Below, piece after piece: positions 1 to 64,000 of a stretch of DNA of 64,000 nt. The notes under the pieces were generated by a model, which was not told where the DNA came from, did no database searches, and saw nothing but the letters and a program-made list of their open reading frames with translations. A program made the position numbers and the translations under genes. How positions within the stretch are numbered: the first letter of the stretch is position 1; each line of letters begins with the position of its first letter. The stretch is from Acinetobacter defluvii. GTDB taxonomy: Bacteria > Pseudomonadota > Gammaproteobacteria > Pseudomonadales > Moraxellaceae. The stretch covers positions 186,001 to 250,000 of the forward strand of contig NZ_CP029396.2 in the NCBI RefSeq assembly GCF_001704615.3. The letters run 5' to 3'.

Positions 1-1043
1 TAAACAGAAACGCCGTTAATGATATTGGCTTCTTTAAGTAGACCGCGTGGATCTTGCATCGCCATCGCCATTTGCCATTTTTTAGCTTCAGGACCACCGT
101 AGTAACGTGCGATTGTTTGGTCGATCAAATCGTTGGCAGACACCATTTTGCCGTCAATATCTTTGAATGATTTTGTATTTTGCGCGTCAATAACCGCCAA
201 GCTATACGCTGGCATAGCAAGTAAAGCTGTTTTTTGGTTGGTTGCTTGCAAATAATCTCGACCAGCTGGAGTACGTGCCGTTGCATTAGACAATGATTTA
301 TCTGGTGTACCTAAAATGTTTTCACGCACGTAATGTCTTGCAAGAGCTTCTTTTGAGCCAGGTGCAACAGACTTAAACAGTAGGGAAGCATTGGTATCGC
401 CACCCGGTAATTTAGACAACGTACATTGACCAGCTTGTGCTTCAGCAACCGTACAGAATTCAGCTTTATGCACGTTTAGGCGTTGATTAATCACTTCCTG
501 TTGAGAGCCAACTAATTTACCGCCGACTTGAGAAGTTTGAGTCGCCATATCAGCTGCTTGATCAATCACTTGACCAGATGCACTCGACATATTTGTATTT
601 TCAGCCAAAACCTCACAAGACTTAAAGCCTTGACCAGTATTGGCGCCATAAGCAAATTGTGCTTTTTTCATGGTATCTGACTGTAAAAGCGCTTGAATAC
701 CAGAGGCAATAGTTTGGGTGTTTTTAGTTGTCGCATCGGTAATTTGGTTAGCAGCTTGCGCCTTTTGCTTCACCGCAACTTTAAGCGCTGCAACGATGTT
801 TTCAGTCGAATCATCTAACTTTCTACGGGTACTTTGAGATACTTGTTGAATATCATTTGCTTGGTTGCTTGCATGCTTAGGAATCTGAGAAGACATCTCG
901 CTCATAATCGTACCCAAACCAACCGTAGCCCATTCAGCAAAAACAGGACTACTAATCACCAAAGTTGCACCTAAAATGACAGGTACAAACTTTGATTTTC
1001 CTTTAGGCTGTCTTAAAGTATTTTTACGCTTTCTCATAGTCAT
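1..1043 (-). CDS. Exported protein, probably conjugation-associated (partial at window edge)
   Basis: The reading frame is open from an ATG at 1043 down to base 1, so the C-terminus lies outside the window. The ATG overlaps the stop of the upstream gene (TAATG), which implies translational coupling; a second in-frame ATG sits two codons later. The N-terminus is basic (RKRKNTLRQPKGKSK) followed by a hydrophobic signal segment ending in SSPVFAEW, so export is likely. The mature part is helical and rich in Gln, Ala and Asn. It resembles its upstream neighbour in layout: a GTIMSEM-type stretch just after the signal, and an ANQI...IASGIQ stretch. I infer a tandem paralogue and a periplasmic or surface role in conjugation. 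No family was recognised with certainty. Confidence 0.6.
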   Translation of the reverse strand, partial: MTMRKRKNTLRQPKGKSKFVPVILGATLVISSPVFAEWATVGLGTIMSEMSSQIPKHASNQANDIQQVSQSTRRKLDDSTENIVAALKVAVKQKAQAANQITDATTKNTQTIASGIQALLQSDTMKKAQFAYGANTGQGFKSCEVLAENTNMSSASGQVIDQAADMATQTSQVGGKLVGSQQEVINQRLNVHKAEFCTVAEAQAGQCTLSKLPGGDTNASLLFKSVAPGSKEALARHYVRENILGTPDKSLSNATARTPAGRDYLQATNQKTALLAMPAYSLAVIDAQNTKSFKDIDGKMVSANDLIDQTIARYYGGPEAKKWQMAMAMQDPRGLLKEANIINGVSV

Positions 1044-1879
1044 TACTCAAAGAATTTGGCTGAAGCATTGGAGTTTGGTGTAGTGCGTTGCATCACATTA
1101 TTAGCCACCGAATAGTTAGCCAGTGATGAAAGAGTACTTCCAGCCATGTATTTATTTTGAAAATCAACGCAAGTTGATGAAGAGCATTCCATCAATCCGA
1201 CTGGAACAACGTTGTTAGATGCAATTGACGAGTAGTTCAATGCAACAGTCGCTTGCTGTTCAGAAAGTCGAGAACGAGAAAAAACAAAAGCAGTATCAAT
1301 GTCGCCATACTGCAGACCATTTGGAATCAAATTACAGACACCCATTTTTGCTTCTTCTACGCCACACGAGGTCGCCAAGTGAAACGCATATGGTGAGGTT
1401 GCTTCATCTGTTGAATTTGAGAAAAGTTTCCCTGAAACATCTTGCATGTATTTAGAAACGTTAAAGTCTTTTAAGTTTCTATTGAGATCGGTTTGTTCAC
1501 GTTCTTCAAGAGCCGTACAAAAAGCTGAATCAGGGAGGGCAGCATTCGTACCAGAATTTAAAATCGCTTTTTTGATCTCAATATTTTTATCGACACTTTG
1601 AATACCAGCAACGATCATTTCTGAATCACGCGTTTGGTTATCAACAATTTGATTTGCACTGACCGCTGTTTGTTGAGTAGATACACGCACAGCAGAACGT
1701 ACCATCAATTGCTGAGCTTGTATTGCAAGCTCAGAAAGGATAGTGCCAAGACTAAAAGCATTGGTAAAAAGTGGTACGGATAATAGACCAACCGTTAAAG
1801 TACCCACCGCAATTGCTTTAACAGGTGAAAACTGATTAACAGTAATTCTTCTTTTACGCAGATTATTTCTATTTTTCAT
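1043..1879 (-). CDS. Exported protein, tandem paralogue of the downstream gene
   Basis: 278 residues. A basic N-terminus (residues 1-20) and a hydrophobic segment ending near LFTNAF (about residue 42) form a signal peptide. The mature protein starts with SLGTILSELAIQAQQ, which parallels GLGTIMSEMSSQI in the next gene, and carries SANQIV...MIVAGIQSVDK, again shared in pattern. Several Cys residues (FCTALEE, TSCGVEE, GVCNL, MECSSSTC) suggest periplasmic disulphides. It lies in a tight minus-strand cluster with a 12-base gap from the gene upstream. I infer a type IV secretion or pilus-assembly accessory protein, but no named family was recognised. Confidence 0.6.
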   Translation of the reverse strand: MKNRNNLRKRRITVNQFSPVKAIAVGTLTVGLLSVPLFTNAFSLGTILSELAIQAQQLMVRSAVRVSTQQTAVSANQIVDNQTRDSEMIVAGIQSVDKNIEIKKAILNSGTNAALPDSAFCTALEEREQTDLNRNLKDFNVSKYMQDVSGKLFSNSTDEATSPYAFHLATSCGVEEAKMGVCNLIPNGLQYGDIDTAFVFSRSRLSEQQATVALNYSSIASNNVVPVGLMECSSSTCVDFQNKYMAGSTLSSLANYSVANNVMQRTTPNSNASAKFFE

Positions 1880-1891
1880 ACCACCCCCAAC

Positions 1892-2854
1892 TTAAGAGAA
1901 AAAGTCTTTAATTGATTGGGTGACAGAAGTAGATTCTGAACTTGAAGTTTTTGCGTTAGACGGTGTGCTAGTACTGGCTTTTTGATCAGTTGAATAAGAA
2001 ACTGGACTAGTCGAGCTACTACCATTGATTGTATAAGTATCTCCACCCTCAAAAGCACCGCTAGGCATAACTAGACCAGGATCAAGTTTACCAAGTTGAC
2101 CATTCACAGCAGTACCAAGCGCACCCGATACATCAGTATATTGACCAGCTTTGTTGATTTCACCTATAACATCATTCAATGGGCCAACAAGTTCAGTACT
2201 TGCAGTTTTCATTGCGTCACACGCTTTTTTAGTCGCGTAATCGACAACCATTTGTTGCGCTGCATTGATGATTGTATCAAGTGATGGAATAGTCACAGAA
2301 AGGTCAATGATTTTACCGATGTCAGCAAAACAGCCACCTTGACTAGCTGGACTGAACATTTTGTTAATATCGATTGGACGACCCCAAACCGTCATTTGTA
2401 GATCTAAGTTGTCTTTAACGACTTTACCGATCCCATCAGTTGCACATGATTCAATATTGGTTTGAATGTTTTGAGCAGCTGCTTGTTCACCTTTTTTAAC
2501 CGCCATGAAGTTGTTTTCAGCAGCAGTAGAGTTGAATGACGAATTAGAACTGGTAGACGAATAATATCCGCTATTTGAATTCGACAAAGGCGTATCACCA
2601 CCAGAGCTACTTGCAATGGTCGATGATGTTGCGATGTTTAAGTTACCCATGTTTTGAGTATTACTGGTAACAGAAGCAACGGAACTTTGTTGAACTGCAA
2701 TAGCACTTGAACACCCAATAACGGTAGCAACAAAAATGCTTAAAGCACTTTTAGTTTTAAAAGCTGGCTTAACATTTTGTAGATTAGGGTTAGTCCTTAA
2801 AGTCTTGCCCCGAACTTGTTGTAGCCTTTTAGCTTTCTTGTGATTGTTACGCAT
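1892..2854 (-). CDS. Exported Ser/Thr/Asn-rich protein, probably conjugation-associated
   Basis: 320 residues from the ATG at 2854, which has AAAGGG about nine bases upstream; the earlier in-frame ATG at 2899 lies inside the neighbouring gene and is less likely. A strongly basic N-terminus leads into a hydrophobic stretch (SALSIFVATVIGCSSAIA, about residues 35-52) that could be a signal peptide or a lipid-attachment segment. A low-complexity Ser/Asn/Thr region follows. The middle is conserved-looking and helical, with two Cys (GGCFADIGKIIDL and KKACDAM). The C-terminal 70 residues are again Ser/Thr-rich. The exported design and the neighbours suggest a conjugation apparatus component. The exact family is unknown. 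Confidence 0.6.
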   Translation of the reverse strand: MRNNHKKAKRLQQVRGKTLRTNPNLQNVKPAFKTKSALSIFVATVIGCSSAIAVQQSSVASVTSNTQNMGNLNIATSSTIASSSGGDTPLSNSNSGYYSSTSSNSSFNSTAAENNFMAVKKGEQAAAQNIQTNIESCATDGIGKVVKDNLDLQMTVWGRPIDINKMFSPASQGGCFADIGKIIDLSVTIPSLDTIINAAQQMVVDYATKKACDAMKTASTELVGPLNDVIGEINKAGQYTDVSGALGTAVNGQLGKLDPGLVMPSGAFEGGDTYTINGSSSTSPVSYSTDQKASTSTPSNAKTSSSESTSVTQSIKDFFS

Positions 2855-2879
2855 ATCTAGCCCTTTAAAAGAGTTATGA

Positions 2880-3686
2880 TTAATGTTTTTTAGAAGCAAG
2901 TTCGCAAAGCACTACAACATCTTTTACTACAGCTTCACTACTTAAATATAAGGTAGCTATAAGGTGTTTTAACTCATATATCCTTTTAGCGAACTTATAT
3001 ATAGAATCATAATACCATTCTTCACCATATTGTAGTATATACTTCTCATTGGTTAAACATAGTTTTATGAATTCTTTTAAAATAGGACGCTTAAAAATAA
3101 TAGCTGTCGTAATATATATAAACTGAGTACTAACCAAACACATTAAAGTATTAATTAGCTCTACTTCCTCTTTTAAGCATTCCTGTAAAACCGATGGCTT
3201 TAGGGTTTTAGAAAAACCTTCCTCAGTCACAATATCTTTTAAAAAACCTGAATCCGAGTACTTATTTTTCAGAAAATTACTTAATTCATGCACGTTCTTT
3301 AAGTAAATATTGATCTGATCTTTAGACGCAGTTTTGAAATGTTCCTCTACACGTTTTGGATCGTTTAACGTGATGTCGAGCATTTCAGATTCATTATTTT
3401 TTTGATTTAAAAGCACAAAAGCGGTGAAGCTGGTAACTTTGCGTGTTTCGCCAAGATAGCCACTACTGCAAGCATTCAAAAAAACAAGGCAATGCTGTTC
3501 AGTAAGATACAAGCCGTATTCTTTTGGTGTACCTGGTTCAAAGAAATTGAGTGAACGCTTATCAAAATGAAAAGTGTTCTCTAAGGTCTGACAAAAGTAG
3601 TTAATAGAGTGTACAAAAGCTTCTGGTACAAAGGTTGTAGGCTCTTGAGACAATGCTATGTTTTGGCTTTCTATGCTCATTCCCAC
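2880..3686 (-). CDS. Hypothetical protein
   Basis: 268 residues if translation starts at the GTG at 3686, which has AGAGG eight bases upstream; an ATG two codons later (3680) is the alternative. It is an acidic-to-neutral, largely helical cytoplasmic protein with no signal peptide. One hydrophobic stretch (LINTLMCLVSTQFIYITTAIIF, about residues 178-199) might be a membrane segment or a buried helix. It starts right after the 3690-4118 gene and its end overlaps the leader of the next gene, so it belongs to the same minus-strand transcript. I do not recognise the family. Confidence 0.55.
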   Translation of the reverse strand: MGMSIESQNIALSQEPTTFVPEAFVHSINYFCQTLENTFHFDKRSLNFFEPGTPKEYGLYLTEQHCLVFLNACSSGYLGETRKVTSFTAFVLLNQKNNESEMLDITLNDPKRVEEHFKTASKDQINIYLKNVHELSNFLKNKYSDSGFLKDIVTEEGFSKTLKPSVLQECLKEEVELINTLMCLVSTQFIYITTAIIFKRPILKEFIKLCLTNEKYILQYGEEWYYDSIYKFAKRIYELKHLIATLYLSSEAVVKDVVVLCELASKKH

Positions 3687-3689
3687 GAT

Positions 3690-4118
3690 TTAGTCCTCTT
3701 TGAGAGGTAGGGCGTAATAGCCCATTTGACTTAAAACACGTAAAGGAATATCAAAGTTAAGACTTTGCGTTAGACCAGATTTAGGGTTAAAGGTTTTAGC
3801 TGAAGCTATAAACAAAGTTTGCTCATTAATAAACACTTGAATGCTATTCGTGACTTTTTGTTCATCAAGTATGACGCCACATACAATATCTAATTTCACA
3901 TCAAACGTATAAGCATCCATTTGAACGTCTATTGATTCCCAATCGATCGTCATGAACAAGTTTTGGTTTTCAAATTCCAAATTACCTTCTTCAAGAGCTT
4001 TATGGATTAATCCCTTTTCTAATAATTCCAAGTAAAACGCATGTAAAGGCGTTGCATCTGCAAAACCATGAGGATTAAACGGCGTTCTTGTCGGTTCAGT
4101 GATTTTAGTTTGAATCAT
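3690..4118 (-). CDS. Hypothetical protein, 142 residues
   Basis: The start at 4118 is preferred over the ATG at 4130 because GGAG lies about ten bases upstream of it. The protein is small and soluble, with alternating beta strands (NLFMTIDWESIDVQMDAYTFDVKLDIVCGVI) and no signal peptide or membrane segment. It sits in the minus-strand backbone cluster between a coiled-coil protein and another unknown. A 68-base AT-rich gap separates it from the upstream gene. No known motif was found. Confidence 0.5.
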   Translation of the reverse strand: MIQTKITEPTRTPFNPHGFADATPLHAFYLELLEKGLIHKALEEGNLEFENQNLFMTIDWESIDVQMDAYTFDVKLDIVCGVILDEQKVTNSIQVFINEQTLFIASAKTFNPKSGLTQSLNFDIPLRVLSQMGYYALPLKED

Positions 4119-4186
4119 GTTTAACTCCATTAAAGGGTATTTAGATTCTATCTTAAAACACCCTAAATGTTTTTATTTAAAATTAA

Positions 4187-5080
4187 TTAAAACCCATTGC
4201 TATAAGTTGAAGCGCTTTCTTTAGTTTTAACGTTTTCAAGATTGCTTTGCGTAATAGTATCTTTGTAATGCTGACTAAACGTATTTTTACCCGTTTCGTT
4301 TATGTTCTTAAGCTCATTTTTAATGACCTTAAGATAGTCTTGATATTTTGGTGACTGTTCTACATAAACTTCGGTCGCTGCAATTGAGAACATGTTCTTA
4401 TCATTGGTTGCGATCGGAAATAGGGCAGTATAGGAAGCATCTTGCTTGAGCTGGTCTACAGTTGTTTGTTGCTCAATGATCTTCGCCTGATAGTCCAACA
4501 ATGTTTTATTGATGTTTTCATGACTATGGATAACGAAATTCAACTGTCTGTCATTCGGACGTTCAAGGGTAAACGGCTGATCGATACCAGAAAGCTTATT
4601 ACAGATCTCCATATTGTATCGGTAGGCTTCAAACGAGTCTGAAAAGTGATTAAAGTCTTTTCGGAGAGCATTATTGTTTTCTAAGTCTTGCTGAAAGTCT
4701 TGAAAGCATTGCAATACATATTCATCTTCATTTTTTTCAACGAATAATTGAGCGATGTTGGAGCACTGGTGCCGTTCGCAGAGATCCGCAAGCTTTTGAA
4801 TGCTTTTAACCTCATTTTTCTTTTCTAAGATATTGCGTAAATGTAGCTGAGTTGCCCGATACTCTTGCATCAACATATTGTGATGCTCGACAAATAGCTC
4901 ATAATCGCTTTTAAGGTACGGACTGGCACCTTCAATCTCACGCTCTACCTTTTCATGCTTAGAGTTGATTTGAACACGCTCACGCGTGGTATTCACTGTA
5001 TTTTGACCAAAACCACCTAAGATTTTATCAAAAGTAATCATCGCATCGATGTCGCCAGTTACGTTTTTATAGAGATCCAT
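4187..5080 (-). CDS. Coiled-coil hypothetical protein
   Basis: 297 residues, starting two bases after the stop of the 1468-residue gene, so the two are probably co-translated. The protein is almost entirely helical with heptad-like patterns (about residues 60-110 and 180-215) and is rich in Glu, Gln, Asn and Lys. There is no signal peptide. The coupling suggests a partner or scaffold for the giant protein encoded upstream. No family was recognised. Confidence 0.55.
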   Translation of the reverse strand: MDLYKNVTGDIDAMITFDKILGGFGQNTVNTTRERVQINSKHEKVEREIEGASPYLKSDYELFVEHHNMLMQEYRATQLHLRNILEKKNEVKSIQKLADLCERHQCSNIAQLFVEKNEDEYVLQCFQDFQQDLENNNALRKDFNHFSDSFEAYRYNMEICNKLSGIDQPFTLERPNDRQLNFVIHSHENINKTLLDYQAKIIEQQTTVDQLKQDASYTALFPIATNDKNMFSIAATEVYVEQSPKYQDYLKVIKNELKNINETGKNTFSQHYKDTITQSNLENVKTKESASTYSNGF

Positions 5081-5082
5081 GA

Positions 5083-8000
5083 TTAACGCCCCAATGTTTG
5101 ATCATTGTCATGATCGTTTCTACGTGCGACTTCTAAATCTATATGCTTATCAAGGTCACTCAAAAATTGAGATGTCGTATTTTTCTCAAGCTTTACTTGG
5201 TCTAAGTAGTTTTTAGTATTGAGATTCAAACCATCTTGGAGCGCTTCTAAGCGTAGGCCAGTTTTATCAAAATCAGCTTCAAGGATCTGATTCACTTCTT
5301 TGATTTTTTCCATGTCTTGCTGTTCTAGACGGTGTAACTTCACATCCTCATGAATCGCAGCGATATAGTGATCGGTTAAGATCTCTTGCTTTAAGTGCTG
5401 AAGCGCAATTTCCACGTTTCCTGTTTCGGCAATCACGGCGTTGAAGCTGTCAAAGATTTGACCTGTTTCAGCCGAGTTTCTAAATTCAACAATACGAGGC
5501 TCAACACTATTAAGGTTTACAAACTTGGCATCACCATACGCAGTAGGTAGTACTAGATGATCATCCATACATTCAAAAAGTTGCTTATATTCAGCATTCA
5601 TAAGATTTGATGCTGCTTGAAGCTTTAAATCTTGTTGTAACGTGTCTAGGCGTTGGTTGAGATGTAGAAAGCTTTGAACATACATCTCGTTTTGAGAGTT
5701 TTCAGGCGCAACAACGGTTGAGGCCATACCTTTAACAACATTTTTCAGTTGCGTATTTTGAATCTGATCAGCAATTTGATTAAGCGCGTTAATGTGATCG
5801 GCTTTCACAAGGTTATTGTTTTTCAGTTGTTCAATAAATTGATTTTGTTCAATCACTTTTTCACTTTCCTTTTCGCTGAATAACGAATCTTTAATTTGTT
5901 GTTTCACCTGGTCCAAGTTAGAGAAGAGGTGAAGTACTTCTTGTTCATTGCTGTTATTGACTGCATTTAGCAATGTAACAAACACATCATGGCTGATTAG
6001 TTGTTGCTGATTATTTTCCGCATTCTGAAATTCAGCAATTTGGCTACGGCTAATGACTTCAACACCAACATCATTGATATAGCTTGCACCAATCGGGGAG
6101 AGTTGATTATCTGGAGCTTTTACGGCGTAGTACTCGCCTGATTTGCCATCATCTTTGGCGCATAGACCAATATATGTATTGCCATCTTGCGTAATGATTT
6201 TTGAACCGATGCTATTGAGTGCTGCAGAGGGTTGTAACGTACTCAAGGTTTGAATCAATTCTTTTTCGCGATTTTGATGAATTGCATTACTTACTGCTTG
6301 GTAAACTTCAGGATCTAAATAAGTCACCTGATTGGCAGATTCTTCATTGAGCGCCGTGACAGTATTCCACTCTAAAATATCTTTACGCGGTATCGTTGTA
6401 ATACCGGCATTAATAATATCTTCCGTGGTAATTTGACGATCAAGGTTGGTAATGGCCACGGCGTTGTATTCGGGTGCAATTGATTTATGACCTTCCGAAT
6501 CTGAAGTCAGTACCACGAATTGACCGTAATCCGTTTTCACCATAGCACCTACAACACTGAGCTTGCCTTCCAAAATCATTTTTGAAAGTTCAAGTTCACG
6601 TTCGGCAGATCTGGCGTAAGTATTAGTCTGTTCTGCAGTATTGTTGATGGTATCGGCTTTGAGCTTGTCTAAGTATTCGCTTGAAAATTTACCAAGCGTA
6701 TTTAACTCGTCTATCGGCTCGACAGACTCCAGCTCATACAGTGGAACGGTAGAGGATTCATTCACGATGTCTTTAAGATAAAGCACATCTTTTTCAGTGA
6801 TATTTTCGAGATCTTCAATCACCGAAAGAGGCACAACGATCGCACGTTTATCCAGATTATCGGAAGCTATATCCAAAACAACCATATTGGTTTGGGTTGT
6901 TTCATCTTCATAAACCATACCGACAAACTGTTCAATTTCAGCATTAGAAACATTGTTGTGACGGTCTTTAAAGAATGCTTCTAAGTCAGAATCATGATCA
7001 ACATAAATACTGTCATAAGGGTTCATTGGTTTACCGTCATTGTTTTGGTCTTGGCTTTGCGGTGCTGATTGAGTTGCCGACTGTTCTGCAGTATTGCCTT
7101 TAAACTTACCCAAAAGGTTTGAAAGTTTAGATTTGGCTTTCTTTACTTGATCCGAAATCATTTGACCTGATTGATAGGCACGTTGAATAAACTGATCTTT
7201 GTATGAAGCTTTGGCTTCTTCAGTCATTTGTTCTGGATCTTGCCCTAATGGATATTCGGCACCAAGGAACATACGTGCTTGTTCTAAATACTGAGAACAA
7301 ATGGGTTCAAAAAAGCGACCTTCAAACTCATGGATCTTTTCAGACTTAATGCCTTCGTGCAGTTCTTCAATTGAGAGAAACGTTACTTTGTCTTCAATCG
7401 TTTCTAAATAGAACGGCGTAATCGGGGTAGGTGCATCGCTACCTTCCACTTGAGGCGGTAAATCTGCTTCCTTAACCAGTTTGATAAATGGGGTAGAGGA
7501 TTCAACACCTTCGACAGAATCCTTACCGACTACATCAATCACGATGTATTGTTCACCGTCAATGGCATAGACTTTAGCGACATTTAGATCGAATTCTTCT
7601 AAGGTAACGCCGTCACGGTCTTTATTCAGTTGAGTGGTATATGGATCGTTTAAAAGAGGCAACATTTGCTCTTTTGAGATCGGTTTTAAAATATCGGCAT
7701 TCTTACCAGGTTCAGTCAATTTTGATTTATCGGCTGTATTGGCAAGCTGTTCGGGTTGTTGTGCGTCTGGATGGTTACTTTTAACGGTAACATCAGGATT
7801 GATTGCTTTATCCCAAATATTTTTCAGGTTATCAAGGCTTTTGTTCTTGTTGAACATGGCCATAATCGCTGCAATGATCAACTTGATTGTTTTCTTAACC
7901 AGTTCAATCATGACTGCAATCATTTTTGCACTGAGCGCAGCGAGTTCATCAGCGACCGTGCGTGGATGGCCGTGGCTATTTTCACGCGCTAAAGGAGGAC

Positions 8001-9489
8001 GTTCGTTACCTTCCTCATTTCGCATATCCTTAAAGCTTTTAGAGGCAACGCTACTTGCAGCCAAACTTGCTTTGTCTTGTGGACCACCAGCAATGTTTAA
8101 TGTGCTCTTTGGTGTACCTTTTGGTGCATTCGGATCAGCTGATTCAACATCTTCCTTTACTGTCTCTTTAGTCTTCTGATTTTCTTTATGTTCTTTCAAA
8201 AGTAGAGCAGCTTGCAACTGGTCGCTATGTTCACGGGTTTCTAATAACTGAATTACTTCCTTGGTTAACGTGTCCGTATTGAATTCAAGATAGTGAATCT
8301 CAAGTTGTTCAAGTCGAGCAGCTGTATGGTCGCTATTCACACGCCATTGATCCATGACGATAGTTTTTGGCACTAAGCCAAGTTCTTCAGCTTCAATCCC
8401 ACGAATTAAGCAAAAGTCACGCACTTGGCGCATCAATGCGTTAATTTGGTTTTTATCGGTTAATTCACCTGAAAAATAGGTATTCGGTGCACCCGTAACT
8501 TCGTTGTAGATCTGCTGCTTTGCTTCACGCACGACTTGGTTTTGGTTAATCAAGCCTTCAATCGCGAATTGACGATTACTCAGGAAGTTGAGGGCATTTT
8601 CTTTAGTTGCACCCTTCAGGCTTAAACCATAGTAGGGCTGAGTGACAAAAGATTTTGTCTCAAAGTTAAAGAGGGTTTTTTCAGCCACTTGAACGGCTTC
8701 AAATGGATTCTCTTCTTTGGAAAGGAGGAAATCAGGATCATTGTCTGATAGGAATAATTTAGAGTCTGCAGTTGTATATACACGGTCTTCAACTGGCAAT
8801 GAACTGTTATTTTCAGCAATATTGCCTAATCCTTGGTCCAGTGCGTTTTTAGTCTGGATTTTATTCAGATCCGCAATAAACTTAAGATCATCATCATTCT
8901 GCAGATCAAGCCCGATGTCTGCAAAGAATTCTAATTGACTGGCTGGATCTCTTTGCTCAAGTGCATCAAATACTTTACCAATCAGAACAGGATCAAGTTC
9001 AGCTAAATCATTGACAGTGACAGCGGAAAGATCAAACGTGTTTTCAGGAATGATGGACTGTTCATTCTCGTAGATCGGGTAGCTACTACGCTCATAATCA
9101 CCTTCGTCAAAAAACATCGGTTCATCATCGTTCAACCGAGTATCTTCAAGAGGGGGAGCGTAATCATAATCTGGGTGCCCAGGAGGTACAGAGTTACCGC
9201 CCATAGGCTGATCATATTGATACCCATCATCTTGCATGACTGGCGGTTCTTCCATTAATGGAGGTTCAGATAGGGGATCTTTGGGATGTGGTTCAGACTG
9301 GTATTGTTGCGATTGATCTTGTGCAACATTGTTTTGTTGTGGCGTAGGCTGGATGGATTGAAATTCCACGCCGTCCAAACTTAAATCATCCCACTGTTCC
9401 AGGCCCTCATTGAAAGTTAATGATTGGCCGTCTTGCAGTTGATCAAGTGTTTGCTCGTCAAAATTATCTTGTTTAGGGCTTTGGTCCAT
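5083..9489 (-). CDS. Giant 1468-residue plasmid protein with four imperfect modules
   Basis: The first 200 residues are Pro/Asp/Gln-rich and disordered. Helical sections follow. A hydrophobic/amphipathic stretch lies near residues 525-550 (MIAVMIELVKKTIKLIIAAI), which could touch a membrane. Four beta-rich modules start near residues 630, 858, 981 and 1095. Each begins with a strand such as KVYAIDGEQYIVIDV, MVYEDETTQTNMVVLDI, MVKTDYGQFVVLTSD or KIITQDGNTYIGLCA and ends with an I/V-rich strand before an acidic helix. The C-terminus is coiled coil. Encoded next to the DarB-like gene, it could be a polyvalent protein transferred with the plasmid or a scaffold. Its function is unknown. Confidence 0.6.
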   Translation of the reverse strand: MDQSPKQDNFDEQTLDQLQDGQSLTFNEGLEQWDDLSLDGVEFQSIQPTPQQNNVAQDQSQQYQSEPHPKDPLSEPPLMEEPPVMQDDGYQYDQPMGGNSVPPGHPDYDYAPPLEDTRLNDDEPMFFDEGDYERSSYPIYENEQSIIPENTFDLSAVTVNDLAELDPVLIGKVFDALEQRDPASQLEFFADIGLDLQNDDDLKFIADLNKIQTKNALDQGLGNIAENNSSLPVEDRVYTTADSKLFLSDNDPDFLLSKEENPFEAVQVAEKTLFNFETKSFVTQPYYGLSLKGATKENALNFLSNRQFAIEGLINQNQVVREAKQQIYNEVTGAPNTYFSGELTDKNQINALMRQVRDFCLIRGIEAEELGLVPKTIVMDQWRVNSDHTAARLEQLEIHYLEFNTDTLTKEVIQLLETREHSDQLQAALLLKEHKENQKTKETVKEDVESADPNAPKGTPKSTLNIAGGPQDKASLAASSVASKSFKDMRNEEGNERPPLARENSHGHPRTVADELAALSAKMIAVMIELVKKTIKLIIAAIMAMFNKNKSLDNLKNIWDKAINPDVTVKSNHPDAQQPEQLANTADKSKLTEPGKNADILKPISKEQMLPLLNDPYTTQLNKDRDGVTLEEFDLNVAKVYAIDGEQYIVIDVVGKDSVEGVESSTPFIKLVKEADLPPQVEGSDAPTPITPFYLETIEDKVTFLSIEELHEGIKSEKIHEFEGRFFEPICSQYLEQARMFLGAEYPLGQDPEQMTEEAKASYKDQFIQRAYQSGQMISDQVKKAKSKLSNLLGKFKGNTAEQSATQSAPQSQDQNNDGKPMNPYDSIYVDHDSDLEAFFKDRHNNVSNAEIEQFVGMVYEDETTQTNMVVLDIASDNLDKRAIVVPLSVIEDLENITEKDVLYLKDIVNESSTVPLYELESVEPIDELNTLGKFSSEYLDKLKADTINNTAEQTNTYARSAERELELSKMILEGKLSVVGAMVKTDYGQFVVLTSDSEGHKSIAPEYNAVAITNLDRQITTEDIINAGITTIPRKDILEWNTVTALNEESANQVTYLDPEVYQAVSNAIHQNREKELIQTLSTLQPSAALNSIGSKIITQDGNTYIGLCAKDDGKSGEYYAVKAPDNQLSPIGASYINDVGVEVISRSQIAEFQNAENNQQQLISHDVFVTLLNAVNNSNEQEVLHLFSNLDQVKQQIKDSLFSEKESEKVIEQNQFIEQLKNNNLVKADHINALNQIADQIQNTQLKNVVKGMASTVVAPENSQNEMYVQSFLHLNQRLDTLQQDLKLQAASNLMNAEYKQLFECMDDHLVLPTAYGDAKFVNLNSVEPRIVEFRNSAETGQIFDSFNAVIAETGNVEIALQHLKQEILTDHYIAAIHEDVKLHRLEQQDMEKIKEVNQILEADFDKTGLRLEALQDGLNLNTKNYLDQVKLEKNTTSQFLSDLDKHIDLEVARRNDHDNDQTLGR

Positions 9490-9522
9490 ATTTGATCCTT
9501 ATGACAGGTGGCCTTTCTGATT

Positions 9523-9672
9523 TTAAGAGTCCTTTTTAGAATCTGTATCAACATTCCAAATAAAGTCTTCTTTAAAGTCAGAATTAAAACCAGTTGTGAT
9601 GTCTAATTCACTGTCAAAATCCACTAAATCTGAGTTATTAGAAGATTCCTCTAAGGGATTAGAGTTGCACAT
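9523..9672 (-). CDS. Small acidic protein
   Basis: 49 residues from the ATG at 9672, which has AGG about seven bases upstream; an in-frame ATG at 9729 has no ribosome-binding site and abuts the palindrome at 9730. The peptide is strongly acidic (many Asp/Glu, few Lys, no Arg) and has two Trp/Tyr-type aromatics only. It lies immediately upstream of the 1468-residue gene on the same strand. Small acidic plasmid proteins can be DNA mimics, but nothing here proves that; it may also simply be a leader peptide. Confidence 0.35.
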   Translation of the reverse strand: MCNSNPLEESSNNSDLVDFDSELDITTGFNSDFKEDFIWNVDTDSKKDS

Positions 9673-9729
9673 AAAATACCTGTATTTGTTTTTTAAAACG
9701 TCAATGTGATCGTCACAGATATGATACAT

Positions 9730-9786
9730 GGTATATACGAACTAGACCACACGTAATTGTTATTCACGTATGGTCTGGTATATACC
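9730..9786. promoter_or_regulatory. 57-bp imperfect palindrome, putative operator
   Basis: Outer arms are GGTATATAC and GTATATACC. Inner arms are TAGACCACACGT and ACGTATGGTCT, around an AT-rich centre near 9758; the left arm has three extra bases between outer and inner parts. It lies between the stop of the DarB-like gene and the small acidic gene, both on the minus strand. No T-tract follows on that strand, so a regulator-binding site fits better than a terminator. Confidence 0.45.
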
Positions 9787-9801
9787 TTTTAAGGGAGGGT
9801 T

Positions 9802-12800
9802 TTAGAAAGATAATTGCTGGATTTCTTGATCGTTATCTAGGGTTTTACCCTCATGTAACTCAGCCTTATAAGCTGGCTCTTCTGGAGGATTAAGCATACG
9901 GTTAATTTCATTTAAAAAGTAACCATTACCATCAGGAAGTTTAGATTTTAAATCCAAAAAGGCAGCTTCAATTTTGGTTGTACTGTCCAGCTCGTCAACA
10001 AAGCGTTCAACATCCTTGAGATCAAGCGCAAATCTAAACTCATTACGGCCTGGCTCAGTAAAGTGGATGTTCAACGATTCATCTGTTTTACCGCCTTTAG
10101 GATCATGGAATACGTTGGTATTCGACATAAAACGATTGAACTGTTTTGCAACAGATTTCACCGTCACATTAAAGCAGTCTGAACCGTTGTAGTAGAACTC
10201 AATACTTGCTTTCTTGTACGGGAAATTAACCTTAGTACCCACATAGTTATTGCGGTTGAAATCAATGTTTACAGGCAATTGATTAAAGAAGTTCGCAATC
10301 TCTTTAACTTGCTTAAACGTCACTTGGTTTTCAAGAGAGCTTTCAAACAAGTCAGTTGGTGTATTTGATGGCAATAATAACGCACGGTTACGCATACCAT
10401 CAGCATCGGTAAATATAACGGTTGAATGTCGTAGATCTAGTGAGCTGACAATCTTATGTGCCTTGAACATATTGCCCGTTAAGGTAATCGCTTGTCGTGT
10501 GACATCACCAGACGGCGCTTTCTCAAAATAGGTACGCGTATAACGGGAATAATTGTTTTGTTCAGTAAATAAGTTCACCAAGGGTTGACGATCCTCAACA
10601 TGACGTCTATTCACATCAGCATAAGAATAAAATTCAGGATTGAAGCGTTTTAGGATAATACGTCCTTTTTCACTCACTGGAGCTACCCAATCCAAGTCTT
10701 GCTTGGCATTTTGCATGGTGTAATTGATCAGTGGAACTTTAAACGACTTCTTATCACCAGGGTAAACCAAATCAAGCTTAACCGCATTCGGTGTGATTGC
10801 ACCTCCACGTAACGGCGGTAGGTCTAGACGTAGCAAAGCACCTGTTTTGTGATCTGGCGTCACTTCATCATCAAAAAGACTAGGTTTTGAGATAAGGAAC
10901 AATAACCCATGCGCTGAATGACCTTCTTTTTCGTTCCTTTCCATAGAACGAGCCAAGAATTTTAGATCCTGAACAATTCGATACATGCGATCAAAGTTAG
11001 AGGTCAAAATAGGATCATTGGCTAGATAAACCGCTTCAGCTACTTTCTCAAAGGCATCTGCAGAGTGATCATCAGGTTTACGAAATTGAATATCATCAAT
11101 GTGTTTTACATTGGCTTCAACAACACCGAAATGATCAAATACTTCGTGTCGATAATCACGAATTACTTCACCACGCATTTGCCCACTTTTGAAAAATAAC
11201 TTTTGCTTAGCAAAGCCTTCATATTTTTGGTACATCAATGCCTCAAAGTTATAGGCATAGTGTAGTAGTCCGTGTACCGTTTCATTGATGTTTTCATTGA
11301 TACGTTTAAATTGACGCACCAGATAATCATCACTTTCTTTGAACATGAGTTTTAGATTGTCAGCACGTAATGGCTCAACATGTTCAATGTATTGCAGACC
11401 TTCAAAACGCACAGGTAGATCAAAGGTATTGATCTTGGCTGCTTCTGTTTCTGAAGTCACGGTAAAGAAGTTGTCCTTCACTTCAAACTCACGGACTTTT
11501 TTAGCTTTCCAGTCTAAAAAGTTGGTCTTGAGTGGGTTACGACCCAACAAGTCTAATTCACGGATCTTATCGTTATAGTCAACAACCAAGTCTTGATAAA
11601 CCTGTTCTTGCTGACTAATCGGCATCAAAATCAGTTTAGATAGCAACTGGTTCACATGATAGTTTTGCGCCGTGCGATACGATGGTCCTTTTTCATCATC
11701 CGAAATATCAATATCAAGTGTGTTCGCCAAGTTCACGTTATTTTTCAAATAGTCCAACGATACCCGGTTGCCAATGTAGTTGAGCATGTCAGGATAATCG
11801 TTTTCGTTAAACTTGGTTTCTGAGTTGGCAGAGACGTTCGCTGATAGGGTAGACAGTTTACGCATCATCATTAAGTGCATACGTGTTTCTGCTGGAATAC
11901 CCGAATCTACTGTCGTCATAATCGGATGTGATTCTTCACCACGGCGACCCACACGACCGATCATCTGAATCGTATCGGTAGAGTTCTCAGGTTTTTGCAA
12001 GAAAAACAACTCACGTTGGCGCAAGTGATCCGATGGAATTGTAGGATCAGGGTTTTTGGCTGCATGTAGAGAAATACCCGTACAACCAGAGCGAGTCACA
12101 ATAACAACATCGATTTCACCAGATTGGAATTTTGATTGAACCAAAATCTTACCTTGTGTCGTATTGTTCTCTTGTTTATTAACCTTCCATTTGCCGTCTC
12201 TTGTTTCCGTTAAGTGGATCTGACGGCCAGAGATTTCATCAATCTTGAAGCCAGCTTTTGTCACCTTGTTACGTAGTACGTCCAAAGGCATCAAAGGTAG
12301 ATCAGGGAACTTTTGAATCTTTTCTTTGATACGATCCAAAATGATTTTATACGGACTTACCACTGGATCGCCGTTTTCATTAAATGTCACTTCCGTACTG
12401 AGCTTCTTAACGAACGAGTTACCGTAGTTATCTTCAGCTTTCACCACATCGATGCGATCTAACATCACTTCAAGCAAGTCACGGAATTGTGGGAGTTCAT
12501 CTAAAACAGAAATTTGACTTTGCAGATAGCTACCGCGCTTATCTTCAAGCTTAGTCAATTCCTTTTGAATATTTTTCGCTGCTTTTTCATCGCCAGCGTC
12601 ACGGTTTTCTTTGATCATGAGTTTTTGAAGCTCATTTTCAAGAAATTCAATTTCTGACGATACCGACTTGAAGTTATTAAACGCTTTTTCTTTTTCAGGC
12701 GAATCAGCGGTAACGTCTTGCGCCGTATCTGCTTTTAAAATCGCTTCCATGCGACTTTGCATCAAAATGTTGAATAGACTCTCACCCGTATTTTCCAAAC

Positions 12801-15800
12801 CAATCACGGGCTTTCTACCCTCATGTAATGCCTGAATCACAGCATCACTTGTAGAGTCAGTTTTCAATGCCAATAGGAATTGCTTTTGGATCTGGTACAT
12901 TCGAGATCCAAAGTTCATCACACTCAAACTTAAACGGTTTTTCGGATCGTCTGAATCCTGATGAAAGTCTAAATTGGCAACAGCATCATCATCATTGGCA
13001 ATGTTTTCTAGCGCATCGAGGCGAATATCTTTAGAAAATTTCACCATGTCCGTCAAGATGTCAGAAAGAACATCTGAGTAATTGTGAAATTTCTTAATTT
13101 CCTCTTCAGTTGGCACAAAGGTTTGAATGGTAATGTGCGAGAGATCTTGCTCTCTACGAATCATGGCAGAGCTGTCTACCAAACCTTCAGAAATAAACTC
13201 CAAAATTGGACCATCTGCATTTTCGATAACCTTTTGTAAGTCATTACGAGATACGGATCGAGGGAACAATTTATGGAAGAATTCAAGATTTTCAGGTTTC
13301 TTAATTGCCGATGCAGACTGGAAATTAATTAGATTGGTCTGATCAATAACATCTAAGAAAAATTGACTTGTAGCTGATTTCAAGGATGCTGCACGGTGCG
13401 TTTCATCCATCACCAAAACAGTGTCTTGATTAATAAAACGAGTCAATAACGCACGTTTCCGGTTTGGTCGGTTAAATTGGCTATACGTTGCCAATACCAA
13501 GTCATGTTGCGCTGGAATATCTTCAATTTCCTTAGGCAGATCTTGGCCAGTGAATAAAACCTCTTCAGTACCAAAGCGGTTAATCACAGCATCCGAGTTA
13601 AAGATAAACGGATCTTTAAAGAACTTGTCACTGTCTGTAGCAACAATATCACGCCAAATGTCGTTCAAGAGTTGCGTTGTATCTGTAAGGAAAACAGGGG
13701 GCTTTCCTCTTAACGCACTATATCGTAAACACGCAGCTGCAATACGACCTTTACCTAAACCCGTCTGGTCGCCAATAAGCACAGGTAAGTTTTGGTCAAA
13801 ACGTAAAATGATATGGGCAACCGCATCGACCTGTTCACATGCAAAAGCGGACTTTAGTGCATCAAAATTGTCATATTGCAATTTCTTAGCGACATAGGCA
13901 TCAACAAGAGTAGGGTAGTTACCATTATCGACTTCAGCTTGGAAATTGATACCCCCAAAACCTAATACATTTTGGATGTGTGTAGTCAATTGAGCATTTG
14001 CCTGATTAATCGCTTTAATCTGGTTTTTAGCCACTAAAGCAATTGGCTCAGATGCCATAGACATCGGTATATACTTAACTTGGTATATATTTTCCGGAGT
14101 TGGTTCTGTTGTGTTTTCAGCATTAGGAACAGGAACAATCGGCTGTAAATTTGATTGGTCAGATTCAACAGTCGGTTCTTCTTTTTGCTCAGTACCGATC
14201 GCTAATTCAGAATTTAACTTAGCAATCTCTTCAGCAGTTAAACCCGGTTCCTGTTTTACTTGCTCTACCGCTGGTTCTTCAGCTGGTGTTTGTTCAGGTG
14301 TTTCACCCTCATTGGTCGCCGTGGTATCACCTACTTGAAGATTAACGTCATCGTCAAGGTCTTCATCCTGATTTTGGTTCTCGTGCGGATTCTTTACCTC
14401 AGGCACGAAATCATTGTCATTTTCATTTTCAAACGTTGGTGTAGCTTCAGTTGGTGTAGGTACATCATCATCTGAACTGGTTGTTTGCGTACTAACTTCA
14501 ACGGTTCCAAAGTCAAAAGAAACTTTATTCGGTTTTGATTTAGGTTTACGACCAAACATCGGTTTTGGTTTGACAGCTTCCTCTTGCTTAATCTCTTCTT
14601 CTTTAGCGACCACGACTTCATCAAACATAGTGACTGCAGACGTAGGCGTTACACTTGATGCAATATCTTCAAGTGGCGAAACAGGCTGTTCATCACCTAG
14701 ACTGGCAAACAAATCGTCATTTTCTTTTTCAACAGGCTTAATCTCAACAACAGGTTCAACCACTGGTGCTTGTTGTGCTTGTTGCTCAACTGGAGTCGGA
14801 GTAGTTGGCTTGAAGTATAGATCCTTATTCGGATTCAAACGATTATAGATTACGTTATTAGCCCATCCCCAAAGTTCGTCATAGTCCGTAATGACTTTCA
14901 ACTTATCTGGTACCACAGAAGATTGGTAAGTTTGTAGTAACGCTTGTTCGTTTTTACGATTGCCTACCACTAACATACGAACATTTTGATTAGCGCCGTT
15001 TCGTGCATATGCATTGCCGTGGATTTCTACAACCGCCTCAACTTCATAATGCTTATAGAGATAATTAAGTAAATTCTTTGATTTACGCTCAACCGTACCA
15101 TCTGAAATCTGTTTATCTGAGCCAATAATGAAAACTGAACGCCCTTGATCGTTTCGTGCGTTTAGTGATTTAACCAGAATGGCATGGTCCAATTTATCCG
15201 TACTGAACCAGACGTTTTCTGATGGATCTACCAATAATGGGTTTGGATCTACGCCGTTACGCTGTTGAACCAAAATTGGTGCAACACGTTCTAGTTTATC
15301 CATAGCACCAAAAGGAGGGTTGGCAATCACATAGTCAACTTTTTGCTTAAACGTTTGCTCAAAATCAATTTGTGTAGCATCTGCAGTAACAACCGTGCAT
15401 TCATAATTTTGAGTCAGTGCTTTTGTACGTTCAGCACGTTTGGGATCTAACTCAACCGCATAGACAGAAGCATTACGCTCTTGGGTTAATAAACCGATTA
15501 AAGATCCATTACCCACAGTTGGCTCGAGCACGGAAAAGTTTTGTTTTGTTCGGTTATCACCCTCAATCAATAAGCGCTGAGCCACAAGTGACATCGGGAT
15601 TGGAGTCGAATATTGCTGTAACATACGAATCGTATTGTTTCGCATGGTCTTAGTCGGCATGCGATTGTATAACGCTAAACTCGTTTTAAATGAGCTCTCA
15701 GTAAAATCAAGCTCACCTAACTTTTCGACCATCACTGTTTCAAGCGCTTCTTCTGCAGTATGGATCTGTTTATCTGTTACCTTGGATACATCAACGTCAG

Positions 15801-16434
15801 CATTTTTGGCTTGCGTGATTAGAGCTAAAAACTTTAAAAAGTCCTGGTGATTATGGCTCTTTGTTTCATGTTCTAATTGATAGATATAGCCTCTTAAGCA
15901 TTCTTTTAAATCTTTTTGCTTGGTCGCACGTAAGTACAGACTAGACGGCTGATCATTAGGACCTTCAGGTATTTGCGTACCTTGGGCATTCACGTAAAAA
16001 CGGTTATGAGCTGAAGCATAGATTTTGTTGCCATCAGAGTTATAACCGAGTGGAGTTGCACTATTCAACGCAACGTTCAATCGTTGTGGCACCAATGTTT
16101 TTGCTTGGGCATTGAATAAATCATGCAATTCTTGGCGAGTCGCAAGCACACTACGGATAAATTCTTTTGGAATACCCAAAACTTCATGAAACAGTCTTGG
16201 TTTGATCGTTTCATTCAAATTGTATTGATACAAGTGACCGTCAAAGTGAGGATAAGCCTCAAACTTCATCGGTGTAAAACCAATGTTATTCAAATTTTCT
16301 TTAGATAGTTTTTTTTGAACGTCCAATAAAAGTAATTGGCTATCCGTCTGGCCAACACGCCGTACATCGAGATATACACCAGCTTGTGATAAGTCGATCC
16401 ATTTAATTTTTTCGTTTAAATCATGAGTAGTCAT
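9802..16434 (-). CDS. DarB-like N6-adenine methylase / Strawberry-notch helicase fusion
   Basis: 2210 residues. The N-terminal part holds a SAM-dependent methyltransferase: LEPTVGNGSLIG near residue 300 (SAM binding) and VIANPPFG near 370 (N6-adenine catalytic NPPF). An acidic, Pro/Thr/Glu-rich linker (about 545-790) follows. The helicase then shows DQTGLGKGRIAAA near 888 (Walker A), VMDETHRA near 1010 (DEAH-like) and QMIGRVGRRGEE near 1493 (motif VI), with the Strawberry-notch style SGCTGISLH before it. Length and domain order match phage P1 DarB, a virion protein that protects incoming DNA from type I restriction. I infer an analogous anti-restriction role for the plasmid. The 544-residue gene upstream is 31 bases away and probably co-transcribed. 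Confidence 0.8.
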   Translation of the reverse strand: MTTHDLNEKIKWIDLSQAGVYLDVRRVGQTDSQLLLLDVQKKLSKENLNNIGFTPMKFEAYPHFDGHLYQYNLNETIKPRLFHEVLGIPKEFIRSVLATRQELHDLFNAQAKTLVPQRLNVALNSATPLGYNSDGNKIYASAHNRFYVNAQGTQIPEGPNDQPSSLYLRATKQKDLKECLRGYIYQLEHETKSHNHQDFLKFLALITQAKNADVDVSKVTDKQIHTAEEALETVMVEKLGELDFTESSFKTSLALYNRMPTKTMRNNTIRMLQQYSTPIPMSLVAQRLLIEGDNRTKQNFSVLEPTVGNGSLIGLLTQERNASVYAVELDPKRAERTKALTQNYECTVVTADATQIDFEQTFKQKVDYVIANPPFGAMDKLERVAPILVQQRNGVDPNPLLVDPSENVWFSTDKLDHAILVKSLNARNDQGRSVFIIGSDKQISDGTVERKSKNLLNYLYKHYEVEAVVEIHGNAYARNGANQNVRMLVVGNRKNEQALLQTYQSSVVPDKLKVITDYDELWGWANNVIYNRLNPNKDLYFKPTTPTPVEQQAQQAPVVEPVVEIKPVEKENDDLFASLGDEQPVSPLEDIASSVTPTSAVTMFDEVVVAKEEEIKQEEAVKPKPMFGRKPKSKPNKVSFDFGTVEVSTQTTSSDDDVPTPTEATPTFENENDNDFVPEVKNPHENQNQDEDLDDDVNLQVGDTTATNEGETPEQTPAEEPAVEQVKQEPGLTAEEIAKLNSELAIGTEQKEEPTVESDQSNLQPIVPVPNAENTTEPTPENIYQVKYIPMSMASEPIALVAKNQIKAINQANAQLTTHIQNVLGFGGINFQAEVDNGNYPTLVDAYVAKKLQYDNFDALKSAFACEQVDAVAHIILRFDQNLPVLIGDQTGLGKGRIAAACLRYSALRGKPPVFLTDTTQLLNDIWRDIVATDSDKFFKDPFIFNSDAVINRFGTEEVLFTGQDLPKEIEDIPAQHDLVLATYSQFNRPNRKRALLTRFINQDTVLVMDETHRAASLKSATSQFFLDVIDQTNLINFQSASAIKKPENLEFFHKLFPRSVSRNDLQKVIENADGPILEFISEGLVDSSAMIRREQDLSHITIQTFVPTEEEIKKFHNYSDVLSDILTDMVKFSKDIRLDALENIANDDDAVANLDFHQDSDDPKNRLSLSVMNFGSRMYQIQKQFLLALKTDSTSDAVIQALHEGRKPVIGLENTGESLFNILMQSRMEAILKADTAQDVTADSPEKEKAFNNFKSVSSEIEFLENELQKLMIKENRDAGDEKAAKNIQKELTKLEDKRGSYLQSQISVLDELPQFRDLLEVMLDRIDVVKAEDNYGNSFVKKLSTEVTFNENGDPVVSPYKIILDRIKEKIQKFPDLPLMPLDVLRNKVTKAGFKIDEISGRQIHLTETRDGKWKVNKQENNTTQGKILVQSKFQSGEIDVVIVTRSGCTGISLHAAKNPDPTIPSDHLRQRELFFLQKPENSTDTIQMIGRVGRRGEESHPIMTTVDSGIPAETRMHLMMMRKLSTLSANVSANSETKFNENDYPDMLNYIGNRVSLDYLKNNVNLANTLDIDISDDEKGPSYRTAQNYHVNQLLSKLILMPISQQEQVYQDLVVDYNDKIRELDLLGRNPLKTNFLDWKAKKVREFEVKDNFFTVTSETEAAKINTFDLPVRFEGLQYIEHVEPLRADNLKLMFKESDDYLVRQFKRINENINETVHGLLHYAYNFEALMYQKYEGFAKQKLFFKSGQMRGEVIRDYRHEVFDHFGVVEANVKHIDDIQFRKPDDHSADAFEKVAEAVYLANDPILTSNFDRMYRIVQDLKFLARSMERNEKEGHSAHGLLFLISKPSLFDDEVTPDHKTGALLRLDLPPLRGGAITPNAVKLDLVYPGDKKSFKVPLINYTMQNAKQDLDWVAPVSEKGRIILKRFNPEFYSYADVNRRHVEDRQPLVNLFTEQNNYSRYTRTYFEKAPSGDVTRQAITLTGNMFKAHKIVSSLDLRHSTVIFTDADGMRNRALLLPSNTPTDLFESSLENQVTFKQVKEIANFFNQLPVNIDFNRNNYVGTKVNFPYKKASIEFYYNGSDCFNVTVKSVAKQFNRFMSNTNVFHDPKGGKTDESLNIHFTEPGRNEFRFALDLKDVERFVDELDSTTKIEAAFLDLKSKLPDGNGYFLNEINRMLNPPEEPAYKAELHEGKTLDNDQEIQQLSF

Positions 16435-16465
16435 AGCGAACCTGAAGAAGAATTATTTTATTTGA

Positions 16466-18100
16466 TTAAAAAGTCATGTCGTTATAGACATCAGAAGTCG
16501 CAGCCTTTTCTTGGCTTTTCTTAACATCCATTTCTGGCTGTCTGACTTTCATCATTAACTCTTGTGGATCAGGTAAAAGATCGTGGTTGAAGTTCTTAGA
16601 TAACGGACTATCGATTGAAGCTTTATGTTGCTGTACATGCTCTACCGTAATTTCTGAAAAGTTCAACGCATTCATACGGGTTTGAGTAAGTTCAACAGGC
16701 TCGATAAACGAGACAAAACAATTATTCGAGTTCCGTTGGTGTGGTTGAATAACAATAAACGCTTCAGCAAATTGCTGTTTTGCATGCGTCAATTTATTCA
16801 TGGTCTGACGATCAACTTGACTTAAAAATTGAGGATTTAAGTCGTGCGGTTTTGGATTGCCGTAGTCATCGGTAAATTGATTCACTAGGGGAGGTGCACC
16901 AACACCACGAACACCCTCACCAGTACGTAAATCTATTTCTGGATCTACCTTGCGAAAACCAGCGTGAGGCGTTTTATTGTTGAAAAATTTCTTTAAGAAC
17001 GTGTCTTTGTAAAGCGCACCTAGTTGTAGTTGTTGGCCATGATAAACCTCAGGCAGTAATTTTTGACTCACCAAGCCAGCGTAAAGACGTTTTAAATTTT
17101 GATTTTTTTCTTTGTCTACATCTTCATTGTAGAACACTTTAATTTGTCGATCGCCAAGTAATGCAAACAGGGCAATACGGGCCTGGTCCATAACATAAAC
17201 GTTCTGAGCCTGTTTATCGAACTGGTCTTTTTCATGCTGGTTGGATGGTACAAAATTTGGATCAAAAGTTGCGGTGTGAAAGTCATTGCCGTTCAAAATA
17301 TCTTTGATACTTTCAATCGGATCTTTAGCAACCCGATAAGACTTTTTAGTTTTATCAATACCGCCACGTTGCATCAACGGATCTGGCTTAGCGAATTGCT
17401 TAACACTTTCACGATCAGCACTGTCATAGGTTGGAATCAATGGGATTGTAGTTAATACAGAACCAGACTCATAGCGCACAACAATTTTTGAAAATGGAAT
17501 GCGCTCAGGTTGGTTGTCAGTACTATTCGATAAAGATTTAACAAGAAGCTGTAAATTATTTTTAATAATAGCGTTATGAAGTGCTGGAGAATTAATTTTT
17601 ACATTGGGCACTTGCATATGTGCTGCATCTTCAATGATTTGAGCTTTAACAAAGAAATCGCCGTTTTTTTGTTGATGCACATTGATAGAAGTGACTGCTT
17701 TGATTAATTGTGAATTCGGGTTGTTACTCATTACGTTGCACCACTGAGCAACATAAGTTTTATAACCGTCAAGAGATTCGTAGGGTGAGTCAACACATTT
17801 GTCAAAACAGATAATTCGACCACGGTTAGCACCGCGATTATGTGTGTCTAATGAAGTACGTTGGTTACGTCCAGAATCAAATTTTGCGTGGACTTCATCT
17901 ACTGAAACATTCTCAGTATGATGCTTGTTGAGTTTATTAATGATCTTCGTGAATTCTTCAGATGAACTCATTCGTATGCGAACTGGTTCATTGGTAGACA
18001 TATCAAAGCCGTATGCATACAGCTCGTCTTGTTCATCATGTTTGTAAAATTGATCTACAGTCATGACGATACGTTTAATCGTATTATCACTTTTACTCAT
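16466..18100 (-). CDS. Hypothetical protein upstream of the DarB-like gene
   Basis: 544 residues, soluble, with no signal peptide or membrane segment. The N-terminal half is beta-rich and includes RGRIICFDKCVDSPYESLDG. The middle is rich in charged residues, and the C-terminal part is disordered (QHKASIDSPLSKNFNHDLLPD). It is the first gene of the minus-strand backbone transcript, which starts from the control region at 18101-18780. Its position directly before the DarB-like gene suggests a partner in the same process. No domain was recognised. Confidence 0.5.
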   Translation of the reverse strand: MSKSDNTIKRIVMTVDQFYKHDEQDELYAYGFDMSTNEPVRIRMSSSEEFTKIINKLNKHHTENVSVDEVHAKFDSGRNQRTSLDTHNRGANRGRIICFDKCVDSPYESLDGYKTYVAQWCNVMSNNPNSQLIKAVTSINVHQQKNGDFFVKAQIIEDAAHMQVPNVKINSPALHNAIIKNNLQLLVKSLSNSTDNQPERIPFSKIVVRYESGSVLTTIPLIPTYDSADRESVKQFAKPDPLMQRGGIDKTKKSYRVAKDPIESIKDILNGNDFHTATFDPNFVPSNQHEKDQFDKQAQNVYVMDQARIALFALLGDRQIKVFYNEDVDKEKNQNLKRLYAGLVSQKLLPEVYHGQQLQLGALYKDTFLKKFFNNKTPHAGFRKVDPEIDLRTGEGVRGVGAPPLVNQFTDDYGNPKPHDLNPQFLSQVDRQTMNKLTHAKQQFAEAFIVIQPHQRNSNNCFVSFIEPVELTQTRMNALNFSEITVEHVQQHKASIDSPLSKNFNHDLLPDPQELMMKVRQPEMDVKKSQEKAATSDVYNDMTF

Positions 18101-18358
18101 TTCTTAAATTCCACGCTTTATATTTTTGATTGCTGGTCATTGACTCAAGCTATTTATAAAATACTACAAAACCTCATTGGTATATACTAAGGAGGCAAAT
18201 AAAAAATTAAAAAATATATTAAAAAGTTTAAGAGTAAATTTTTAAAAAGAAATTTTTTGTTTATTATCTTTCTAATTAAGGGAAGTTAATTAGGGACATT
18301 TTTTATGCTTATTTTTCATGATATTACAGGATTAGTACGGAAAAACACAAATGGTACG

Positions 18359-18400
18359 AGCGAAAATCAAATTCATTTGAGCGCAAATTGAATTTGAATT
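18359..18400. repeat. Pair of 21-bp direct repeats (iteron-like), first pair
   Basis: The units start at 18359 (AGCGAAAATCAAATTCATTTG) and 18380 (AGCGCAAATTGAATTTG...), exactly 21 bases apart, or two helical turns. The same unit recurs as a second pair at 18620. The two units also form a near-palindrome around the shared GAGCGC. Confidence 0.65.
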
Positions 18401-18619
18401 TTTAGAAAATAAGGCGTTTTTAGCTGGTTTTTGATGTTTTTATCCACTTTCCTATTAAATTCTATCCACAAATTAAGTTCTTGTATATTAGAATGAATTT
18501 AAAAATATGAGTAAAATATTGTTCATTTTTTAGCTTTTTGCAATATTGGAAATTTGCAAACTAGCAAGTGTTGTAAGTCGCTGTTTATAATAAAATTAAA
18601 TAGAATAAAAAATACTTCC

Positions 18620-18661
18620 AGCGCAAATTAAATTCATTTGAGCGCAAATTAAATTCAAAAC
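18620..18661. repeat. Pair of 21-bp direct repeats (iteron-like), second pair
   Basis: Units at 18620 and 18641 both begin AGCGCAAATTAAATTCA, again at a 21-base pitch. They match the first pair except at a few positions. The two DnaA-box-like sites lie between the pairs, which is an origin-like arrangement. Confidence 0.65.
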
Positions 18662-18780
18662 GTTGCGGATAACTTCTCCAATTTCCTGAGAGCCTTGATA
18701 ATAAAGACTTTCAGATTTTATGAGGAATAGCCCTTATATATGACCCAACGATCGCTATTTAGCTTGTTTTACGACAAATC

Positions 18781-19588
18781 AATAACTTACGCCATTAGGA
18801 CGGAAGAAAGTTTACAACCCATTTATAAAAAACTTTCGCTGAGTTCAGACTATAACAGAAAATCAATGAGTTACGCCATTAGGACGGAAGAAAGTTTACA
18901 TCCACTTATAAAAAACTTTCGCTCGTATTTTGACACAACTATAAATCAATAACTTACGTCATTAGGACGGAAGAAAGTTTACAACCCATTTATAAAAAAC
19001 TTTCGCTGGAAGTTAGGTACAGCCAAAAAGTTATAACCTAACCTTAAAACATACTAAACATACTATCTATGATAGTTGAGCTATTGGATCTGGACAAAAA
19101 AGTAAAATCAATAACTTACGCTATTAGGACGGAAGAAAGTTTACAACCCATTTATAAAAAACTTTCGCTCGTATTTTGGCACCACTATAAATCAACAACT
19201 TACATCATTAGGACGGAAGAAAGTTTACACCCACTTATAAAAAACTTTCGCTCGAAATTTGCCAGCAATATAAATCAACAACTTACATCATTAGGACGGA
19301 AGAAAGTTTACAACCCATTTATAAAAAACTTTCGCTCGAAATTTGCCAGCACTATAAATCAACAACTTACATCATTAGGACGGAAGAAAGTTTACAACCC
19401 ATTTATAAAAAAGTTTCGCTCGAAATTTGCCAGCACTATAAATCAACAACTTACATCATTAGGACGGAAGAAAGTTTACAACCCATTTATAAAAAAGTTT
19501 CGCTCGTATTTTGGCACCACTATAAAACAATAACTTACGTCATTAGGACGGAAGAAAGTTTACAAACCATTTATAAAAAAGTTTCGCT
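18781..19588. repeat. Array of nine 59-60 bp repeats at an 83-84 bp pitch
   Basis: Unit starts are 18781, 18865, 18948, 19110, 19194, 19277, 19361, 19445 and 19529. Each unit reads AAY(A/G)A(C/G)TTAC, then CATTAGGACGGAAGAAAG, TTTACA, and a poly-A stretch before CTTTCGCT. Inside each unit GAAAGTTT and AAACTTTC (AAAGTTTC in the last three) face each other across about 16 bases. Spacers of about 24 bases are less conserved but often end in ACTATAAATC. One double-length gap (19008-19109) interrupts the array. The 84-base pitch equals eight DNA turns, so bound proteins would line up on one face. Likely roles are Rep or partition-protein binding; the location by the putative initiator supports either. 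Confidence 0.8.
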
Positions 19589-19792
19589 GGGTGCCTATCT
19601 TGAGCACATATTTATTTGATCAAGTATTACATTGGTTAACTTACATTGTAATTGTGAATATTACTCATATAAGGCACTGTTTTTCATAGTCTTATTTATT
19701 AAGAAATTACTGTTAAAAATGCTTTTAATCGTAGTCTAATTAACGAATTGATGCTATAATGTCTACTCAGAATGCCTATGGGAATTCGAGAT

Positions 19793-20269
19793 ATGCAATA
19801 TCAATCATTTAGTCTTAGACATCAAAAAATACTCATTGACTTCAATGTGTTTAGCTCTGGCTCGTCTGATATTTTGCTAAAAGGTGTTTTATCTGCCGAA
19901 TTGCTTATTCTAGTTGATAATTTAAATGCATTTTATTCTGCAGAAGACGGTAGATACGTTGTATCAGCTGAAAAAGTTAACCACGTTACAGGTCTAGATT
20001 TTAATAAGAAAACTATCAACCAGATCATGCGTGAAGCTTGTGATTTATCATTTATGATTGATACAGATGCGAAGCAAGCTGCAGCACCTATGATTGACGA
20101 AATTCAAATCTTATCAAGTGGCGATATTACTTTTAAACTCACTAAAAGCTTTGATTTTTTTAGAAATTCTCTTAGTTTTAAAAGCATATATGAGAAGCTA
20201 CCATACAGGTTCACTACTTCTAAACTAGAGTTACCGCAGATCGGTCAACAAATAATGTTAATTGCGTAA
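19793..20269 (+). CDS. Hypothetical protein next to the repeat array
   Basis: 158 residues from the ATG at 19793. An in-frame ATG at 19772 would leave almost no leader because a TATAAT box sits at 19755-19760. The protein is soluble, with mixed helix and strand, and shows no recognised motif. It sits alone between the repeat array and a terminator at 20272. A single gene beside an origin-like array could be a copy-number or partition regulator, but that rests on position only. Confidence 0.5.
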   Translation: MQYQSFSLRHQKILIDFNVFSSGSSDILLKGVLSAELLILVDNLNAFYSAEDGRYVVSAEKVNHVTGLDFNKKTINQIMREACDLSFMIDTDAKQAAAPMIDEIQILSSGDITFKLTKSFDFFRNSLSFKSIYEKLPYRFTTSKLELPQIGQQIMLIA

Positions 20270-20271
20270 TT

Positions 20272-20293
20272 AAGCCTCTGACGAGGCTTTTTT
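20272..20293 (+). terminator. Rho-independent terminator
   Basis: AAGCCTC and GAGGCTT form a 7-bp stem with a 4-base loop, followed by a T-run. It closes the gene ending at 20269. Confidence 0.8.
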
Positions 20294-20436
20294 ATTGTCT
20301 AAAATTTAGTTAGTATATACACAGCTTTAAAGCGAAAAGACTACAACGTTAGTTGGGTTGCAAATATATTTTTATTTTTATTTTTTAATTCAATCTCAGG
20401 CAATGTACGTTGTACGTTGTCTAAAGTGGAGCAGTT

Positions 20437-22227
20437 ATGCAAGATTCTTCACAAGTCTGCATAAGTAAAGGAATTTCAGAAGATGAAATTTTTGGACTAT
20501 CGCAGTCAATCAAAGACTCAATTATTAATGCCGAAACAAAAACCATGGATCTCTTGGGTTACGGCAACAAAATCAGTAATTTCATAGTCGAATGTTATCT
20601 AGATATTCCAGTTGTTGATCAATTCATTTTTTACTTAATGTTGGTGAATGCCAAAAATAAGTATGCACATCAGCTGCAGCGCGTTATCGCTGAAAAACCT
20701 GAATTATCCCAAATTGAAGCATTACAACTAGCGAACAACTTTGTTCTGAATTTTGAATACATCCGTCAAATTCTTTTATTCAAAAATAAAGCTAATTACC
20801 TTAGCAATGGCCGTATCAAATCTTTGGCATGGAATACGCTAAATAGTGTTGGTAAAGTGATGCTACCAATGAGCTCTTTACGCCAAATGGACAGCGAACC
20901 ATTTTCAAGAAATGACGTAGACAGCGTAACTCATAAAAGAATGTTTGCCAGTACGGGCTATTTTGAATTAGATAACAATGCGTTTATTTGCTATCAGCTT
21001 GAAGAAACGTTGATTGCCAATCTATCTGAATTAGATTTTGATAAAAAGGGGCGCTACACAGTTCTCGACACTTTAACGGTTCTTGGATTTAAGGACCGTT
21101 TTGATCTTTATATGTATAACTTGATGAAGATCAATGAGTTTCGTGGCGAAGTGGTTATTCCTTACATTGACTTCAAAGCATTAACCGAGTTTTCAGTAGA
21201 ATTTAAATACAAAGCAAGTGATTTTTACCGTAAACGACTTCTTGTTTCATTAGAAAGACTGAATAACAATCCATCTATTGAATTATTTATTTCTGTTAAG
21301 TATGAACCATGCAATAAGCGTACACCAGATCGTGACAATTTTTGCAATTATCGTTTTCAGATTCAGTTGAAGTCCAACTATCGTAAAGCGCTTAATACAT
21401 TAAATGAAATGTGTGCAAAGGTTCAGGATGAACAGGGCAATGAGCTTAAAATCAGTAATGCGCTCTTCACTTCAGCAATTCGATTGAATAATGGTGAACC
21501 TGAAAAAGTAATAGAACTTGTTAAGGATCGTTTAGCTGCTTATACAACTAAGAATGGACCATCATATTTAGCTAAAAATCTTAATTTGGTTGCGTCTTAT
21601 GTTACGCGAGCTCTAGAAGATCTATATAAAAGTAATCACTTCTTTGAAAGATTCCTAAACGATATGAAGCAAGCAGATAATTTACTTTATCTGAGAAATC
21701 GTGATAAGAAAGTTGAGATCGAAAACAAAAGTGCATCTACTTTCTCAAGCGAATTCATTAATATTCGCGACAAAGTTGATGTTACCACTTGTGAAATTCT
21801 TACAAACGCTGAGTACATTTCAAAGAAAACGGAAGCTACTGTAATTATTGATTATGCTTTCATACGTAATTCTATTTTTATTACACATCCTCATTTGCGC
21901 CACCAGCGAAATGCAGACGAGAAAAAATACATAGATCTCGTGTGTGAAAGCACAAAGCTTTGCCAAATATTCTTTGGTACGGGTAATGAAAATAAAAAAA
22001 CGTTAACTCAAAACTATTTAACAGAACTCCTGTTTGAACATTTTTTTGATGATAATTTCCACTTGAACTCAGATGTATTAAAGAATCTTCTAAAAAAAGA
22101 TAAGGACTATTGGGTACAAGAAAAGCAAAAGACATTTATGCGGTTGTGGAAACTTGCAAATGAGTTCAGTTTAAAAGCTATTAGTCCAGCGAACTACAAC
22201 GGTAAAGAGAGTTCAGACAATGAATAA
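20437..22227 (+). CDS. Putative plasmid replication initiator
   Basis: 596 residues; GGAG lies about eight bases before the ATG. No signal peptide or membrane segment is seen. Residues 170-310 look like the winged-helix fold of Rep_3/RepB-type initiators: a strand and helix around GYFELDNNAFICYQLEE, then YTVLDTLTVLGFKDRFDLYMYNLM, and a beta hairpin ending in CNYRFQIQL. The N- and C-terminal parts are helical. The gene lies downstream of an iteron-like region and a large repeat array, the usual order for an initiator. I recognised no catalytic motif, and sequence similarity to named Rep families is weak by eye, so the function is inferred from fold-like pattern and context. A GTATATAC element at 20313 precedes it. 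Confidence 0.45.
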   Translation: MQDSSQVCISKGISEDEIFGLSQSIKDSIINAETKTMDLLGYGNKISNFIVECYLDIPVVDQFIFYLMLVNAKNKYAHQLQRVIAEKPELSQIEALQLANNFVLNFEYIRQILLFKNKANYLSNGRIKSLAWNTLNSVGKVMLPMSSLRQMDSEPFSRNDVDSVTHKRMFASTGYFELDNNAFICYQLEETLIANLSELDFDKKGRYTVLDTLTVLGFKDRFDLYMYNLMKINEFRGEVVIPYIDFKALTEFSVEFKYKASDFYRKRLLVSLERLNNNPSIELFISVKYEPCNKRTPDRDNFCNYRFQIQLKSNYRKALNTLNEMCAKVQDEQGNELKISNALFTSAIRLNNGEPEKVIELVKDRLAAYTTKNGPSYLAKNLNLVASYVTRALEDLYKSNHFFERFLNDMKQADNLLYLRNRDKKVEIENKSASTFSSEFINIRDKVDVTTCEILTNAEYISKKTEATVIIDYAFIRNSIFITHPHLRHQRNADEKKYIDLVCESTKLCQIFFGTGNENKKTLTQNYLTELLFEHFFDDNFHLNSDVLKNLLKKDKDYWVQEKQKTFMRLWKLANEFSLKAISPANYNGKESSDNE

Positions 22228-22822
22228 TAAACTTTATTTATGTGCAATTTTTACGGCTACTATATTGAGTAGTAGTGCAAATGCCGATTTTAGTGATTGG
22301 TATAAAAAAGCAACTTCAAATGAAGATTCAACTCAGCAAGTGCCAGCTCAACAACAGCAAGCACCTGGTCAAATTCAACAGCAAGCACCAGTTCAGGTTC
22401 AGCAACAGCCGATACAGCAAAGACAATATAATTCTAATCGGAACACCACAGCTACGCGTTACCAAAACAATAATGCAAATGTCACTGGTGATTCTGGCCT
22501 TGAAGCACGAATGAATAACTTGAATTCGACCATTGAGAATCTAAACAAGTCATCAAAAAGTGGTGACAACCTCACGAATAACTATCTAAATATTGTTCAA
22601 TTCATAGTGATAAACGAAGAAACACGTAAATTGGATGGTAAAGACAATACATCACTGATCAATAACATGTTGGCTGGTATTGTGAGTTGTCAGAATAAAT
22701 ACAAAGTCGATGTTATACAAAAAGTGAATAATCAACTCCCAAGAGATGTTGCTAACACCGTACAACGGTATTTAAGCCAGAATGGACGCTCTATTGGTGC
22801 AAACGGCAACTGTTTATACTAA
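22220..22822 (+). CDS. Exported Gln-rich protein
   Basis: 200 residues. The start overlaps the end of the putative initiator by eight bases, so the two are translationally coupled. A signal peptide (residues 1-23, LSSSANADF) is followed by a Gln/Pro/Ala low-complexity linker (about 38-75) and a helical domain with two Cys. A periplasmic location is likely. A terminator follows at 22837. It does not resemble a replication protein; coupling to one is unusual. Confidence 0.6.
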   Translation: MNNKLYLCAIFTATILSSSANADFSDWYKKATSNEDSTQQVPAQQQQAPGQIQQQAPVQVQQQPIQQRQYNSNRNTTATRYQNNNANVTGDSGLEARMNNLNSTIENLNKSSKSGDNLTNNYLNIVQFIVINEETRKLDGKDNTSLINNMLAGIVSCQNKYKVDVIQKVNNQLPRDVANTVQRYLSQNGRSIGANGNCLY

Positions 22823-22836
22823 TTAAACCCCCTTTT

Positions 22837-22865
22837 AAAACCGTCCTTAAAAGGCGGTTTTTTTT
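22837..22865 (+). terminator. Rho-independent terminator
   Basis: AAAACCG and CGGTTTT arms with CCTTAAAAGG between them, then a T-run, directly after the stop at 22822. Confidence 0.8.
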
Positions 22866-22947
22866 ATTCTTAAAACATACCTATTTATTTTAAAACCACA
22901 TTCTATATACTACTAACAGTTTAATGAATATTAATGTGGGTTTTATC

Positions 22948-23793
22948 ATGATCAGTTCTAAAACAATATATGAACTATATCGATTGCTGAATCAATCCGA
23001 AGTACAAGAATTAAAATCATCTATAACTGAGACTTTTGGTGCAGATGTGGAAAGTGAAGTTGATAAAAGCCCGGTCTTACAGCAAAAGATCAATTATTTT
23101 ATTTATCAATATATACATCTCAAGCATCCAGAAAGAACAGACAAGATCTTATTCGATGCAAATGAGTCGGCTCACGAGGTTGTAAAAACAGAACACCTTA
23201 AAAGTGAGCCAGTACCCTTATTAAAAGATTTTGTATCAAACAGCAGCAATAAAAGTTTAGCACCTGAAGAACAAAAAGATGTAATTGCAGTCACTTTACC
23301 AGCCGAATTATCTGACATTCCTGTTGAACCAACAAATCAAAACCATACAGGAAATAATGAAGTAAAACATGACTATAACATTATCCTTGATGGTCGAACT
23401 AAGCTAAATATATTGCTCGAAAGATATTTAAGTGGTGTTGATGATGTGGCTCGTGAAATCATTGTGAAGTGCTTTCTTGTTATCTCTATATTTGTAGCAC
23501 TGATCTCTCTTGTTATGGTTCTTCTGAATACGACCAATATTAACCAGATCCAAGAAATGTATGATATTGGCCATAAAACATTCCTATTCCAATATGCTGA
23601 AGTCTGCAATGTAAATGTTGAAGTTGCAAAAGCGAATCCATGTGTTATCTCAGAAATCAATAAACGTATTTCTGAACTATCAAATAGCAGATTTTGGAAC
23701 ACGTTCGGGGTGGTGCTTTTCTCACTTTTATCGTGCTTTTTCTTCTACCATATCTCTACTTACCGTGATTCTAAAGATAAGCACAACGGCTAG
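22948..23793 (+). CDS. Membrane protein with two transmembrane segments
   Basis: 281 residues from the ATG at 22948. An in-frame ATG at 22924 falls where transcription would begin if the TATACT at about 22910 is the -10 box. The N-terminal 170 residues are cytoplasmic and charged. Two hydrophobic segments follow (CFLVISIFVALISLVMVLL about 180-200; TFGVVLFSLLSCFFFYHI about 255-272) with a short loop containing two Cys. No family was recognised. A terminator follows at 23819. Confidence 0.5.
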   Translation: MISSKTIYELYRLLNQSEVQELKSSITETFGADVESEVDKSPVLQQKINYFIYQYIHLKHPERTDKILFDANESAHEVVKTEHLKSEPVPLLKDFVSNSSNKSLAPEEQKDVIAVTLPAELSDIPVEPTNQNHTGNNEVKHDYNIILDGRTKLNILLERYLSGVDDVAREIIVKCFLVISIFVALISLVMVLLNTTNINQIQEMYDIGHKTFLFQYAEVCNVNVEVAKANPCVISEINKRISELSNSRFWNTFGVVLFSLLSCFFFYHISTYRDSKDKHNG

Positions 23794-23818
23794 TCTTAAA
23801 AGGAGGGTAGGGTGTTTT

Positions 23819-23846
23819 AAAATGGTCTTAAAAGGCCATTTTTTTA
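23819..23846 (+). terminator. Rho-independent terminator
   Basis: AAAATGGTC pairs with GGCCATTTT around a TTAAAA loop, followed by Ts. Confidence 0.7.
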
Positions 23847-23868
23847 TTTTAATAACAAAGTTTTATAG

Positions 23869-23896
23869 TTGATAAAAGGTATTCTAAAAGTATAAT
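23869..23896 (+). promoter_or_regulatory. Sigma70-type promoter
   Basis: TTGATA (23869-23874), a 16-base spacer and TATAAT (23891-23896), one mismatch in the -35 and none in the -10. It lies 29 bases before the GTG start at 23925. Confidence 0.65.
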
Positions 23897-23924
23897 AGAT
23901 ACACTCTTAAAACTGGAATGCGTT

Positions 23925-24296
23925 GTGCTTTTTAAAATTCCAAAAACGGGTGAGATTGATTCAAGTGAACAATCGATGACAGGCCTGGTACTCAAATCGG
24001 CATACAACTTAGTTGCCATTTTCAATATTTGCTACATCTTTGTAGTTGTATTCTTTGTGTTTGAAATGTTTTTAAATACAACGATATACAAGATTAAATA
24101 TCTACCAGAAACCCTCAATACTCCATCATATATATTGCAAATCATCATATTCATTTTATGTTTTTCTTCACTTCTGTATGCGATAAACAAAATGTTTGAT
24201 GAAAAGTATATCCCTACACGCAAAGAAATCTATCTATTCCTTATCTCTTTTACTATCAATAGTTTATCAATGTTTAATTTTTTAGCTACCAAATAA
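23925..24296 (+). CDS. Small integral membrane protein
   Basis: 123 residues starting with GTG at 23925; no in-frame ATG is better placed, GGA lies ten bases upstream and a good promoter is 29 bases away. Three hydrophobic segments are visible (AIFNICYIFVVVFFVFEMFL; YILQIIIFILCFSSLLYAI; IYLFLISFTINSLSMF). The gene is monocistronic. Its function is unknown. Confidence 0.5.
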   Translation: MLFKIPKTGEIDSSEQSMTGLVLKSAYNLVAIFNICYIFVVVFFVFEMFLNTTIYKIKYLPETLNTPSYILQIIIFILCFSSLLYAINKMFDEKYIPTRKEIYLFLISFTINSLSMFNFLATK

Positions 24297-24478
24297 CACT
24301 GTAATACCAAGTTCCCACCGTAGCCTAAGCAAAAGTTACCTGTTTTTTTGGGTTTTAAAAGCAGTGAACAAGGGCAGAATTAAAACACAAAAAAATAAAA
24401 TTAATAGTTTTAAAAAATATTTTTTAAAACTAAATCAGTGATAATATGTAACCAACGTTAAGTTTAAGAAAGTATATT

Positions 24479-25609
24479 ATGTCTGATATTCGCAGCATCT
24501 ATTTTTACGGTAATAATAAAAGCATCAAATTGGGTAAAAACCCAATCTTAAATACTGTCTTTGAAATTTTTCCAGCCACTAAAACCCCTTTAAAGCGGAT
24601 TCTTAATCATAACCACCAGTGGGTTAGTAATTGCGCTTTTTACGTGCCTAACGATGTGAAAAGTGAATGGGTTAAAACGGTAACACTTTCAATTTTGACA
24701 ATCTCAATTATGGCTTCCTTCCGTAATGCAATTGCACAGCAAAAAGGGTTGTCACCAAACGATGAAGCACTTGATGAAGAGGTAGAGAACCTTGTGCCAG
24801 ATTCGTTATTCAATTCTGCTATTGAATTATCGGATCTTAAAAAAAGTTTATTAGAAGTTCTGCCAAATTTAATGAGCGAATACCTTGCACAAAACTTTGG
24901 TGAATACGAAAGCATTATTACAAACGGTGTAGCTAAGCTTTTTATTGATAACCATGAATTTTTGGATAAGCAACTTGATTCTGATGCTGGAACAGATAAT
25001 CAGATTTCAATGTTAAATTTTACTGACAATGCAGATGAATTATTTCACACAACAAACTATATTTTAGTCCGTATTGCTGATTCAAATGAAAACTTGAAAA
25101 TCAACTTTACTAACAGCAAACCACATGCAGAACACTTAGGCCGAATTCTGCATACATTGTTGGGGGATGAAAGTTTTGAGATCTCAAAAGGTTCAATTGA
25201 GATACCTAATGACGAAGATGGCCAAGAAATTTTCATCTTTGAAAAAGAAACGAACTTTATTGATTTTTACAATTCATTATTGCTGGAAGTTAGTTTTTTT
25301 CTAGATCATGCAACAGTCTTAGAGCATATAGAAAAGTATGCACCAATTAACCAAACACTAAGCAGTTTGAGTGAGAATTTAGAAAAGAATATTAACTTTG
25401 TCATTTCTTCATTCAAAGAAACTCGCGATCTATCTGCATATTTAGAAAGCCGTGCTCAAATCATAGGGTTAATTCATGAAGCTGCACAAATCGCCAGCAT
25501 TGAAATACAGCCAGTTGCTCAGGCTAAGGACCTTAAATCGTTAATTGAATCGCATCACCTGGTTACTTTTAATGATAAAGACACCTTTAAACAATTTAAT
25601 TTATTTTGA
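24479..25609 (+). CDS. Hypothetical soluble protein
   Basis: 376 residues, acidic, largely helical, with no signal peptide or membrane segment. The N-terminal 60 residues contain short strands (SIYFYGNNKSIKLG); the rest reads as a helical bundle. It is followed seven bases later by the gene at 25617, with GAGGTG as the shared ribosome-binding site. No motif was recognised. Confidence 0.5.
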   Translation: MSDIRSIYFYGNNKSIKLGKNPILNTVFEIFPATKTPLKRILNHNHQWVSNCAFYVPNDVKSEWVKTVTLSILTISIMASFRNAIAQQKGLSPNDEALDEEVENLVPDSLFNSAIELSDLKKSLLEVLPNLMSEYLAQNFGEYESIITNGVAKLFIDNHEFLDKQLDSDAGTDNQISMLNFTDNADELFHTTNYILVRIADSNENLKINFTNSKPHAEHLGRILHTLLGDESFEISKGSIEIPNDEDGQEIFIFEKETNFIDFYNSLLLEVSFFLDHATVLEHIEKYAPINQTLSSLSENLEKNINFVISSFKETRDLSAYLESRAQIIGLIHEAAQIASIEIQPVAQAKDLKSLIESHHLVTFNDKDTFKQFNLF

Positions 25610-25616
25610 GGTGAAT

Positions 25617-26129
25617 ATGAAATTTGTTATTAAAAATGGCATTGGTACACGTAAAGTCGAAGTGGATCTCGCATTAGATATACCATTGGTGCTACAAAAA
25701 TCCATTTCTGTAATTGAGTATGAAGATTTCTTTAAATATTTTAGTGAGCAACATTTTCACATTTGCAAATTTAGAACGTTGAACTTTAAAGATAATAGCG
25801 TAGAGGGAAGTAGTAAGGAATTAAATCGCTTTATCTGGCTTGCTATGGCACATCAAGCTTATATGGAGCGTAAAGCTTTACTACCAAGTAAATATATTGC
25901 GGATCTAGAAGCTTCAATTTCAAGCATGTTTAATTTAGAGAGCGAATCGCGAGAATGGTACCGAGCTATTCACAAAGCCATAGATGCTTACCTTAAATCA
26001 CAATTTCCTGAAGCAATAGAGTTTTTACCTTCCAACATTGCACCACTGGATGAAGTGACTAAAATTCTTATGCAAGAAGTACAGCCAGTGATACCAGTTG
26101 CAGACGAGCCAGCGAAGCTTTATAGCTGA
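25617..26129 (+). CDS. Hypothetical protein, second gene of a pair
   Basis: 170 residues. The ATG at 25617 follows GAGGTG at the end of the previous gene; the frame stays open upstream inside that gene but without a ribosome-binding site. The protein is soluble, with strands at the N-terminus and helices after. A bidirectional terminator follows at 26151. Function unknown. Confidence 0.5.
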   Translation: MKFVIKNGIGTRKVEVDLALDIPLVLQKSISVIEYEDFFKYFSEQHFHICKFRTLNFKDNSVEGSSKELNRFIWLAMAHQAYMERKALLPSKYIADLEASISSMFNLESESREWYRAIHKAIDAYLKSQFPEAIEFLPSNIAPLDEVTKILMQEVQPVIPVADEPAKLYS

Positions 26130-26150
26130 TTCTAGAAATAATTAAGACAT

Positions 26151-26184
26151 AAAAAAACCATCTAAAAATTAGATGGTTTTTTTT
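26151..26184. terminator. Bidirectional terminator between convergent genes
   Basis: A run of As, then ACCATCTAA and TTAGATGGT arms, then a run of Ts. It separates the plus-strand gene ending at 26129 from the minus-strand gene ending at 26195. Confidence 0.85.
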
Positions 26185-26194
26185 GTTTGTGTTT

Positions 26195-26848
26195 TTATAA
26201 TTTTGCGAATACTTCAGGATTGTCATTCATAAACTGTTCAATGAAATCATTGTCTAATTCGACATGTTTTGGAAGCTTCTCATGTTCACGAACAATGGAT
26301 TTTATAGATTCAATATTTTGCTGATTGAAAACAGGTGTTGTACGGCTCTTATAGCCAGTATCAGCCATCGCATAGCGATCATCAAACATACCTGAAGAGG
26401 TATTAGAATCGACTTCTGAGTCGCTTATAGATAGTGTTAAGTTGCGGTCTTCAGCTAACTTTAAAATGAATTCGTCAGAGATAAAGTTACGTAGCTCATG
26501 CAGCATAGATTCAACTTTATTGTGTTTAAAAAGCACCTTTGCAATTGAACGACAAGATAAGAAACCTTTTGTGATGTTTAGATCTAGTAATTTTTGAGGA
26601 ATGATTGGATCGCTTTTCTTGTTGCTATTCGCGATCTGTTCAACTTCTTCATCAGTCATAGAAGCTATAATGTTTTTAAAGAAATTGCCATATTGAAACT
26701 TTTCAATTTTCTCCAGCATTGTCACTTGTTCTGTATCTAATAAGCAAAAAGAAATAGGTTTAAGCTTGCGTTGGTCGGTTTTGCTTAAACTGCCATTTTG
26801 GTTTAAGCGGTTCTCTTTGGTTTTAGCGTTAGTTTTAGAGTTAGTCAT
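26195..26848 (-). CDS. Hypothetical basic protein
   Basis: 217 residues from the ATG at 26848, chosen because AAAGG lies nine bases upstream; a GTG at 26857 is too close to that site. The N-terminus is very basic and Asn/Lys-rich, consistent with nucleic-acid binding, while the C-terminus is acidic. It is the only minus-strand gene between 19 and 32 kb and is transcribed divergently from the gene at 27013 across a promoter-rich gap. A regulatory role is possible but not shown. Confidence 0.45.
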   Translation of the reverse strand: MTNSKTNAKTKENRLNQNGSLSKTDQRKLKPISFCLLDTEQVTMLEKIEKFQYGNFFKNIIASMTDEEVEQIANSNKKSDPIIPQKLLDLNITKGFLSCRSIAKVLFKHNKVESMLHELRNFISDEFILKLAEDRNLTLSISDSEVDSNTSSGMFDDRYAMADTGYKSRTTPVFNQQNIESIKSIVREHEKLPKHVELDNDFIEQFMNDNPEVFAKL

Positions 26849-27012
26849 TTTAAACACCTTTCAATATGTTTTAAACTTTGGTTAATACCAATAATCATAT
26901 TATAAGTGGTTTTAGCTAAAATACAAAAAATGAACATTTTGTTTTTTTAAAAAAATCTTTTAAATGTTTTTCGTATATACTATAAGAATATCTATCTTAA
27001 AAGGTATAACTC

Positions 27013-27435
27013 GTGATTAAAACTGATACAGGCGATACGGTTGGAGGGGGTTTAACGAATCCTCAGGATGAAGTTCTAGCATTGTTAGAAGAGTGCTTAA
27101 ACTCTGAACAATATACAGCTCGTATTACTTATATTTGTGAAGATGGCGGTCAATTAGTAGGTAAAAAGGCAGCTTTAAAGATTTTAAAGGAACAAGAGGA
27201 CAATGGTTTAATGCTGGTTCCAATACCAGTCTTAGGAAAACAACTAAGAGTCTGGAGTGGTTTAAGTAAAACCAAAATGTCTAGTCACACAGGATTGTAC
27301 AACAATATACAGTGGTCAAACTTTGAAAGTGGCGAAAAGTTAATAACAAAGCAAGCGTGGACATTACTTCAACTTAGACTTGGGGTTCATCCAAAATACA
27401 AATTGGTTTTAAAAAATGAATTAGATGTCGAGTGA
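27013..27435 (+). CDS. Hypothetical protein
   Basis: 140 residues with a GTG start at 27013, preceded by AAAGG at the right distance and by a TATACT -10 box at 26976. The protein is small and soluble, and no family was recognised. It heads an operon of at least five genes that runs to 30171 with overlaps or very short gaps. Confidence 0.5.
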   Translation: MIKTDTGDTVGGGLTNPQDEVLALLEECLNSEQYTARITYICEDGGQLVGKKAALKILKEQEDNGLMLVPIPVLGKQLRVWSGLSKTKMSSHTGLYNNIQWSNFESGEKLITKQAWTLLQLRLGVHPKYKLVLKNELDVE

Positions 27436-27440
27436 ATTAT

Positions 27441-27950
27441 ATGTTAGTGAAATTAGCCCTTAGTGGTCATGCTTCTCCAGAAGCTTTAAGTAAATTTGAA
27501 CGTATCAAAGCGTATGTGCCAGATAGCGCACCTGTTTTGGTCACATACTTTAATAAACAAGTTTTATTAAGTGATCTACTGGTTAATTTTTCTAATTTTT
27601 TACCATCGCTCGAAATCACAAAAGATAAAGACATGCTGGTTACGATTAGAGGAAATGAAACACCTTTAGTCGAATTTATTGTCAATTTAAAACTATACAG
27701 CATGAAATTAGGCAAACTTTTCTTTGAATTTGAGAATCAATTTAAAGAAAAAGAGCAAGACTTTAAGGGCTTTATTAAACGTCACAAACTTAAAGGTTTT
27801 GATCATGCCAATTTTGTTAATTACGTGAAACTAGGTGCATATGATAGTGCTTTAGACATTATCAAACACCAGTACGAAAGCGTTAAAAAAACATTCTTTG
27901 TACTGTTTAAAGATCGTTTCACCCTATTAGAAAGCAAGGGTTTTATTTAA
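27441..27950 (+). CDS. Hypothetical protein
   Basis: 169 residues from the ATG at 27441; a GTG at 27432 overlapping the upstream stop (GTGA) is an equally possible coupled start. The protein is soluble, Lys/Phe-rich and mainly helical in the second half. The next gene starts ten bases after its stop. No motif was recognised. Confidence 0.45.
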   Translation: MLVKLALSGHASPEALSKFERIKAYVPDSAPVLVTYFNKQVLLSDLLVNFSNFLPSLEITKDKDMLVTIRGNETPLVEFIVNLKLYSMKLGKLFFEFENQFKEKEQDFKGFIKRHKLKGFDHANFVNYVKLGAYDSALDIIKHQYESVKKTFFVLFKDRFTLLESKGFI

Positions 27951-27959
27951 GGATATTCT

Positions 27960-28448
27960 ATGGAAATGTTAGATCCATCAAACACAAACCCTGGGCTCTT
28001 TTTAGTCATAATGGCTACGGCAATTGGTACCATACTTTTTGGTTTTTTAATTGTCGCTTTAATTGCACGATATAAGTTCAAGATTAGAGTTACGGTATCT
28101 AGTTTTATAGCTGCAGTTACTTTATCTGTATTTAGCTTTATATGCTTTGGTTCACTTGGTCCGATGGAACCTAAATACAGTACTTCAGTTGTTCAGCTTT
28201 ATGCGTTGGGCTTACTGGCTGGTACTTTAATATTAAATATAGTTCTTCTGAAATTATTCAGCCCTAAAACTATTGAACAGTTAGCTTTGAAAGGTTTTAA
28301 TAAGTCAGAAAATGAACAAAAAGAGCATTACAAAAACATCTTAAAAGAGTTTAAATGTATTACTGATTTGGAAGATAAAAACAAGCTTAATAAGCGCAGT
28401 TTTAACTTGTTAAATGTTTTTAAACATAAAGGAAAACAAAATGTTTGA
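27960..28448 (+). CDS. Membrane protein with three transmembrane segments
   Basis: 162 residues; AAGGA lies seven bases before the ATG. Hydrophobic segments are near residues 12-36, 46-64 and 76-98, followed by a charged cytoplasmic tail. Its end overlaps the start of the M48 lipoprotein gene by eight bases, so the two may work together at the envelope. Confidence 0.55.
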   Translation: MEMLDPSNTNPGLFLVIMATAIGTILFGFLIVALIARYKFKIRVTVSSFIAAVTLSVFSFICFGSLGPMEPKYSTSVVQLYALGLLAGTLILNIVLLKLFSPKTIEQLALKGFNKSENEQKEHYKNILKEFKCITDLEDKNKLNKRSFNLLNVFKHKGKQNV

Positions 28449-29220
28449 TTTTAAGATGAAATCTTTGTGTGTTTTGGCTGTTGCCGGATCTCTTTTAACT
28501 GGTTGCGTATCTAGTACTATTGATGGAATGGGTTCTAAACGCAAACAAATCATGTTGTATTCTGAAAAAGAATATCTTCAGCAAAGTACTCAGTCTTACA
28601 ACAACATCATCACGACTGCTAAACAGCGTGGATTGATTGTGAATAACGCTCAAGTAAATAGAGTAGCAAAACGTCTTATCGCACAAGTTCCACATTATCG
28701 AGCTGACGCAGCAAATTGGAATTGGGAAGTTAATACAATCCGAGATAATGAAATCAACGCGTTTTGTCTATCTGGAGGCAAGATCGGTGTGTTGACTGGT
28801 TCTATCACAAAAATTAATGCAACTGATGATGAATTGGCTGCACTGATCGGCCACGAAATTGCACATGCTTTACGTGATCATGGGCGTGAAAAGGTAAGTA
28901 AAAAGCTTTTAACTGGTTTAGGTGTGCTTGCAGCTAGTTCGGCTGGTCTTGGTGACATGGTTGTATCTGGCACAAGTTTACTAGGCGATTATGGGGTTAA
29001 CTTACCTGGTTCGCGCAAACTTGAAAGTGAAGCGGATCTTCTAGGTGTTGATATTATGGTTCGTGCTGGTTACAACCCACAGGGCGCAGTCAGCTTTTGG
29101 AATAAAGTAGTAGCCCAAGAAAAACAGGGCACTAAAATTGATTTCTTATCAACGCATCCTACTTCAGAAAAAAGAATTGTAGCGATCCAAGAATACATCA
29201 ACCAAAATTACAGGAAATAA
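28441..29220 (+). CDS. M48-family zinc metallopeptidase lipoprotein (LoiP/YggG-like)
   Basis: 259 residues from the ATG at 28441, which follows AAAGGA. The signal peptide ends in a lipobox LTGC with the lipid-bearing Cys at residue 22. The zinc site HEIAH is at residues 138-142, and the third ligand is the Glu in LESEADLLGVD about 60 residues later, the M48 arrangement. The size matches LoiP/YggG. Proteins of this family degrade or process envelope proteins at the outer membrane. In the operon it follows a three-helix membrane protein. On a plasmid it could trim the cell wall or quality-control the transfer apparatus. Confidence 0.85.
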   Translation: MFDFKMKSLCVLAVAGSLLTGCVSSTIDGMGSKRKQIMLYSEKEYLQQSTQSYNNIITTAKQRGLIVNNAQVNRVAKRLIAQVPHYRADAANWNWEVNTIRDNEINAFCLSGGKIGVLTGSITKINATDDELAALIGHEIAHALRDHGREKVSKKLLTGLGVLAASSAGLGDMVVSGTSLLGDYGVNLPGSRKLESEADLLGVDIMVRAGYNPQGAVSFWNKVVAQEKQGTKIDFLSTHPTSEKRIVAIQEYINQNYRK

Positions 29221-29235
29221 TATAAGGAGCTGGTT

Positions 29236-30171
29236 ATGGATATTTACACAGTTATCCGAGTGAGCAAAAAGTTGTTTGACCACGGTTATGTTGTAATACC
29301 AGAACACAAAGTAGATTTTAAATCGGCTTTACTGCTCTTAAATGAACAAACCGTTGATGATCGATTTCTAATATCTAAAGATATAGTAGGTGCTGAAATC
29401 AGAGGGAATTTTGCCTTAATTGAAAAGGAGGGGAAGTTTCAATTGTTTACCAAAGGAATAGATTACTTTTGTTTGAATGTTGAGCCTGAAAAATCCAGTA
29501 CTGATCCTAAACCTGAAAAAGAGGTAAAAAAGAGTAAAGTAGTTCTCAAAAACCGTTATTTATATAAAAGTGGCGTGAAGAAGATAGGGGAGCTGGACAC
29601 GTACAAGAAAAGAAGCGTCAAGATTACGAATGTAGGAAAACCATTTGTACTAAAACAAAAATTGCATGACGTTCCAGATTGGCTTTTTGAAAAGCTAAAA
29701 GACCAAGATGTATGTTGGATCTATTTTGAATATGCTGAAGAACAATTATCAGAGGCACCAATAGAAACTGCACCAATCAATTTAAAAAGTGACATTGAAA
29801 GTTGTGTTAAATACTTTAAGTTACATGGTGAAAAAACAAGAAAAAAACCAATTATCAATGCTGAAGCACCAGGTAACGTAAACCTATTCAGATATTGTGA
29901 TTTACGGCGCATTGATCAGGAATTAAAAGTCTTATTTGTTTGTAGTGAAAACTATCTTTGGTTACTGGAACAAAATAGACAAGATCCACTACCTAACATC
30001 AAATTAAACAATATTAGTTTTGGCGGTTGGATCATTCCCAAGACGACAAACCAAGATATGTTGAATAAGCTAATAATGTTAGATAAAGAATTAAAAACGA
30101 ATCCAGATGCTTATCTTCTAAGTGTACGAGAGAGAGATGGATCCGTAAATTTGAACAACTCCTATAAGTGA
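29236..30171 (+). CDS. Hypothetical protein, C-terminus altered by IS insertion
   Basis: 311 residues; AAGGAG precedes the ATG. A charged linker (about residues 88-105, EKSSTDPKPEKEVKK) separates two soluble parts. The last 16 codons (from 30123) and the stop lie inside the left end of the IS3-family element, so the native C-terminus was replaced. It is the last gene of the operon starting at 27013. Function unknown. Confidence 0.5.
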   Translation: MDIYTVIRVSKKLFDHGYVVIPEHKVDFKSALLLLNEQTVDDRFLISKDIVGAEIRGNFALIEKEGKFQLFTKGIDYFCLNVEPEKSSTDPKPEKEVKKSKVVLKNRYLYKSGVKKIGELDTYKKRSVKITNVGKPFVLKQKLHDVPDWLFEKLKDQDVCWIYFEYAEEQLSEAPIETAPINLKSDIESCVKYFKLHGEKTRKKPIINAEAPGNVNLFRYCDLRRIDQELKVLFVCSENYLWLLEQNRQDPLPNIKLNNISFGGWIIPKTTNQDMLNKLIMLDKELKTNPDAYLLSVRERDGSVNLNNSYK

Positions 30172-30220
30172 TATTCTGCTCCTCAAATGATGTTATAAAC
30201 ATCAATATATGGAGTATTTT

Positions 30221-30526
30221 ATGGCACGTAGACCAAGAAGAAATCATTCAAATGATTTTAAAGCTAAGGTAGCACTTGCTGCGATTAAAGCAGAAAAAAC
30301 ACTTGCTGAATTGAGTGCTGAGTTTGATGTTCATCAAAACCAAATTATTGACTGGAAAAATCAATTGATCTCAGCTTCCTCGCAAGCTTTCGATCAATCA
30401 AAAGCTCCAACAGAACCACCCATCGATCTAAAAAAACTACATGCAAAAATCGGTGAGCAGGCATTAGAAATTGATTTTTTAGAAGGTGTGTTGAAGAAAC
30501 TGGGCCGCTTCAACCACAAAAGTTAA
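30221..30526 (+). CDS. IS3-family OrfA (HTH subunit)
   Basis: 101 residues from the ATG at 30221, preceded by GGAG. Helix-turn-helix of the IS3 type (LAELSAEFDVHQNQIIDWKNQ) and a C-terminal leucine-zipper-like helix (ALEIDFLEGVLKKLG). It provides DNA binding for the OrfAB transposase. Confidence 0.85.
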   Translation: MARRPRRNHSNDFKAKVALAAIKAEKTLAELSAEFDVHQNQIIDWKNQLISASSQAFDQSKAPTEPPIDLKKLHAKIGEQALEIDFLEGVLKKLGRFNHKS

Positions 30527-30612
30527 TCGACGACTCACTTCAGATTTCAGTATCTAAGCAAGCTAAGCTGCTGAAAGTCTCCCGTGGTTGTTATTACTAT
30601 CGCCCAAAACCT

Positions 30613-31353
30613 GTGAGTGCATCAGATCTGAAGCTGATGCGATGTATTGATGAATTACATATGCAATATCCTTTTGCAGGCAGTCGTATGATGCGTGATT
30701 TGTTGAATCGTCAAGGACATCATATAGGACGACGTCATACACGTACTTTAATGAAGAAAATGGGTATTCAGGCGTTATATTGCAAACCAAATTTAAGCCA
30801 GGCTAATCAAGCTCACCGTAAATATCCATATCTGCTCAAAGGGTTGGCTATTCAGCGCAGTAATCAAGTGTGGTCTACGGATATAACGTATATCCCTATG
30901 GCAAAAGGCTTTGTTTATTTATGTGCTGTGATTGATTGGCATAGCCGCAAGGTACTTGCGCATAGGGTATCGATTAGTATGGAGGTGGATTTTTGTATTT
31001 CGGCTTTAAATGAAGCAATTGAAAAATATGGTCGACCTGAAATATTTAATACAGACCAAGGCAGCCAGTTTACCAGTGATGCATTTATTGATGTATTGAA
31101 ATCAAATGGCATTCAAATCAGTATGGATGGTAAAGGTCGATGGGTAGATAATGTGATGGTTGAACGATTATGGCGGAGCGTTAAATATGAAGAGGTGTAT
31201 CTCAAAGCTTATAGCAGTGTCACAGATGCGAAAAAGCAATTAAGTGCATATTTTGAGTTTTATAATTTGAAACGACCTCATTCGAGTCTAGACAAAATGA
31301 CACCAAATGAGTTTTACTATGATCAGCTACCCCAACAAAACAAGGTGGCTTAA
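30613..31353 (+). CDS. IS3-family OrfB (DDE transposase)
   Basis: rve integrase core: first Asp in WSTDITYIPM, second in NTDQGSQFTS, and Glu in the VERLWRSVKYEEVY region. The listed start is a GTG, but the frame is open upstream to about 30525 with family-like sequence, so expression is probably by programmed frameshift from OrfA rather than from this codon. Confidence 0.85.
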   Translation: MSASDLKLMRCIDELHMQYPFAGSRMMRDLLNRQGHHIGRRHTRTLMKKMGIQALYCKPNLSQANQAHRKYPYLLKGLAIQRSNQVWSTDITYIPMAKGFVYLCAVIDWHSRKVLAHRVSISMEVDFCISALNEAIEKYGRPEIFNTDQGSQFTSDAFIDVLKSNGIQISMDGKGRWVDNVMVERLWRSVKYEEVYLKAYSSVTDAKKQLSAYFEFYNLKRPHSSLDKMTPNEFYYDQLPQQNKVA

Positions 31354-31498
31354 CTAGAGCGGAATATCACTTATAAATACGCTTTTAGTTGTTCAAACAA
31401 GTGGGACCACCTCTAGAGTAAAGTACTCTCGTACAATAACTATTGTAATGCTACTAATTAAGTTGCTTAAATCTAAATAATTAAACATAGCTGCAAAC

Positions 31499-31618
31499 AT
31501 GAATCTCAATTTTTTATTCGGCTTTATCATAATTATTGTTGGCGGTGGTGCAGCAATAGTTGCGCTTCGTTCAATGTTAGAAAATGAAATTTTTATGAAG
31601 GATAGTATATGGCTATGA
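31499..31618 (+). CDS. 39-residue membrane peptide
   Basis: ATG at 31499, stop TGA at 31616-31618. Residues 4-24 form one transmembrane helix (FLFGFIIIIVGGGAAIVA). The stop overlaps the ATG at 31615 of the next membrane protein (ATGA), so the two are coupled. No SD sequence is obvious. The overlap with a second membrane gene is the main support. Confidence 0.4.
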   Translation: MNLNFLFGFIIIIVGGGAAIVALRSMLENEIFMKDSIWL

Positions 31619-31908
31619 ATAATTCTAAATTCGATAAATACTTATTGCGCTCATTTTTAAAAAATACTGGACTTGCAATAATTTCAATTAGTGCAATAGC
31701 ATTGGTTATATTTGCATGTTATGTGGTTTATATAGGAATAGGAAAAGCATCAACTTATGTATTCAATAACTTTGTACTAACTCTAAAAACTATTGGCTAT
31801 ATCGTATTATTTTTAATCGCTTTAAATTTAGTTATCTGTTTTATTGAAAATGTTATCAAAGAAGCCAATCAAAAAAGGAGTGAAGATAGTTCAGAAGATA
31901 ATGTATGA
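31615..31908 (+). CDS. Small membrane protein with two transmembrane segments
   Basis: 97 residues from the ATG at 31615, which overlaps the upstream peptide's stop; an ATG two codons earlier is possible. Hydrophobic helices lie at about residues 15-42 and 58-80, with a charged C-terminal tail. It follows the IS3-family element; its promoter, and perhaps upstream genes, may have been affected by that insertion. Function unknown. Confidence 0.45.
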   Translation: MNNSKFDKYLLRSFLKNTGLAIISISAIALVIFACYVVYIGIGKASTYVFNNFVLTLKTIGYIVLFLIALNLVICFIENVIKEANQKRSEDSSEDNV

Positions 31909-32083
31909 GGGTAATAAAAAGTATCATACTGGCTTACTCTCAACACTTTGATTTTTTGGTCTTTATCTCCATCAAGTGTATTTTCTAAAATATAGTATGA
32001 ATCTTTTACCCTCATACACTAAGGGGTTAAGAAAGGTTTCGGCAAGAAACGCCCCTCAACAAAACACCTACGATAAAAAAGTT

Positions 32084-32446
32084 TTAGTGATCGTGGTGAT
32101 CTGTATCAATTACGTCATTATTGTTTGCATTAAACTTAGCCTGCTCTTTATAAAAATTATAGTCGGCATTGTCGTATACAAGCTCTTTTGGGTAAGGGAT
32201 ACCCATTTCATCAAGCTTTAAAGCGTAATAATGCGGTATTGGCTTGGTTGGATTGAAGTATGGTTCAGGGTAGTACTGAGTAACGACTTTAGCGGAGTAG
32301 GAATTAACGAGTTGATCTACATCGCTTTCTATTGTTTTTTGTTGGTCATTGTAATAAGAGTCAACAAGCTCTTTGTCTGAGTGGCTTGCTGCACAACCTG
32401 AAAATATTAAAGGTATTAAAATAGCGATAATTCTATAATGTTTCAT
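32084..32446 (-). CDS. Small lipoprotein
   Basis: 120 residues. The signal peptide ends with lipobox IFSGC (Cys at residue 18). The mature part is polar, Tyr/Asn/Asp-rich and ends in a His/Asp cluster (DTDHHDH) that might bind metal. It is transcribed divergently from the gene at 32507. No family was recognised. Confidence 0.6.
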   Translation of the reverse strand: MKHYRIIAILIPLIFSGCAASHSDKELVDSYYNDQQKTIESDVDQLVNSYSAKVVTQYYPEPYFNPTKPIPHYYALKLDEMGIPYPKELVYDNADYNFYKEQAKFNANNNDVIDTDHHDH

Positions 32447-32506
32447 TTTAAATAGGCCCAGGTGTAGTGTATATTTAATGGAACGTTAAAATACTTTAGA
32501 TTATAC

Positions 32507-33253
32507 ATGACTTTTAAAGATGCTGTAACACCACCTTTTAGCAGAGGAAAAAGAGAACATAAGTTCTTGGCTAAAATGTTAAAATCTGAAAAAGATAAGA
32601 TTAAGCTTTATACCAAAAGCTTAAGAAAAATTACTTTTAATGAGCTTTTAATTAGAGCAACTTTAATCTTAGTTGTGGTTTTTGCGTTAAGTTTTTGTAT
32701 CTTTGGCGTATACCTATCTTTGAACGGTTTATTTTCAAAAGATGTGCATTTAGGAATTATTGGCATTATAGGTGATAGTAGTAGAATAATATTATGTACC
32801 ATCTCAGCTATATTGTGTGCGGTTACAGCCTTCAAATTGTTTAAGAAAGCAAAAATTGACTGGAAAGAACATCAGTCATCAAAACGATATGCCAAAGCAA
32901 TAACGAAAGAGTACCAGTCATTAAATAATTTGATTTTGGAACAGATTAAACAAGATAAAACAGGCAGTTATTGGCTGAACAGCAAAGAGATCCTGAGCAT
33001 AACAGAGCAATACGAAGATAACATAAATGAAAACACAAAAGATTATCTGGTAAGTTTTACGCAAGATACGACTAAAAAGTATGTTAGGTTTTACATATAT
33101 AATAATTCGCATATCTCTAATGGGTATACCAATGTTTTACATATACACTCGACTACTTTAACAATTTATTCACATTGTCTAAGTTATTCGGATTCGTTAA
33201 GTGTTAAAGACCTTTTAGCTATTTCTGTTAAAAGTATTTGCATAAATTATTAG
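32507..33253 (+). CDS. Membrane protein with two transmembrane segments
   Basis: 248 residues. A basic N-terminal 45 residues precede two hydrophobic segments (about 50-73 and 84-107). A soluble, beta-rich C-terminal domain (about 150-248) follows. The layout, with cytoplasmic N- and C-terminal parts, resembles small plasmid signalling or assembly proteins, but no motif was recognised. A terminator lies at 33309. Confidence 0.5.
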   Translation: MTFKDAVTPPFSRGKREHKFLAKMLKSEKDKIKLYTKSLRKITFNELLIRATLILVVVFALSFCIFGVYLSLNGLFSKDVHLGIIGIIGDSSRIILCTISAILCAVTAFKLFKKAKIDWKEHQSSKRYAKAITKEYQSLNNLILEQIKQDKTGSYWLNSKEILSITEQYEDNINENTKDYLVSFTQDTTKKYVRFYIYNNSHISNGYTNVLHIHSTTLTIYSHCLSYSDSLSVKDLLAISVKSICINY

Positions 33254-33308
33254 TTTTACTATAATACTTTTAAGAACAAAATTTAAATGTTTCTTACGAC
33301 ATTAAAAG

Positions 33309-33337
33309 AATGGGAGGCTTATAGCTTCCCATTTTTC
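33309..33337. terminator. Terminator between convergent genes
   Basis: AATGGGAGGCT and AGCTTCCCATT form an imperfect stem, with T-tracts on the plus side. It lies between convergent genes at 32507-33253 (plus) and 33353-33706 (minus). Confidence 0.6.
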
Positions 33338-33352
33338 TTTTTAAAATAACTA

Positions 33353-33706
33353 TTATTTTTCTAAAACATCATTTGCCTTTTTCTCAAAACCCTTAACTTC
33401 TGCTAAAAGTTCTTTATTTTGGGCCATTGTGTCAGTAAAGGTCTGTTTCGAGAATTTAATGAATTCCAATGCATCATTGATTGATTGTTCTTTGCTGGGC
33501 TTCACGTACTTAGGCAGCTTATTGAATTCAGTATCCACATTTCTATTGATCGCAGAAAAGTCTTTATCAAGCGACTCGAATGCTGCACTGGTTGACTCAA
33601 GCTGTATACGTTCAGAAACTCTATGGTCGATGTTTTGGAACACCAGGAACACACATACAAAAACTAAACTAGCAATTAAACTATTTTTTAGAACAACTGT
33701 ATCCAT
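33353..33706 (-). CDS. Membrane-anchored coiled-coil protein
   Basis: 117 residues from the ATG at 33706, which has AAAGGG about 11 bases upstream; the ATG at 33724 is too far 5'. One N-terminal transmembrane helix (NSLIASLVFVCVFLVF) is followed by a helical, Lys/Glu-rich periplasmic part with heptad-like spacing. It is divergent from the gene at 33755. Function unknown. Confidence 0.5.
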   Translation of the reverse strand: MDTVVLKNSLIASLVFVCVFLVFQNIDHRVSERIQLESTSAAFESLDKDFSAINRNVDTEFNKLPKYVKPSKEQSINDALEFIKFSKQTFTDTMAQNKELLAEVKGFEKKANDVLEK

Positions 33707-33754
33707 TTTTAAACCCTTTAACATTTCTTTGATATTTTTAGTATAATCACTTCA

Positions 33755-34300
33755 ATGTCTTTAAAACTTTTTTTAAAAAATATGTCTAAAGCCTCTAACG
33801 TTGAGCTATTAAACTTTTATAGTCTTGTGGAAGTACCTTTTAAATATGCTCACAAAGAGGTGTTGTTCTCCATTTCTATTTTATATTTTAACGGTAAAAC
33901 TAAATCATACGTTCATTATCACAAATTTGAAGATGAAGAATTGCAGACTGTTCTAGGGTATGTGGTTTCGGAGAGTCTGGCGTGGACCTTTGGATCTTTG
34001 AAAACTGATAAATTCACTGTTAATCAGAATTTTATTTTCAATACAGTGCAAGAAGTTGAAAAATGCCTTAAAGAACAAATAAATGCTGTATATAAAAGCA
34101 CGGGTATAAATGCTAAGTTTTCCATGCAATATGCCTTAAAGGATAAGCCATCTGCAGAAAACAACGACTTATTAGAGAAGATATTTGCGATTGATAAAAT
34201 GCTACCATTTGCTTTTACATTTAATATTAACGGCGGTTATGAAGTTGCATTAAAAGAATGTTCGTTAAAACTAATTAATGATATTGGTTTTTTCGCTTAA
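33755..34300 (+). CDS. Hypothetical protein
   Basis: 181 residues. A TATAAT box at 33742-33747 places transcription start at or next to the ATG at 33755, so it is either leaderless or begins at the ATG at 33782. The protein is soluble with mixed strands and helices. No recognised motif. Confidence 0.45.
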   Translation: MSLKLFLKNMSKASNVELLNFYSLVEVPFKYAHKEVLFSISILYFNGKTKSYVHYHKFEDEELQTVLGYVVSESLAWTFGSLKTDKFTVNQNFIFNTVQEVEKCLKEQINAVYKSTGINAKFSMQYALKDKPSAENNDLLEKIFAIDKMLPFAFTFNINGGYEVALKECSLKLINDIGFFA

Positions 34301-34390
34301 AAGTCCTTAAACTATTAAATACCACTTCATTAATACTTATTTTTAATTATAATGTGGGGTATTAGTAGTTTTAAGTTAGGTCATTAAGTA

Positions 34391-35713
34391 GTGAATAAGA
34401 AAACCCTTACCATAGCGATATTGTCAGTTTTACTATTTGGTTGTGATAAGTTAGAGCCTTCAAATACTGATACTGCATCTCAAGAAGAACAAATAGATCC
34501 CATTGAAAAGAAAGTTGAGGAACAAGTTCGCAAATATGATGAACGTGTTACCACTTACAATCCATCTAACTACAAATTACCTCAATCAAGCCTTTCTACC
34601 ACCAACCACAAAGTAGCGTGTAATTTTGGTGTAGGGGGAGATCTACCAGCTTTGGCATCAAATGGCATGTTCTCACAGCCGTTATATCGTATTGAAGCTG
34701 AGCAGATCATGGATAAAGTTCAGGGCGATGTGATGTATGCCCCTTATTCAATCGCAACATCTGTTGAGGGTGATGTTTTATATGAATCTGAAATTGATAG
34801 CTTTGATCGACAGCTAAATACATTACGAAGTTATCAAATTAAATCATCTGAACAAAATATCATTTCGTCATCTGGCTTTTACACCAATTCAAACAAAGCT
34901 GTTCGTATGGCACCTATCCGCAGTTACCCGGTTGCTTATGTGAAGCGCTTGGACGGCGATATTGTTTCTACATCTATGTTTAATGATGCATGCGACAAAG
35001 AAGTAGGTGTACGTAACTACAAATGGCGCGAAATTGATGTGTCGGGCAAACCATATGCAAGTTTGGCATCCACTGTATCTGAGCAGATTGTTCGGGTGAA
35101 TCAGTTTGGCATGTTCACCAGTGCATCAAATTTTTACAGCTACTTCAGTAGTGAGTTTGGCAACTTCTTGGCTGCAAATAACAAGTTTAGATCCGCATTG
35201 GAGAAATCAGGACGTTTCCCTAAAGGTTCAAAAATCTACGTTCCATCTGAGATTAAAACGTCTGATGAAACACTGGTGATTACGAAGAACCCTGAGCTTG
35301 AAATTACAGACTTCCAAAAAGACAAGGTTTTAGAGGCATACAACAAAGAGGCCAAAATGCGGAATCTTGGCCAGATCGTATTCAAGGTCTACAACCTCAA
35401 AAACAATACTGTTTTCTATACACCATGGAATGAAACCAAGCACCGTGAAGCGGTCGAGTTTGAACCTATTGTTGTTATCGATGGCAAGGCTTATTCAGCA
35501 GTTTGGCATGTTCCTAATACTTTGACATTCAATGATTCGACCAGTGCTGGAAACTTAACGTATTACAACGCTACGGCGCATAACGCATTCGTCAATGCTG
35601 TTAAAGGTATATACCAAGGTCAGCAAAGCATGGTTGGTACAGAGCACGAAGATGATACCGAATATTCAATGAAGACTGCAGTTGAATACCAGAAAGCTCA
35701 GGCAGAGAAATAA
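34391..35713 (+). CDS. Large lipoprotein
   Basis: 440 residues with a GTG start at 34391. The signal peptide ends in LLFGC with the lipidated Cys at residue 18, followed by an acidic, disordered linker (20-65). The rest is a soluble, beta-rich domain (for example YSIATSVEGDVLYESEID). The next gene begins directly after its stop, so the two form an operon continuing to 39566. Probably envelope-facing. Family not recognised. Confidence 0.6.
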   Translation: MNKKTLTIAILSVLLFGCDKLEPSNTDTASQEEQIDPIEKKVEEQVRKYDERVTTYNPSNYKLPQSSLSTTNHKVACNFGVGGDLPALASNGMFSQPLYRIEAEQIMDKVQGDVMYAPYSIATSVEGDVLYESEIDSFDRQLNTLRSYQIKSSEQNIISSSGFYTNSNKAVRMAPIRSYPVAYVKRLDGDIVSTSMFNDACDKEVGVRNYKWREIDVSGKPYASLASTVSEQIVRVNQFGMFTSASNFYSYFSSEFGNFLAANNKFRSALEKSGRFPKGSKIYVPSEIKTSDETLVITKNPELEITDFQKDKVLEAYNKEAKMRNLGQIVFKVYNLKNNTVFYTPWNETKHREAVEFEPIVVIDGKAYSAVWHVPNTLTFNDSTSAGNLTYYNATAHNAFVNAVKGIYQGQQSMVGTEHEDDTEYSMKTAVEYQKAQAEK

Positions 35714-35714
35714 T

Positions 35715-36482
35715 ATGGAATTAAGCACTATTGAAAAGAATACCGAAGCTCAAGACATTCAATCTGATGCGTATGACCAGCGTGTACATTCAGTATTGAT
35801 AGTACCTGAACATGCCCTAAAAAAAATTGAGTCGATGATTTTGGCTACTGGTCATGTACAAAGTGACAGTACCAATCTTTTAGAAGTTTTAAGGCCAATG
35901 CCTGAAGAATTCAGAAAAGACGTTGATAACACCGAATTTACAGAAAAAGAAAACGGCGACATCGGTGATGCAGCCGTGGTCATTGTTGATGGTTTGATTC
36001 ACGACACAAAACGCGGTGTTTGGATCTCTCAAAATTGGGGTTGTGGTAGTCCTAAATTCACCAAGCTTATTCAGGCTGGAGCTGAGCCACCAATTGAACT
36101 GATTGGCAAAAATAAGGGGGATAAGTTTAGTGCGACTTTAACGCACGAATTTCAAAAAGCGTATGAGCGAATGGGTTATACCCAAAAACAGGTCGGTTTT
36201 ATACACATCCTATCAAATGGTGCACCAACGACTTTCTTTAACTACCTGAGTGACGAATTGCTGTGCAAACTGGAATTCATATCAGTAGACAACAACCGTT
36301 TAAACGCCTCACAAACTAACTTTTACAGTGCCGTAGAGCGAGGATCTGTTTCAGATTGGGGAGTGAGCTATCACAGAAAACCTTTTAACTTAGAAAATTA
36401 CCCGATCAATTCTCTATTGGTGTCGGGATTAACAATAACTTTTATTTTGTACCTGATTTACAGCTATCTTTTTGGAGCTTAA
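35715..36482 (+). CDS. Tail-anchored hypothetical protein
   Basis: 255 residues from the ATG at 35715, directly after the stop of the lipoprotein gene; the frame's earlier codons lie inside that gene. It is soluble for about 225 residues and ends in a single hydrophobic segment (LLVSGLTITFILYLIYSYLFGA), typical of a C-terminal membrane anchor. Motifs such as NWGCGSPKF are not known to me. Confidence 0.5.
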   Translation: MELSTIEKNTEAQDIQSDAYDQRVHSVLIVPEHALKKIESMILATGHVQSDSTNLLEVLRPMPEEFRKDVDNTEFTEKENGDIGDAAVVIVDGLIHDTKRGVWISQNWGCGSPKFTKLIQAGAEPPIELIGKNKGDKFSATLTHEFQKAYERMGYTQKQVGFIHILSNGAPTTFFNYLSDELLCKLEFISVDNNRLNASQTNFYSAVERGSVSDWGVSYHRKPFNLENYPINSLLVSGLTITFILYLIYSYLFGA

Positions 36483-36488
36483 TAACAA

Positions 36489-36872
36489 ATGAAATATTTA
36501 AACAGACCATCTCAAAACCGCGAAAACCATCATTACTTTAATCAACAACAGGGCGACAATAGAAAACAGCACAATCCGAACCATCATCACCACTCTATTA
36601 GCTTAAATGATGTATTTCGGTCGTTATTAGCCCTTACTCAACTAGACAAAGACATCCCGACATTGATCAAGCTTTTTGAAGAACAAGGGCTTGAAATATG
36701 CGAAACGCGTGTACGCACTTGGTCAACACCCGTGCATATCAACAATAGACCAATACCACACATTATTTTTGTTGGCTTTATGAAATTACTTGAGCGCATC
36801 AATGCTGAAGCGAAACTCAAAGATATTAATCTGTTTGATCTGTCAGAGATCTTGGACGATATACGCAACTAA
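36489..36872 (+). CDS. Small His/Asn-rich protein, DUF1456-like pattern
   Basis: 127 residues. The N-terminal 35 residues are Asn/Gln/His-rich and disordered (NPNHHHHS). Residues 38-108 (DVFRSLLALTQLDKDIPTLI...HIIFVGFMKLLERI) have the repeated short helical pattern of DUF1456/YehS proteins, though this is a by-eye match. It sits six bases after the previous gene and 18 before the LPD1 gene. Confidence 0.4.
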   Translation: MKYLNRPSQNRENHHYFNQQQGDNRKQHNPNHHHHSISLNDVFRSLLALTQLDKDIPTLIKLFEEQGLEICETRVRTWSTPVHINNRPIPHIIFVGFMKLLERINAEAKLKDINLFDLSEILDDIRN

Positions 36873-36890
36873 CAATTAAGTGGTTTAGCT

Positions 36891-38531
36891 ATGACTGAAG
36901 AAATAAATAGTAATGAAAAAAAAGATGGTCCTATTACGGATGTAGGTAAAAAGTTTGCTGGTGCACGTAAAGACAACCCATCACCAGACTTTTCAGGCAA
37001 CATGAATGGAATTAAGTCTGACAGCCTAGTGACTAAAAAGGAATATTGGCAAAAGCCTGATTTTAGAGCTGATGCCCAATCTGGCCACAAACCTGTAAAA
37101 CATGCACTATTATTTTCTTTGGTCTATGCAAACTTAACCAACAAGCCTTTAGGGGGTGGTTGGTTTAGCATAGGTCAAAAGCAATGGGATGATGCCTACA
37201 TTGCTACACTACACTTCTTAAAAAACAAATATGAAAGCTCACACTACGAACTTTTAGAACAACTGACAGACGACTTTAATGCGTACATGACCGTTAAGTT
37301 TGGTGCTGGACGAAGTGAAAAAGATATTTTAGAACGCTACTCAGCTGGACGACATACCAATCGCAGAGTTAAACACCCACTATCATTTAGTTCAGACACA
37401 CAGTTACGCTTAAATAATCTAATCCCTTTAGGATGGCCAGACGATCGTGTACTTGATGCAGATAATTATGGTGCCAAAAAGTTATTAAACACTGAGACTG
37501 GTCAATATAAGTGGTATGCCGTTAAATCCATTTCAGCAAAGCGCTTTCAAACACTAGATAATTGGACAGAATACGACACATTCGATGCAGCACTAGAAAA
37601 AGTAAAAACATTTTTTCAGCCAATTTTAGATGAACGAGTCATAGAACCCAAAAAAGGACGCGCAAAACCCCCAAAAAGACCGCGCTACGACAGAGTTGAA
37701 GTACGCGAGGGTAAGGACCATCGAAAGGGTGAAAACATCGATAGCCAGTTGCTTATGGACTATTTCAAATTTTCTGGAGTCGAGTTCGGTAATTGGGTAA
37801 ATCAAAAGGAACGTGCATGGTTTCTGAATTGCACGTATGACTCACTAATGGATCTTGTCGAACTTCTAGGTCTACCCGTTACGTTCGCATCTTTAGGCGG
37901 TAAGCTAGGAATAGCATTCGGTTCGCGTGGCACAGGCGTTGATAGCGCAGCAGCTCACTTTGAACCAGGTAATATGCTTATTCATTTGACCAAGACGCAA
38001 GGTGTTGGAGCACTAGCCCATGAGTTCGCGCACGGATTTGATTGTGTTTTGGCAAAACGAAACGGACTCAATAATAACTTTTTTAGCGAATACTTTCTTT
38101 ACACCAGTAAAGGGCGTTACTCAGTACAGAATCATCAAGAGTCAGCATACAAACATCTTAAAGATGGCCAGACTGCAGATAAGTTTATCAAGCTGGTTAA
38201 TTATCTTACTTTTAAGTCAACCAAATACCTTGATTACGAAGAAAGACAAGGCGGTACGGGCTTTATGAATAACGCCATGCACCTAGATCAATCACGGTCA
38301 ATGTATTGGTCACAGCCAACAGAAATCTTTGCCAGACTGTTTGAATGTTGGGTGACGGATAAGCTGGCTGAAAATGATCAACAAAATGGGTTTTTGGTGC
38401 ACGGCACAGAAGAGTCGGCAAATAGTTGGAATATGAAGTTAAGCGCATATCCAACAGGCAGAGAACGGGCAATTTTAGTTGATTTGATGGATGATTGGCT
38501 AAAAGCATTAGTGAGGTCGTGGACGAAATGA
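36891..38531 (+). CDS. Polyvalent-type protein: LPD1 domain and zincin metallopeptidase
   Basis: 546 residues. The C-terminal half contains the LPD1 signature (GVEFGNWVNQKERAWFLN near residue 298, then AFGSRGTGVDSAAAHFEPG) running into a zinc-metallopeptidase motif ALAHEFAHGFD (near 375), with an acidic SQPTEIFARLFECW segment downstream that could supply the third ligand. The N-terminal part is basic and disordered. LPD1 and zincin domains occur in polyvalent proteins that enter recipient cells with conjugative or phage DNA, so a role during transfer, perhaps removing a host factor, is a reasonable inference. Its stop overlaps the start of the next gene (ATGA). Confidence 0.75.
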   Translation: MTEEINSNEKKDGPITDVGKKFAGARKDNPSPDFSGNMNGIKSDSLVTKKEYWQKPDFRADAQSGHKPVKHALLFSLVYANLTNKPLGGGWFSIGQKQWDDAYIATLHFLKNKYESSHYELLEQLTDDFNAYMTVKFGAGRSEKDILERYSAGRHTNRRVKHPLSFSSDTQLRLNNLIPLGWPDDRVLDADNYGAKKLLNTETGQYKWYAVKSISAKRFQTLDNWTEYDTFDAALEKVKTFFQPILDERVIEPKKGRAKPPKRPRYDRVEVREGKDHRKGENIDSQLLMDYFKFSGVEFGNWVNQKERAWFLNCTYDSLMDLVELLGLPVTFASLGGKLGIAFGSRGTGVDSAAAHFEPGNMLIHLTKTQGVGALAHEFAHGFDCVLAKRNGLNNNFFSEYFLYTSKGRYSVQNHQESAYKHLKDGQTADKFIKLVNYLTFKSTKYLDYEERQGGTGFMNNAMHLDQSRSMYWSQPTEIFARLFECWVTDKLAENDQQNGFLVHGTEESANSWNMKLSAYPTGRERAILVDLMDDWLKALVRSWTK

Positions 38532-38860
38532 ATGCAATCACTAAGACCTCAAAAAAAGAACGGATCTTATTCAATAATCCCAAAGCAACACGACTTTACA
38601 GGGAAGCAATAACAGAGCTTATTGCGTTTAAACCTTGGGAAGTTAACGCCACTGAGAATATGCTTACGATCTGCAACACCTACCGCTATGTCGTGAATAA
38701 ACGTTGTTGTTTAGGGTACGAGTTTTGGTGTTACGACCGAAGCGAAAAAGAATGGGTACGTGTTAAGCCCTCAAGCGGTCGCCACAACTATGGGAAAAAC
38801 TGGTGCAAAACAAATGACAAAAACAATGGTCTACAAGGCAGTAAAACGAGCAGATTTTGA
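38528..38860 (+). CDS. Hypothetical protein coupled to the LPD1 gene
   Basis: 110 residues from the ATG at 38528, which overlaps the upstream TGA. The protein is basic and Cys/Tyr/Trp-rich (YRYVVNKRCCLGYEFWCYD), suggesting a compact fold or metal binding. It overlaps the next gene by about 47 bases in another frame. Function unknown. Confidence 0.5.
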   Translation: MNAITKTSKKERILFNNPKATRLYREAITELIAFKPWEVNATENMLTICNTYRYVVNKRCCLGYEFWCYDRSEKEWVRVKPSSGRHNYGKNWCKTNDKNNGLQGSKTSRF

Positions 38861-39566
38861 GTATTCAAACGCAGCGCGTGGATACGTGTATCGGGGAGAG
38901 AAAATATCTGATGCTGAAGCGGAAAAACTAAAGCATAAATGGGCTAAAAAAGACCTGATGGACAATGCAAAAAAAGATGGATCGTTCACACCAGAATCAT
39001 TAGAAATGTTCAAAACCTTGGTGAATCATGTATCACCACGGGAGTTGACCGCCAAACAGCAAGCTTTGACATACCATAGCCTTAAACGCTACACAGATTG
39101 CGTATTTAACCTTTATGAAGTCACCGCTAAACAAACACCTCCAGCAAAACTAAAACGACCGTACAGCATGCCTAGACTGGATGGTACGGATAACCCTTGG
39201 AACCAAGGCAAACGAGAAAACGATGTCTATATATACAAGGGGATTGAGTACAAAGGCATTGAAGCGGAAACAGCAATGCATAAAGTGGTGATTGCATCAG
39301 AATTAACGGCAATTGCCGGATTGGATAATCAGTTAGCGAATCTGGCCAACGAAACAGGTGTAGCGTTGTTTTCAGAATTTATTGAAGTTGCACACCAGAA
39401 CAATGATTTAAAGGATTTAACATATGTAGTTTTTGATTATGTAAAACATCTAATTGTGACGATTGATCGCTATTTTGATTTAAAACTGAAATCTAACGTG
39501 TCGGTCAGTATTTCAGTGAACCGAGTAGCTGGCTATTCAAGGTATAGCATAGTTCAACGGAAATAG
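38814..39566 (+). CDS. Hypothetical protein, last gene of the LPD1 operon
   Basis: 250 residues from the ATG at 38814; ATGs at 38760 and 38790 are alternatives inside the previous gene. The N-terminal half is basic with a helix rich in Lys (AEAEKLKHKWAKKDL). A Pro-rich linker and a helical C-terminal domain follow. It ends the backbone block; the sequence after its stop changes character. No motif was recognised. Confidence 0.45.
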   Translation: MTKTMVYKAVKRADFEYSNAARGYVYRGEKISDAEAEKLKHKWAKKDLMDNAKKDGSFTPESLEMFKTLVNHVSPRELTAKQQALTYHSLKRYTDCVFNLYEVTAKQTPPAKLKRPYSMPRLDGTDNPWNQGKRENDVYIYKGIEYKGIEAETAMHKVVIASELTAIAGLDNQLANLANETGVALFSEFIEVAHQNNDLKDLTYVVFDYVKHLIVTIDRYFDLKLKSNVSVSISVNRVAGYSRYSIVQRK

Positions 39567-39584
39567 ACGCACGAACGCAACCAG

Positions 39585-39813
39585 TGACATTACATGTGTC
39601 GTCAATGACAGCTTATGTGTCTCGAACGTGCACGTAATTTTGGATTGATTGGTTTGAATGCAGAAAATGTAAATTATGCAAAGTAACACCATGAATATAG
39701 CTGATGATTGTACGGTAGTACGTAGACCGTATCAAAGAATGACGACAGCTAACATGCTTAAGATTTGTTATAATAAACAAATTGTTAGTATCTAAACGAC
39801 ACATGAGCTGTCA
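39585..39813. repeat. Transposon-end-like repeats flanking about 200 bp
   Basis: TGACATTACATGTGTCG (39585) and TGACAGCTTATGTGTC (39606) are tandem variants; the second recurs inverted as GACACATGAGCTGTCA (39798-39813). Repeated short binding motifs at an end are typical of DDE transposons. No transposase lies between them, so this is either a mini-element or the left end of the defence island. Confidence 0.5.
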
Positions 39814-40499
39814 TTTTTTGGAAATTGCGACTACCCTATTCATTTTAATTCGAACTTTAACTTATGTTCACCTGAAGTCTAGTTAATAAAACTTTTAATA
39901 ATTTTATTTATTATTTTCAATAACTTATATAAATAAAAAAATAATTATAAATTTTTGGTTCATGAACCTAATGAATTTATTGATACTTTTATAAAATAGA
40001 GTTAATTTGTCCGAGAGATATGGGTAGATATCTATTTTTGGTCTTTTTAGTGATTAGAGATATGACCATTGTCATCAAATTTTAAGGAATTCCTTAAGTT
40101 TTTTTCTTATAATTCAATAAAATAATTTTGAATACTCAAAAATTAAATGTAATATAAGTCACATTATGAACCGTTAAGTGAAATACGTTTTGCTTAAACG
40201 AATGATTGAGTTAGATCATCTAAATGATGATCGTGCTAGAAGACTCAGGTTTTACACCAAAATATTTGGCAGACTTTATTTTAAATACAATCCTAAACTG
40301 AATATAAAAAACCTTCGGAGGGCTTATTTGGCCAAACTAACCATCAACCTGAAAAAACTAAATTCTTACGCTAAGTATTTTTTCTAAAAGACACCGTACA
40401 TATAGCATTACTTTATGTTAATAAAAATTTAGCATCATTTTTGACGCTTATTTGTTGTATGTGCAAAAGCAAGACATTTTAAATAAAGAATCTTTTAAT
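39814..40499. other. AT-rich gap at the left border of the defence island
   Basis: About 690 very AT-rich bases. The only candidate gene is a 69-codon frame with a GTG start at 40178-40387, basic and Lys/Leu/Tyr-rich, without a ribosome-binding site. I do not count it as real. TTAAGGAATTCCTTAA at 40082-40097 is a 16-base perfect palindrome that might bind a regulator of the genes downstream. Confidence 0.4.
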
Positions 40500-43400
40500 A
40501 TGAAAGTTACATATCCAGAGACAGGTATATACGAGCACGAACTCAAAGCAATTGATAAGATTAAAAAGGTCTTTGATCGTGGCGAAAAAACTAAAAACTG
40601 GCGAGCATATGCTGGTTTTGAATTTATGCATAAAAATGGAAAAAAAGCAGTAGCGAAAGGTAGTTCTGAGAAATTTGAATATGATCTCCTAATTATTACT
40701 CATGCAAACATTTTGGTCATTGAATTCAAGGACTGGAACGGTAAGGAAATTACAAAAGTTGCAGGAAAATGGTACGTAGGTAATAAAGAGCAAGATTCAT
40801 GCCCTGTAGCTAAAAATGTAAAAAAAATGCAAATTATAGTTAATAAACTAAAGGATAAAGTTTCAGAAAAGAAAGCTAAGGGCATTACATTTCATTACCA
40901 AAGTGTTTCTCACTTTGTTGTCATGTGTGGTAAAGCAGATTATTCGCGCCTGCCTCCAGAAGATTTAGAGCACATTCTTTCGATAGATGAGTTTATACAA
41001 TTAGCTCAACAGAAGAATTTTAATAATATGTTCCGCAAGCATCTGGAACGTGATGGTCGCATATATGATATTAAAAAAGAATATCACGCCATTATTGATG
41101 AAATTTTTGCGCCTGACCAAATTCAACCACGCTCTTTGATTATTAATAATCATGAACGAGGTGACTTGATCTTACCGCATCCTAAAAAGATTTATAGCGA
41201 GTATAAAGCGCATTCATTGACCATCGTTGGTGAAAAATCTTTAATGCGTTGTTGGGATTTTAATGAATTCAAGTTGAGTAACTCAAGAATGAGTCAGCCT
41301 CAACATCGATTCAACTTGATCTGCAATGAGCGCCGGGTTTTCCAAAAAATTAAAACAGAAAAGCCTGATCTTTATCAAAGTTGTTTGCACCCGATTACAA
41401 ACCCAAGTCTTGATGACATGACATCAAAATATAATGAGTTGTATGAGTTGCCTGAGAACAGCTATCGAGTCAACGAATTCATCGGCGCTTATGCTGAGAA
41501 AATGTCTGAATCTGAGAAATTGGATTTATTCCAGATTTTGCTTGGTAAATTTAATCACCTACATCAAATGGGAATTACTCATGGTGATGTGGGTGATCAT
41601 AGTGTGTGGATCTCTTATAAAAAGGAGATATTGCTATCCAATTTTTCGGCAGCAAATGATCAAACACAGCCCTCGAAAATTGACCCTGAACTGGCTAACG
41701 AACTCCCATTTTTGAATACAACAGCTCATCTTCCGAATCTTGCGCTGACAGCTGCACAAAAGGATGTGTATTGGTTAGGGCAGTTAATCCTTCATATTTG
41801 GAAGAATGCTCGACTGAGCCCACGTTCATTGAAAAAATTTAGTCTTGAGGAGCGAGATCAGAACCACTGGTTAGAGCGTATTTTAACACGAGCTTTGACA
41901 GGGAAATATGATAATGCATGTGCAGTATTCCAAGATTTCTTAGCTCAAAAACCTGCTGAACAAGTTAGTTATGAACTTGATGCAGATGTACTGAATCCAT
42001 ATTTAAATCAGACAAATACCTATATCAGTTACCCGATATTTGGCGCGCCTATTGATGCTAACCAAAATTTTACACTCTATGCATCAGGCAACATGTTAGT
42101 CAAAACATGGATGGGTAAAGTTGCATCTGCAATGACAACTTATCAAAAGAGTTGTTTTAAGCGATTCTTTGAAGAACTTAAAATGACGCAGGCTCTCAAT
42201 TTGCCATACCTTCCTAAGATTATTGATTTTGGTTTATCAACTAGCACAGCATGTGTGTATCTAGTAACTGAAATGGTAAAGGGTGAAGCTTGGTCAACGG
42301 TTATTGAGGGCTTAACTGAGGATGAAAAAAATGAACTTTCACTTCAGTTATTGCATTCTCTGAAAAAATTTCATGAGCATGGCTTTCAACATGGAAACTT
42401 GGATGATGAAAAGATTCTAGTAGATAAAACAAACTTGAAAGTTAGTTTTAATGATTGCTTCCATCCTGAAGTACCACAACCTGATTCTTCTAATGCTTAT
42501 TTCCCATCTGATATTGAAGATCCAACAGTCATTCAGTGTGACAACTTTACTGCATTGAAATTAATCGCAGATCTATACGATATAGACTTGGCTGTGGATG
42601 ATGTGGCTTCAATGGATCCTACTTTATCCTGGCTAAATACAGCCTTGAGCATAGAAGGAATGGAAGATCCAAGTGTACGCTATATTGATAATTCTCGCTT
42701 TATAGAGGCATTTGAATGTAAGGGTGCTATTGTAAAAGAAGCTCCTCAGATTAGTATTTATACAAGTAAGGTTGAGACGCCCTTTACGATTTATCCCGAA
42801 AACGGCAAAGTTTATATCCAACTTGAGGCAGCAAGTGAGGGGGATTTTCGATTTACACTTAGCGGAATCAATGGCATGTTAAAAGGGTTTTATAAGCCCC
42901 ATGAAAATCAATTAAGTTTCCTTGATTTTGTCAAAAAACAAGACCTGTGGTGGAAGGCTAGTAGGGATGCAGATCTGACTATTGATGTTAGCATTGAAGT
43001 CCACCCGATATCTGGGATGAGTAAGCGTGACAACATTGTAGAGTTAAATGACTTCTTAGCAAAAGATCAAAACTTTAAGGATGCTATTGAACAGTTTAAG
43101 CAAGCACAGCTCAAAAGGACTCAAGAGAAAGAGGAAACATTACGGGCTCTGCGTGAACAAAAAGCATTACAAGAAGAGATAGGCGATGTTATAGCTACTG
43201 ATGAGCTTATGGCACAGCCAATGAGTCATCTGCCTACACATAGCCACTTAATTGATATTGAAACGAAAGAGTTGTGGAAAAAAGTCATGGCGACTGAGCG
43301 TCATGCACATCCTACAATCACTCTGTCTGAGCCGTTAAAGATAGTTTCGAGCAAACATTTTAAAGATTCAAAGAGTGCTATTGCATACTATGACTCTGCA

Positions 43401-45686
43401 GAAGATGTTTCAGCTAAATTTTCAAAGACCGATAAAGTCGATGTAATGTGCACTAAAGAAACTGGGGCGGGAGGTGATTACACTTTCTGCATAGGTACGG
43501 TGAATATTGCGCAATCAAAAGTCGGAGAATTGTGGATCGATTTTTGTAAAAAAACAAATGAAGTTCCTGAAGAAGCAACACTGTTTCTACAAAGCAAGGC
43601 AGATAAGTCATCTAATCGGAAACGTGCAGATGCTCTGACAAATATTCTGAGTAATAAGGCTGTCATTGAAAATCTCGTAGATTACTTTGAACCATCATTA
43701 GTGATTGAAGCAAAAGATTATGAGATTGAAGTGCCTGATGAAGATCTAGATCACTATAACAAATACAAAAATGGGGAATTGGTTAAAGCCCTCAATCCAT
43801 TACAACGTAAAGCGTTCCGTAATGTGCTTAAGTATGGACCTGTATCACTATTAAAGGGACCACCAGGAACCGGCAAAACTGAATTTATCTCTATACTGGC
43901 TCACTATCTCTATGATAAACAAAATGTATCTAACATCTTAATTGTTAGTCAGTCGCACGAAGCTGTAAATACAAGTGTTGAGCGTATACGTCAGCTATGC
44001 ACAGAGTATGACACACCATTAAGTATTGCTCGAATAAGCAATAAAGAGAGTGCTGTGTCTCCTGAATTAAAAGATGTCTATACAGGCTCAATTATTACGA
44101 GCCAGATAGAGCTGTTTAAGTCTAATATTAAAGAAAGAGTGCTTGAGCTTGCAAAAGATTTATCACTTGAAGCTGAATACTTGAGCGATCTTTATGAAAT
44201 CAGAGTCACTATTTTAAATAGTCTTAAATCTGCGTATCAGTCAATCGACCAAGATGATCTTGATCAAAAGTTTAGTTTCTCATTAGAAGAGTATACCCAG
44301 GCTTTCAAATCAGCAATGCATAAGCTGAAGAGCATGTTTGACGGAAATCAAGACTTTTGGGATCAACTGGAAGACTGTATCAATGATAAAGAGATAACAG
44401 TATTAAACCAGTTAAATAAGATCGACATGATTACGTTCGCAGCACTTAATCAATACTACGGGGTATCTAATGAGGAAGGACTTAAAGCGAAAGCCTTGAT
44501 CAATATTGCCCTAGATTATGAACCATTAATTGAAAGCCAAAATGCTAATTATGAAAGTTTTCTGGTCAAAACAAGGCAATTAGTCTGTGGCACATGCGTT
44601 GGTGTTGGCCAACAAAGTATTGGAATCGCCAATCACGTATTTGATTGGGTGATTATTGATGAAGCAGCACGTTCAATCGCTTCAGAATTGGCAATTGCAA
44701 TGCAGTCAGGTGCACGTATTTTATTAGTTGGGGATCAAGACCAACTTCCTCCACTATATTCGAGCGATCATATAAAGGCTTTAGCTAAGCAACTTAAGAT
44801 ATCAGATGATGATTTGGAAGATAAATTACAAAGCGACTTTGGCCGTATCTTTAATTCACATTATGGACTAAAGGCTAGTTCAGAACTCTTGTCACAGTAC
44901 CGAATGAGTCCGAGCATCGGCGAATTAGTTTCAGACTGTTTTTATGAAGGAAAACTTGAAACTGAAGTTGTCGATTCTCGTGGTTTAAGTGATGAAGAGC
45001 TGAAAGAAATTAAGTTAAAGCGGATTGTGCCTGATAACTATGCATCCGACATCGTAATAGAATTGAATTCAACAGTTACTTGGGTGGATACTGGGAATGC
45101 TGAGCATTTCAAAATGGAGAAAGGTAGTAGTATTTATAACCCACATGAAATTAATGAAATTATCGATTTTCTTCAGCGGATTGACCAAGACAAACTCTTG
45201 TTAAATAAATTAGTGCCAGAGCCTGATTCCCTTAAAGAGCCTGCTATTGGTGTAATTTGTACCTATGCTGAGCAAAAAAACCGGTTAAGAAAAGCCTTCT
45301 CTTTGTGTGAAGTGTCAGATGCATTGAGATCAATTGTGCGTATTGATACGGTGGATAGTTATCAAGGTAAACAGAATAAGATCATCATTCTCTCAGTTAC
45401 GCGAAATGATCCAACTAAGTTTCCTGCATTTTTGAAGTCACCAAATCGTGTGAACGTGGCTTTATCTCGCGCAATGGATCGTCTTGTAATCTTTGGTGCG
45501 TCAGAAATGTGGCAAGGAGTCAACAGTAACTTACCTTTAGGACGCGTATTAAATTACATCAAGTGCCGTGAAAATCAGACTTTAGAATATCGATATATTT
45601 CAAAACGCGCCATTGTCAAAATAGTACAAAACAATCCGCACATTAATAAAAATAGATCAAAAAAATATAGAAAGGCAGGGGTATAA
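40500..45686 (+). CDS. NERD nuclease - double pseudokinase - SF1 helicase giant, putative defence protein
   Basis: 1728 residues from the ATG at 40500; a TTG at 40452 would add 16. Residues 1-190 match a NERD nuclease (EYDLLIITHANILVIEFKDW gives the D...ExK core). Two kinase-like domains follow. One has HGDVGDHSVW near 360 but SNF in place of DFG. The other has HGNLDDEKIL near 630, with the catalytic Asp replaced by Asn. A coiled coil spans about 860-895. The C-terminus is an SF1/Upf1-like (COG1112-type) helicase: GPPGTGKTE near 1120, IIDEAARS near 1383, GDQDQLPP, and DSYQGKQNKIIILS...VALSRAMDRL. NERD-kinase fusions occur in BREX PglW and kinase-helicase fusions in Mokosh; this combination matches neither fully. 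It sits in an operon with 45690-47066 beside CBASS. Confidence 0.75.
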   Translation: MKVTYPETGIYEHELKAIDKIKKVFDRGEKTKNWRAYAGFEFMHKNGKKAVAKGSSEKFEYDLLIITHANILVIEFKDWNGKEITKVAGKWYVGNKEQDSCPVAKNVKKMQIIVNKLKDKVSEKKAKGITFHYQSVSHFVVMCGKADYSRLPPEDLEHILSIDEFIQLAQQKNFNNMFRKHLERDGRIYDIKKEYHAIIDEIFAPDQIQPRSLIINNHERGDLILPHPKKIYSEYKAHSLTIVGEKSLMRCWDFNEFKLSNSRMSQPQHRFNLICNERRVFQKIKTEKPDLYQSCLHPITNPSLDDMTSKYNELYELPENSYRVNEFIGAYAEKMSESEKLDLFQILLGKFNHLHQMGITHGDVGDHSVWISYKKEILLSNFSAANDQTQPSKIDPELANELPFLNTTAHLPNLALTAAQKDVYWLGQLILHIWKNARLSPRSLKKFSLEERDQNHWLERILTRALTGKYDNACAVFQDFLAQKPAEQVSYELDADVLNPYLNQTNTYISYPIFGAPIDANQNFTLYASGNMLVKTWMGKVASAMTTYQKSCFKRFFEELKMTQALNLPYLPKIIDFGLSTSTACVYLVTEMVKGEAWSTVIEGLTEDEKNELSLQLLHSLKKFHEHGFQHGNLDDEKILVDKTNLKVSFNDCFHPEVPQPDSSNAYFPSDIEDPTVIQCDNFTALKLIADLYDIDLAVDDVASMDPTLSWLNTALSIEGMEDPSVRYIDNSRFIEAFECKGAIVKEAPQISIYTSKVETPFTIYPENGKVYIQLEAASEGDFRFTLSGINGMLKGFYKPHENQLSFLDFVKKQDLWWKASRDADLTIDVSIEVHPISGMSKRDNIVELNDFLAKDQNFKDAIEQFKQAQLKRTQEKEETLRALREQKALQEEIGDVIATDELMAQPMSHLPTHSHLIDIETKELWKKVMATERHAHPTITLSEPLKIVSSKHFKDSKSAIAYYDSAEDVSAKFSKTDKVDVMCTKETGAGGDYTFCIGTVNIAQSKVGELWIDFCKKTNEVPEEATLFLQSKADKSSNRKRADALTNILSNKAVIENLVDYFEPSLVIEAKDYEIEVPDEDLDHYNKYKNGELVKALNPLQRKAFRNVLKYGPVSLLKGPPGTGKTEFISILAHYLYDKQNVSNILIVSQSHEAVNTSVERIRQLCTEYDTPLSIARISNKESAVSPELKDVYTGSIITSQIELFKSNIKERVLELAKDLSLEAEYLSDLYEIRVTILNSLKSAYQSIDQDDLDQKFSFSLEEYTQAFKSAMHKLKSMFDGNQDFWDQLEDCINDKEITVLNQLNKIDMITFAALNQYYGVSNEEGLKAKALINIALDYEPLIESQNANYESFLVKTRQLVCGTCVGVGQQSIGIANHVFDWVIIDEAARSIASELAIAMQSGARILLVGDQDQLPPLYSSDHIKALAKQLKISDDDLEDKLQSDFGRIFNSHYGLKASSELLSQYRMSPSIGELVSDCFYEGKLETEVVDSRGLSDEELKEIKLKRIVPDNYASDIVIELNSTVTWVDTGNAEHFKMEKGSSIYNPHEINEIIDFLQRIDQDKLLLNKLVPEPDSLKEPAIGVICTYAEQKNRLRKAFSLCEVSDALRSIVRIDTVDSYQGKQNKIIILSVTRNDPTKFPAFLKSPNRVNVALSRAMDRLVIFGASEMWQGVNSNLPLGRVLNYIKCRENQTLEYRYISKRAIVKIVQNNPHINKNRSKKYRKAGV

Positions 45687-45689
45687 CTC

Positions 45690-47066
45690 ATGGAAAATTC
45701 ACTAAGAAGCTATCATGACGTAGATGTTACATTGCCATCACAACTATTCAATGTGGCATTTAGCTATACCACAACAGATACCTTAGATTTTATTGATTCT
45801 ATGGTATTGCGCCTATTGGTAATTGCACCACTTTCTGCTGAAAAAATAGCGCGGTTCTTAGGGTTATCTAATCATGAAACAGATGTGCTATTAACTAAAT
45901 TATTAAAACAAATGCAGATAAAACATCTTGAAGATGATCGATTTGCTCTGACTCAGCGACTTGAGAAAGCATTCTCGGATGTTTGTGCAATTCCTTATGT
46001 AAATAAGATTGAGGACAATATTCAAAAGATGAGTTTTGAGATGATTGGCTTGAATCCTGAGCCAGTTAATCCCAACGCATCTGACAATGGGGCAAATTCA
46101 ATTAAATTAGATGCTTCTAACCAATACCTTTCAAATGGTGAGTCTTTGGTTAGTAAGGAGTTTCAGAAAAATTTTCGATTTTATTTCAGCCAAGGATTAG
46201 TTAAGTTGAATCCATCAGTGGATGAAAAGAAGCTGCAACTGTATAAAATGAGCCAAGTGGAAAAATTGCGAGACCATTCTCGTCGTTTTACATTACCATT
46301 GACGCTTGATGAGAATTATACACCTACAGAGATTAGTGATTTTAATCACATGGAAAATCTTAACAAAATCGAAGATTCTCTTTACGCTGCTCTTAGATCA
46401 GCTAAGAAGCCACAAAATATTGAGGATATTCTAAAGGTACTCCATGAATTAGATATGGAGGATACTTTTTCAGTTGAATCTATTTTTAGCGAGAATAAGC
46501 TTAATTTAGATCGCTTATTTAAGCTAGAACACAAATCCAATGAATACTTTATCGGGCCAATATATTCTAAGGAAAATTCAGACCTGTTTTTCAAAACAAT
46601 CAAACAATATCAAGACCAGAATAATGATGATAAACAGCTGTATTGGTTAGCTCCATCAGATGAATTTTGGGGTAAGTCAGATAGATTTAGTGATTTTATT
46701 GATCGTTTATCGACAACCACAATTACCAAAAACTTTAAATGCTTCTTACCAGTGGCATACAGAAATGATAAACAATCAATCGCAAGTTATAAAAAACTAA
46801 TCACAGCTGAGGCAGGAGCCAAGCACTTTCTAACGTTTAAGGAAAGTAGTGTAGTTTTTGACGGTAATTTTGAGCTTTTGGTTATGAAAGACTCTTTTTG
46901 TGTTTTGATTATTCACGTTAGTGATTCATCCACAAATATTTTAACAACAGTGCCTGTGGGTATTATTGTCAAAAATAAGGCTATTGCCCAATCGTTTTAT
47001 AAGTTTTTTGAAGACTTAGAGAACGATGGAGAGAACTTCTTTGGTTTATTAAATTCTAAAAAATAG
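45690..47066 (+). CDS. Winged-helix partner of the NERD-helicase protein
   Basis: 458 residues, starting three bases after the helicase gene's stop with GGCAGGGG upstream, so it is co-translated. Residues 38-98 form a winged-helix-like domain (IAPLSAEKIARFLGLSNHETDVLLTKLLKQMQI). The middle is helical. Residues 310-430 are alternating alpha/beta (YWLAPSDEFWG...CFLPVAYRN...VVFDGNFELLVMKD). That C-terminal pattern recalls a phospholipase D fold, but the HxK motif is missing, so nuclease activity is unlikely. It may be the sensor or DNA-binding subunit of the system. A strong terminator follows. Confidence 0.6.
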   Translation: MENSLRSYHDVDVTLPSQLFNVAFSYTTTDTLDFIDSMVLRLLVIAPLSAEKIARFLGLSNHETDVLLTKLLKQMQIKHLEDDRFALTQRLEKAFSDVCAIPYVNKIEDNIQKMSFEMIGLNPEPVNPNASDNGANSIKLDASNQYLSNGESLVSKEFQKNFRFYFSQGLVKLNPSVDEKKLQLYKMSQVEKLRDHSRRFTLPLTLDENYTPTEISDFNHMENLNKIEDSLYAALRSAKKPQNIEDILKVLHELDMEDTFSVESIFSENKLNLDRLFKLEHKSNEYFIGPIYSKENSDLFFKTIKQYQDQNNDDKQLYWLAPSDEFWGKSDRFSDFIDRLSTTTITKNFKCFLPVAYRNDKQSIASYKKLITAEAGAKHFLTFKESSVVFDGNFELLVMKDSFCVLIIHVSDSSTNILTTVPVGIIVKNKAIAQSFYKFFEDLENDGENFFGLLNSKK

Positions 47067-47078
47067 AATAATCATCTT

Positions 47079-47107
47079 AAAAAGCTAGCAGATTTGCTAG
47101 CTTTTTT
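47079..47107 (+). terminator. Rho-independent terminator
   Basis: AAAAAGCTAGCA and TGCTAGCTTTTT form a 12-bp perfect stem with a 4-base loop ending in Ts, 12 bases after the winged-helix gene. Confidence 0.9.
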
Positions 47108-47159
47108 AAACTCAAATTAGAGTGGCAACAATCCAGACCAGACATTTCTACTTTGAAGT

Positions 47160-48188
47160 GGCTTTGTTGCACAAAGATTTGAAATGCAAAGCGCCCCTAA
47201 TTGAGCCAAATTTAAGGCGTAACTTGGGTAAGTGGTCGACCTAATTCCGTAAATCTGTTAAGGACTGCTACACGTGCATGGATCTCATTCACTTGGCTAT
47301 CAAAACTCCTTGCACTGAGTTTATCTCCTAATAATTTGATGCAATGCATCTTAGTTTCAACCAAACTTCGCCGATGATAGCCTGACCATTTTTTCCATAG
47401 TGTCCTGCCTAAACGTTTAATTGTTCGAAGTAATTCATTTCGCTCTAGCGAGCTACTCTTTGTATCTTTCCATTTTTTCTAGGTGGAATCACCGCATGCG
47501 CTTGCCGATCTGCAATGACCTGACGGCATTGCTTGGTGTCATAAGCCCCATCGGTATAAACAGAGTCAATCCGCTCATCTTGTGGAATCTGATTAAGTAA
47601 ATCACCAAGCACCTGTGAATCACTGACATTATTGGTTGTAAGCTGAACTGCTCGTATTTGTAGGGTTTTAGCATCTATACCAATATGAAGTTTACGCCAT
47701 TGGCGACGATATTCAGGTCCATGTTTCTTGCGTTTCCATTCGCCCTCACCTAGAAACTTCATGCCTGTAGAGTCCATGAGTAGATGCAGCCCATCGCTAC
47801 TTTTTTGGTAACTGATTACAATATCAATATGCTTTTGTCTTCTACAAAGCGTGGTGTAATCTGGAGCTATCCAATTTAATCCGCAAAGTTTAATCAGACT
47901 TTGCACAAAGCCAGTGACCATACGTAAAGACAGACGGAATAAGGATTTAATCATTAAGCAGCATTGGATGGCTGCGTCGGAGTAGATTTGATTTCGCCCT
48001 TGTTTGCCTTTTGATGGAGCATATCATTGCGTAGCAGGATCAAACCAAATGGCAATATTTCCTCGACTCATGAGTGCTCGGTTATATGCGGGCCAATTGG
48101 TTGTGCGGTAGATTTTGTGTGTAGGCTTCTTCATTTGAAAATTATATCGCTGAAAAACCCTTTACAGATAGGTTTGTGCAACAAAGCC
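47160..48188 (-). mobile_element. IS5-family (IS903-like) element, degraded
   Basis: 1029 bp with inverted ends GGCTTTGTTGCACAAA (47160) and TTTGTGCAACAAAGCC (48173-48188). The transposase gene inside is broken. The flanks (TTTGAAGT and ATTCAGAA) do not match, so the element was probably involved in a deletion or recombination after insertion. Confidence 0.85.
47212..48134 (-). pseudogene. IS5-family transposase pseudogene
   Basis: The frame begins at 48134 (MKKPTHKIYRTTNW) and should reach a TAA at 47212-47214. It contains a TGA where the family has Trp (FDPATQ-stop-YA, near 48025), and a frameshift near 47465 in the PPRKN region, after which the correct sequence (SSSLERNELLRTIKRLG) continues in another frame. 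DDE residues are present in LLMDSTGMK and VYTDGAYDT. It is inactive as it stands. Confidence 0.85.
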
Positions 48189-48279
48189 ATTCAGAATTGA
48201 AATAGAAAAATTTAAAAATAAATAACTTGGAAATAGATTTTATGATAAAATTCAATCAGCTATATTAATTTCTACACTT

Positions 48280-48606
48280 ATGTCTGCACTACAAAAAATT
48301 AATGAAGATATGATAGTGAATCTTCCTAAGGGTGATTTACACGTTCATTTAAATGGAGCTATTCCAACAAATTTAGTTAAGGAATTATTAGCAAAAAATA
48401 CAAATGGAATTCCCTCAAATTTTGATATTAATAAAGATTTAAATATTCTCGAACCACAAAAAAATCTGCAAGATTATTTAAAACCATGGAAAGTCTTAAA
48501 TTTAATACCTAGATCGCAGAGTGATTTAAATAAAATAGTATTACAAACATTTTTTAGTTTAAAACGGCTTTGTTGTATAAACATTCTTCAAGATACTGAT
48601 TTTTAA
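48280..48606 (+). pseudogene. Adenosine deaminase-like N-terminal fragment
   Basis: About 95 genuine residues begin with MSALQKINEDMIVNLPKGDLHVHLNGAIP. The HVH pair is the zinc-binding HxH of the adenosine deaminase family. From 48566 the frame runs into a mini-element and stops at 48606, so about 70% of the enzyme (the remaining zinc ligands and catalytic Glu) is missing. No matching downstream part is visible after 48678. It is a remnant of a gene that probably belonged to the island; the family acts on purine nucleosides or nucleotides. Confidence 0.75.
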
Positions 48607-48678
48607 GGATTTGTTTAAATTTTAATCCAAAAATAAATTAAACAAAATCATAGTCTTAGATATTTATGCAACAAAGCC
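48566..48678. repeat. 113-bp mini-inverted-repeat element
   Basis: Ends GGCTTTGTTGTATAAA and TTTATGCAACAAAGCC are inverted with one mismatch and resemble the ends of the IS5-family element at 47160. It has no coding capacity. It interrupts the adenosine deaminase fragment. It may be mobilised by an IS5-family transposase. Confidence 0.65.
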
Positions 48679-48752
48679 CCATTAGAGCTAAACTCCATTT
48701 ACTAATGTCATATTTAAATCTAATGGTATGAAAGTACTATCAAATATACTGT

Positions 48753-50378
48753 TTAAATTACAGCGATTTCATTCTTGCTTCCATTATTTCGAATTTGAAG
48801 TCTTGGAACCATTGAATTATTTAAGTAATCATAAATAACCATTTCAGGATGATGCAGATCAAATGCTTGTCCAAACCATATACAAGCAGCATTGGATGCA
48901 CATGGTAAGACATGAATTTTGGTAATTCCTTTATCTGTTAGACTATGAAATAACGCATGAATATCTTGCATGAAACTTAGTCCTCGTTCAGGATTTCTTA
49001 TTGCTCCATTCCCCATATATTCTGGTTTAGCAGTAATATTAATTACCGGATGTCCTAATTCAACAGCCTTATTTTTAGAGGTTTCTGGATCAGCAGTGAG
49101 ATTCAATCTAATAGTAATTTCAGTACAATCTTCTATTTCACTGAAATTATTAATTTCATACGCTTTGGTTGTACATATAAGATCAGGCCACATCCAACAA
49201 CTTCCATCCCTATACATAAGCATAGGTATAAATTTCCCTTTATTTCCTAATTTACTTCCTAATGCTATTAGGCATGGCATAGGGCCGAAGCCAAAAATAG
49301 CTACTCTCTTATCATCAAATTTAGTTTCCCTAAGTAATTGTTCTGTTTGAACTTCAAATTCTTCTAAAAAATACTTTTTATAGAACTCATCAGCTGAAGC
49401 TCTTAAATGAGCTGGTAATGGTTCATGAATTAGTGTCTTATCTTTATGCAAAATAGATTTTAATGGGAGAAGGCAGCTTGCAATATCACGTCGTGAAGGA
49501 GACTGAGGAATATTGCGATTCACGGGCCAGAAAAATAAATACACTGGCATAGGAGTAAAGCTTAAAGAATCTAATAAATCTTCGCATTGTGCTGTGAAAT
49601 TACTTCTCATTTGCGAGAGTCTTGAAGCTGTATATTCTGCGCCAGCAACTTTATCAATTAACCTATGATGTTTTTCACATAATAATAAAATATTCGTTGG
49701 ATCATCTGATAGTTGATATGAGAAGAAGGGGATACCGCGAGTAGAATTTTCTGATGCTGCAACATTATGAGCTAAAACGCCATATGTACCTTCAAATCCA
49801 GTTATTTCATCTATGTTTAATTTTGCACCACATCCTTTAAACATACATCGGCCATGACTTGAGAGATAAATCTGGTTTTTATCTTTTTCAGATAAATCGT
49901 TACCCCTACCTGTAAGATGCTCAAAATCAAAAATTCTTTTTATGAAATATTCTAATTGGTTTACAGGGTTTGGTTTTTGTTTAGGAATCTTTCTAGGAAC
50001 AAAATCTACATCTTTAACTTCGCTCTCTTGAGAGGAGGTTAAATTCCATGTTTCTTTTAACTTTTCAAAATCATGTAGAGTGTGGGCATCAATTATGTGA
50101 CCTTGAAGAAAGCGTGCATAAATGGAAATTTTTTTGGCAAGCAATCTTCGGACAAAAGTTAAAGTATCATCATAATTGAGAATTATACGGAAAAAACTTT
50201 CAGGGCTTTTATTTTTCAATAAGACAAAAATTATATTTTTACGTTCTTCATCAACTAATACACCTAATGAATCTATACAAATATGCTTTAAAATTTCTTC
50301 TATATATTTATTTGCATTTGATAAATCATCTATTGCTGATAAAGAAGTCTGTAAACTTAGGGATGGGTCTAGTTGCAT
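48753..50378 (-). CDS. cap5: CBASS effector Cap5, HNH endonuclease-SAVED
   Basis: 541 residues from the ATG at 50378; the in-frame TTG two codons earlier is unlikely. An N-terminal helical part (1-140) precedes an HNH/McrA-like nuclease (about 175-240): HGRCMFKGCG with zinc-type Cys, LAHNVA, and NILLLCEKHHRLID. The C-terminal half (about 300-541) has the SAVED sensor pattern (GFGPMPCLIALGSKLG, PVINITAKP, IHVLPCASNAACIWFGQAF). Cap5 is a DNase that cuts cell DNA once SAVED binds the cyclic nucleotide made by the CD-NTase. It is the last gene of the operon and starts two bases after cap3. Because an IS3-family element splits cap3 upstream, its expression may be reduced. Confidence 0.85.
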   Translation of the reverse strand: MQLDPSLSLQTSLSAIDDLSNANKYIEEILKHICIDSLGVLVDEERKNIIFVLLKNKSPESFFRIILNYDDTLTFVRRLLAKKISIYARFLQGHIIDAHTLHDFEKLKETWNLTSSQESEVKDVDFVPRKIPKQKPNPVNQLEYFIKRIFDFEHLTGRGNDLSEKDKNQIYLSSHGRCMFKGCGAKLNIDEITGFEGTYGVLAHNVAASENSTRGIPFFSYQLSDDPTNILLLCEKHHRLIDKVAGAEYTASRLSQMRSNFTAQCEDLLDSLSFTPMPVYLFFWPVNRNIPQSPSRRDIASCLLPLKSILHKDKTLIHEPLPAHLRASADEFYKKYFLEEFEVQTEQLLRETKFDDKRVAIFGFGPMPCLIALGSKLGNKGKFIPMLMYRDGSCWMWPDLICTTKAYEINNFSEIEDCTEITIRLNLTADPETSKNKAVELGHPVINITAKPEYMGNGAIRNPERGLSFMQDIHALFHSLTDKGITKIHVLPCASNAACIWFGQAFDLHHPEMVIYDYLNNSMVPRLQIRNNGSKNEIAVI

Positions 50379-50821
50379 TTTCAATTTAACTCAATATAAC
50401 CTAACAGTTTGATTTTAAAATTTTTTCTACCAATCCAGATTCCAGTTTTTACTCTTCCGATTATTAAATATAAAACTGGGTCATTAAGATTGGTAATGCC
50501 ATTTAGAACAGTATCTATATCCCTTAAATCGGTTGGAGAGGGTGTTGGTACATCTTCAGGATGTGTATGCCATAGGCCTTGAAAATTATAGAATTTTTTA
50601 GATTCGTTCCAAGCTTGTATTAAAGCATATTGGTGGGACTTTGACCTAAAGAAAGACATACGTGTTTGACAGTCTCCTTCCATAGGAGAGGTAAAGCTTT
50701 CAATGATTTTAGCTTTAGTTTCTATGTCTGTTCTGATGTGGTTCTAGGATTTTAGACCACGCCTATAAGTGATAATCTACTCCCCAATAAGCATGGGAAA
50801 TGCTTGTTTTTGGAGTCAACC

Positions 50822-51127
50822 ATGACACGAAGAAAACGTCGTAATCATTCAGCAGAGTTTAAAGTTAAAGTTGCTCTCGCAGCAATTAAAGGCGACCACA
50901 CACTCGCTGAACTTTCTACTCAATTCGATTTACATCAAAACCAAATCATCGATTGGAAAAATCAACTGCTTGAGCAATCAATCAATATTTTTTCACGACC
51001 AACAGCACAACAAGAACCTGAGATTGACCTCAAAGCTCTACATGCCAAGATAGGACATCAGGCATTGCAAATTGATTTTTTAGAAGGTGCGCTCAGAAAA
51101 ATAGGGCAGCTGAGCGGCAAAAAATGA
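50822..51127 (+). CDS. IS3-family OrfA
   Basis: 101 residues from the ATG at 50822 with GGAG upstream; the ATG at 50804 has none. Helix-turn-helix LAELSTQFDLHQNQIIDWKNQ and a leucine-zipper helix. Its stop overlaps the OrfB start (ATGA). Confidence 0.85.
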   Translation: MTRRKRRNHSAEFKVKVALAAIKGDHTLAELSTQFDLHQNQIIDWKNQLLEQSINIFSRPTAQQEPEIDLKALHAKIGHQALQIDFLEGALRKIGQLSGKK

Positions 51128-51951
51128 TCGATAAGACCCATCAACTTTCGGTACGACAACAATCGCAATTGATTCAAATCAATCGCAGTACGTTGTATTA
51201 CAAGCCCAAAGAGATTTCATCAACTGATTTGAGTTTGATGCGTCTAATCGATGAAATTCATCTCGACTACCCATTTATGGGCAGTCGAATGATACGAGAT
51301 ATGCTACAGCGTCAAGGACATAAAATAGGTCGGCGTAAAGTCCGACGTTTAATGCGCTTGATGGGAATACATGCCTTGTATCCAAAACCCAATACCAGTA
51401 AGCCTAATCTTGCACACCGTATTTTCCCATATCTGTTGAAAAACATGGTCATCGATCACTCTAATCAAGTCTGGTGTACAGATATCACGTACATTCCTAT
51501 GGCTAAAGGCTTTGTCTATCTGTGTGCAATTATAGATTGGCATAGTCGTAAAGTACTGGCTCATCGTGTATCGATCAGTATGGAAACAGACTTTTGCATA
51601 GATGCGTTGCAAGAAGCAATTGTGAAATATGGTTGTCCAGAGGTGTTTAATACAGACCAAGGCAGTCAATTCACAAGCGAGGCATTTTTGAATGAGTTAA
51701 AATTGCGAAATATCCGTATCAGTATGGATGGGAAAGGACGATGGATGGATAATGTAATGATTGAGCGTTTATGGCGCAGTGTGAAGCATGAGGAAGTCTA
51801 TTTGAAGGCTTACGATACGGTTAAACAAGCAAAACAATCAATTGCTGAATATTTGGATTTTTATAACACGATACGTCCTCATTCAAGCTTGAATAAGGCA
51901 ACACCAAATGAATTTTATGATCGACATTTACCAAAAGTAATGGCAGCATAA
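51124..51951 (+). CDS. IS3-family OrfB (DDE transposase)
   Basis: 275 residues. The HTH_21 region (SRMIRDMLQRQGHKIGRRKVRRLM) precedes the rve core with Asp in WCTDITYIPM, Asp in NTDQGSQFTS and Glu after MIERLWRSVKHEEVY. It appears complete, so this copy may still move. Confidence 0.9.
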   Translation: MIDKTHQLSVRQQSQLIQINRSTLYYKPKEISSTDLSLMRLIDEIHLDYPFMGSRMIRDMLQRQGHKIGRRKVRRLMRLMGIHALYPKPNTSKPNLAHRIFPYLLKNMVIDHSNQVWCTDITYIPMAKGFVYLCAIIDWHSRKVLAHRVSISMETDFCIDALQEAIVKYGCPEVFNTDQGSQFTSEAFLNELKLRNIRISMDGKGRWMDNVMIERLWRSVKHEEVYLKAYDTVKQAKQSIAEYLDFYNTIRPHSSLNKATPNEFYDRHLPKVMAA

Positions 51952-52157
51952 TTTAAATATTTAGAGCGGATTTATCACTTATAAAACTAGATTGAGTGGT
52001 CTAATTAACGGAACCACATCAGTTCTTCCAATTAGAATGCCACCCGATTCTGGAGAATCTGATTCTAATTGTATAAATTGCTTTAAACTCTTTAAAACAT
52101 TTGCTTGAATAATAAAGACTTGGCCTGTAGGTGTGTCACATTTAATCCTCCCTTGAG

Positions 52158-53816
52158 TTATGTATTGCAACATGGGCATACTTCTTTATAAATTTCTTTT
52201 AAATTCAATATATTAATTCCATTTGAATTATTTACTGAATTATAAAAAGGGGTAGTAATTATTCCATTTTTATTTGCATTCTGATTGTCGCCAGAAATAG
52301 AAACAAATCCTAATTGTTGATTCAGGACATATTCAGAAATATAGCTTGCTAGCTTCATGCAATTTAAAGAAGAGAAGGGGGTAAATGCACCAGCACACCC
52401 TGTAATATTTTTAGCAATTAGCTGTCCAGATTGTACATATTTATACATAGGGGTAAGACTTTTATTTGATTTTTCATCAAAATATAAGCAGTTTAAACAT
52501 CCTACATGTTTATTATTGAAAGAAATAAAATGTCCACCTAAATCATAAGGTTCTAACCAGCCTATTATTACTTGAATGTTTGCACTTATTTCATAAATAG
52601 TTTTTACGAGAGAAATCTCAGTAGGAGTATGGCCAATTGCTATGATGATAGTATCAATATCTTCAGTAATTTTTGATTTTATCCAGCTTTCACCATGGCT
52701 TACGAATGGAAAAATAGTTAATCCGGGCCTTTCTATTAAAAACTTATTAGCTAAAGAAGTAGATTTATAGGTATTAACATACTGCAAACCTAAAGAATGA
52801 CGATAAATATTATCTGTTTTTAAAAGCTCTGGATCTATGAAAGAAAATTTATTTACGCCTGTTTGAGCTAATATCTCTGCAATCTTTGAGCCTAAAGCCC
52901 CACATCCGATAATCGCTATATGTCTTGTTTTTTTCTCTTGCCCCGTTCTATTTAATAAATAATCTATCCACGCTCTTTGTGTTAAAGAGACTTTAAAGCC
53001 TTTGAAGGATACTTTTTCTTTGAAAGAATACCAAATGGCATAATAAAAAATCACATAAGCAAATCCATGTTCATTTGGAATTCCCACTAGGGCATAATGA
53101 TTGCCTTGTTTTAACAAAGATCGTTTGTTCTCATTAGAGAGGGTATTAACAATTTTTAGAAAATAGTCCTCATTAAAATAATCTCCTATATCTGGTATGG
53201 GGAAAACAGAAGCATCTTCTAATAATATCTTATGAATTTTTACTTTTGTGAGCTGGTTGTGGTTTATGTAAGAACTATCGCCATCATCAATATGCTCTAA
53301 TATTTGATGATTCCCTTTTGATGATTTTCTTAACCAACCATATAAATTAAATGTAGAAGTAGGGTCGCAATGTAATATTACATCCTCATTTATATTTTGA
53401 GTGCTGCCTAAATATCCTTCTAGTTCGTTATACAAGCTTACTCGGTTGTTTAATTGAAAATTAATAAAAGATTGCTTGAGTATATCTATAGCCCTTTCAA
53501 AGAATTCAGTAATAAGTTCTTTATGTCTATAGCCTTCAAAGTTTTCACCTTGATGATCCGTAGTACAAATTTCCCCACTTTGACTCACATGATCTAAGGC
53601 AGACATTGGTCGTGTCAATATTCTAAAAATGGGAGGTATCGTCCAATTAGCTCTATTTTGAAAAATTAGACCAAGGCAAACCTGTTGTGTATTAATGAGA
53701 AAATCAAATTTTAGATTAACCCAATCCTTAGTAATAGAAGTGACATGGATATTTTGAGCTCCATGTTCACTTAATAGCTTTTCAATATTGTCTAACTTTG
53801 GGTTATCAAAAAACAT
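52158..53816 (-). CDS. cap2: CBASS Cap2, E2-E1 ubiquitin-transferase-like fusion
   Basis: 552 residues. The N-terminal E2-like domain has its candidate catalytic Cys at residue 84 (SGEICTTDHQG). A linker region follows. The E1/ThiF adenylation domain begins near 298 with HIAIIGCGALGSKIAEIL (nucleotide binding) and FIDPELLKTDNIYRH. The E1 Cys is probably in GCAGAFTPFSS near 470. Zinc-type pairs GCLNC and CPCCNT (C-terminus) are present. Cap2 joins the C-terminus of the CD-NTase to a target to prime it. The gene starts nine bases after the CD-NTase stop. Confidence 0.9.
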   Translation of the reverse strand: MFFDNPKLDNIEKLLSEHGAQNIHVTSITKDWVNLKFDFLINTQQVCLGLIFQNRANWTIPPIFRILTRPMSALDHVSQSGEICTTDHQGENFEGYRHKELITEFFERAIDILKQSFINFQLNNRVSLYNELEGYLGSTQNINEDVILHCDPTSTFNLYGWLRKSSKGNHQILEHIDDGDSSYINHNQLTKVKIHKILLEDASVFPIPDIGDYFNEDYFLKIVNTLSNENKRSLLKQGNHYALVGIPNEHGFAYVIFYYAIWYSFKEKVSFKGFKVSLTQRAWIDYLLNRTGQEKKTRHIAIIGCGALGSKIAEILAQTGVNKFSFIDPELLKTDNIYRHSLGLQYVNTYKSTSLANKFLIERPGLTIFPFVSHGESWIKSKITEDIDTIIIAIGHTPTEISLVKTIYEISANIQVIIGWLEPYDLGGHFISFNNKHVGCLNCLYFDEKSNKSLTPMYKYVQSGQLIAKNITGCAGAFTPFSSLNCMKLASYISEYVLNQQLGFVSISGDNQNANKNGIITTPFYNSVNNSNGINILNLKEIYKEVCPCCNT

Positions 53817-53825
53817 TGAGTTTTC

Positions 53826-54839
53826 CTAAGCAGATTTTCCTTCTTGAGTGTAATAAGTTTGTACTACTGGTTCGGACACTTCTTGTATTTCAGGGATAGG
53901 GAATTGTCTTCCAAAAGTTTTATTTAAAATTTTGCAAGCTTCTACTGTATCAGTTTCCTCATTTACAGCTTCTAAAGATGATTTTAAATCTTCAAGTTTT
54001 GATTTTAAGTGCTCCATTTGTTTTCGGGTCAATTTTTCGAGTAAGTCTACACCTTGATGTGCAGGTAAATTAATTACGAGTCTGAAGTAATACTCGTTAT
54101 TTTCTGGATCAATGCTAAAGGTAGTGAATTGATCTAATACATTATTTACTATAGAAAGTAATACCTTATTATCATTCTCATAATCTTCAGCTGTTATATG
54201 CTCATATACAGCTGTAGTGATAGCAATACTCTTAAAAAAATCTAGACCTTTCTCATTTCGCCATTGTTTCAAGTAGCGAGTACATCGTCTAAACTGATGA
54301 CGTAAATCTGAATCATCTTCAAATTTTCCCAAAATTGTATCGGTAAGTTCAGTAGGATTTGAAATATCCCAAGTCTTAAGGTCTTCAGAGGAGAATTCCT
54401 TACCTCGAGCTAGATACATATTGCCTTTGTCGTCTTCAGCGTAGATGGGCAGATCTACATGATAATCGGGACTACCATTTTTGAGATAAGTGACAGTTAC
54501 GCAAGGTCGTTTGATCGTTACAGTTCTATTTGAATGAGTTAAAGCATCTCTAACAATTTTTTTAATTTCTACTGAGCCATATTCCTCTTTGTCACAATCT
54601 AATAAAACTCCTACATCAATATCATAATCTCCATTCTTAGGCTTAATCCCTGTGCCCAAGGCATAACTACCTTGATTAAAGTATTCAACAAATTGAGGAC
54701 CATTTGGATCCTTTTTGAGTTCATCTTTTAAGGTGCTAATCAAAAGGTCACGTTTTTCACGTAATGTACTTTCTTCGTCATAACGACCTAATCGAATATT
54801 TGTGTGGAACTTAGCATAGTGTTTTTGTGGATTCGCCAT
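53826..54839 (-). CDS. CBASS CD-NTase (cGAS/DncV-like nucleotidyltransferase)
   Basis: 337 residues. The nucleotidyltransferase core shows GS at residues 57-58 (FNQGSYALGTGIKP) and the catalytic DID at 73-75 (GDYDIDVGV), with the third acid probably Asp129 (YHVDLPIYA). The enzyme makes cyclic di- or oligonucleotides on phage infection. The C-terminus (YYTQEGKSA) is flexible, as expected for the tail that Cap2 conjugates. It is the first gene of the operon cdn-cap2-cap3-cap5 (type II CBASS). Cap5 effectors are often paired with CdnG-type enzymes making 3',2'-cGAMP; I cannot fix the clade by eye. Only 176 bases separate the start from the IS6-family element upstream. Confidence 0.9.
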   Translation of the reverse strand: MANPQKHYAKFHTNIRLGRYDEESTLREKRDLLISTLKDELKKDPNGPQFVEYFNQGSYALGTGIKPKNGDYDIDVGVLLDCDKEEYGSVEIKKIVRDALTHSNRTVTIKRPCVTVTYLKNGSPDYHVDLPIYAEDDKGNMYLARGKEFSSEDLKTWDISNPTELTDTILGKFEDDSDLRHQFRRCTRYLKQWRNEKGLDFFKSIAITTAVYEHITAEDYENDNKVLLSIVNNVLDQFTTFSIDPENNEYYFRLVINLPAHQGVDLLEKLTRKQMEHLKSKLEDLKSSLEAVNEETDTVEACKILNKTFGRQFPIPEIQEVSEPVVQTYYTQEGKSA

Positions 54840-55015
54840 ATTGTTGTATTCCTGTAGTGCTTTTGTTGTTATGGGGATCTCCTATATTAAATACAAGTTA
54901 AGACATTAAAAAAAATAGAATTTTTAAAGGGAAAATTTAATCAAAAAATATTTAAACAAACGATGAGATGTATCAATCTCCAATTTTTAGCATTCCTTCC
55001 CAACTAAAATAGTTT

Positions 55016-55835
55016 GGCACTGTTGCAAATAGGCTGACATGATAAGCTAAATATCTTATTTATTTCGAGATACAGCAGATGAATCCCTTCCATGGTCGGC
55101 ACTTTCAAGGTGAAATCATTCTTTGGGCTGTTCGTTGGTATTGTAAATATGGCATCAGCTATCGTGAACTTCAAGAAATGCTCGCTGAACGAGGTGTGAA
55201 TGTTGACCACACCACAATTTATCGTTGGGTTCAGCGTTATGCTCCAGAAATGGAAAAACGCTTACGCTGGTATTGGCGTAATCCTACAGATTTACATTCA
55301 TGGCATATGGATGAGACTTATATCAAAGTGAAGGGGCGATGGACTTACCTGTATCGTGCAGTTGATCAACGTGGTCATACGATTGACTTTTACCTTTCCG
55401 CTAGACGGAACAGTAAATCAGCCTATTGTTTTTTAGGAAAGATCTTCAATACGGTGAAAAAATGGCAAATTCCACGGGTCATCAATACAGATAAAGCAGC
55501 GACCTATGGCCATGCTTTATCACGGTTAAAGCGAGAAGGAAAATGTCCAGTAGATATTGAGCACAGGCAGATTAAGTATAAAAATAATGTCATTGAATGT
55601 GATCATGGTAAGTTAAAGCGGATCATCAGGGCCACATTAGGATTCAAATCTATGAAGACGGCTTATGCCACAATTAAAGGTATTGAAGTCATGCGTGCAC
55701 TACGTAAAGGACAAGCATCGTCATTTTATTATGGTCAGCCTCAAGGTGAAGTGTGTCTAATCAACAGGGTTTTCGGTCTCTAAGCACTTTTAAAAAGGAA
55801 CTTCATCGACTCAAATCTCTATTTGCAACAGTGCC
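55016..55835 (+). mobile_element. IS6-family element (IS1006/IS1008-like)
   Basis: 820 bp with inverted ends GGCACTGTTGCAAATAG and CTATTTGCAACAGTGCC. Flanking 8-mers AATAGTTT and CGGTATAC differ, so it marks a deletion or cointegrate junction rather than a simple insertion. It separates the defence island from the pdif resistance modules. Confidence 0.9.
55079..55783 (+). CDS. IS6-family transposase
   Basis: 234 residues. DDE residues lie in WHMDETYIKVKG, INTDKAATYG and NNVIECDHGKLKR. An N-terminal HTH (GISYRELQEMLAERGVNVDHTTIYRW) is present. The length and motifs match the IS26/IS1006 group, whose members fuse and reshuffle resistance regions. Confidence 0.95.
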   Translation: MNPFHGRHFQGEIILWAVRWYCKYGISYRELQEMLAERGVNVDHTTIYRWVQRYAPEMEKRLRWYWRNPTDLHSWHMDETYIKVKGRWTYLYRAVDQRGHTIDFYLSARRNSKSAYCFLGKIFNTVKKWQIPRVINTDKAATYGHALSRLKREGKCPVDIEHRQIKYKNNVIECDHGKLKRIIRATLGFKSMKTAYATIKGIEVMRALRKGQASSFYYGQPQGEVCLINRVFGL

Positions 55836-55934
55836 CGGTATACCGATATTTACAAGTTAGTGAATAGCTTATTGGGATTAGCAACTAAATTTAGTTTAAC
55901 TTATAAAAATCATGAAACACTGTTCGAATTTTAA
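55836..55934 (+). pseudogene. C-terminal fragment of an unknown gene
   Basis: An open frame of 32 codons begins at the IS6-family end and stops at TAA 55932-55934. It reads as the end of a soluble helical protein (YTDIYKLVNSLLGLATKFSL). The gene was cut by the IS. I could not identify it. Confidence 0.4.
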
Positions 55935-55955
55935 GCGTGGAACGTGAAAAATCAC

Positions 55956-55985
55956 AAAAAAAGCCCACCTTGGGGAAGGTGGGCT
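55956..55985 (-). terminator. Strong terminator downstream of the class C beta-lactamase gene
   Basis: AGCCCACCTT and AAGGTGGGCT form a 10-bp GC-rich stem with a GGGG loop, and on the minus strand it is followed by seven or more Ts. Confidence 0.9.
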
Positions 55986-56031
55986 ATCAACTAGAAACTA
56001 CAGCATTGATTTCTAAGTGGAATTATAACGC

Positions 56032-56059
56032 ATTTCGTATAAGGTGTATTATGTTAATT
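56032..56059 (+). other. pdif site 1 (XerC-XerD orientation)
   Basis: XerC-type arm ATTTCGTATAA, 6-base spacer GGTGTA, XerD-type arm TTATGTTAATT. It matches the Acinetobacter plasmid dif consensus at nearly every arm position. It lies just downstream of the class C beta-lactamase gene. Confidence 0.9.
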
Positions 56060-56069
56060 TTAGAGAAAG

Positions 56070-57242
56070 TTAATTATCTTTCAATGTCTCAAAAACATTA
56101 TATGAAGCCTTAATACGATCTACATTTGGTATCTTTTTATTCATTAACATAACCAATCCAAATCCTTCTTCTGGAATAAATAAAACATACGCCCCAAAGC
56201 CATTAGTCGAACCTGTTTTATGAAAAACTTTAGATTTTGGTTGCGATAATTCTTTTACAACAGGATTTGAGCCCAATAAGATTTGTTTTGAATTACTAGC
56301 CTGTAGAATTTCAGAAGTAGTGGGATAAGAAAACATTTCCCATCCAAGTGCTTGTGTCATACCGCTATCAGAAACTTTAAAATATCCTTTGTGTGTATCC
56401 AGTATAGCTTTTTTCATAGCAGGGCTATTTGTATCTACATTAAGATTCGAATTTACAAACTTAAGCATATCTGGGAGTGTTGATTTAACGCCATATGCTT
56501 CATCCGACAATGGACCAGGATTAACTCGAATTGGCTTATTATTTTCATCATAACCAAAAGCATAGTTCGTTTTTTGTGCTTCTGGAACATTGACGTATGT
56601 ATGTTTCAAATTAAGTTGAGGAAAAACAGTCTTCTCTAATAATGAAGAGAAAGGAACATTCATCGATTTTGCAGTTAGATACCCAAAAAGTCCTATACTT
56701 GGATTTGAGTATTCACGATAAGTACCAGGAGGATTCTTTACTTTCCAATTTTTGAAATACTCTAATATTTGCTTATCAGTTTTGATATTATCTGGAAATT
56801 GTAATGGCAAATTGCCACTTGTATAAGTTAATAACTCTAATAAATTTACCTTATCAATTTCTGAATTTTTTAAAGCAGGGACGTATTTACTAGGATGATC
56901 GTTGAACGATATTTTACCTTGATTATTGGCATATGTTCCTGAAATAGCAGTAAAAGTTTTACTTAAAGAACCTAACTCAAAAAGTGTCTGACTATTTACG
57001 CTTTCATTTGTATCTTTAGATCGGACACCATAATATTTTTCATAACTTTTACCGTTGTAAATTACGCCTATAGCCATACCAGCTACACCATACTCATCTA
57101 TAAGTGGCTTAAATGATTGGGTAACAACTTTTTCAATATTTTTCTCATTTTGACTGACTTCACTTGCATTTAAATTCATACCAAAACCGATAACCATCGT
57201 AATGAAGCTTGCTTGAAAAAAATATTTTTGATTAAAAAACAT
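56070..57242 (-). CDS. Class C (AmpC/ADC-like) beta-lactamase
   Basis: 390 residues from the ATG at 57242; an upstream ATG at 57284 would add 14 but has no ribosome-binding site. A signal peptide ends near NLNA. The active site has SLSK (Ser about residue 92), YSN (Tyr about 178) and KTGSTNGF, the three class C motifs in order. Many stretches (VYGVKSTLPDML-type, PSIGLFG, RVNPGPL) are shared with Acinetobacter ADC cephalosporinases, but the N-terminus and many other positions differ, so it is a relative, not a standard chromosomal ADC. It hydrolyses cephalosporins in the periplasm, by family. It is the only gene between inverted pdif sites 1 and 2. No ISAba1-type promoter precedes it, so expression may be modest. 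Confidence 0.9.
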   Translation of the reverse strand: MFFNQKYFFQASFITMVIGFGMNLNASEVSQNEKNIEKVVTQSFKPLIDEYGVAGMAIGVIYNGKSYEKYYGVRSKDTNESVNSQTLFELGSLSKTFTAISGTYANNQGKISFNDHPSKYVPALKNSEIDKVNLLELLTYTSGNLPLQFPDNIKTDKQILEYFKNWKVKNPPGTYREYSNPSIGLFGYLTAKSMNVPFSSLLEKTVFPQLNLKHTYVNVPEAQKTNYAFGYDENNKPIRVNPGPLSDEAYGVKSTLPDMLKFVNSNLNVDTNSPAMKKAILDTHKGYFKVSDSGMTQALGWEMFSYPTTSEILQASNSKQILLGSNPVVKELSQPKSKVFHKTGSTNGFGAYVLFIPEEGFGLVMLMNKKIPNVDRIKASYNVFETLKDN

Positions 57243-57354
57243 TAGGTTAAATTTCTTTAAAAAAGATGGCACATATAATCTCATATACTAAATAACATAT
57301 GTATTAATTTTTGTTAAATAACTTCTTATATAAAAATCATCTAGCCCAACAGCT

Positions 57355-57382
57355 ATTTAACATAATGGCTGTTATACGAAAC
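57355..57382 (-). other. pdif site 2 (XerD-XerC orientation)
   Basis: XerD-type arm ATTTAACATAA, spacer TGGCTG, XerC-type arm TTATACGAAAC. It is inverted relative to sites 1 and 3. The XerC arm is followed by GAGAG and then the IS1202-family element. Confidence 0.9.
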
Positions 57383-57387
57383 GAGAG

Positions 57388-58869
57388 TGTAACTCCAAAA
57401 TAGAAATGTCCGGTTTCTCCAAAGTAAAAATGTCCGCTTTTAGAATATGCACTTTTGCAATTTTCTTAGCGGACGGTTTGATATGTTGGTGTCTATGTCG
57501 GATAAAGAACTTAAACGATTGTCGGTCTTGCAAGAAATCTGTGATCAACGCATAACCCAGTCCCAAGCTGCTCAGCTACTTCATATTTCAGAACGTCAGA
57601 TCAGACGTTTATTGCAAAAATACAAAGCTCAAGGCCCAGCTGCATTAGCACATGCTGCACGTGGCCAAATCAGCAATTCCAGGCTTCCTGAAGAGCTCAG
57701 ACTCAAGTGCCTCAATATTGTTTCGGATCAACTGCATGGTTTCGGACCCACTTTAGCGCATGAAAAGCTCACCACTGTTCATGGATTCGATATTTCAGTG
57801 GAAACACTGCGTTCCTGGATGATTGCAGCCGATCTGTGGATTCCTCGCGCCAAGCGCCTGAAACGCCCGTATCAGCCTCGTTATAACCGAGATTGTTATG
57901 GTGAACTGATTCAAATCGATGGCTCACACCATGACTGGTTTGAAGGACGCGCTGCTAAGTGCTGTCTGCTGGTATTTATCGATGATGCCACAGGAAAATT
58001 ACAGCATTTACGTTTCTGTGAGTCGGAATCAGCATTTGACTATATGATTTCAACACGTTTGTATGTTGAGCAGCATGGTAAGCCGTTGGCGTTTTACAGT
58101 GATAAACATTCAGTCTTCAGGGTGAATCAAAGCAGCAAGAAAGACACCAAGATTACCCAGTTTGGACGCGTACTCAGTACCCTCAATATCGATATCATCT
58201 TCGCCAATTCACCACAAGCCAAAGGCCGTGTAGAACGGGCGAATAGAACGCTTCAGGACCGTCTGATTAAAGAAATGCGCCTGGAAGGCATCTGTTCGAT
58301 TGAGCAAGCGAATGCCTGGCTGCCCTGCTTTATCGAGCAATTTAATCGTAAATTTGCCAATATGGCCTTTAATCCCAAGGATCTACACCGGACTGTCACT
58401 GAAACAGCCGAAGAATTAGATGATGTTTTTACCTGGCGTGAACCCCGCAGAGTCACGAACAGCCTGACGATTACTTATGATAAATGCGTATATTTACTGG
58501 AAAATACCGAAGAAAATAAAAGGTTGATCGGCAAGTATCTTGAGTTTCTGGAATACCCGGATGGCACGGTAGCCATTGAACATCAAGGAAGAAAAATCAA
58601 TTACAGCATCTTCGATAAATTAAGTCAGCTCAACCAGCGAGAGGTTGTTGAGAATAAACGTTTAGGTGCTGTTCTCAATCATATTCAACAACAGCACGAA
58701 GAATTAGAACAGCAAAACAAACGCAATCGTTCTCAAAAGATGCCGAGCAGACGTGCACAGAAAACAGTAATCAAAGAACGAAATCTGAATCCTGTGCTTG
58801 ACTTGGAAGTGTCTGTATAGGACATTTCTATTTGGTTATTAGGTAGGACATTTCTACTTAGGAATAACA
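57388..58869 (+). mobile_element. IS1202-family element (ISAjo2-like)
   Basis: 1482 bp. Inverted ends are TGTAACTCCAAAATAGAAAT and, inverted, TGTTATTCCTAAGTAGAAAT, both continuing GTCC; a second AAATGTCC motif lies inside each end. GAGAG is duplicated at 57383-57387 and 58870-58874. It sits exactly 5 bases from the XerC arm of pdif site 2, the target preference reported for the ISAjo2 group. Confidence 0.85.
57483..58820 (+). CDS. IS1202-family transposase
   Basis: 445 residues from the ATG at 57483; a frame start at 57447 falls in the IS end. N-terminal HTH (ITQSQAAQLLHISERQIRRLLQKY) and an rve core with Asp in LIQIDGSHHDWF, Asp in AFYSDKHSVF and Glu in GRVERANRTLQDRL. Intact. Confidence 0.9.
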   Translation: MLVSMSDKELKRLSVLQEICDQRITQSQAAQLLHISERQIRRLLQKYKAQGPAALAHAARGQISNSRLPEELRLKCLNIVSDQLHGFGPTLAHEKLTTVHGFDISVETLRSWMIAADLWIPRAKRLKRPYQPRYNRDCYGELIQIDGSHHDWFEGRAAKCCLLVFIDDATGKLQHLRFCESESAFDYMISTRLYVEQHGKPLAFYSDKHSVFRVNQSSKKDTKITQFGRVLSTLNIDIIFANSPQAKGRVERANRTLQDRLIKEMRLEGICSIEQANAWLPCFIEQFNRKFANMAFNPKDLHRTVTETAEELDDVFTWREPRRVTNSLTITYDKCVYLLENTEENKRLIGKYLEFLEYPDGTVAIEHQGRKINYSIFDKLSQLNQREVVENKRLGAVLNHIQQQHEELEQQNKRNRSQKMPSRRAQKTVIKERNLNPVLDLEVSV

Positions 58870-58904
58870 GAGAGAGTGTTAGAACCCATTTAAAGTGTCT
58901 ATAT

Positions 58905-58957
58905 TCTCACCAATAAAAATGTCCGGTTTCTCCGAGGTAAAATATGACTTTTGAACA
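58905..58957. mobile_element. Remnant end of a second IS1202-like element
   Basis: AATAAAAATGTCCGGTTTCT is close to the left end of the intact element at 57388. Only about 50 bases remain, joined directly to the truncated ISAba3, so this element probably caused the truncation. Confidence 0.6.
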
Positions 58958-60248
<1,291 letters not shown>

Positions 60249-60278
60249 GAATTAGAAGTTTGAGGTTAATCTATTTTT

Positions 60279-61072
60279 GGTAGTGTTTCAAAAAGTATGC
60301 TGAAGAAAAAGCCGATTGGATTTTGATAAAATAGAGAAATGCAAATAACTCTAGCAATCAAATGTCCAACCTGCCTCAGTGATAGTATAAAGAAAAATGG
60401 TATCAAAGTAGATGGGAAACAAAACTATCAGTGCAAAGACTGTAAACGTCAGTTTATTGGTGATCATGCACTGAGCTATCTAGGATGTAAGTCAGGTATT
60501 ACTCGTAAAATATTACAGTTGATGGTCAGAGGCAGCGGTATACGAGATATTGCTGAAGTTGAGCGCATCAGTATCGGTAAAGTTTTACGTACTTTAACTG
60601 AATCAACCTATGAAATTCAGCCTCAGCAAAGTCATTATGAATCTCTCGAAGTAGATGAGTTCTGGAATTTTGTTGGAAATAAAAAGAATAAACAATGGCT
60701 TATTTACGCCTATCATCGAGAAACAGGTGAAATTGTTGCTTATGTTTGGGGTAAACGAGATTTAGCTACAGTCTAACAATTGAAGACAAAGCTTAAACAA
60801 TTAGATATTCACTACACCCGAATTGCAAGTGATCATTGGGACAGTTTCATCACTGCTTTTAAAAATGGTAAGCAAAGTATTGGTAAATTTTTTACTGTAG
60901 GTATTGAAGGCAATAATTGCAAAATAAGGCATAGAATTAGGCGTAGCTTCAGAAGAAGCTGTAATTTTTCAAAAAAGCTTGAAAACCATTTTAAAGCTTT
61001 TGATTTAGCCTTCTTTTCTTTTACATCAATAATGGCTTCATTTAAAGGCAGCATACTTTTTGAAGCACCACC
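60279..61072 (+). mobile_element. ISAba3, full length
   Basis: About 794 bp with ends GGTAGTGTTTCAAAAAGTAT and, inverted at 61072, GGTGGTGCTTCAAAAAGTAT. It lies downstream of blaOXA-58 in the opposite orientation to the truncated copy. IS1 family. Confidence 0.85.
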
Positions 61073-61091
61073 AAAATTTTATGTTAAGTAG
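60339..61091 (+). pseudogene. ISAba3 transposase with an in-frame stop
   Basis: N-terminal zinc-finger CPTCLS...CKDCKRQF, an HTH, and the VDEFWNFVG motif of IS1-type enzymes. TAA at 60774-60776 (after RDLATV) interrupts an otherwise continuous 251-codon frame; QLKTKLKQLDIHYTRIASDH resumes directly after it in the same frame. Unless the stop is read through, this transposase is inactive. Confidence 0.75.
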
Positions 61092-61099
61092 AGACTAAA

Positions 61100-61134
61100 A
61101 ATGCCCTTGATTAAGGGCTTACAAGGGCATTTTG
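61100..61134. terminator. Terminator abutting pdif site 3
   Basis: AAATGCCCTTG pairs with CAAGGGCATTT around a 13-base loop that itself contains a small hairpin. The last bases overlap the XerC arm of pdif 3. It probably shields araC from ISAba3/OXA-58 transcription. Confidence 0.65.
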
Positions 61135-61156
61135 TATAAGGTGTATTATGTTAATT
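61129..61156 (+). other. pdif site 3 (XerC-XerD orientation)
   Basis: ATTTTGTATAA, spacer GGTGTA, TTATGTTAATT. Same spacer and orientation as site 1, one base different in the XerC arm. It closes the OXA-58 module that opens at site 2. Confidence 0.9.
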
Positions 61157-61593
61157 TTAGAATTTCTTCATTAGATAATTTTTGATAAGCTAAATCCATT
61201 AGGACTAATTAAGTAAATATGAGCAATTGGGTCAATGTCACACAGGATAAGTCTACAGGTATAGAACTAATTCATGCCCACTTCAAAGGCTTTGCATACG
61301 ATCCTCATCTACACTCAAGTTATCTTATAGGGGTAACAGAGTTAGGACATCAACAATTCAATTGTAGAAAAAAAATTATTGATAGCTATCAAGGTCAAAC
61401 TTTCATGCTTGAACCTGAAGAAGTTCATGATGGTAATGCACCAGATCCTCTCGGCTTCACTTATAAAATGATGCATTTAGATCCAGCATGGTTAAAAAAA
61501 AGCTATGAAGGAATATTTAATGAGCCTATCGAACTTGCTATCGAATCAACCCTACGTTCTGATCCTCAACTTTCACATTTGATACTTTCAACC

Positions 61594-62972
61594 GAGCTAT
61601 AGTCATTTGTGGTGTATGAGGGGAAAAGAGGGTGGCGTATCCTGTTGATTGTTTCCTCCAAGAAATAATTAACAGTAGAGCGATACGCCATGACAAATAT
61701 TACCCTGAATGTTCTTTCACAACCAGATGAAACTGGCACTGATGTGCTAACTGCTTTATTGCGTAATGGTGCTCGTCAGCTCATTGCGCAAGCAGTTGAA
61801 GTAGAGCTGCAGCAACTGCTGCAAGCTCATGAAGAACTGCGTTTACCCGATGGCCGCAAAGCTGTGGTGCGTAACGGCTATTTGCCTGAGCGCAGCATCC
61901 AAACGGGCATTGGCGATGTTGATATCAAGGTGCCAAAAGTGCGTGATCGTAGCGGCTCTGGTATTCGTTTTACCAGCGCACTGCTACCGCCATACCTCAA
62001 GCGTGCCCGCAGCGTTGAAGAGTTATTACCGTGGCTGTATCTCAAAGGTATTTCCACTGGAGACTACCAAGAAGCCCTTGCAGCCTTGCTGGGTGAGAAT
62101 GCCAAAGGTCTGTCAGCTAACACCATTTCCAGGCTCAAGGAACGCTGGATTGATGAGCACCGAGAGTGGCGACAGCGCGATTTGAGTGACAAGCGCTACG
62201 CGTACCTTTGGGTTGACGGTATTTACAGCAACGTCCGCCTCGATGACCGTTTGTGCTTGCTGGTGGTGATGGGCGTGACAGAGCATGGTCGCAAGGAGCT
62301 GATTGCCGTTGAGGAAGGCTATCGCGAGTCTGAAGCCAGCTGGCTTGAGCTGCTGAATGGCCTGGTTGCGCGTGGGCTTACGACCTGCCCAAAGCTGGCA
62401 ATAGCTGACGGCGCCTTGGGCTTCTGGAAAGCCCTGAGTAAGGTCTATCCGCAGACCAAACAACAACGCTGTTGGGTGCATAAAACGGCCAATGTGCTCA
62501 ACAAACTGCCCAAAGCAGTACAGCCCAAAGTAAAAGAAGCACTGCATGATATCTGGATGGCAGAGACGCGTGAGAAGGCTCATAAAGCCTTTGATATAGC
62601 GCTGGAAAGGTTTACTGCTAAGTACCCACGCGCAATGGAATGCTTAGCTAAAGACCGTGAGAGCATGTTGGCTTTCTACGATTTTCCAGCAGAACATTGG
62701 GTGAGTATACGCACCACCAACCCAATTGAATCTGCCTTCGCTACAGTACGTTTAAGAACCAGCAAAACCCGCAATTGCGGTTCAAGAAACACAACCCTAG
62801 CAATGGTTTATAAATTGCTGCAATCAGCGCAGAAGCGCTGGAACCGCCTGAAAGGATTTCAACTGCTAACCCTCGTGGTCAATAACGTTAAATTCCAAGA
62901 CGGCGAACAAGTAATGGAGCAATCAGACAGGAAAACCGCCTGATGCTCGTACACCAGATTTGACCATAACTC
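61594..62972 (+). mobile_element. IS256-family element inside araC
   Basis: 1379 bp. Ends GAGCTATAGTCATTTGTGGT and, inverted, GAGTTATGGTCAAATCTGGT form imperfect 27-bp inverted repeats. CTTTCAACC is duplicated at 61585-61593 and 62973-62981. GC content is visibly higher than in the flanking plasmid, suggesting recent arrival from another host. Confidence 0.95.
61690..62943 (+). CDS. IS256-family (Mutator-like) transposase
   Basis: 417 residues. The DDE region includes YLWVDGIYSNVRLDDRLCLL (first Asp), AIADGALGFWKAL (second) and NPIESAFATVRLRTSKT (Glu), with the family's C/H motif CWVHKTANVLNKLP. Full length and apparently intact. Confidence 0.95.
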   Translation: MTNITLNVLSQPDETGTDVLTALLRNGARQLIAQAVEVELQQLLQAHEELRLPDGRKAVVRNGYLPERSIQTGIGDVDIKVPKVRDRSGSGIRFTSALLPPYLKRARSVEELLPWLYLKGISTGDYQEALAALLGENAKGLSANTISRLKERWIDEHREWRQRDLSDKRYAYLWVDGIYSNVRLDDRLCLLVVMGVTEHGRKELIAVEEGYRESEASWLELLNGLVARGLTTCPKLAIADGALGFWKALSKVYPQTKQQRCWVHKTANVLNKLPKAVQPKVKEALHDIWMAETREKAHKAFDIALERFTAKYPRAMECLAKDRESMLAFYDFPAEHWVSIRTTNPIESAFATVRLRTSKTRNCGSRNTTLAMVYKLLQSAQKRWNRLKGFQLLTLVVNNVKFQDGEQVMEQSDRKTA

Positions 62973-63483
62973 CTTTCAACCTACAATATATTGAATAACA
63001 ATGAATCTCAATTGATGAAAGATACGTATTTAGATCTTTTATTAGAAAACTTAGTAAATAAAAAAATTTTATATAAACGTGAAAAGTCTATCCAGACATT
63101 ACCTAATATTGCATTAAAGCTAAAAGAAATTTTACATGAAAGTCTCTTTCATGATTTAGACTTACAAACACTCTCAACATTGGTGAAAACAGATCGTTTT
63201 TATATTAACCGTGTATTTAAAAAAAACTTTAACTGTTCTCCACATCAATATCTGATCCAACTCCGTTTAAATAAGGCAAAAGAATTGTTAAGAAAAGGAT
63301 TATCAGCAACAACTGTTGCTTCATATCTTTGTTTTTCTGATCAAAGTCATCTAGGTCGATGGTTTAAACGTTGTTATGGCATAACATTGAATCAATATCA
63401 AAAAGCGTGCACAAATGTTCTAGATATATCTTGAAGATATTTATCAAACTAGCCAAATAGTTTATTAATTTTTGGATTTTATT

Positions 63484-64000
63484 TTGGAAACGATTTTAGC
63501 TTTTTGTGCCTTTTCTTTTGTTGCATCAATTACTCCTGGACCAACCAATTTCCTTATTCTTAGTACAAGTCATCAATTTAGTATTAAAAAAACATTAGGC
63601 TTAATCTTCGGTGGAAGTATTGGTGCTGCATCATTAGTCTTAATTACAGGACTTGGAATTGGTACAACACTCAATGAATACCCCAAGATTCAATTAATAT
63701 TAAGTTTCACTGGCGGCATTTGGTTAAGCTATATTGGATGGAAAATTTTTAATTATAGACCTGATCTAGAATCTAAAATCCAAAATCAAAATAAGAAAAA
63801 TGGTTTTTTTACAGGCTTCTTTTTACAGTTTATCAACCCTAAAAGCTGGTTGATGGCTATTGCTGTTATTACTGTTTATACAGCACAACTAGCTAACTAC
63901 TATCAGTCACTCATTCTATTTTCATTCATCTTTATGCTGATTTCTCTACCTTGTTTATTTATTTGGGCTTATTTAGGAAAAATCACAAAAAAAATACTTT
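63484..64000 (+). CDS. lysE: LysE/RhtB-family exporter (partial at window edge)
   Basis: The frame is open from a TTG at 63484 (a TTG at 63472 is an alternative) to the end of the window. It starts METILAFCAFSFVASITPGPTNFL; the SITPGPT segment is the LysE/RhtB signature. Hydrophobic helices follow at about residues 1-22, 38-62, 70-90, 112-132 and 145-165. The family exports amino acids or small metabolites through the inner membrane. It is the gene usually found after araC downstream of blaOXA-58. Confidence 0.85.
   Translation, partial: METILAFCAFSFVASITPGPTNFLILSTSHQFSIKKTLGLIFGGSIGAASLVLITGLGIGTTLNEYPKIQLILSFTGGIWLSYIGWKIFNYRPDLESKIQNQNKKNGFFTGFFLQFINPKSWLMAIAVITVYTAQLANYYQSLILFSFIFMLISLPCLFIWAYLGKITKKIL

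Follow-up and report, generated by a model that had tools for sequence, protein, structure and literature searches.

Mokosh type I, a known anti-phage system, is described as combining a COG1112/Upf1-like helicase with intact motifs and a Ser/Thr kinase domain. A NERD domain (PF08378) is also given for it, and a PLD-like domain tabulated, in the available text of PMC10952713. Mokosh has an unknown mechanism and is largely uncharacterised according to the accessible part of a 2026 review (PMC12926258), and in an excerpt of another paper it is said to break down viral transcripts (PMC11291487). Among the titles and opening lines of abstracts covered, which exclude most subscription papers and so prove no absence, none concerned a kinase-dead Mokosh or a worked-out Mokosh mechanism. 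In Mokosh type II, as far as the available text of PMC10740426 goes, a single protein, MkoC, carries a helicase and a C-terminal nuclease. The order NERD, inactive kinase-like domain, second kinase-like domain is reported for PglW of BREX type 2 in the accessible parts of PMC12839542 and PMC4365076, and the second kinase of PglW is active and needed for phage resistance (K677A; PMC4365076, in part). Some DndF proteins follow the order NERD, inactive kinase, active kinase (excerpts of PMC10853773 and PMC12839542). The sensor helicase of Hachiman HamAB, which frees a nuclease (available text of PMC12278908), offers a comparison of working principle only, the proteins being different.

The window considered here is a 64,000-nt stretch of Acinetobacter defluvii DNA (NZ_CP029396.2, 186,001 to 250,000 of the forward strand), and all coordinates below are relative to it. 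Two adjacent genes lie on its plus strand. The first, mkoA (40500..45686, ATG start), encodes 1728 aa and matches the PADLOC model PDLC03921 with 1675.9 bits over residues 1-1705; the second, mkoB (45690..47066), follows after a gap of 3 nt by ORF coordinates, encodes 458 aa and matches PDLC03923 with 316.1 bits over residues 2-454. An alternative in-frame TTG start of mkoA at 40452 gives a protein of 1744 aa.

Both proteins are thus full-length matches to MkoA and MkoB, adjacent and in the gene order of Mokosh type I, and the MkoA family score of 1676 bits over the full length makes a chance match no concern. MkoB is the conserved next gene after mkoA in 42 of 43 loci. Pfam recognises NERD, Pkinase (in the second kinase-like domain; PF00069, 43.5 bits against a cut-off of 31.7) and AAA_11/AAA_12 helicase domains in MkoA, which supplies the Ser/Thr kinase domain of the system, and the PLD-like domain is represented by a fold in MkoB. 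Judged by its sequence, the pair on the Acinetobacter plasmid is a complete operon of Mokosh type I. The first-pass annotation had seen two adjacent genes for proteins of 1728 and 458 residues and had taken them for a defence module, which stands; it had also called the module undescribed and distinct from Mokosh, which does not, since the homologues are already assigned to a system that has a name and consists of these two genes, MkoA and MkoB. In favour of a separate system one may cite two pseudokinases in place of one pseudokinase and one kinase, and an identity of at most 41% to MkoA outside the protein's own close group. Full-length matches to both families, the same gene order, the conserved MkoB partner and a position nested within the MkoA tree led to the rejection of this candidate and leave it highly improbable.

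MkoA reads, from its N-terminus, NERD, pseudokinase K1, kinase-dead K2, a beta/coiled-coil region and an Upf1-like SF1 helicase. The NERD nuclease-like domain (40530..41099, plus strand; residues ~11-200) has the core residues E60, D62, E75 and K77, and this E60/D62...E75-x-K77 arrangement is unchanged in 120/120 homologues among the matches listed; the homologue searches covered the best 120 of 652 and the best 120 of 1607 hits. A long single helix of coiled-coil-like character appears in the structure model at residues 857-895 (43068..43184, plus strand). The Upf1/COG1112-like helicase core (43791..45503, plus strand; residues 1098-1668) retains intact motifs (GPPGTGKT, DEAA, GDxxQLPP, SYQGK and SRAMDR). 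Its nearest solved structures by sequence are Nam7, Sen1 and Upf1, and such matches of MkoA are confined to the helicase part. A structure search with residues 1-1090 aligned protein kinases mostly to K1 and covered little of NERD, K2 and the middle region. The nuclease core (as D...ExK), the coiled coil and the intact helicase had all been read correctly in the first-pass annotation, as had a winged helix in the smaller protein, whose PLD-like C-terminal fold it had missed.

K1 (41130..41963, plus strand; residues ~211-488) has, to judge from its aligned residues, the appearance of a pseudokinase in all of the family that was compared. In the window's protein the VAIK Lys is replaced by R250 and the catalytic Asn by S368, and SNF (380-382; 41637..41645, plus strand) stands at the DFG position. 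It retains the HxD Asp, D363, within an HGD (361-363; 41580..41588, plus strand) that is HRD, with Arg, in 219/219 relatives outside the window's clade. K2 (41997..42719, plus strand; residues ~500-740, with Pfam Pkinase at 549-648) has lost the catalytic Asp, reading HGN (631-633; 42390..42398, plus strand), and has Lys at residue 638, the position of the catalytic Asn; K535 (VAIK) and D652 (DFG position) are kept. SNF and HGN had been noted earlier as signs of degraded kinases, which is correct for these motifs and is to be qualified by the residues that K1 and K2 preserve.

The K2 catalytic Asp and Asn are present in 219/219 compared MkoA proteins outside the window's clade, although 'kinase-intact' is uncertain as a label for all 219, since three Asp-keeping proteins (L044, L108 and L112) lack the Lys in the VAIK column. 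Inside the clade, 27/27 proteins lack the Asp and carry R (16), N (6), H (4) or Q (1) in its place; 19 of them are without the Asn as well. Among the compared MkoA proteins, loss of this Asp is, on the alignments, confined to the window's clade. The earlier description of two pseudokinases therefore holds family-wide for K1 and within this clade alone for K2. For these residue comparisons, 15 copy or near-copy loci were omitted (nine of the window's pair, three of L009, and L004, L031 and L034), and the alignments do not include loci with an MkoA ORF below 1590 aa (L022, L025-L028, L036). The divergent loci L021, L024, L045 and L046 were excluded from invariant-column counts and restored in the comparison of 118 Asp-keeping with 27 dead-kinase proteins and in that of 246 proteins, the latter of which omits L111 (< 1500 aa) and L114.

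K1 has changed in the same clade. At the HRD Arg position (R362), Arg occurs in 118/118 Asp-keeping proteins and Gly in 27/27 of those with a dead K2. The single clade formed by the latter (27/246 compared proteins) has lost both the HRD Arg and the activation-segment motif of K1, with Ser still present at the T394 position in 2/27; counts for T394 do not draw on the 246-protein comparison, in which this column is out of register by one. The concerted K1/K2 loss is a single evolutionary event and hence a correlation without replication, in which a Fisher test counts columns, not events. It is by these changes that the pair differs from ordinary Mokosh type I, and the loss of the K2 Asp and Asn makes it, as far as sequence can tell, a kinase-dead variant of the system and not a non-member.

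On a tree built from the helicase alone, the dead-kinase proteins form one clade nested in the MkoA tree. The MkoA clade lost the K2 catalytic Asp once and kept its other domains. A second independent loss was not found elsewhere in the family when 92 more proteins and 9 more loci were examined. Columns in which a switch from S/T/Y to D/E might mimic phosphorylation in the dead clade amounted to two weak ones (520 and 921), nothing convincing.

Such a loss may be the first step of decay, with a Mokosh on its way to losing function while riding successful plasmids. Several observations fit this assumption: L023, a member of the dead-kinase clade, has lost both its NERD Lys (EFC) and its K2 Lys; mkoA is split into two ORFs in one genome (L025/L028); and at least two plasmids carry an IS inside the gene. 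Moreover, 5/6 dead-clade dN/dS values for K2 exceed both Asp-keeping pairs, so K2 may be under somewhat weaker constraint, although the distances differ and several dS values are near saturation. However, dN/dS is well below 1 in every domain and for every pair with finite dS, and the clade is deep, its members being 35-41% identical to the window's MkoA outside its own close group. The NERD and helicase motifs are kept across it, save in the one protein without the NERD Lys, MkoB is conserved, and the whole pair is present in 55/61 plasmid records. Decay is accordingly an unlikely account.

The purifying selection on K2, together with the retention of K535 in 26/27 and of D652 in 27/27 dead-clade proteins, would also suit a domain that has remained catalytic in some uncommon way, either through residual phosphotransfer that does not need the HRD Asp or through another nucleotidyl transfer, such as AMPylation by a pseudokinase fold. 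Precedents for active pseudokinases exist and count in its favour. This reading appears doubtful, as the varied residues at the Asp position include no single conserved replacement hinting at a new active site, and most members have lost the catalytic Asn too.

MkoA shares NERD followed by tandem kinase-like domains with PglW, which ends in a wHTH triad/iSTAND C-terminus where MkoA has its helicase. The PglW equivalog model scores 40.7 bits on MkoA, far under its cut-off of 990, and PglZ (PF08665) was not found in the window's own genome (0/1), so BREX type 2/Pgl was rejected. The MADS equivalog MAD6, which is named a protein kinase, reaches 92.7 bits over residues 52-439, a part without the helicase, and was rejected for falling below its cut-off of 460. 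Membership in either system, suggested by the tandem kinase-like domains and the MAD6 similarity, is exceedingly improbable. DndF has the same N-terminal order around a P-loop kinase core in place of an SF1 helicase core. The MkoC model gives only 87 bits on MkoA, best in the helicase; Mokosh type II, one gene as opposed to two here with a PLD-like fold in MkoB, was also rejected.

MkoB contains a winged helix (45753..45992, plus strand; residues 22-101) and a PLD-like C-terminal fold (46536..47039, plus strand; about residues 283-450), the latter matched by Foldseek, with its range read from the secondary structure of the model. Its structure matches have a TM-score of at most 0.24 against the whole model, and a sequence search of solved structures returned no relative of MkoB at a useful E-value. 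The HxKx4D motif is absent from the window's MkoB. It occurs in 2/33 MkoB proteins, at residue 110 near the N-terminus in L032 and at residue 368 in the C-terminal part in L037, and is not shared by the others. On this test of the PLD-like region, a catalytically active PLD nuclease is not supported for the window's MkoB. Since the region lacks HxKx4D, MkoB would more likely be a reader of nucleic acid than a cutter.

The explanation that we favour, and consider probable, is a kinase-dead Mokosh in which helicase and NERD are coupled by conformation only. The Upf1-like helicase and MkoB would engage phage nucleic acid, and ATP turnover by the helicase would shift the tandem kinase-like domains, which may serve as a non-catalytic, probably ATP-binding switch linking helicase and NERD. 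The NERD nuclease, once freed, would cut nucleic acid, either DNA or RNA. In ordinary Mokosh, this helicase-nuclease step may also be gated by phosphorylation through K2, plausibly on the K1 activation segment; in the dead clade, the gate would be gone. The losses in L023 argue against NERD as the sole effector in every member. By analogy with PglW, whose active kinase is needed (PMC4365076, in part), kinase loss could equally cost function. The transcript degradation mentioned in the available text of PMC11291487 would go unexplained by a NERD of the DNase type, a further point against this mechanism.

A more tentative proposal is a phospho-relay in ordinary Mokosh, whose writer (D633), mark (T394) and reader (R362) would have disappeared together in the Acinetobacter clade. 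K2 would phosphorylate K1 at the Thr of its T-V-G-x-x-R activation segment, and the HRD Arg of this pseudokinase would read the phospho-Thr, thereby freeing the NERD nuclease; the clade might then represent a kinase-independent Mokosh subtype. D633 in K2 and R362 and T394 in K1 (window numbering) are the candidate relay positions in ordinary Mokosh. For the Mokosh kinase, the dead clade may be regarded as a natural experiment that indicates which part of the machine is dispensable.

Downstream of mkoB, an intrinsic-terminator-like hairpin followed by a T run (47080..47107, plus strand; -21.3 kcal/mol, z -3.6 for a 101-base stretch) agrees with the strong terminator proposed in the first-pass annotation; a simple terminator scan did not list it. 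CBASS neighbours the pair in the window, again as noted earlier. A scan of genome contigs yielded at least 73 loci, among them at least 18 (L029-L046) with MkoA-like genes by length and match, and a pattern matched 430 stretches of viral contigs, none of which was confirmed as a relative. The Mokosh pair resides on large Acinetobacter plasmids, with CBASS present in 53/58 records, and a Mokosh-CBASS module is found on large plasmids of many species of this genus.

The gene pair on the plus strand consists of mkoA (ORF 1, 40500-45686), which reads as a protein of 1728 aa, and mkoB (ORF 2, 45690-47066), encoding 458 aa, with a gap of 3 nt between them. A hairpin followed by a T run lies 3' of the pair at about 47080-47107 (folding energy -21.3 kcal/mol, z -3.6). 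The first protein matches MkoA across its entire length (PADLOC PDLC03921, 1675.9 bits) and the second matches MkoB (PDLC03923, 316.1 bits); in NCBIfam, neither reaches the cut-off of any model. PMC10952713 assigns NERD to Mokosh type I, and a PLD-like domain to types I and II alike. The first-pass annotation had described the domains correctly from the raw sequence and proposed a possibly undescribed defence system, but the PADLOC matches and the NERD listing mean that this NERD-kinase-helicase two-gene system already has a name, Mokosh type I. Of the 43 fetched loci with a readable ORF after mkoA, a set that counts the window's locus twice and includes several near copies, 42 have an MkoB-family member there; in the exception, mkoA is split and the next ORF is its helicase half.

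MkoA carries two kinase-like domains. The first, K1 (about residues 211-488), looks like a pseudokinase across the compared family: the position of the VAIK Lys is occupied by Arg in 118/118 relatives that keep the catalytic Asp of the second domain and in 26/27 that do not, the catalytic Asn position is mostly Ser and the DFG Asp position is Ser, rarely Thr, while the HxD Asp is retained. In most members the second domain, K2 (about 500-740), has the look of a canonical kinase: the Lys of VKxW is present, the catalytic loop follows the pattern H-G-D-[LI]-[HK]-P-x-N, and the DFG position holds Asp. In the window, the K2 loop reads HGNLDDEK, without the Asp and Asn; Lys 535 and Asp 652 are retained. 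Placing NERD ahead of a pseudokinase and then a kinase is an order that MkoA shares with PglW and some DndF proteins, as described in PMC12839542 and PMC10853773. The second kinase of PglW is active and required, according to PMC4365076.

Among the closest homologues (best 120 of 652), the K2 Asp is absent in 20 and present in 100. The comparison was enlarged to 246 sequences by 92 proteins from a second search (best 120 of 1607) and by further loci. The K2 Asp and Asn and the K1 HRD Arg are all present in 219 of these, and 27 lack the K2 Asp, with Gly replacing the K1 HRD Arg in every one. An active kinase is not assured for all 219, since three of them lack the VAIK Lys (Cys in L044 and L112, Arg in L108) though the HGD...N loop of K2 is intact, through either misalignment or another route to kinase loss. 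In a helicase-only tree (63 representatives below 80% identity, quick search), the 11 kinase-dead representatives form one clade (SH-aLRT 100) requiring one change; long branches were flagged, one of them, L023, within this clade. The Mokosh system itself is known, and the kinase-dead clade is, as far as could be seen, a new variant: none of the titles and abstract openings listed in literature searches of limited coverage, the original Mokosh paper not among them, describes it.

Losses in this clade were counted over the columns whose invariance among 114 Asp-keeping relatives is 97% or more. They affect 10/41 columns in K1 and 7/28 in K2, against 1/29 in NERD, 0/17 in the middle region and 5/167 in the helicase (kinase domains versus the remainder, Fisher p 2e-7). 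Among the K1 columns lost are R362, the Arg of HRD, and those of the activation segment T-V-G-x-x-R (T394, G396, R399); the Thr or Ser of this segment occurs in 118/118 Asp-keeping proteins, and its Gly is absent in a few distant ones. This apparently concerted loss is a lead only, because the p-value assumes independent columns and the loss is a single event. The dead K2 is nevertheless retained under purifying selection, with dN/dS of 0.08-0.21 in six dead-clade pairs, while two Asp-keeping pairs give 0.084 and 0.089; for one further pair of each kind, dS was saturated and no ratio could be obtained. Constraint may be somewhat relaxed, since five of the six dead-clade values exceed both Asp-keeping values. 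Elsewhere in the dead clade, NERD keeps E75 in 27/27 and K77 in 26/27, and the checked helicase motif residues are kept in 27/27. The exception at K77 is the Acinetobacter MkoA at L023 (genome G509, 1477-6429), in which the NERD ExK reads EFC and K2 has lost both its Lys and its catalytic loop; with helicase and MkoB retained, it is a more reduced Mokosh.

The domains, operon, clade, residue losses and purifying selection are established here. In the proposed mechanism, phage nucleic acid would be recognised by the helicase and MkoB, with the kinase pair as the coupling element and NERD as the effector. This scheme as a whole is held to be somewhat probable. The dead clade suggests that coupling can be conformational. 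In ordinary Mokosh, K2 might mark the activation segment of K1, a specific relay suggested by the residues lost together and considered rather unlikely.

MkoA-type matches were found in 24/175 Acinetobacter genomes, 6/194 of an order sample and 1/369 of a class sample (all E <= 1e-150), and 7/398 of a phylum sample (E <= 1e-80), the window's own genome being counted in each. The 24 positive Acinetobacter genomes comprise 17 with full-length kinase-dead MkoA, five with full-length Asp-keeping MkoA and two with only split or partial mkoA. Dead-clade members of named or placed origin are Acinetobacter without exception. At L025 and L028 (G487), mkoA occupies two ORFs of 1002 and 726 aa that overlap by 4 nt and are followed by mkoB; a frameshift appears as likely as a natural split because the break falls within a part of the model that is folded.

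The contig that contains the window is 355 kb long, in a genome of 3.8 Mb. The pair occurs in 61 plasmid records, exclusively from Acinetobacter and at an identity of at least 99%; among the matches listed (best 60 of 61), it is complete in 55, 27 of which show the full bit score and 100.0% identity. The A. lwoffii plasmid NZ_CP082144.1, with Kolyma permafrost as its stated source, carries the pair at 5343-11909 (6567 bases, 100.0% identity) and is absent from the CBASS-holding plasmids among the matches listed. On pJ9-3 (NZ_CP041590.1, 63456-72570), whose replicon cluster differs from that of pXBB1-9, IS5-family transposases lie on either side of the pair, which is located near a type I restriction system.

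A CBASS operon lies beside the pair on the minus strand (48753-54839). More than half of its region is present in 53 of the 58 plasmid records holding at least one third of the Mokosh pair, as counted between the best 60 of 61 matches to the pair and the best 60 of 115 to the CBASS region. The operon is interrupted (50381-53816) by an IS3-type transposase pair (50804-51951) between the Cap3/JAB ORF and the E1-E2 gene. This Cap3/JAB ORF has just 100 aa, and its best model match begins at position 67 of 168. Some plasmids hold 79% of the region, the missing fifth being about the size of the IS3-type insertion; none holds 80% in one place among the matches listed (best 60 of 115). Between Mokosh and CBASS, a 108-aa ORF (48280-48606) resembles only the N-terminus of adenosine deaminase (25.6 bits, slightly below the Pfam cut-off of 27) and is perhaps a gene remnant. 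Upstream of Mokosh, a 546-aa protein (36891-38531) contains an LPD1 (large polyvalent protein) domain.

Across 11 loci from Acinetobacter and other genera, 8 of 16 large flanking proteins, picked by size, match defence families, in six of the loci: Avs1b, Dpd/Gabija-type helicases, Druantia, type IIG and type I restriction, Azaca ZacC and Zorya ZorD. Because there was no control set, these flanks are consistent with defence islands and are not a measured enrichment. In Pseudomonas guineae (L032, 4775-9910), a 1711-aa protein immediately upstream of Mokosh is apparently a fusion of two helicases, its first half matching DpdF/PsyrT helicases and its second half GajB-type UvrD helicases.
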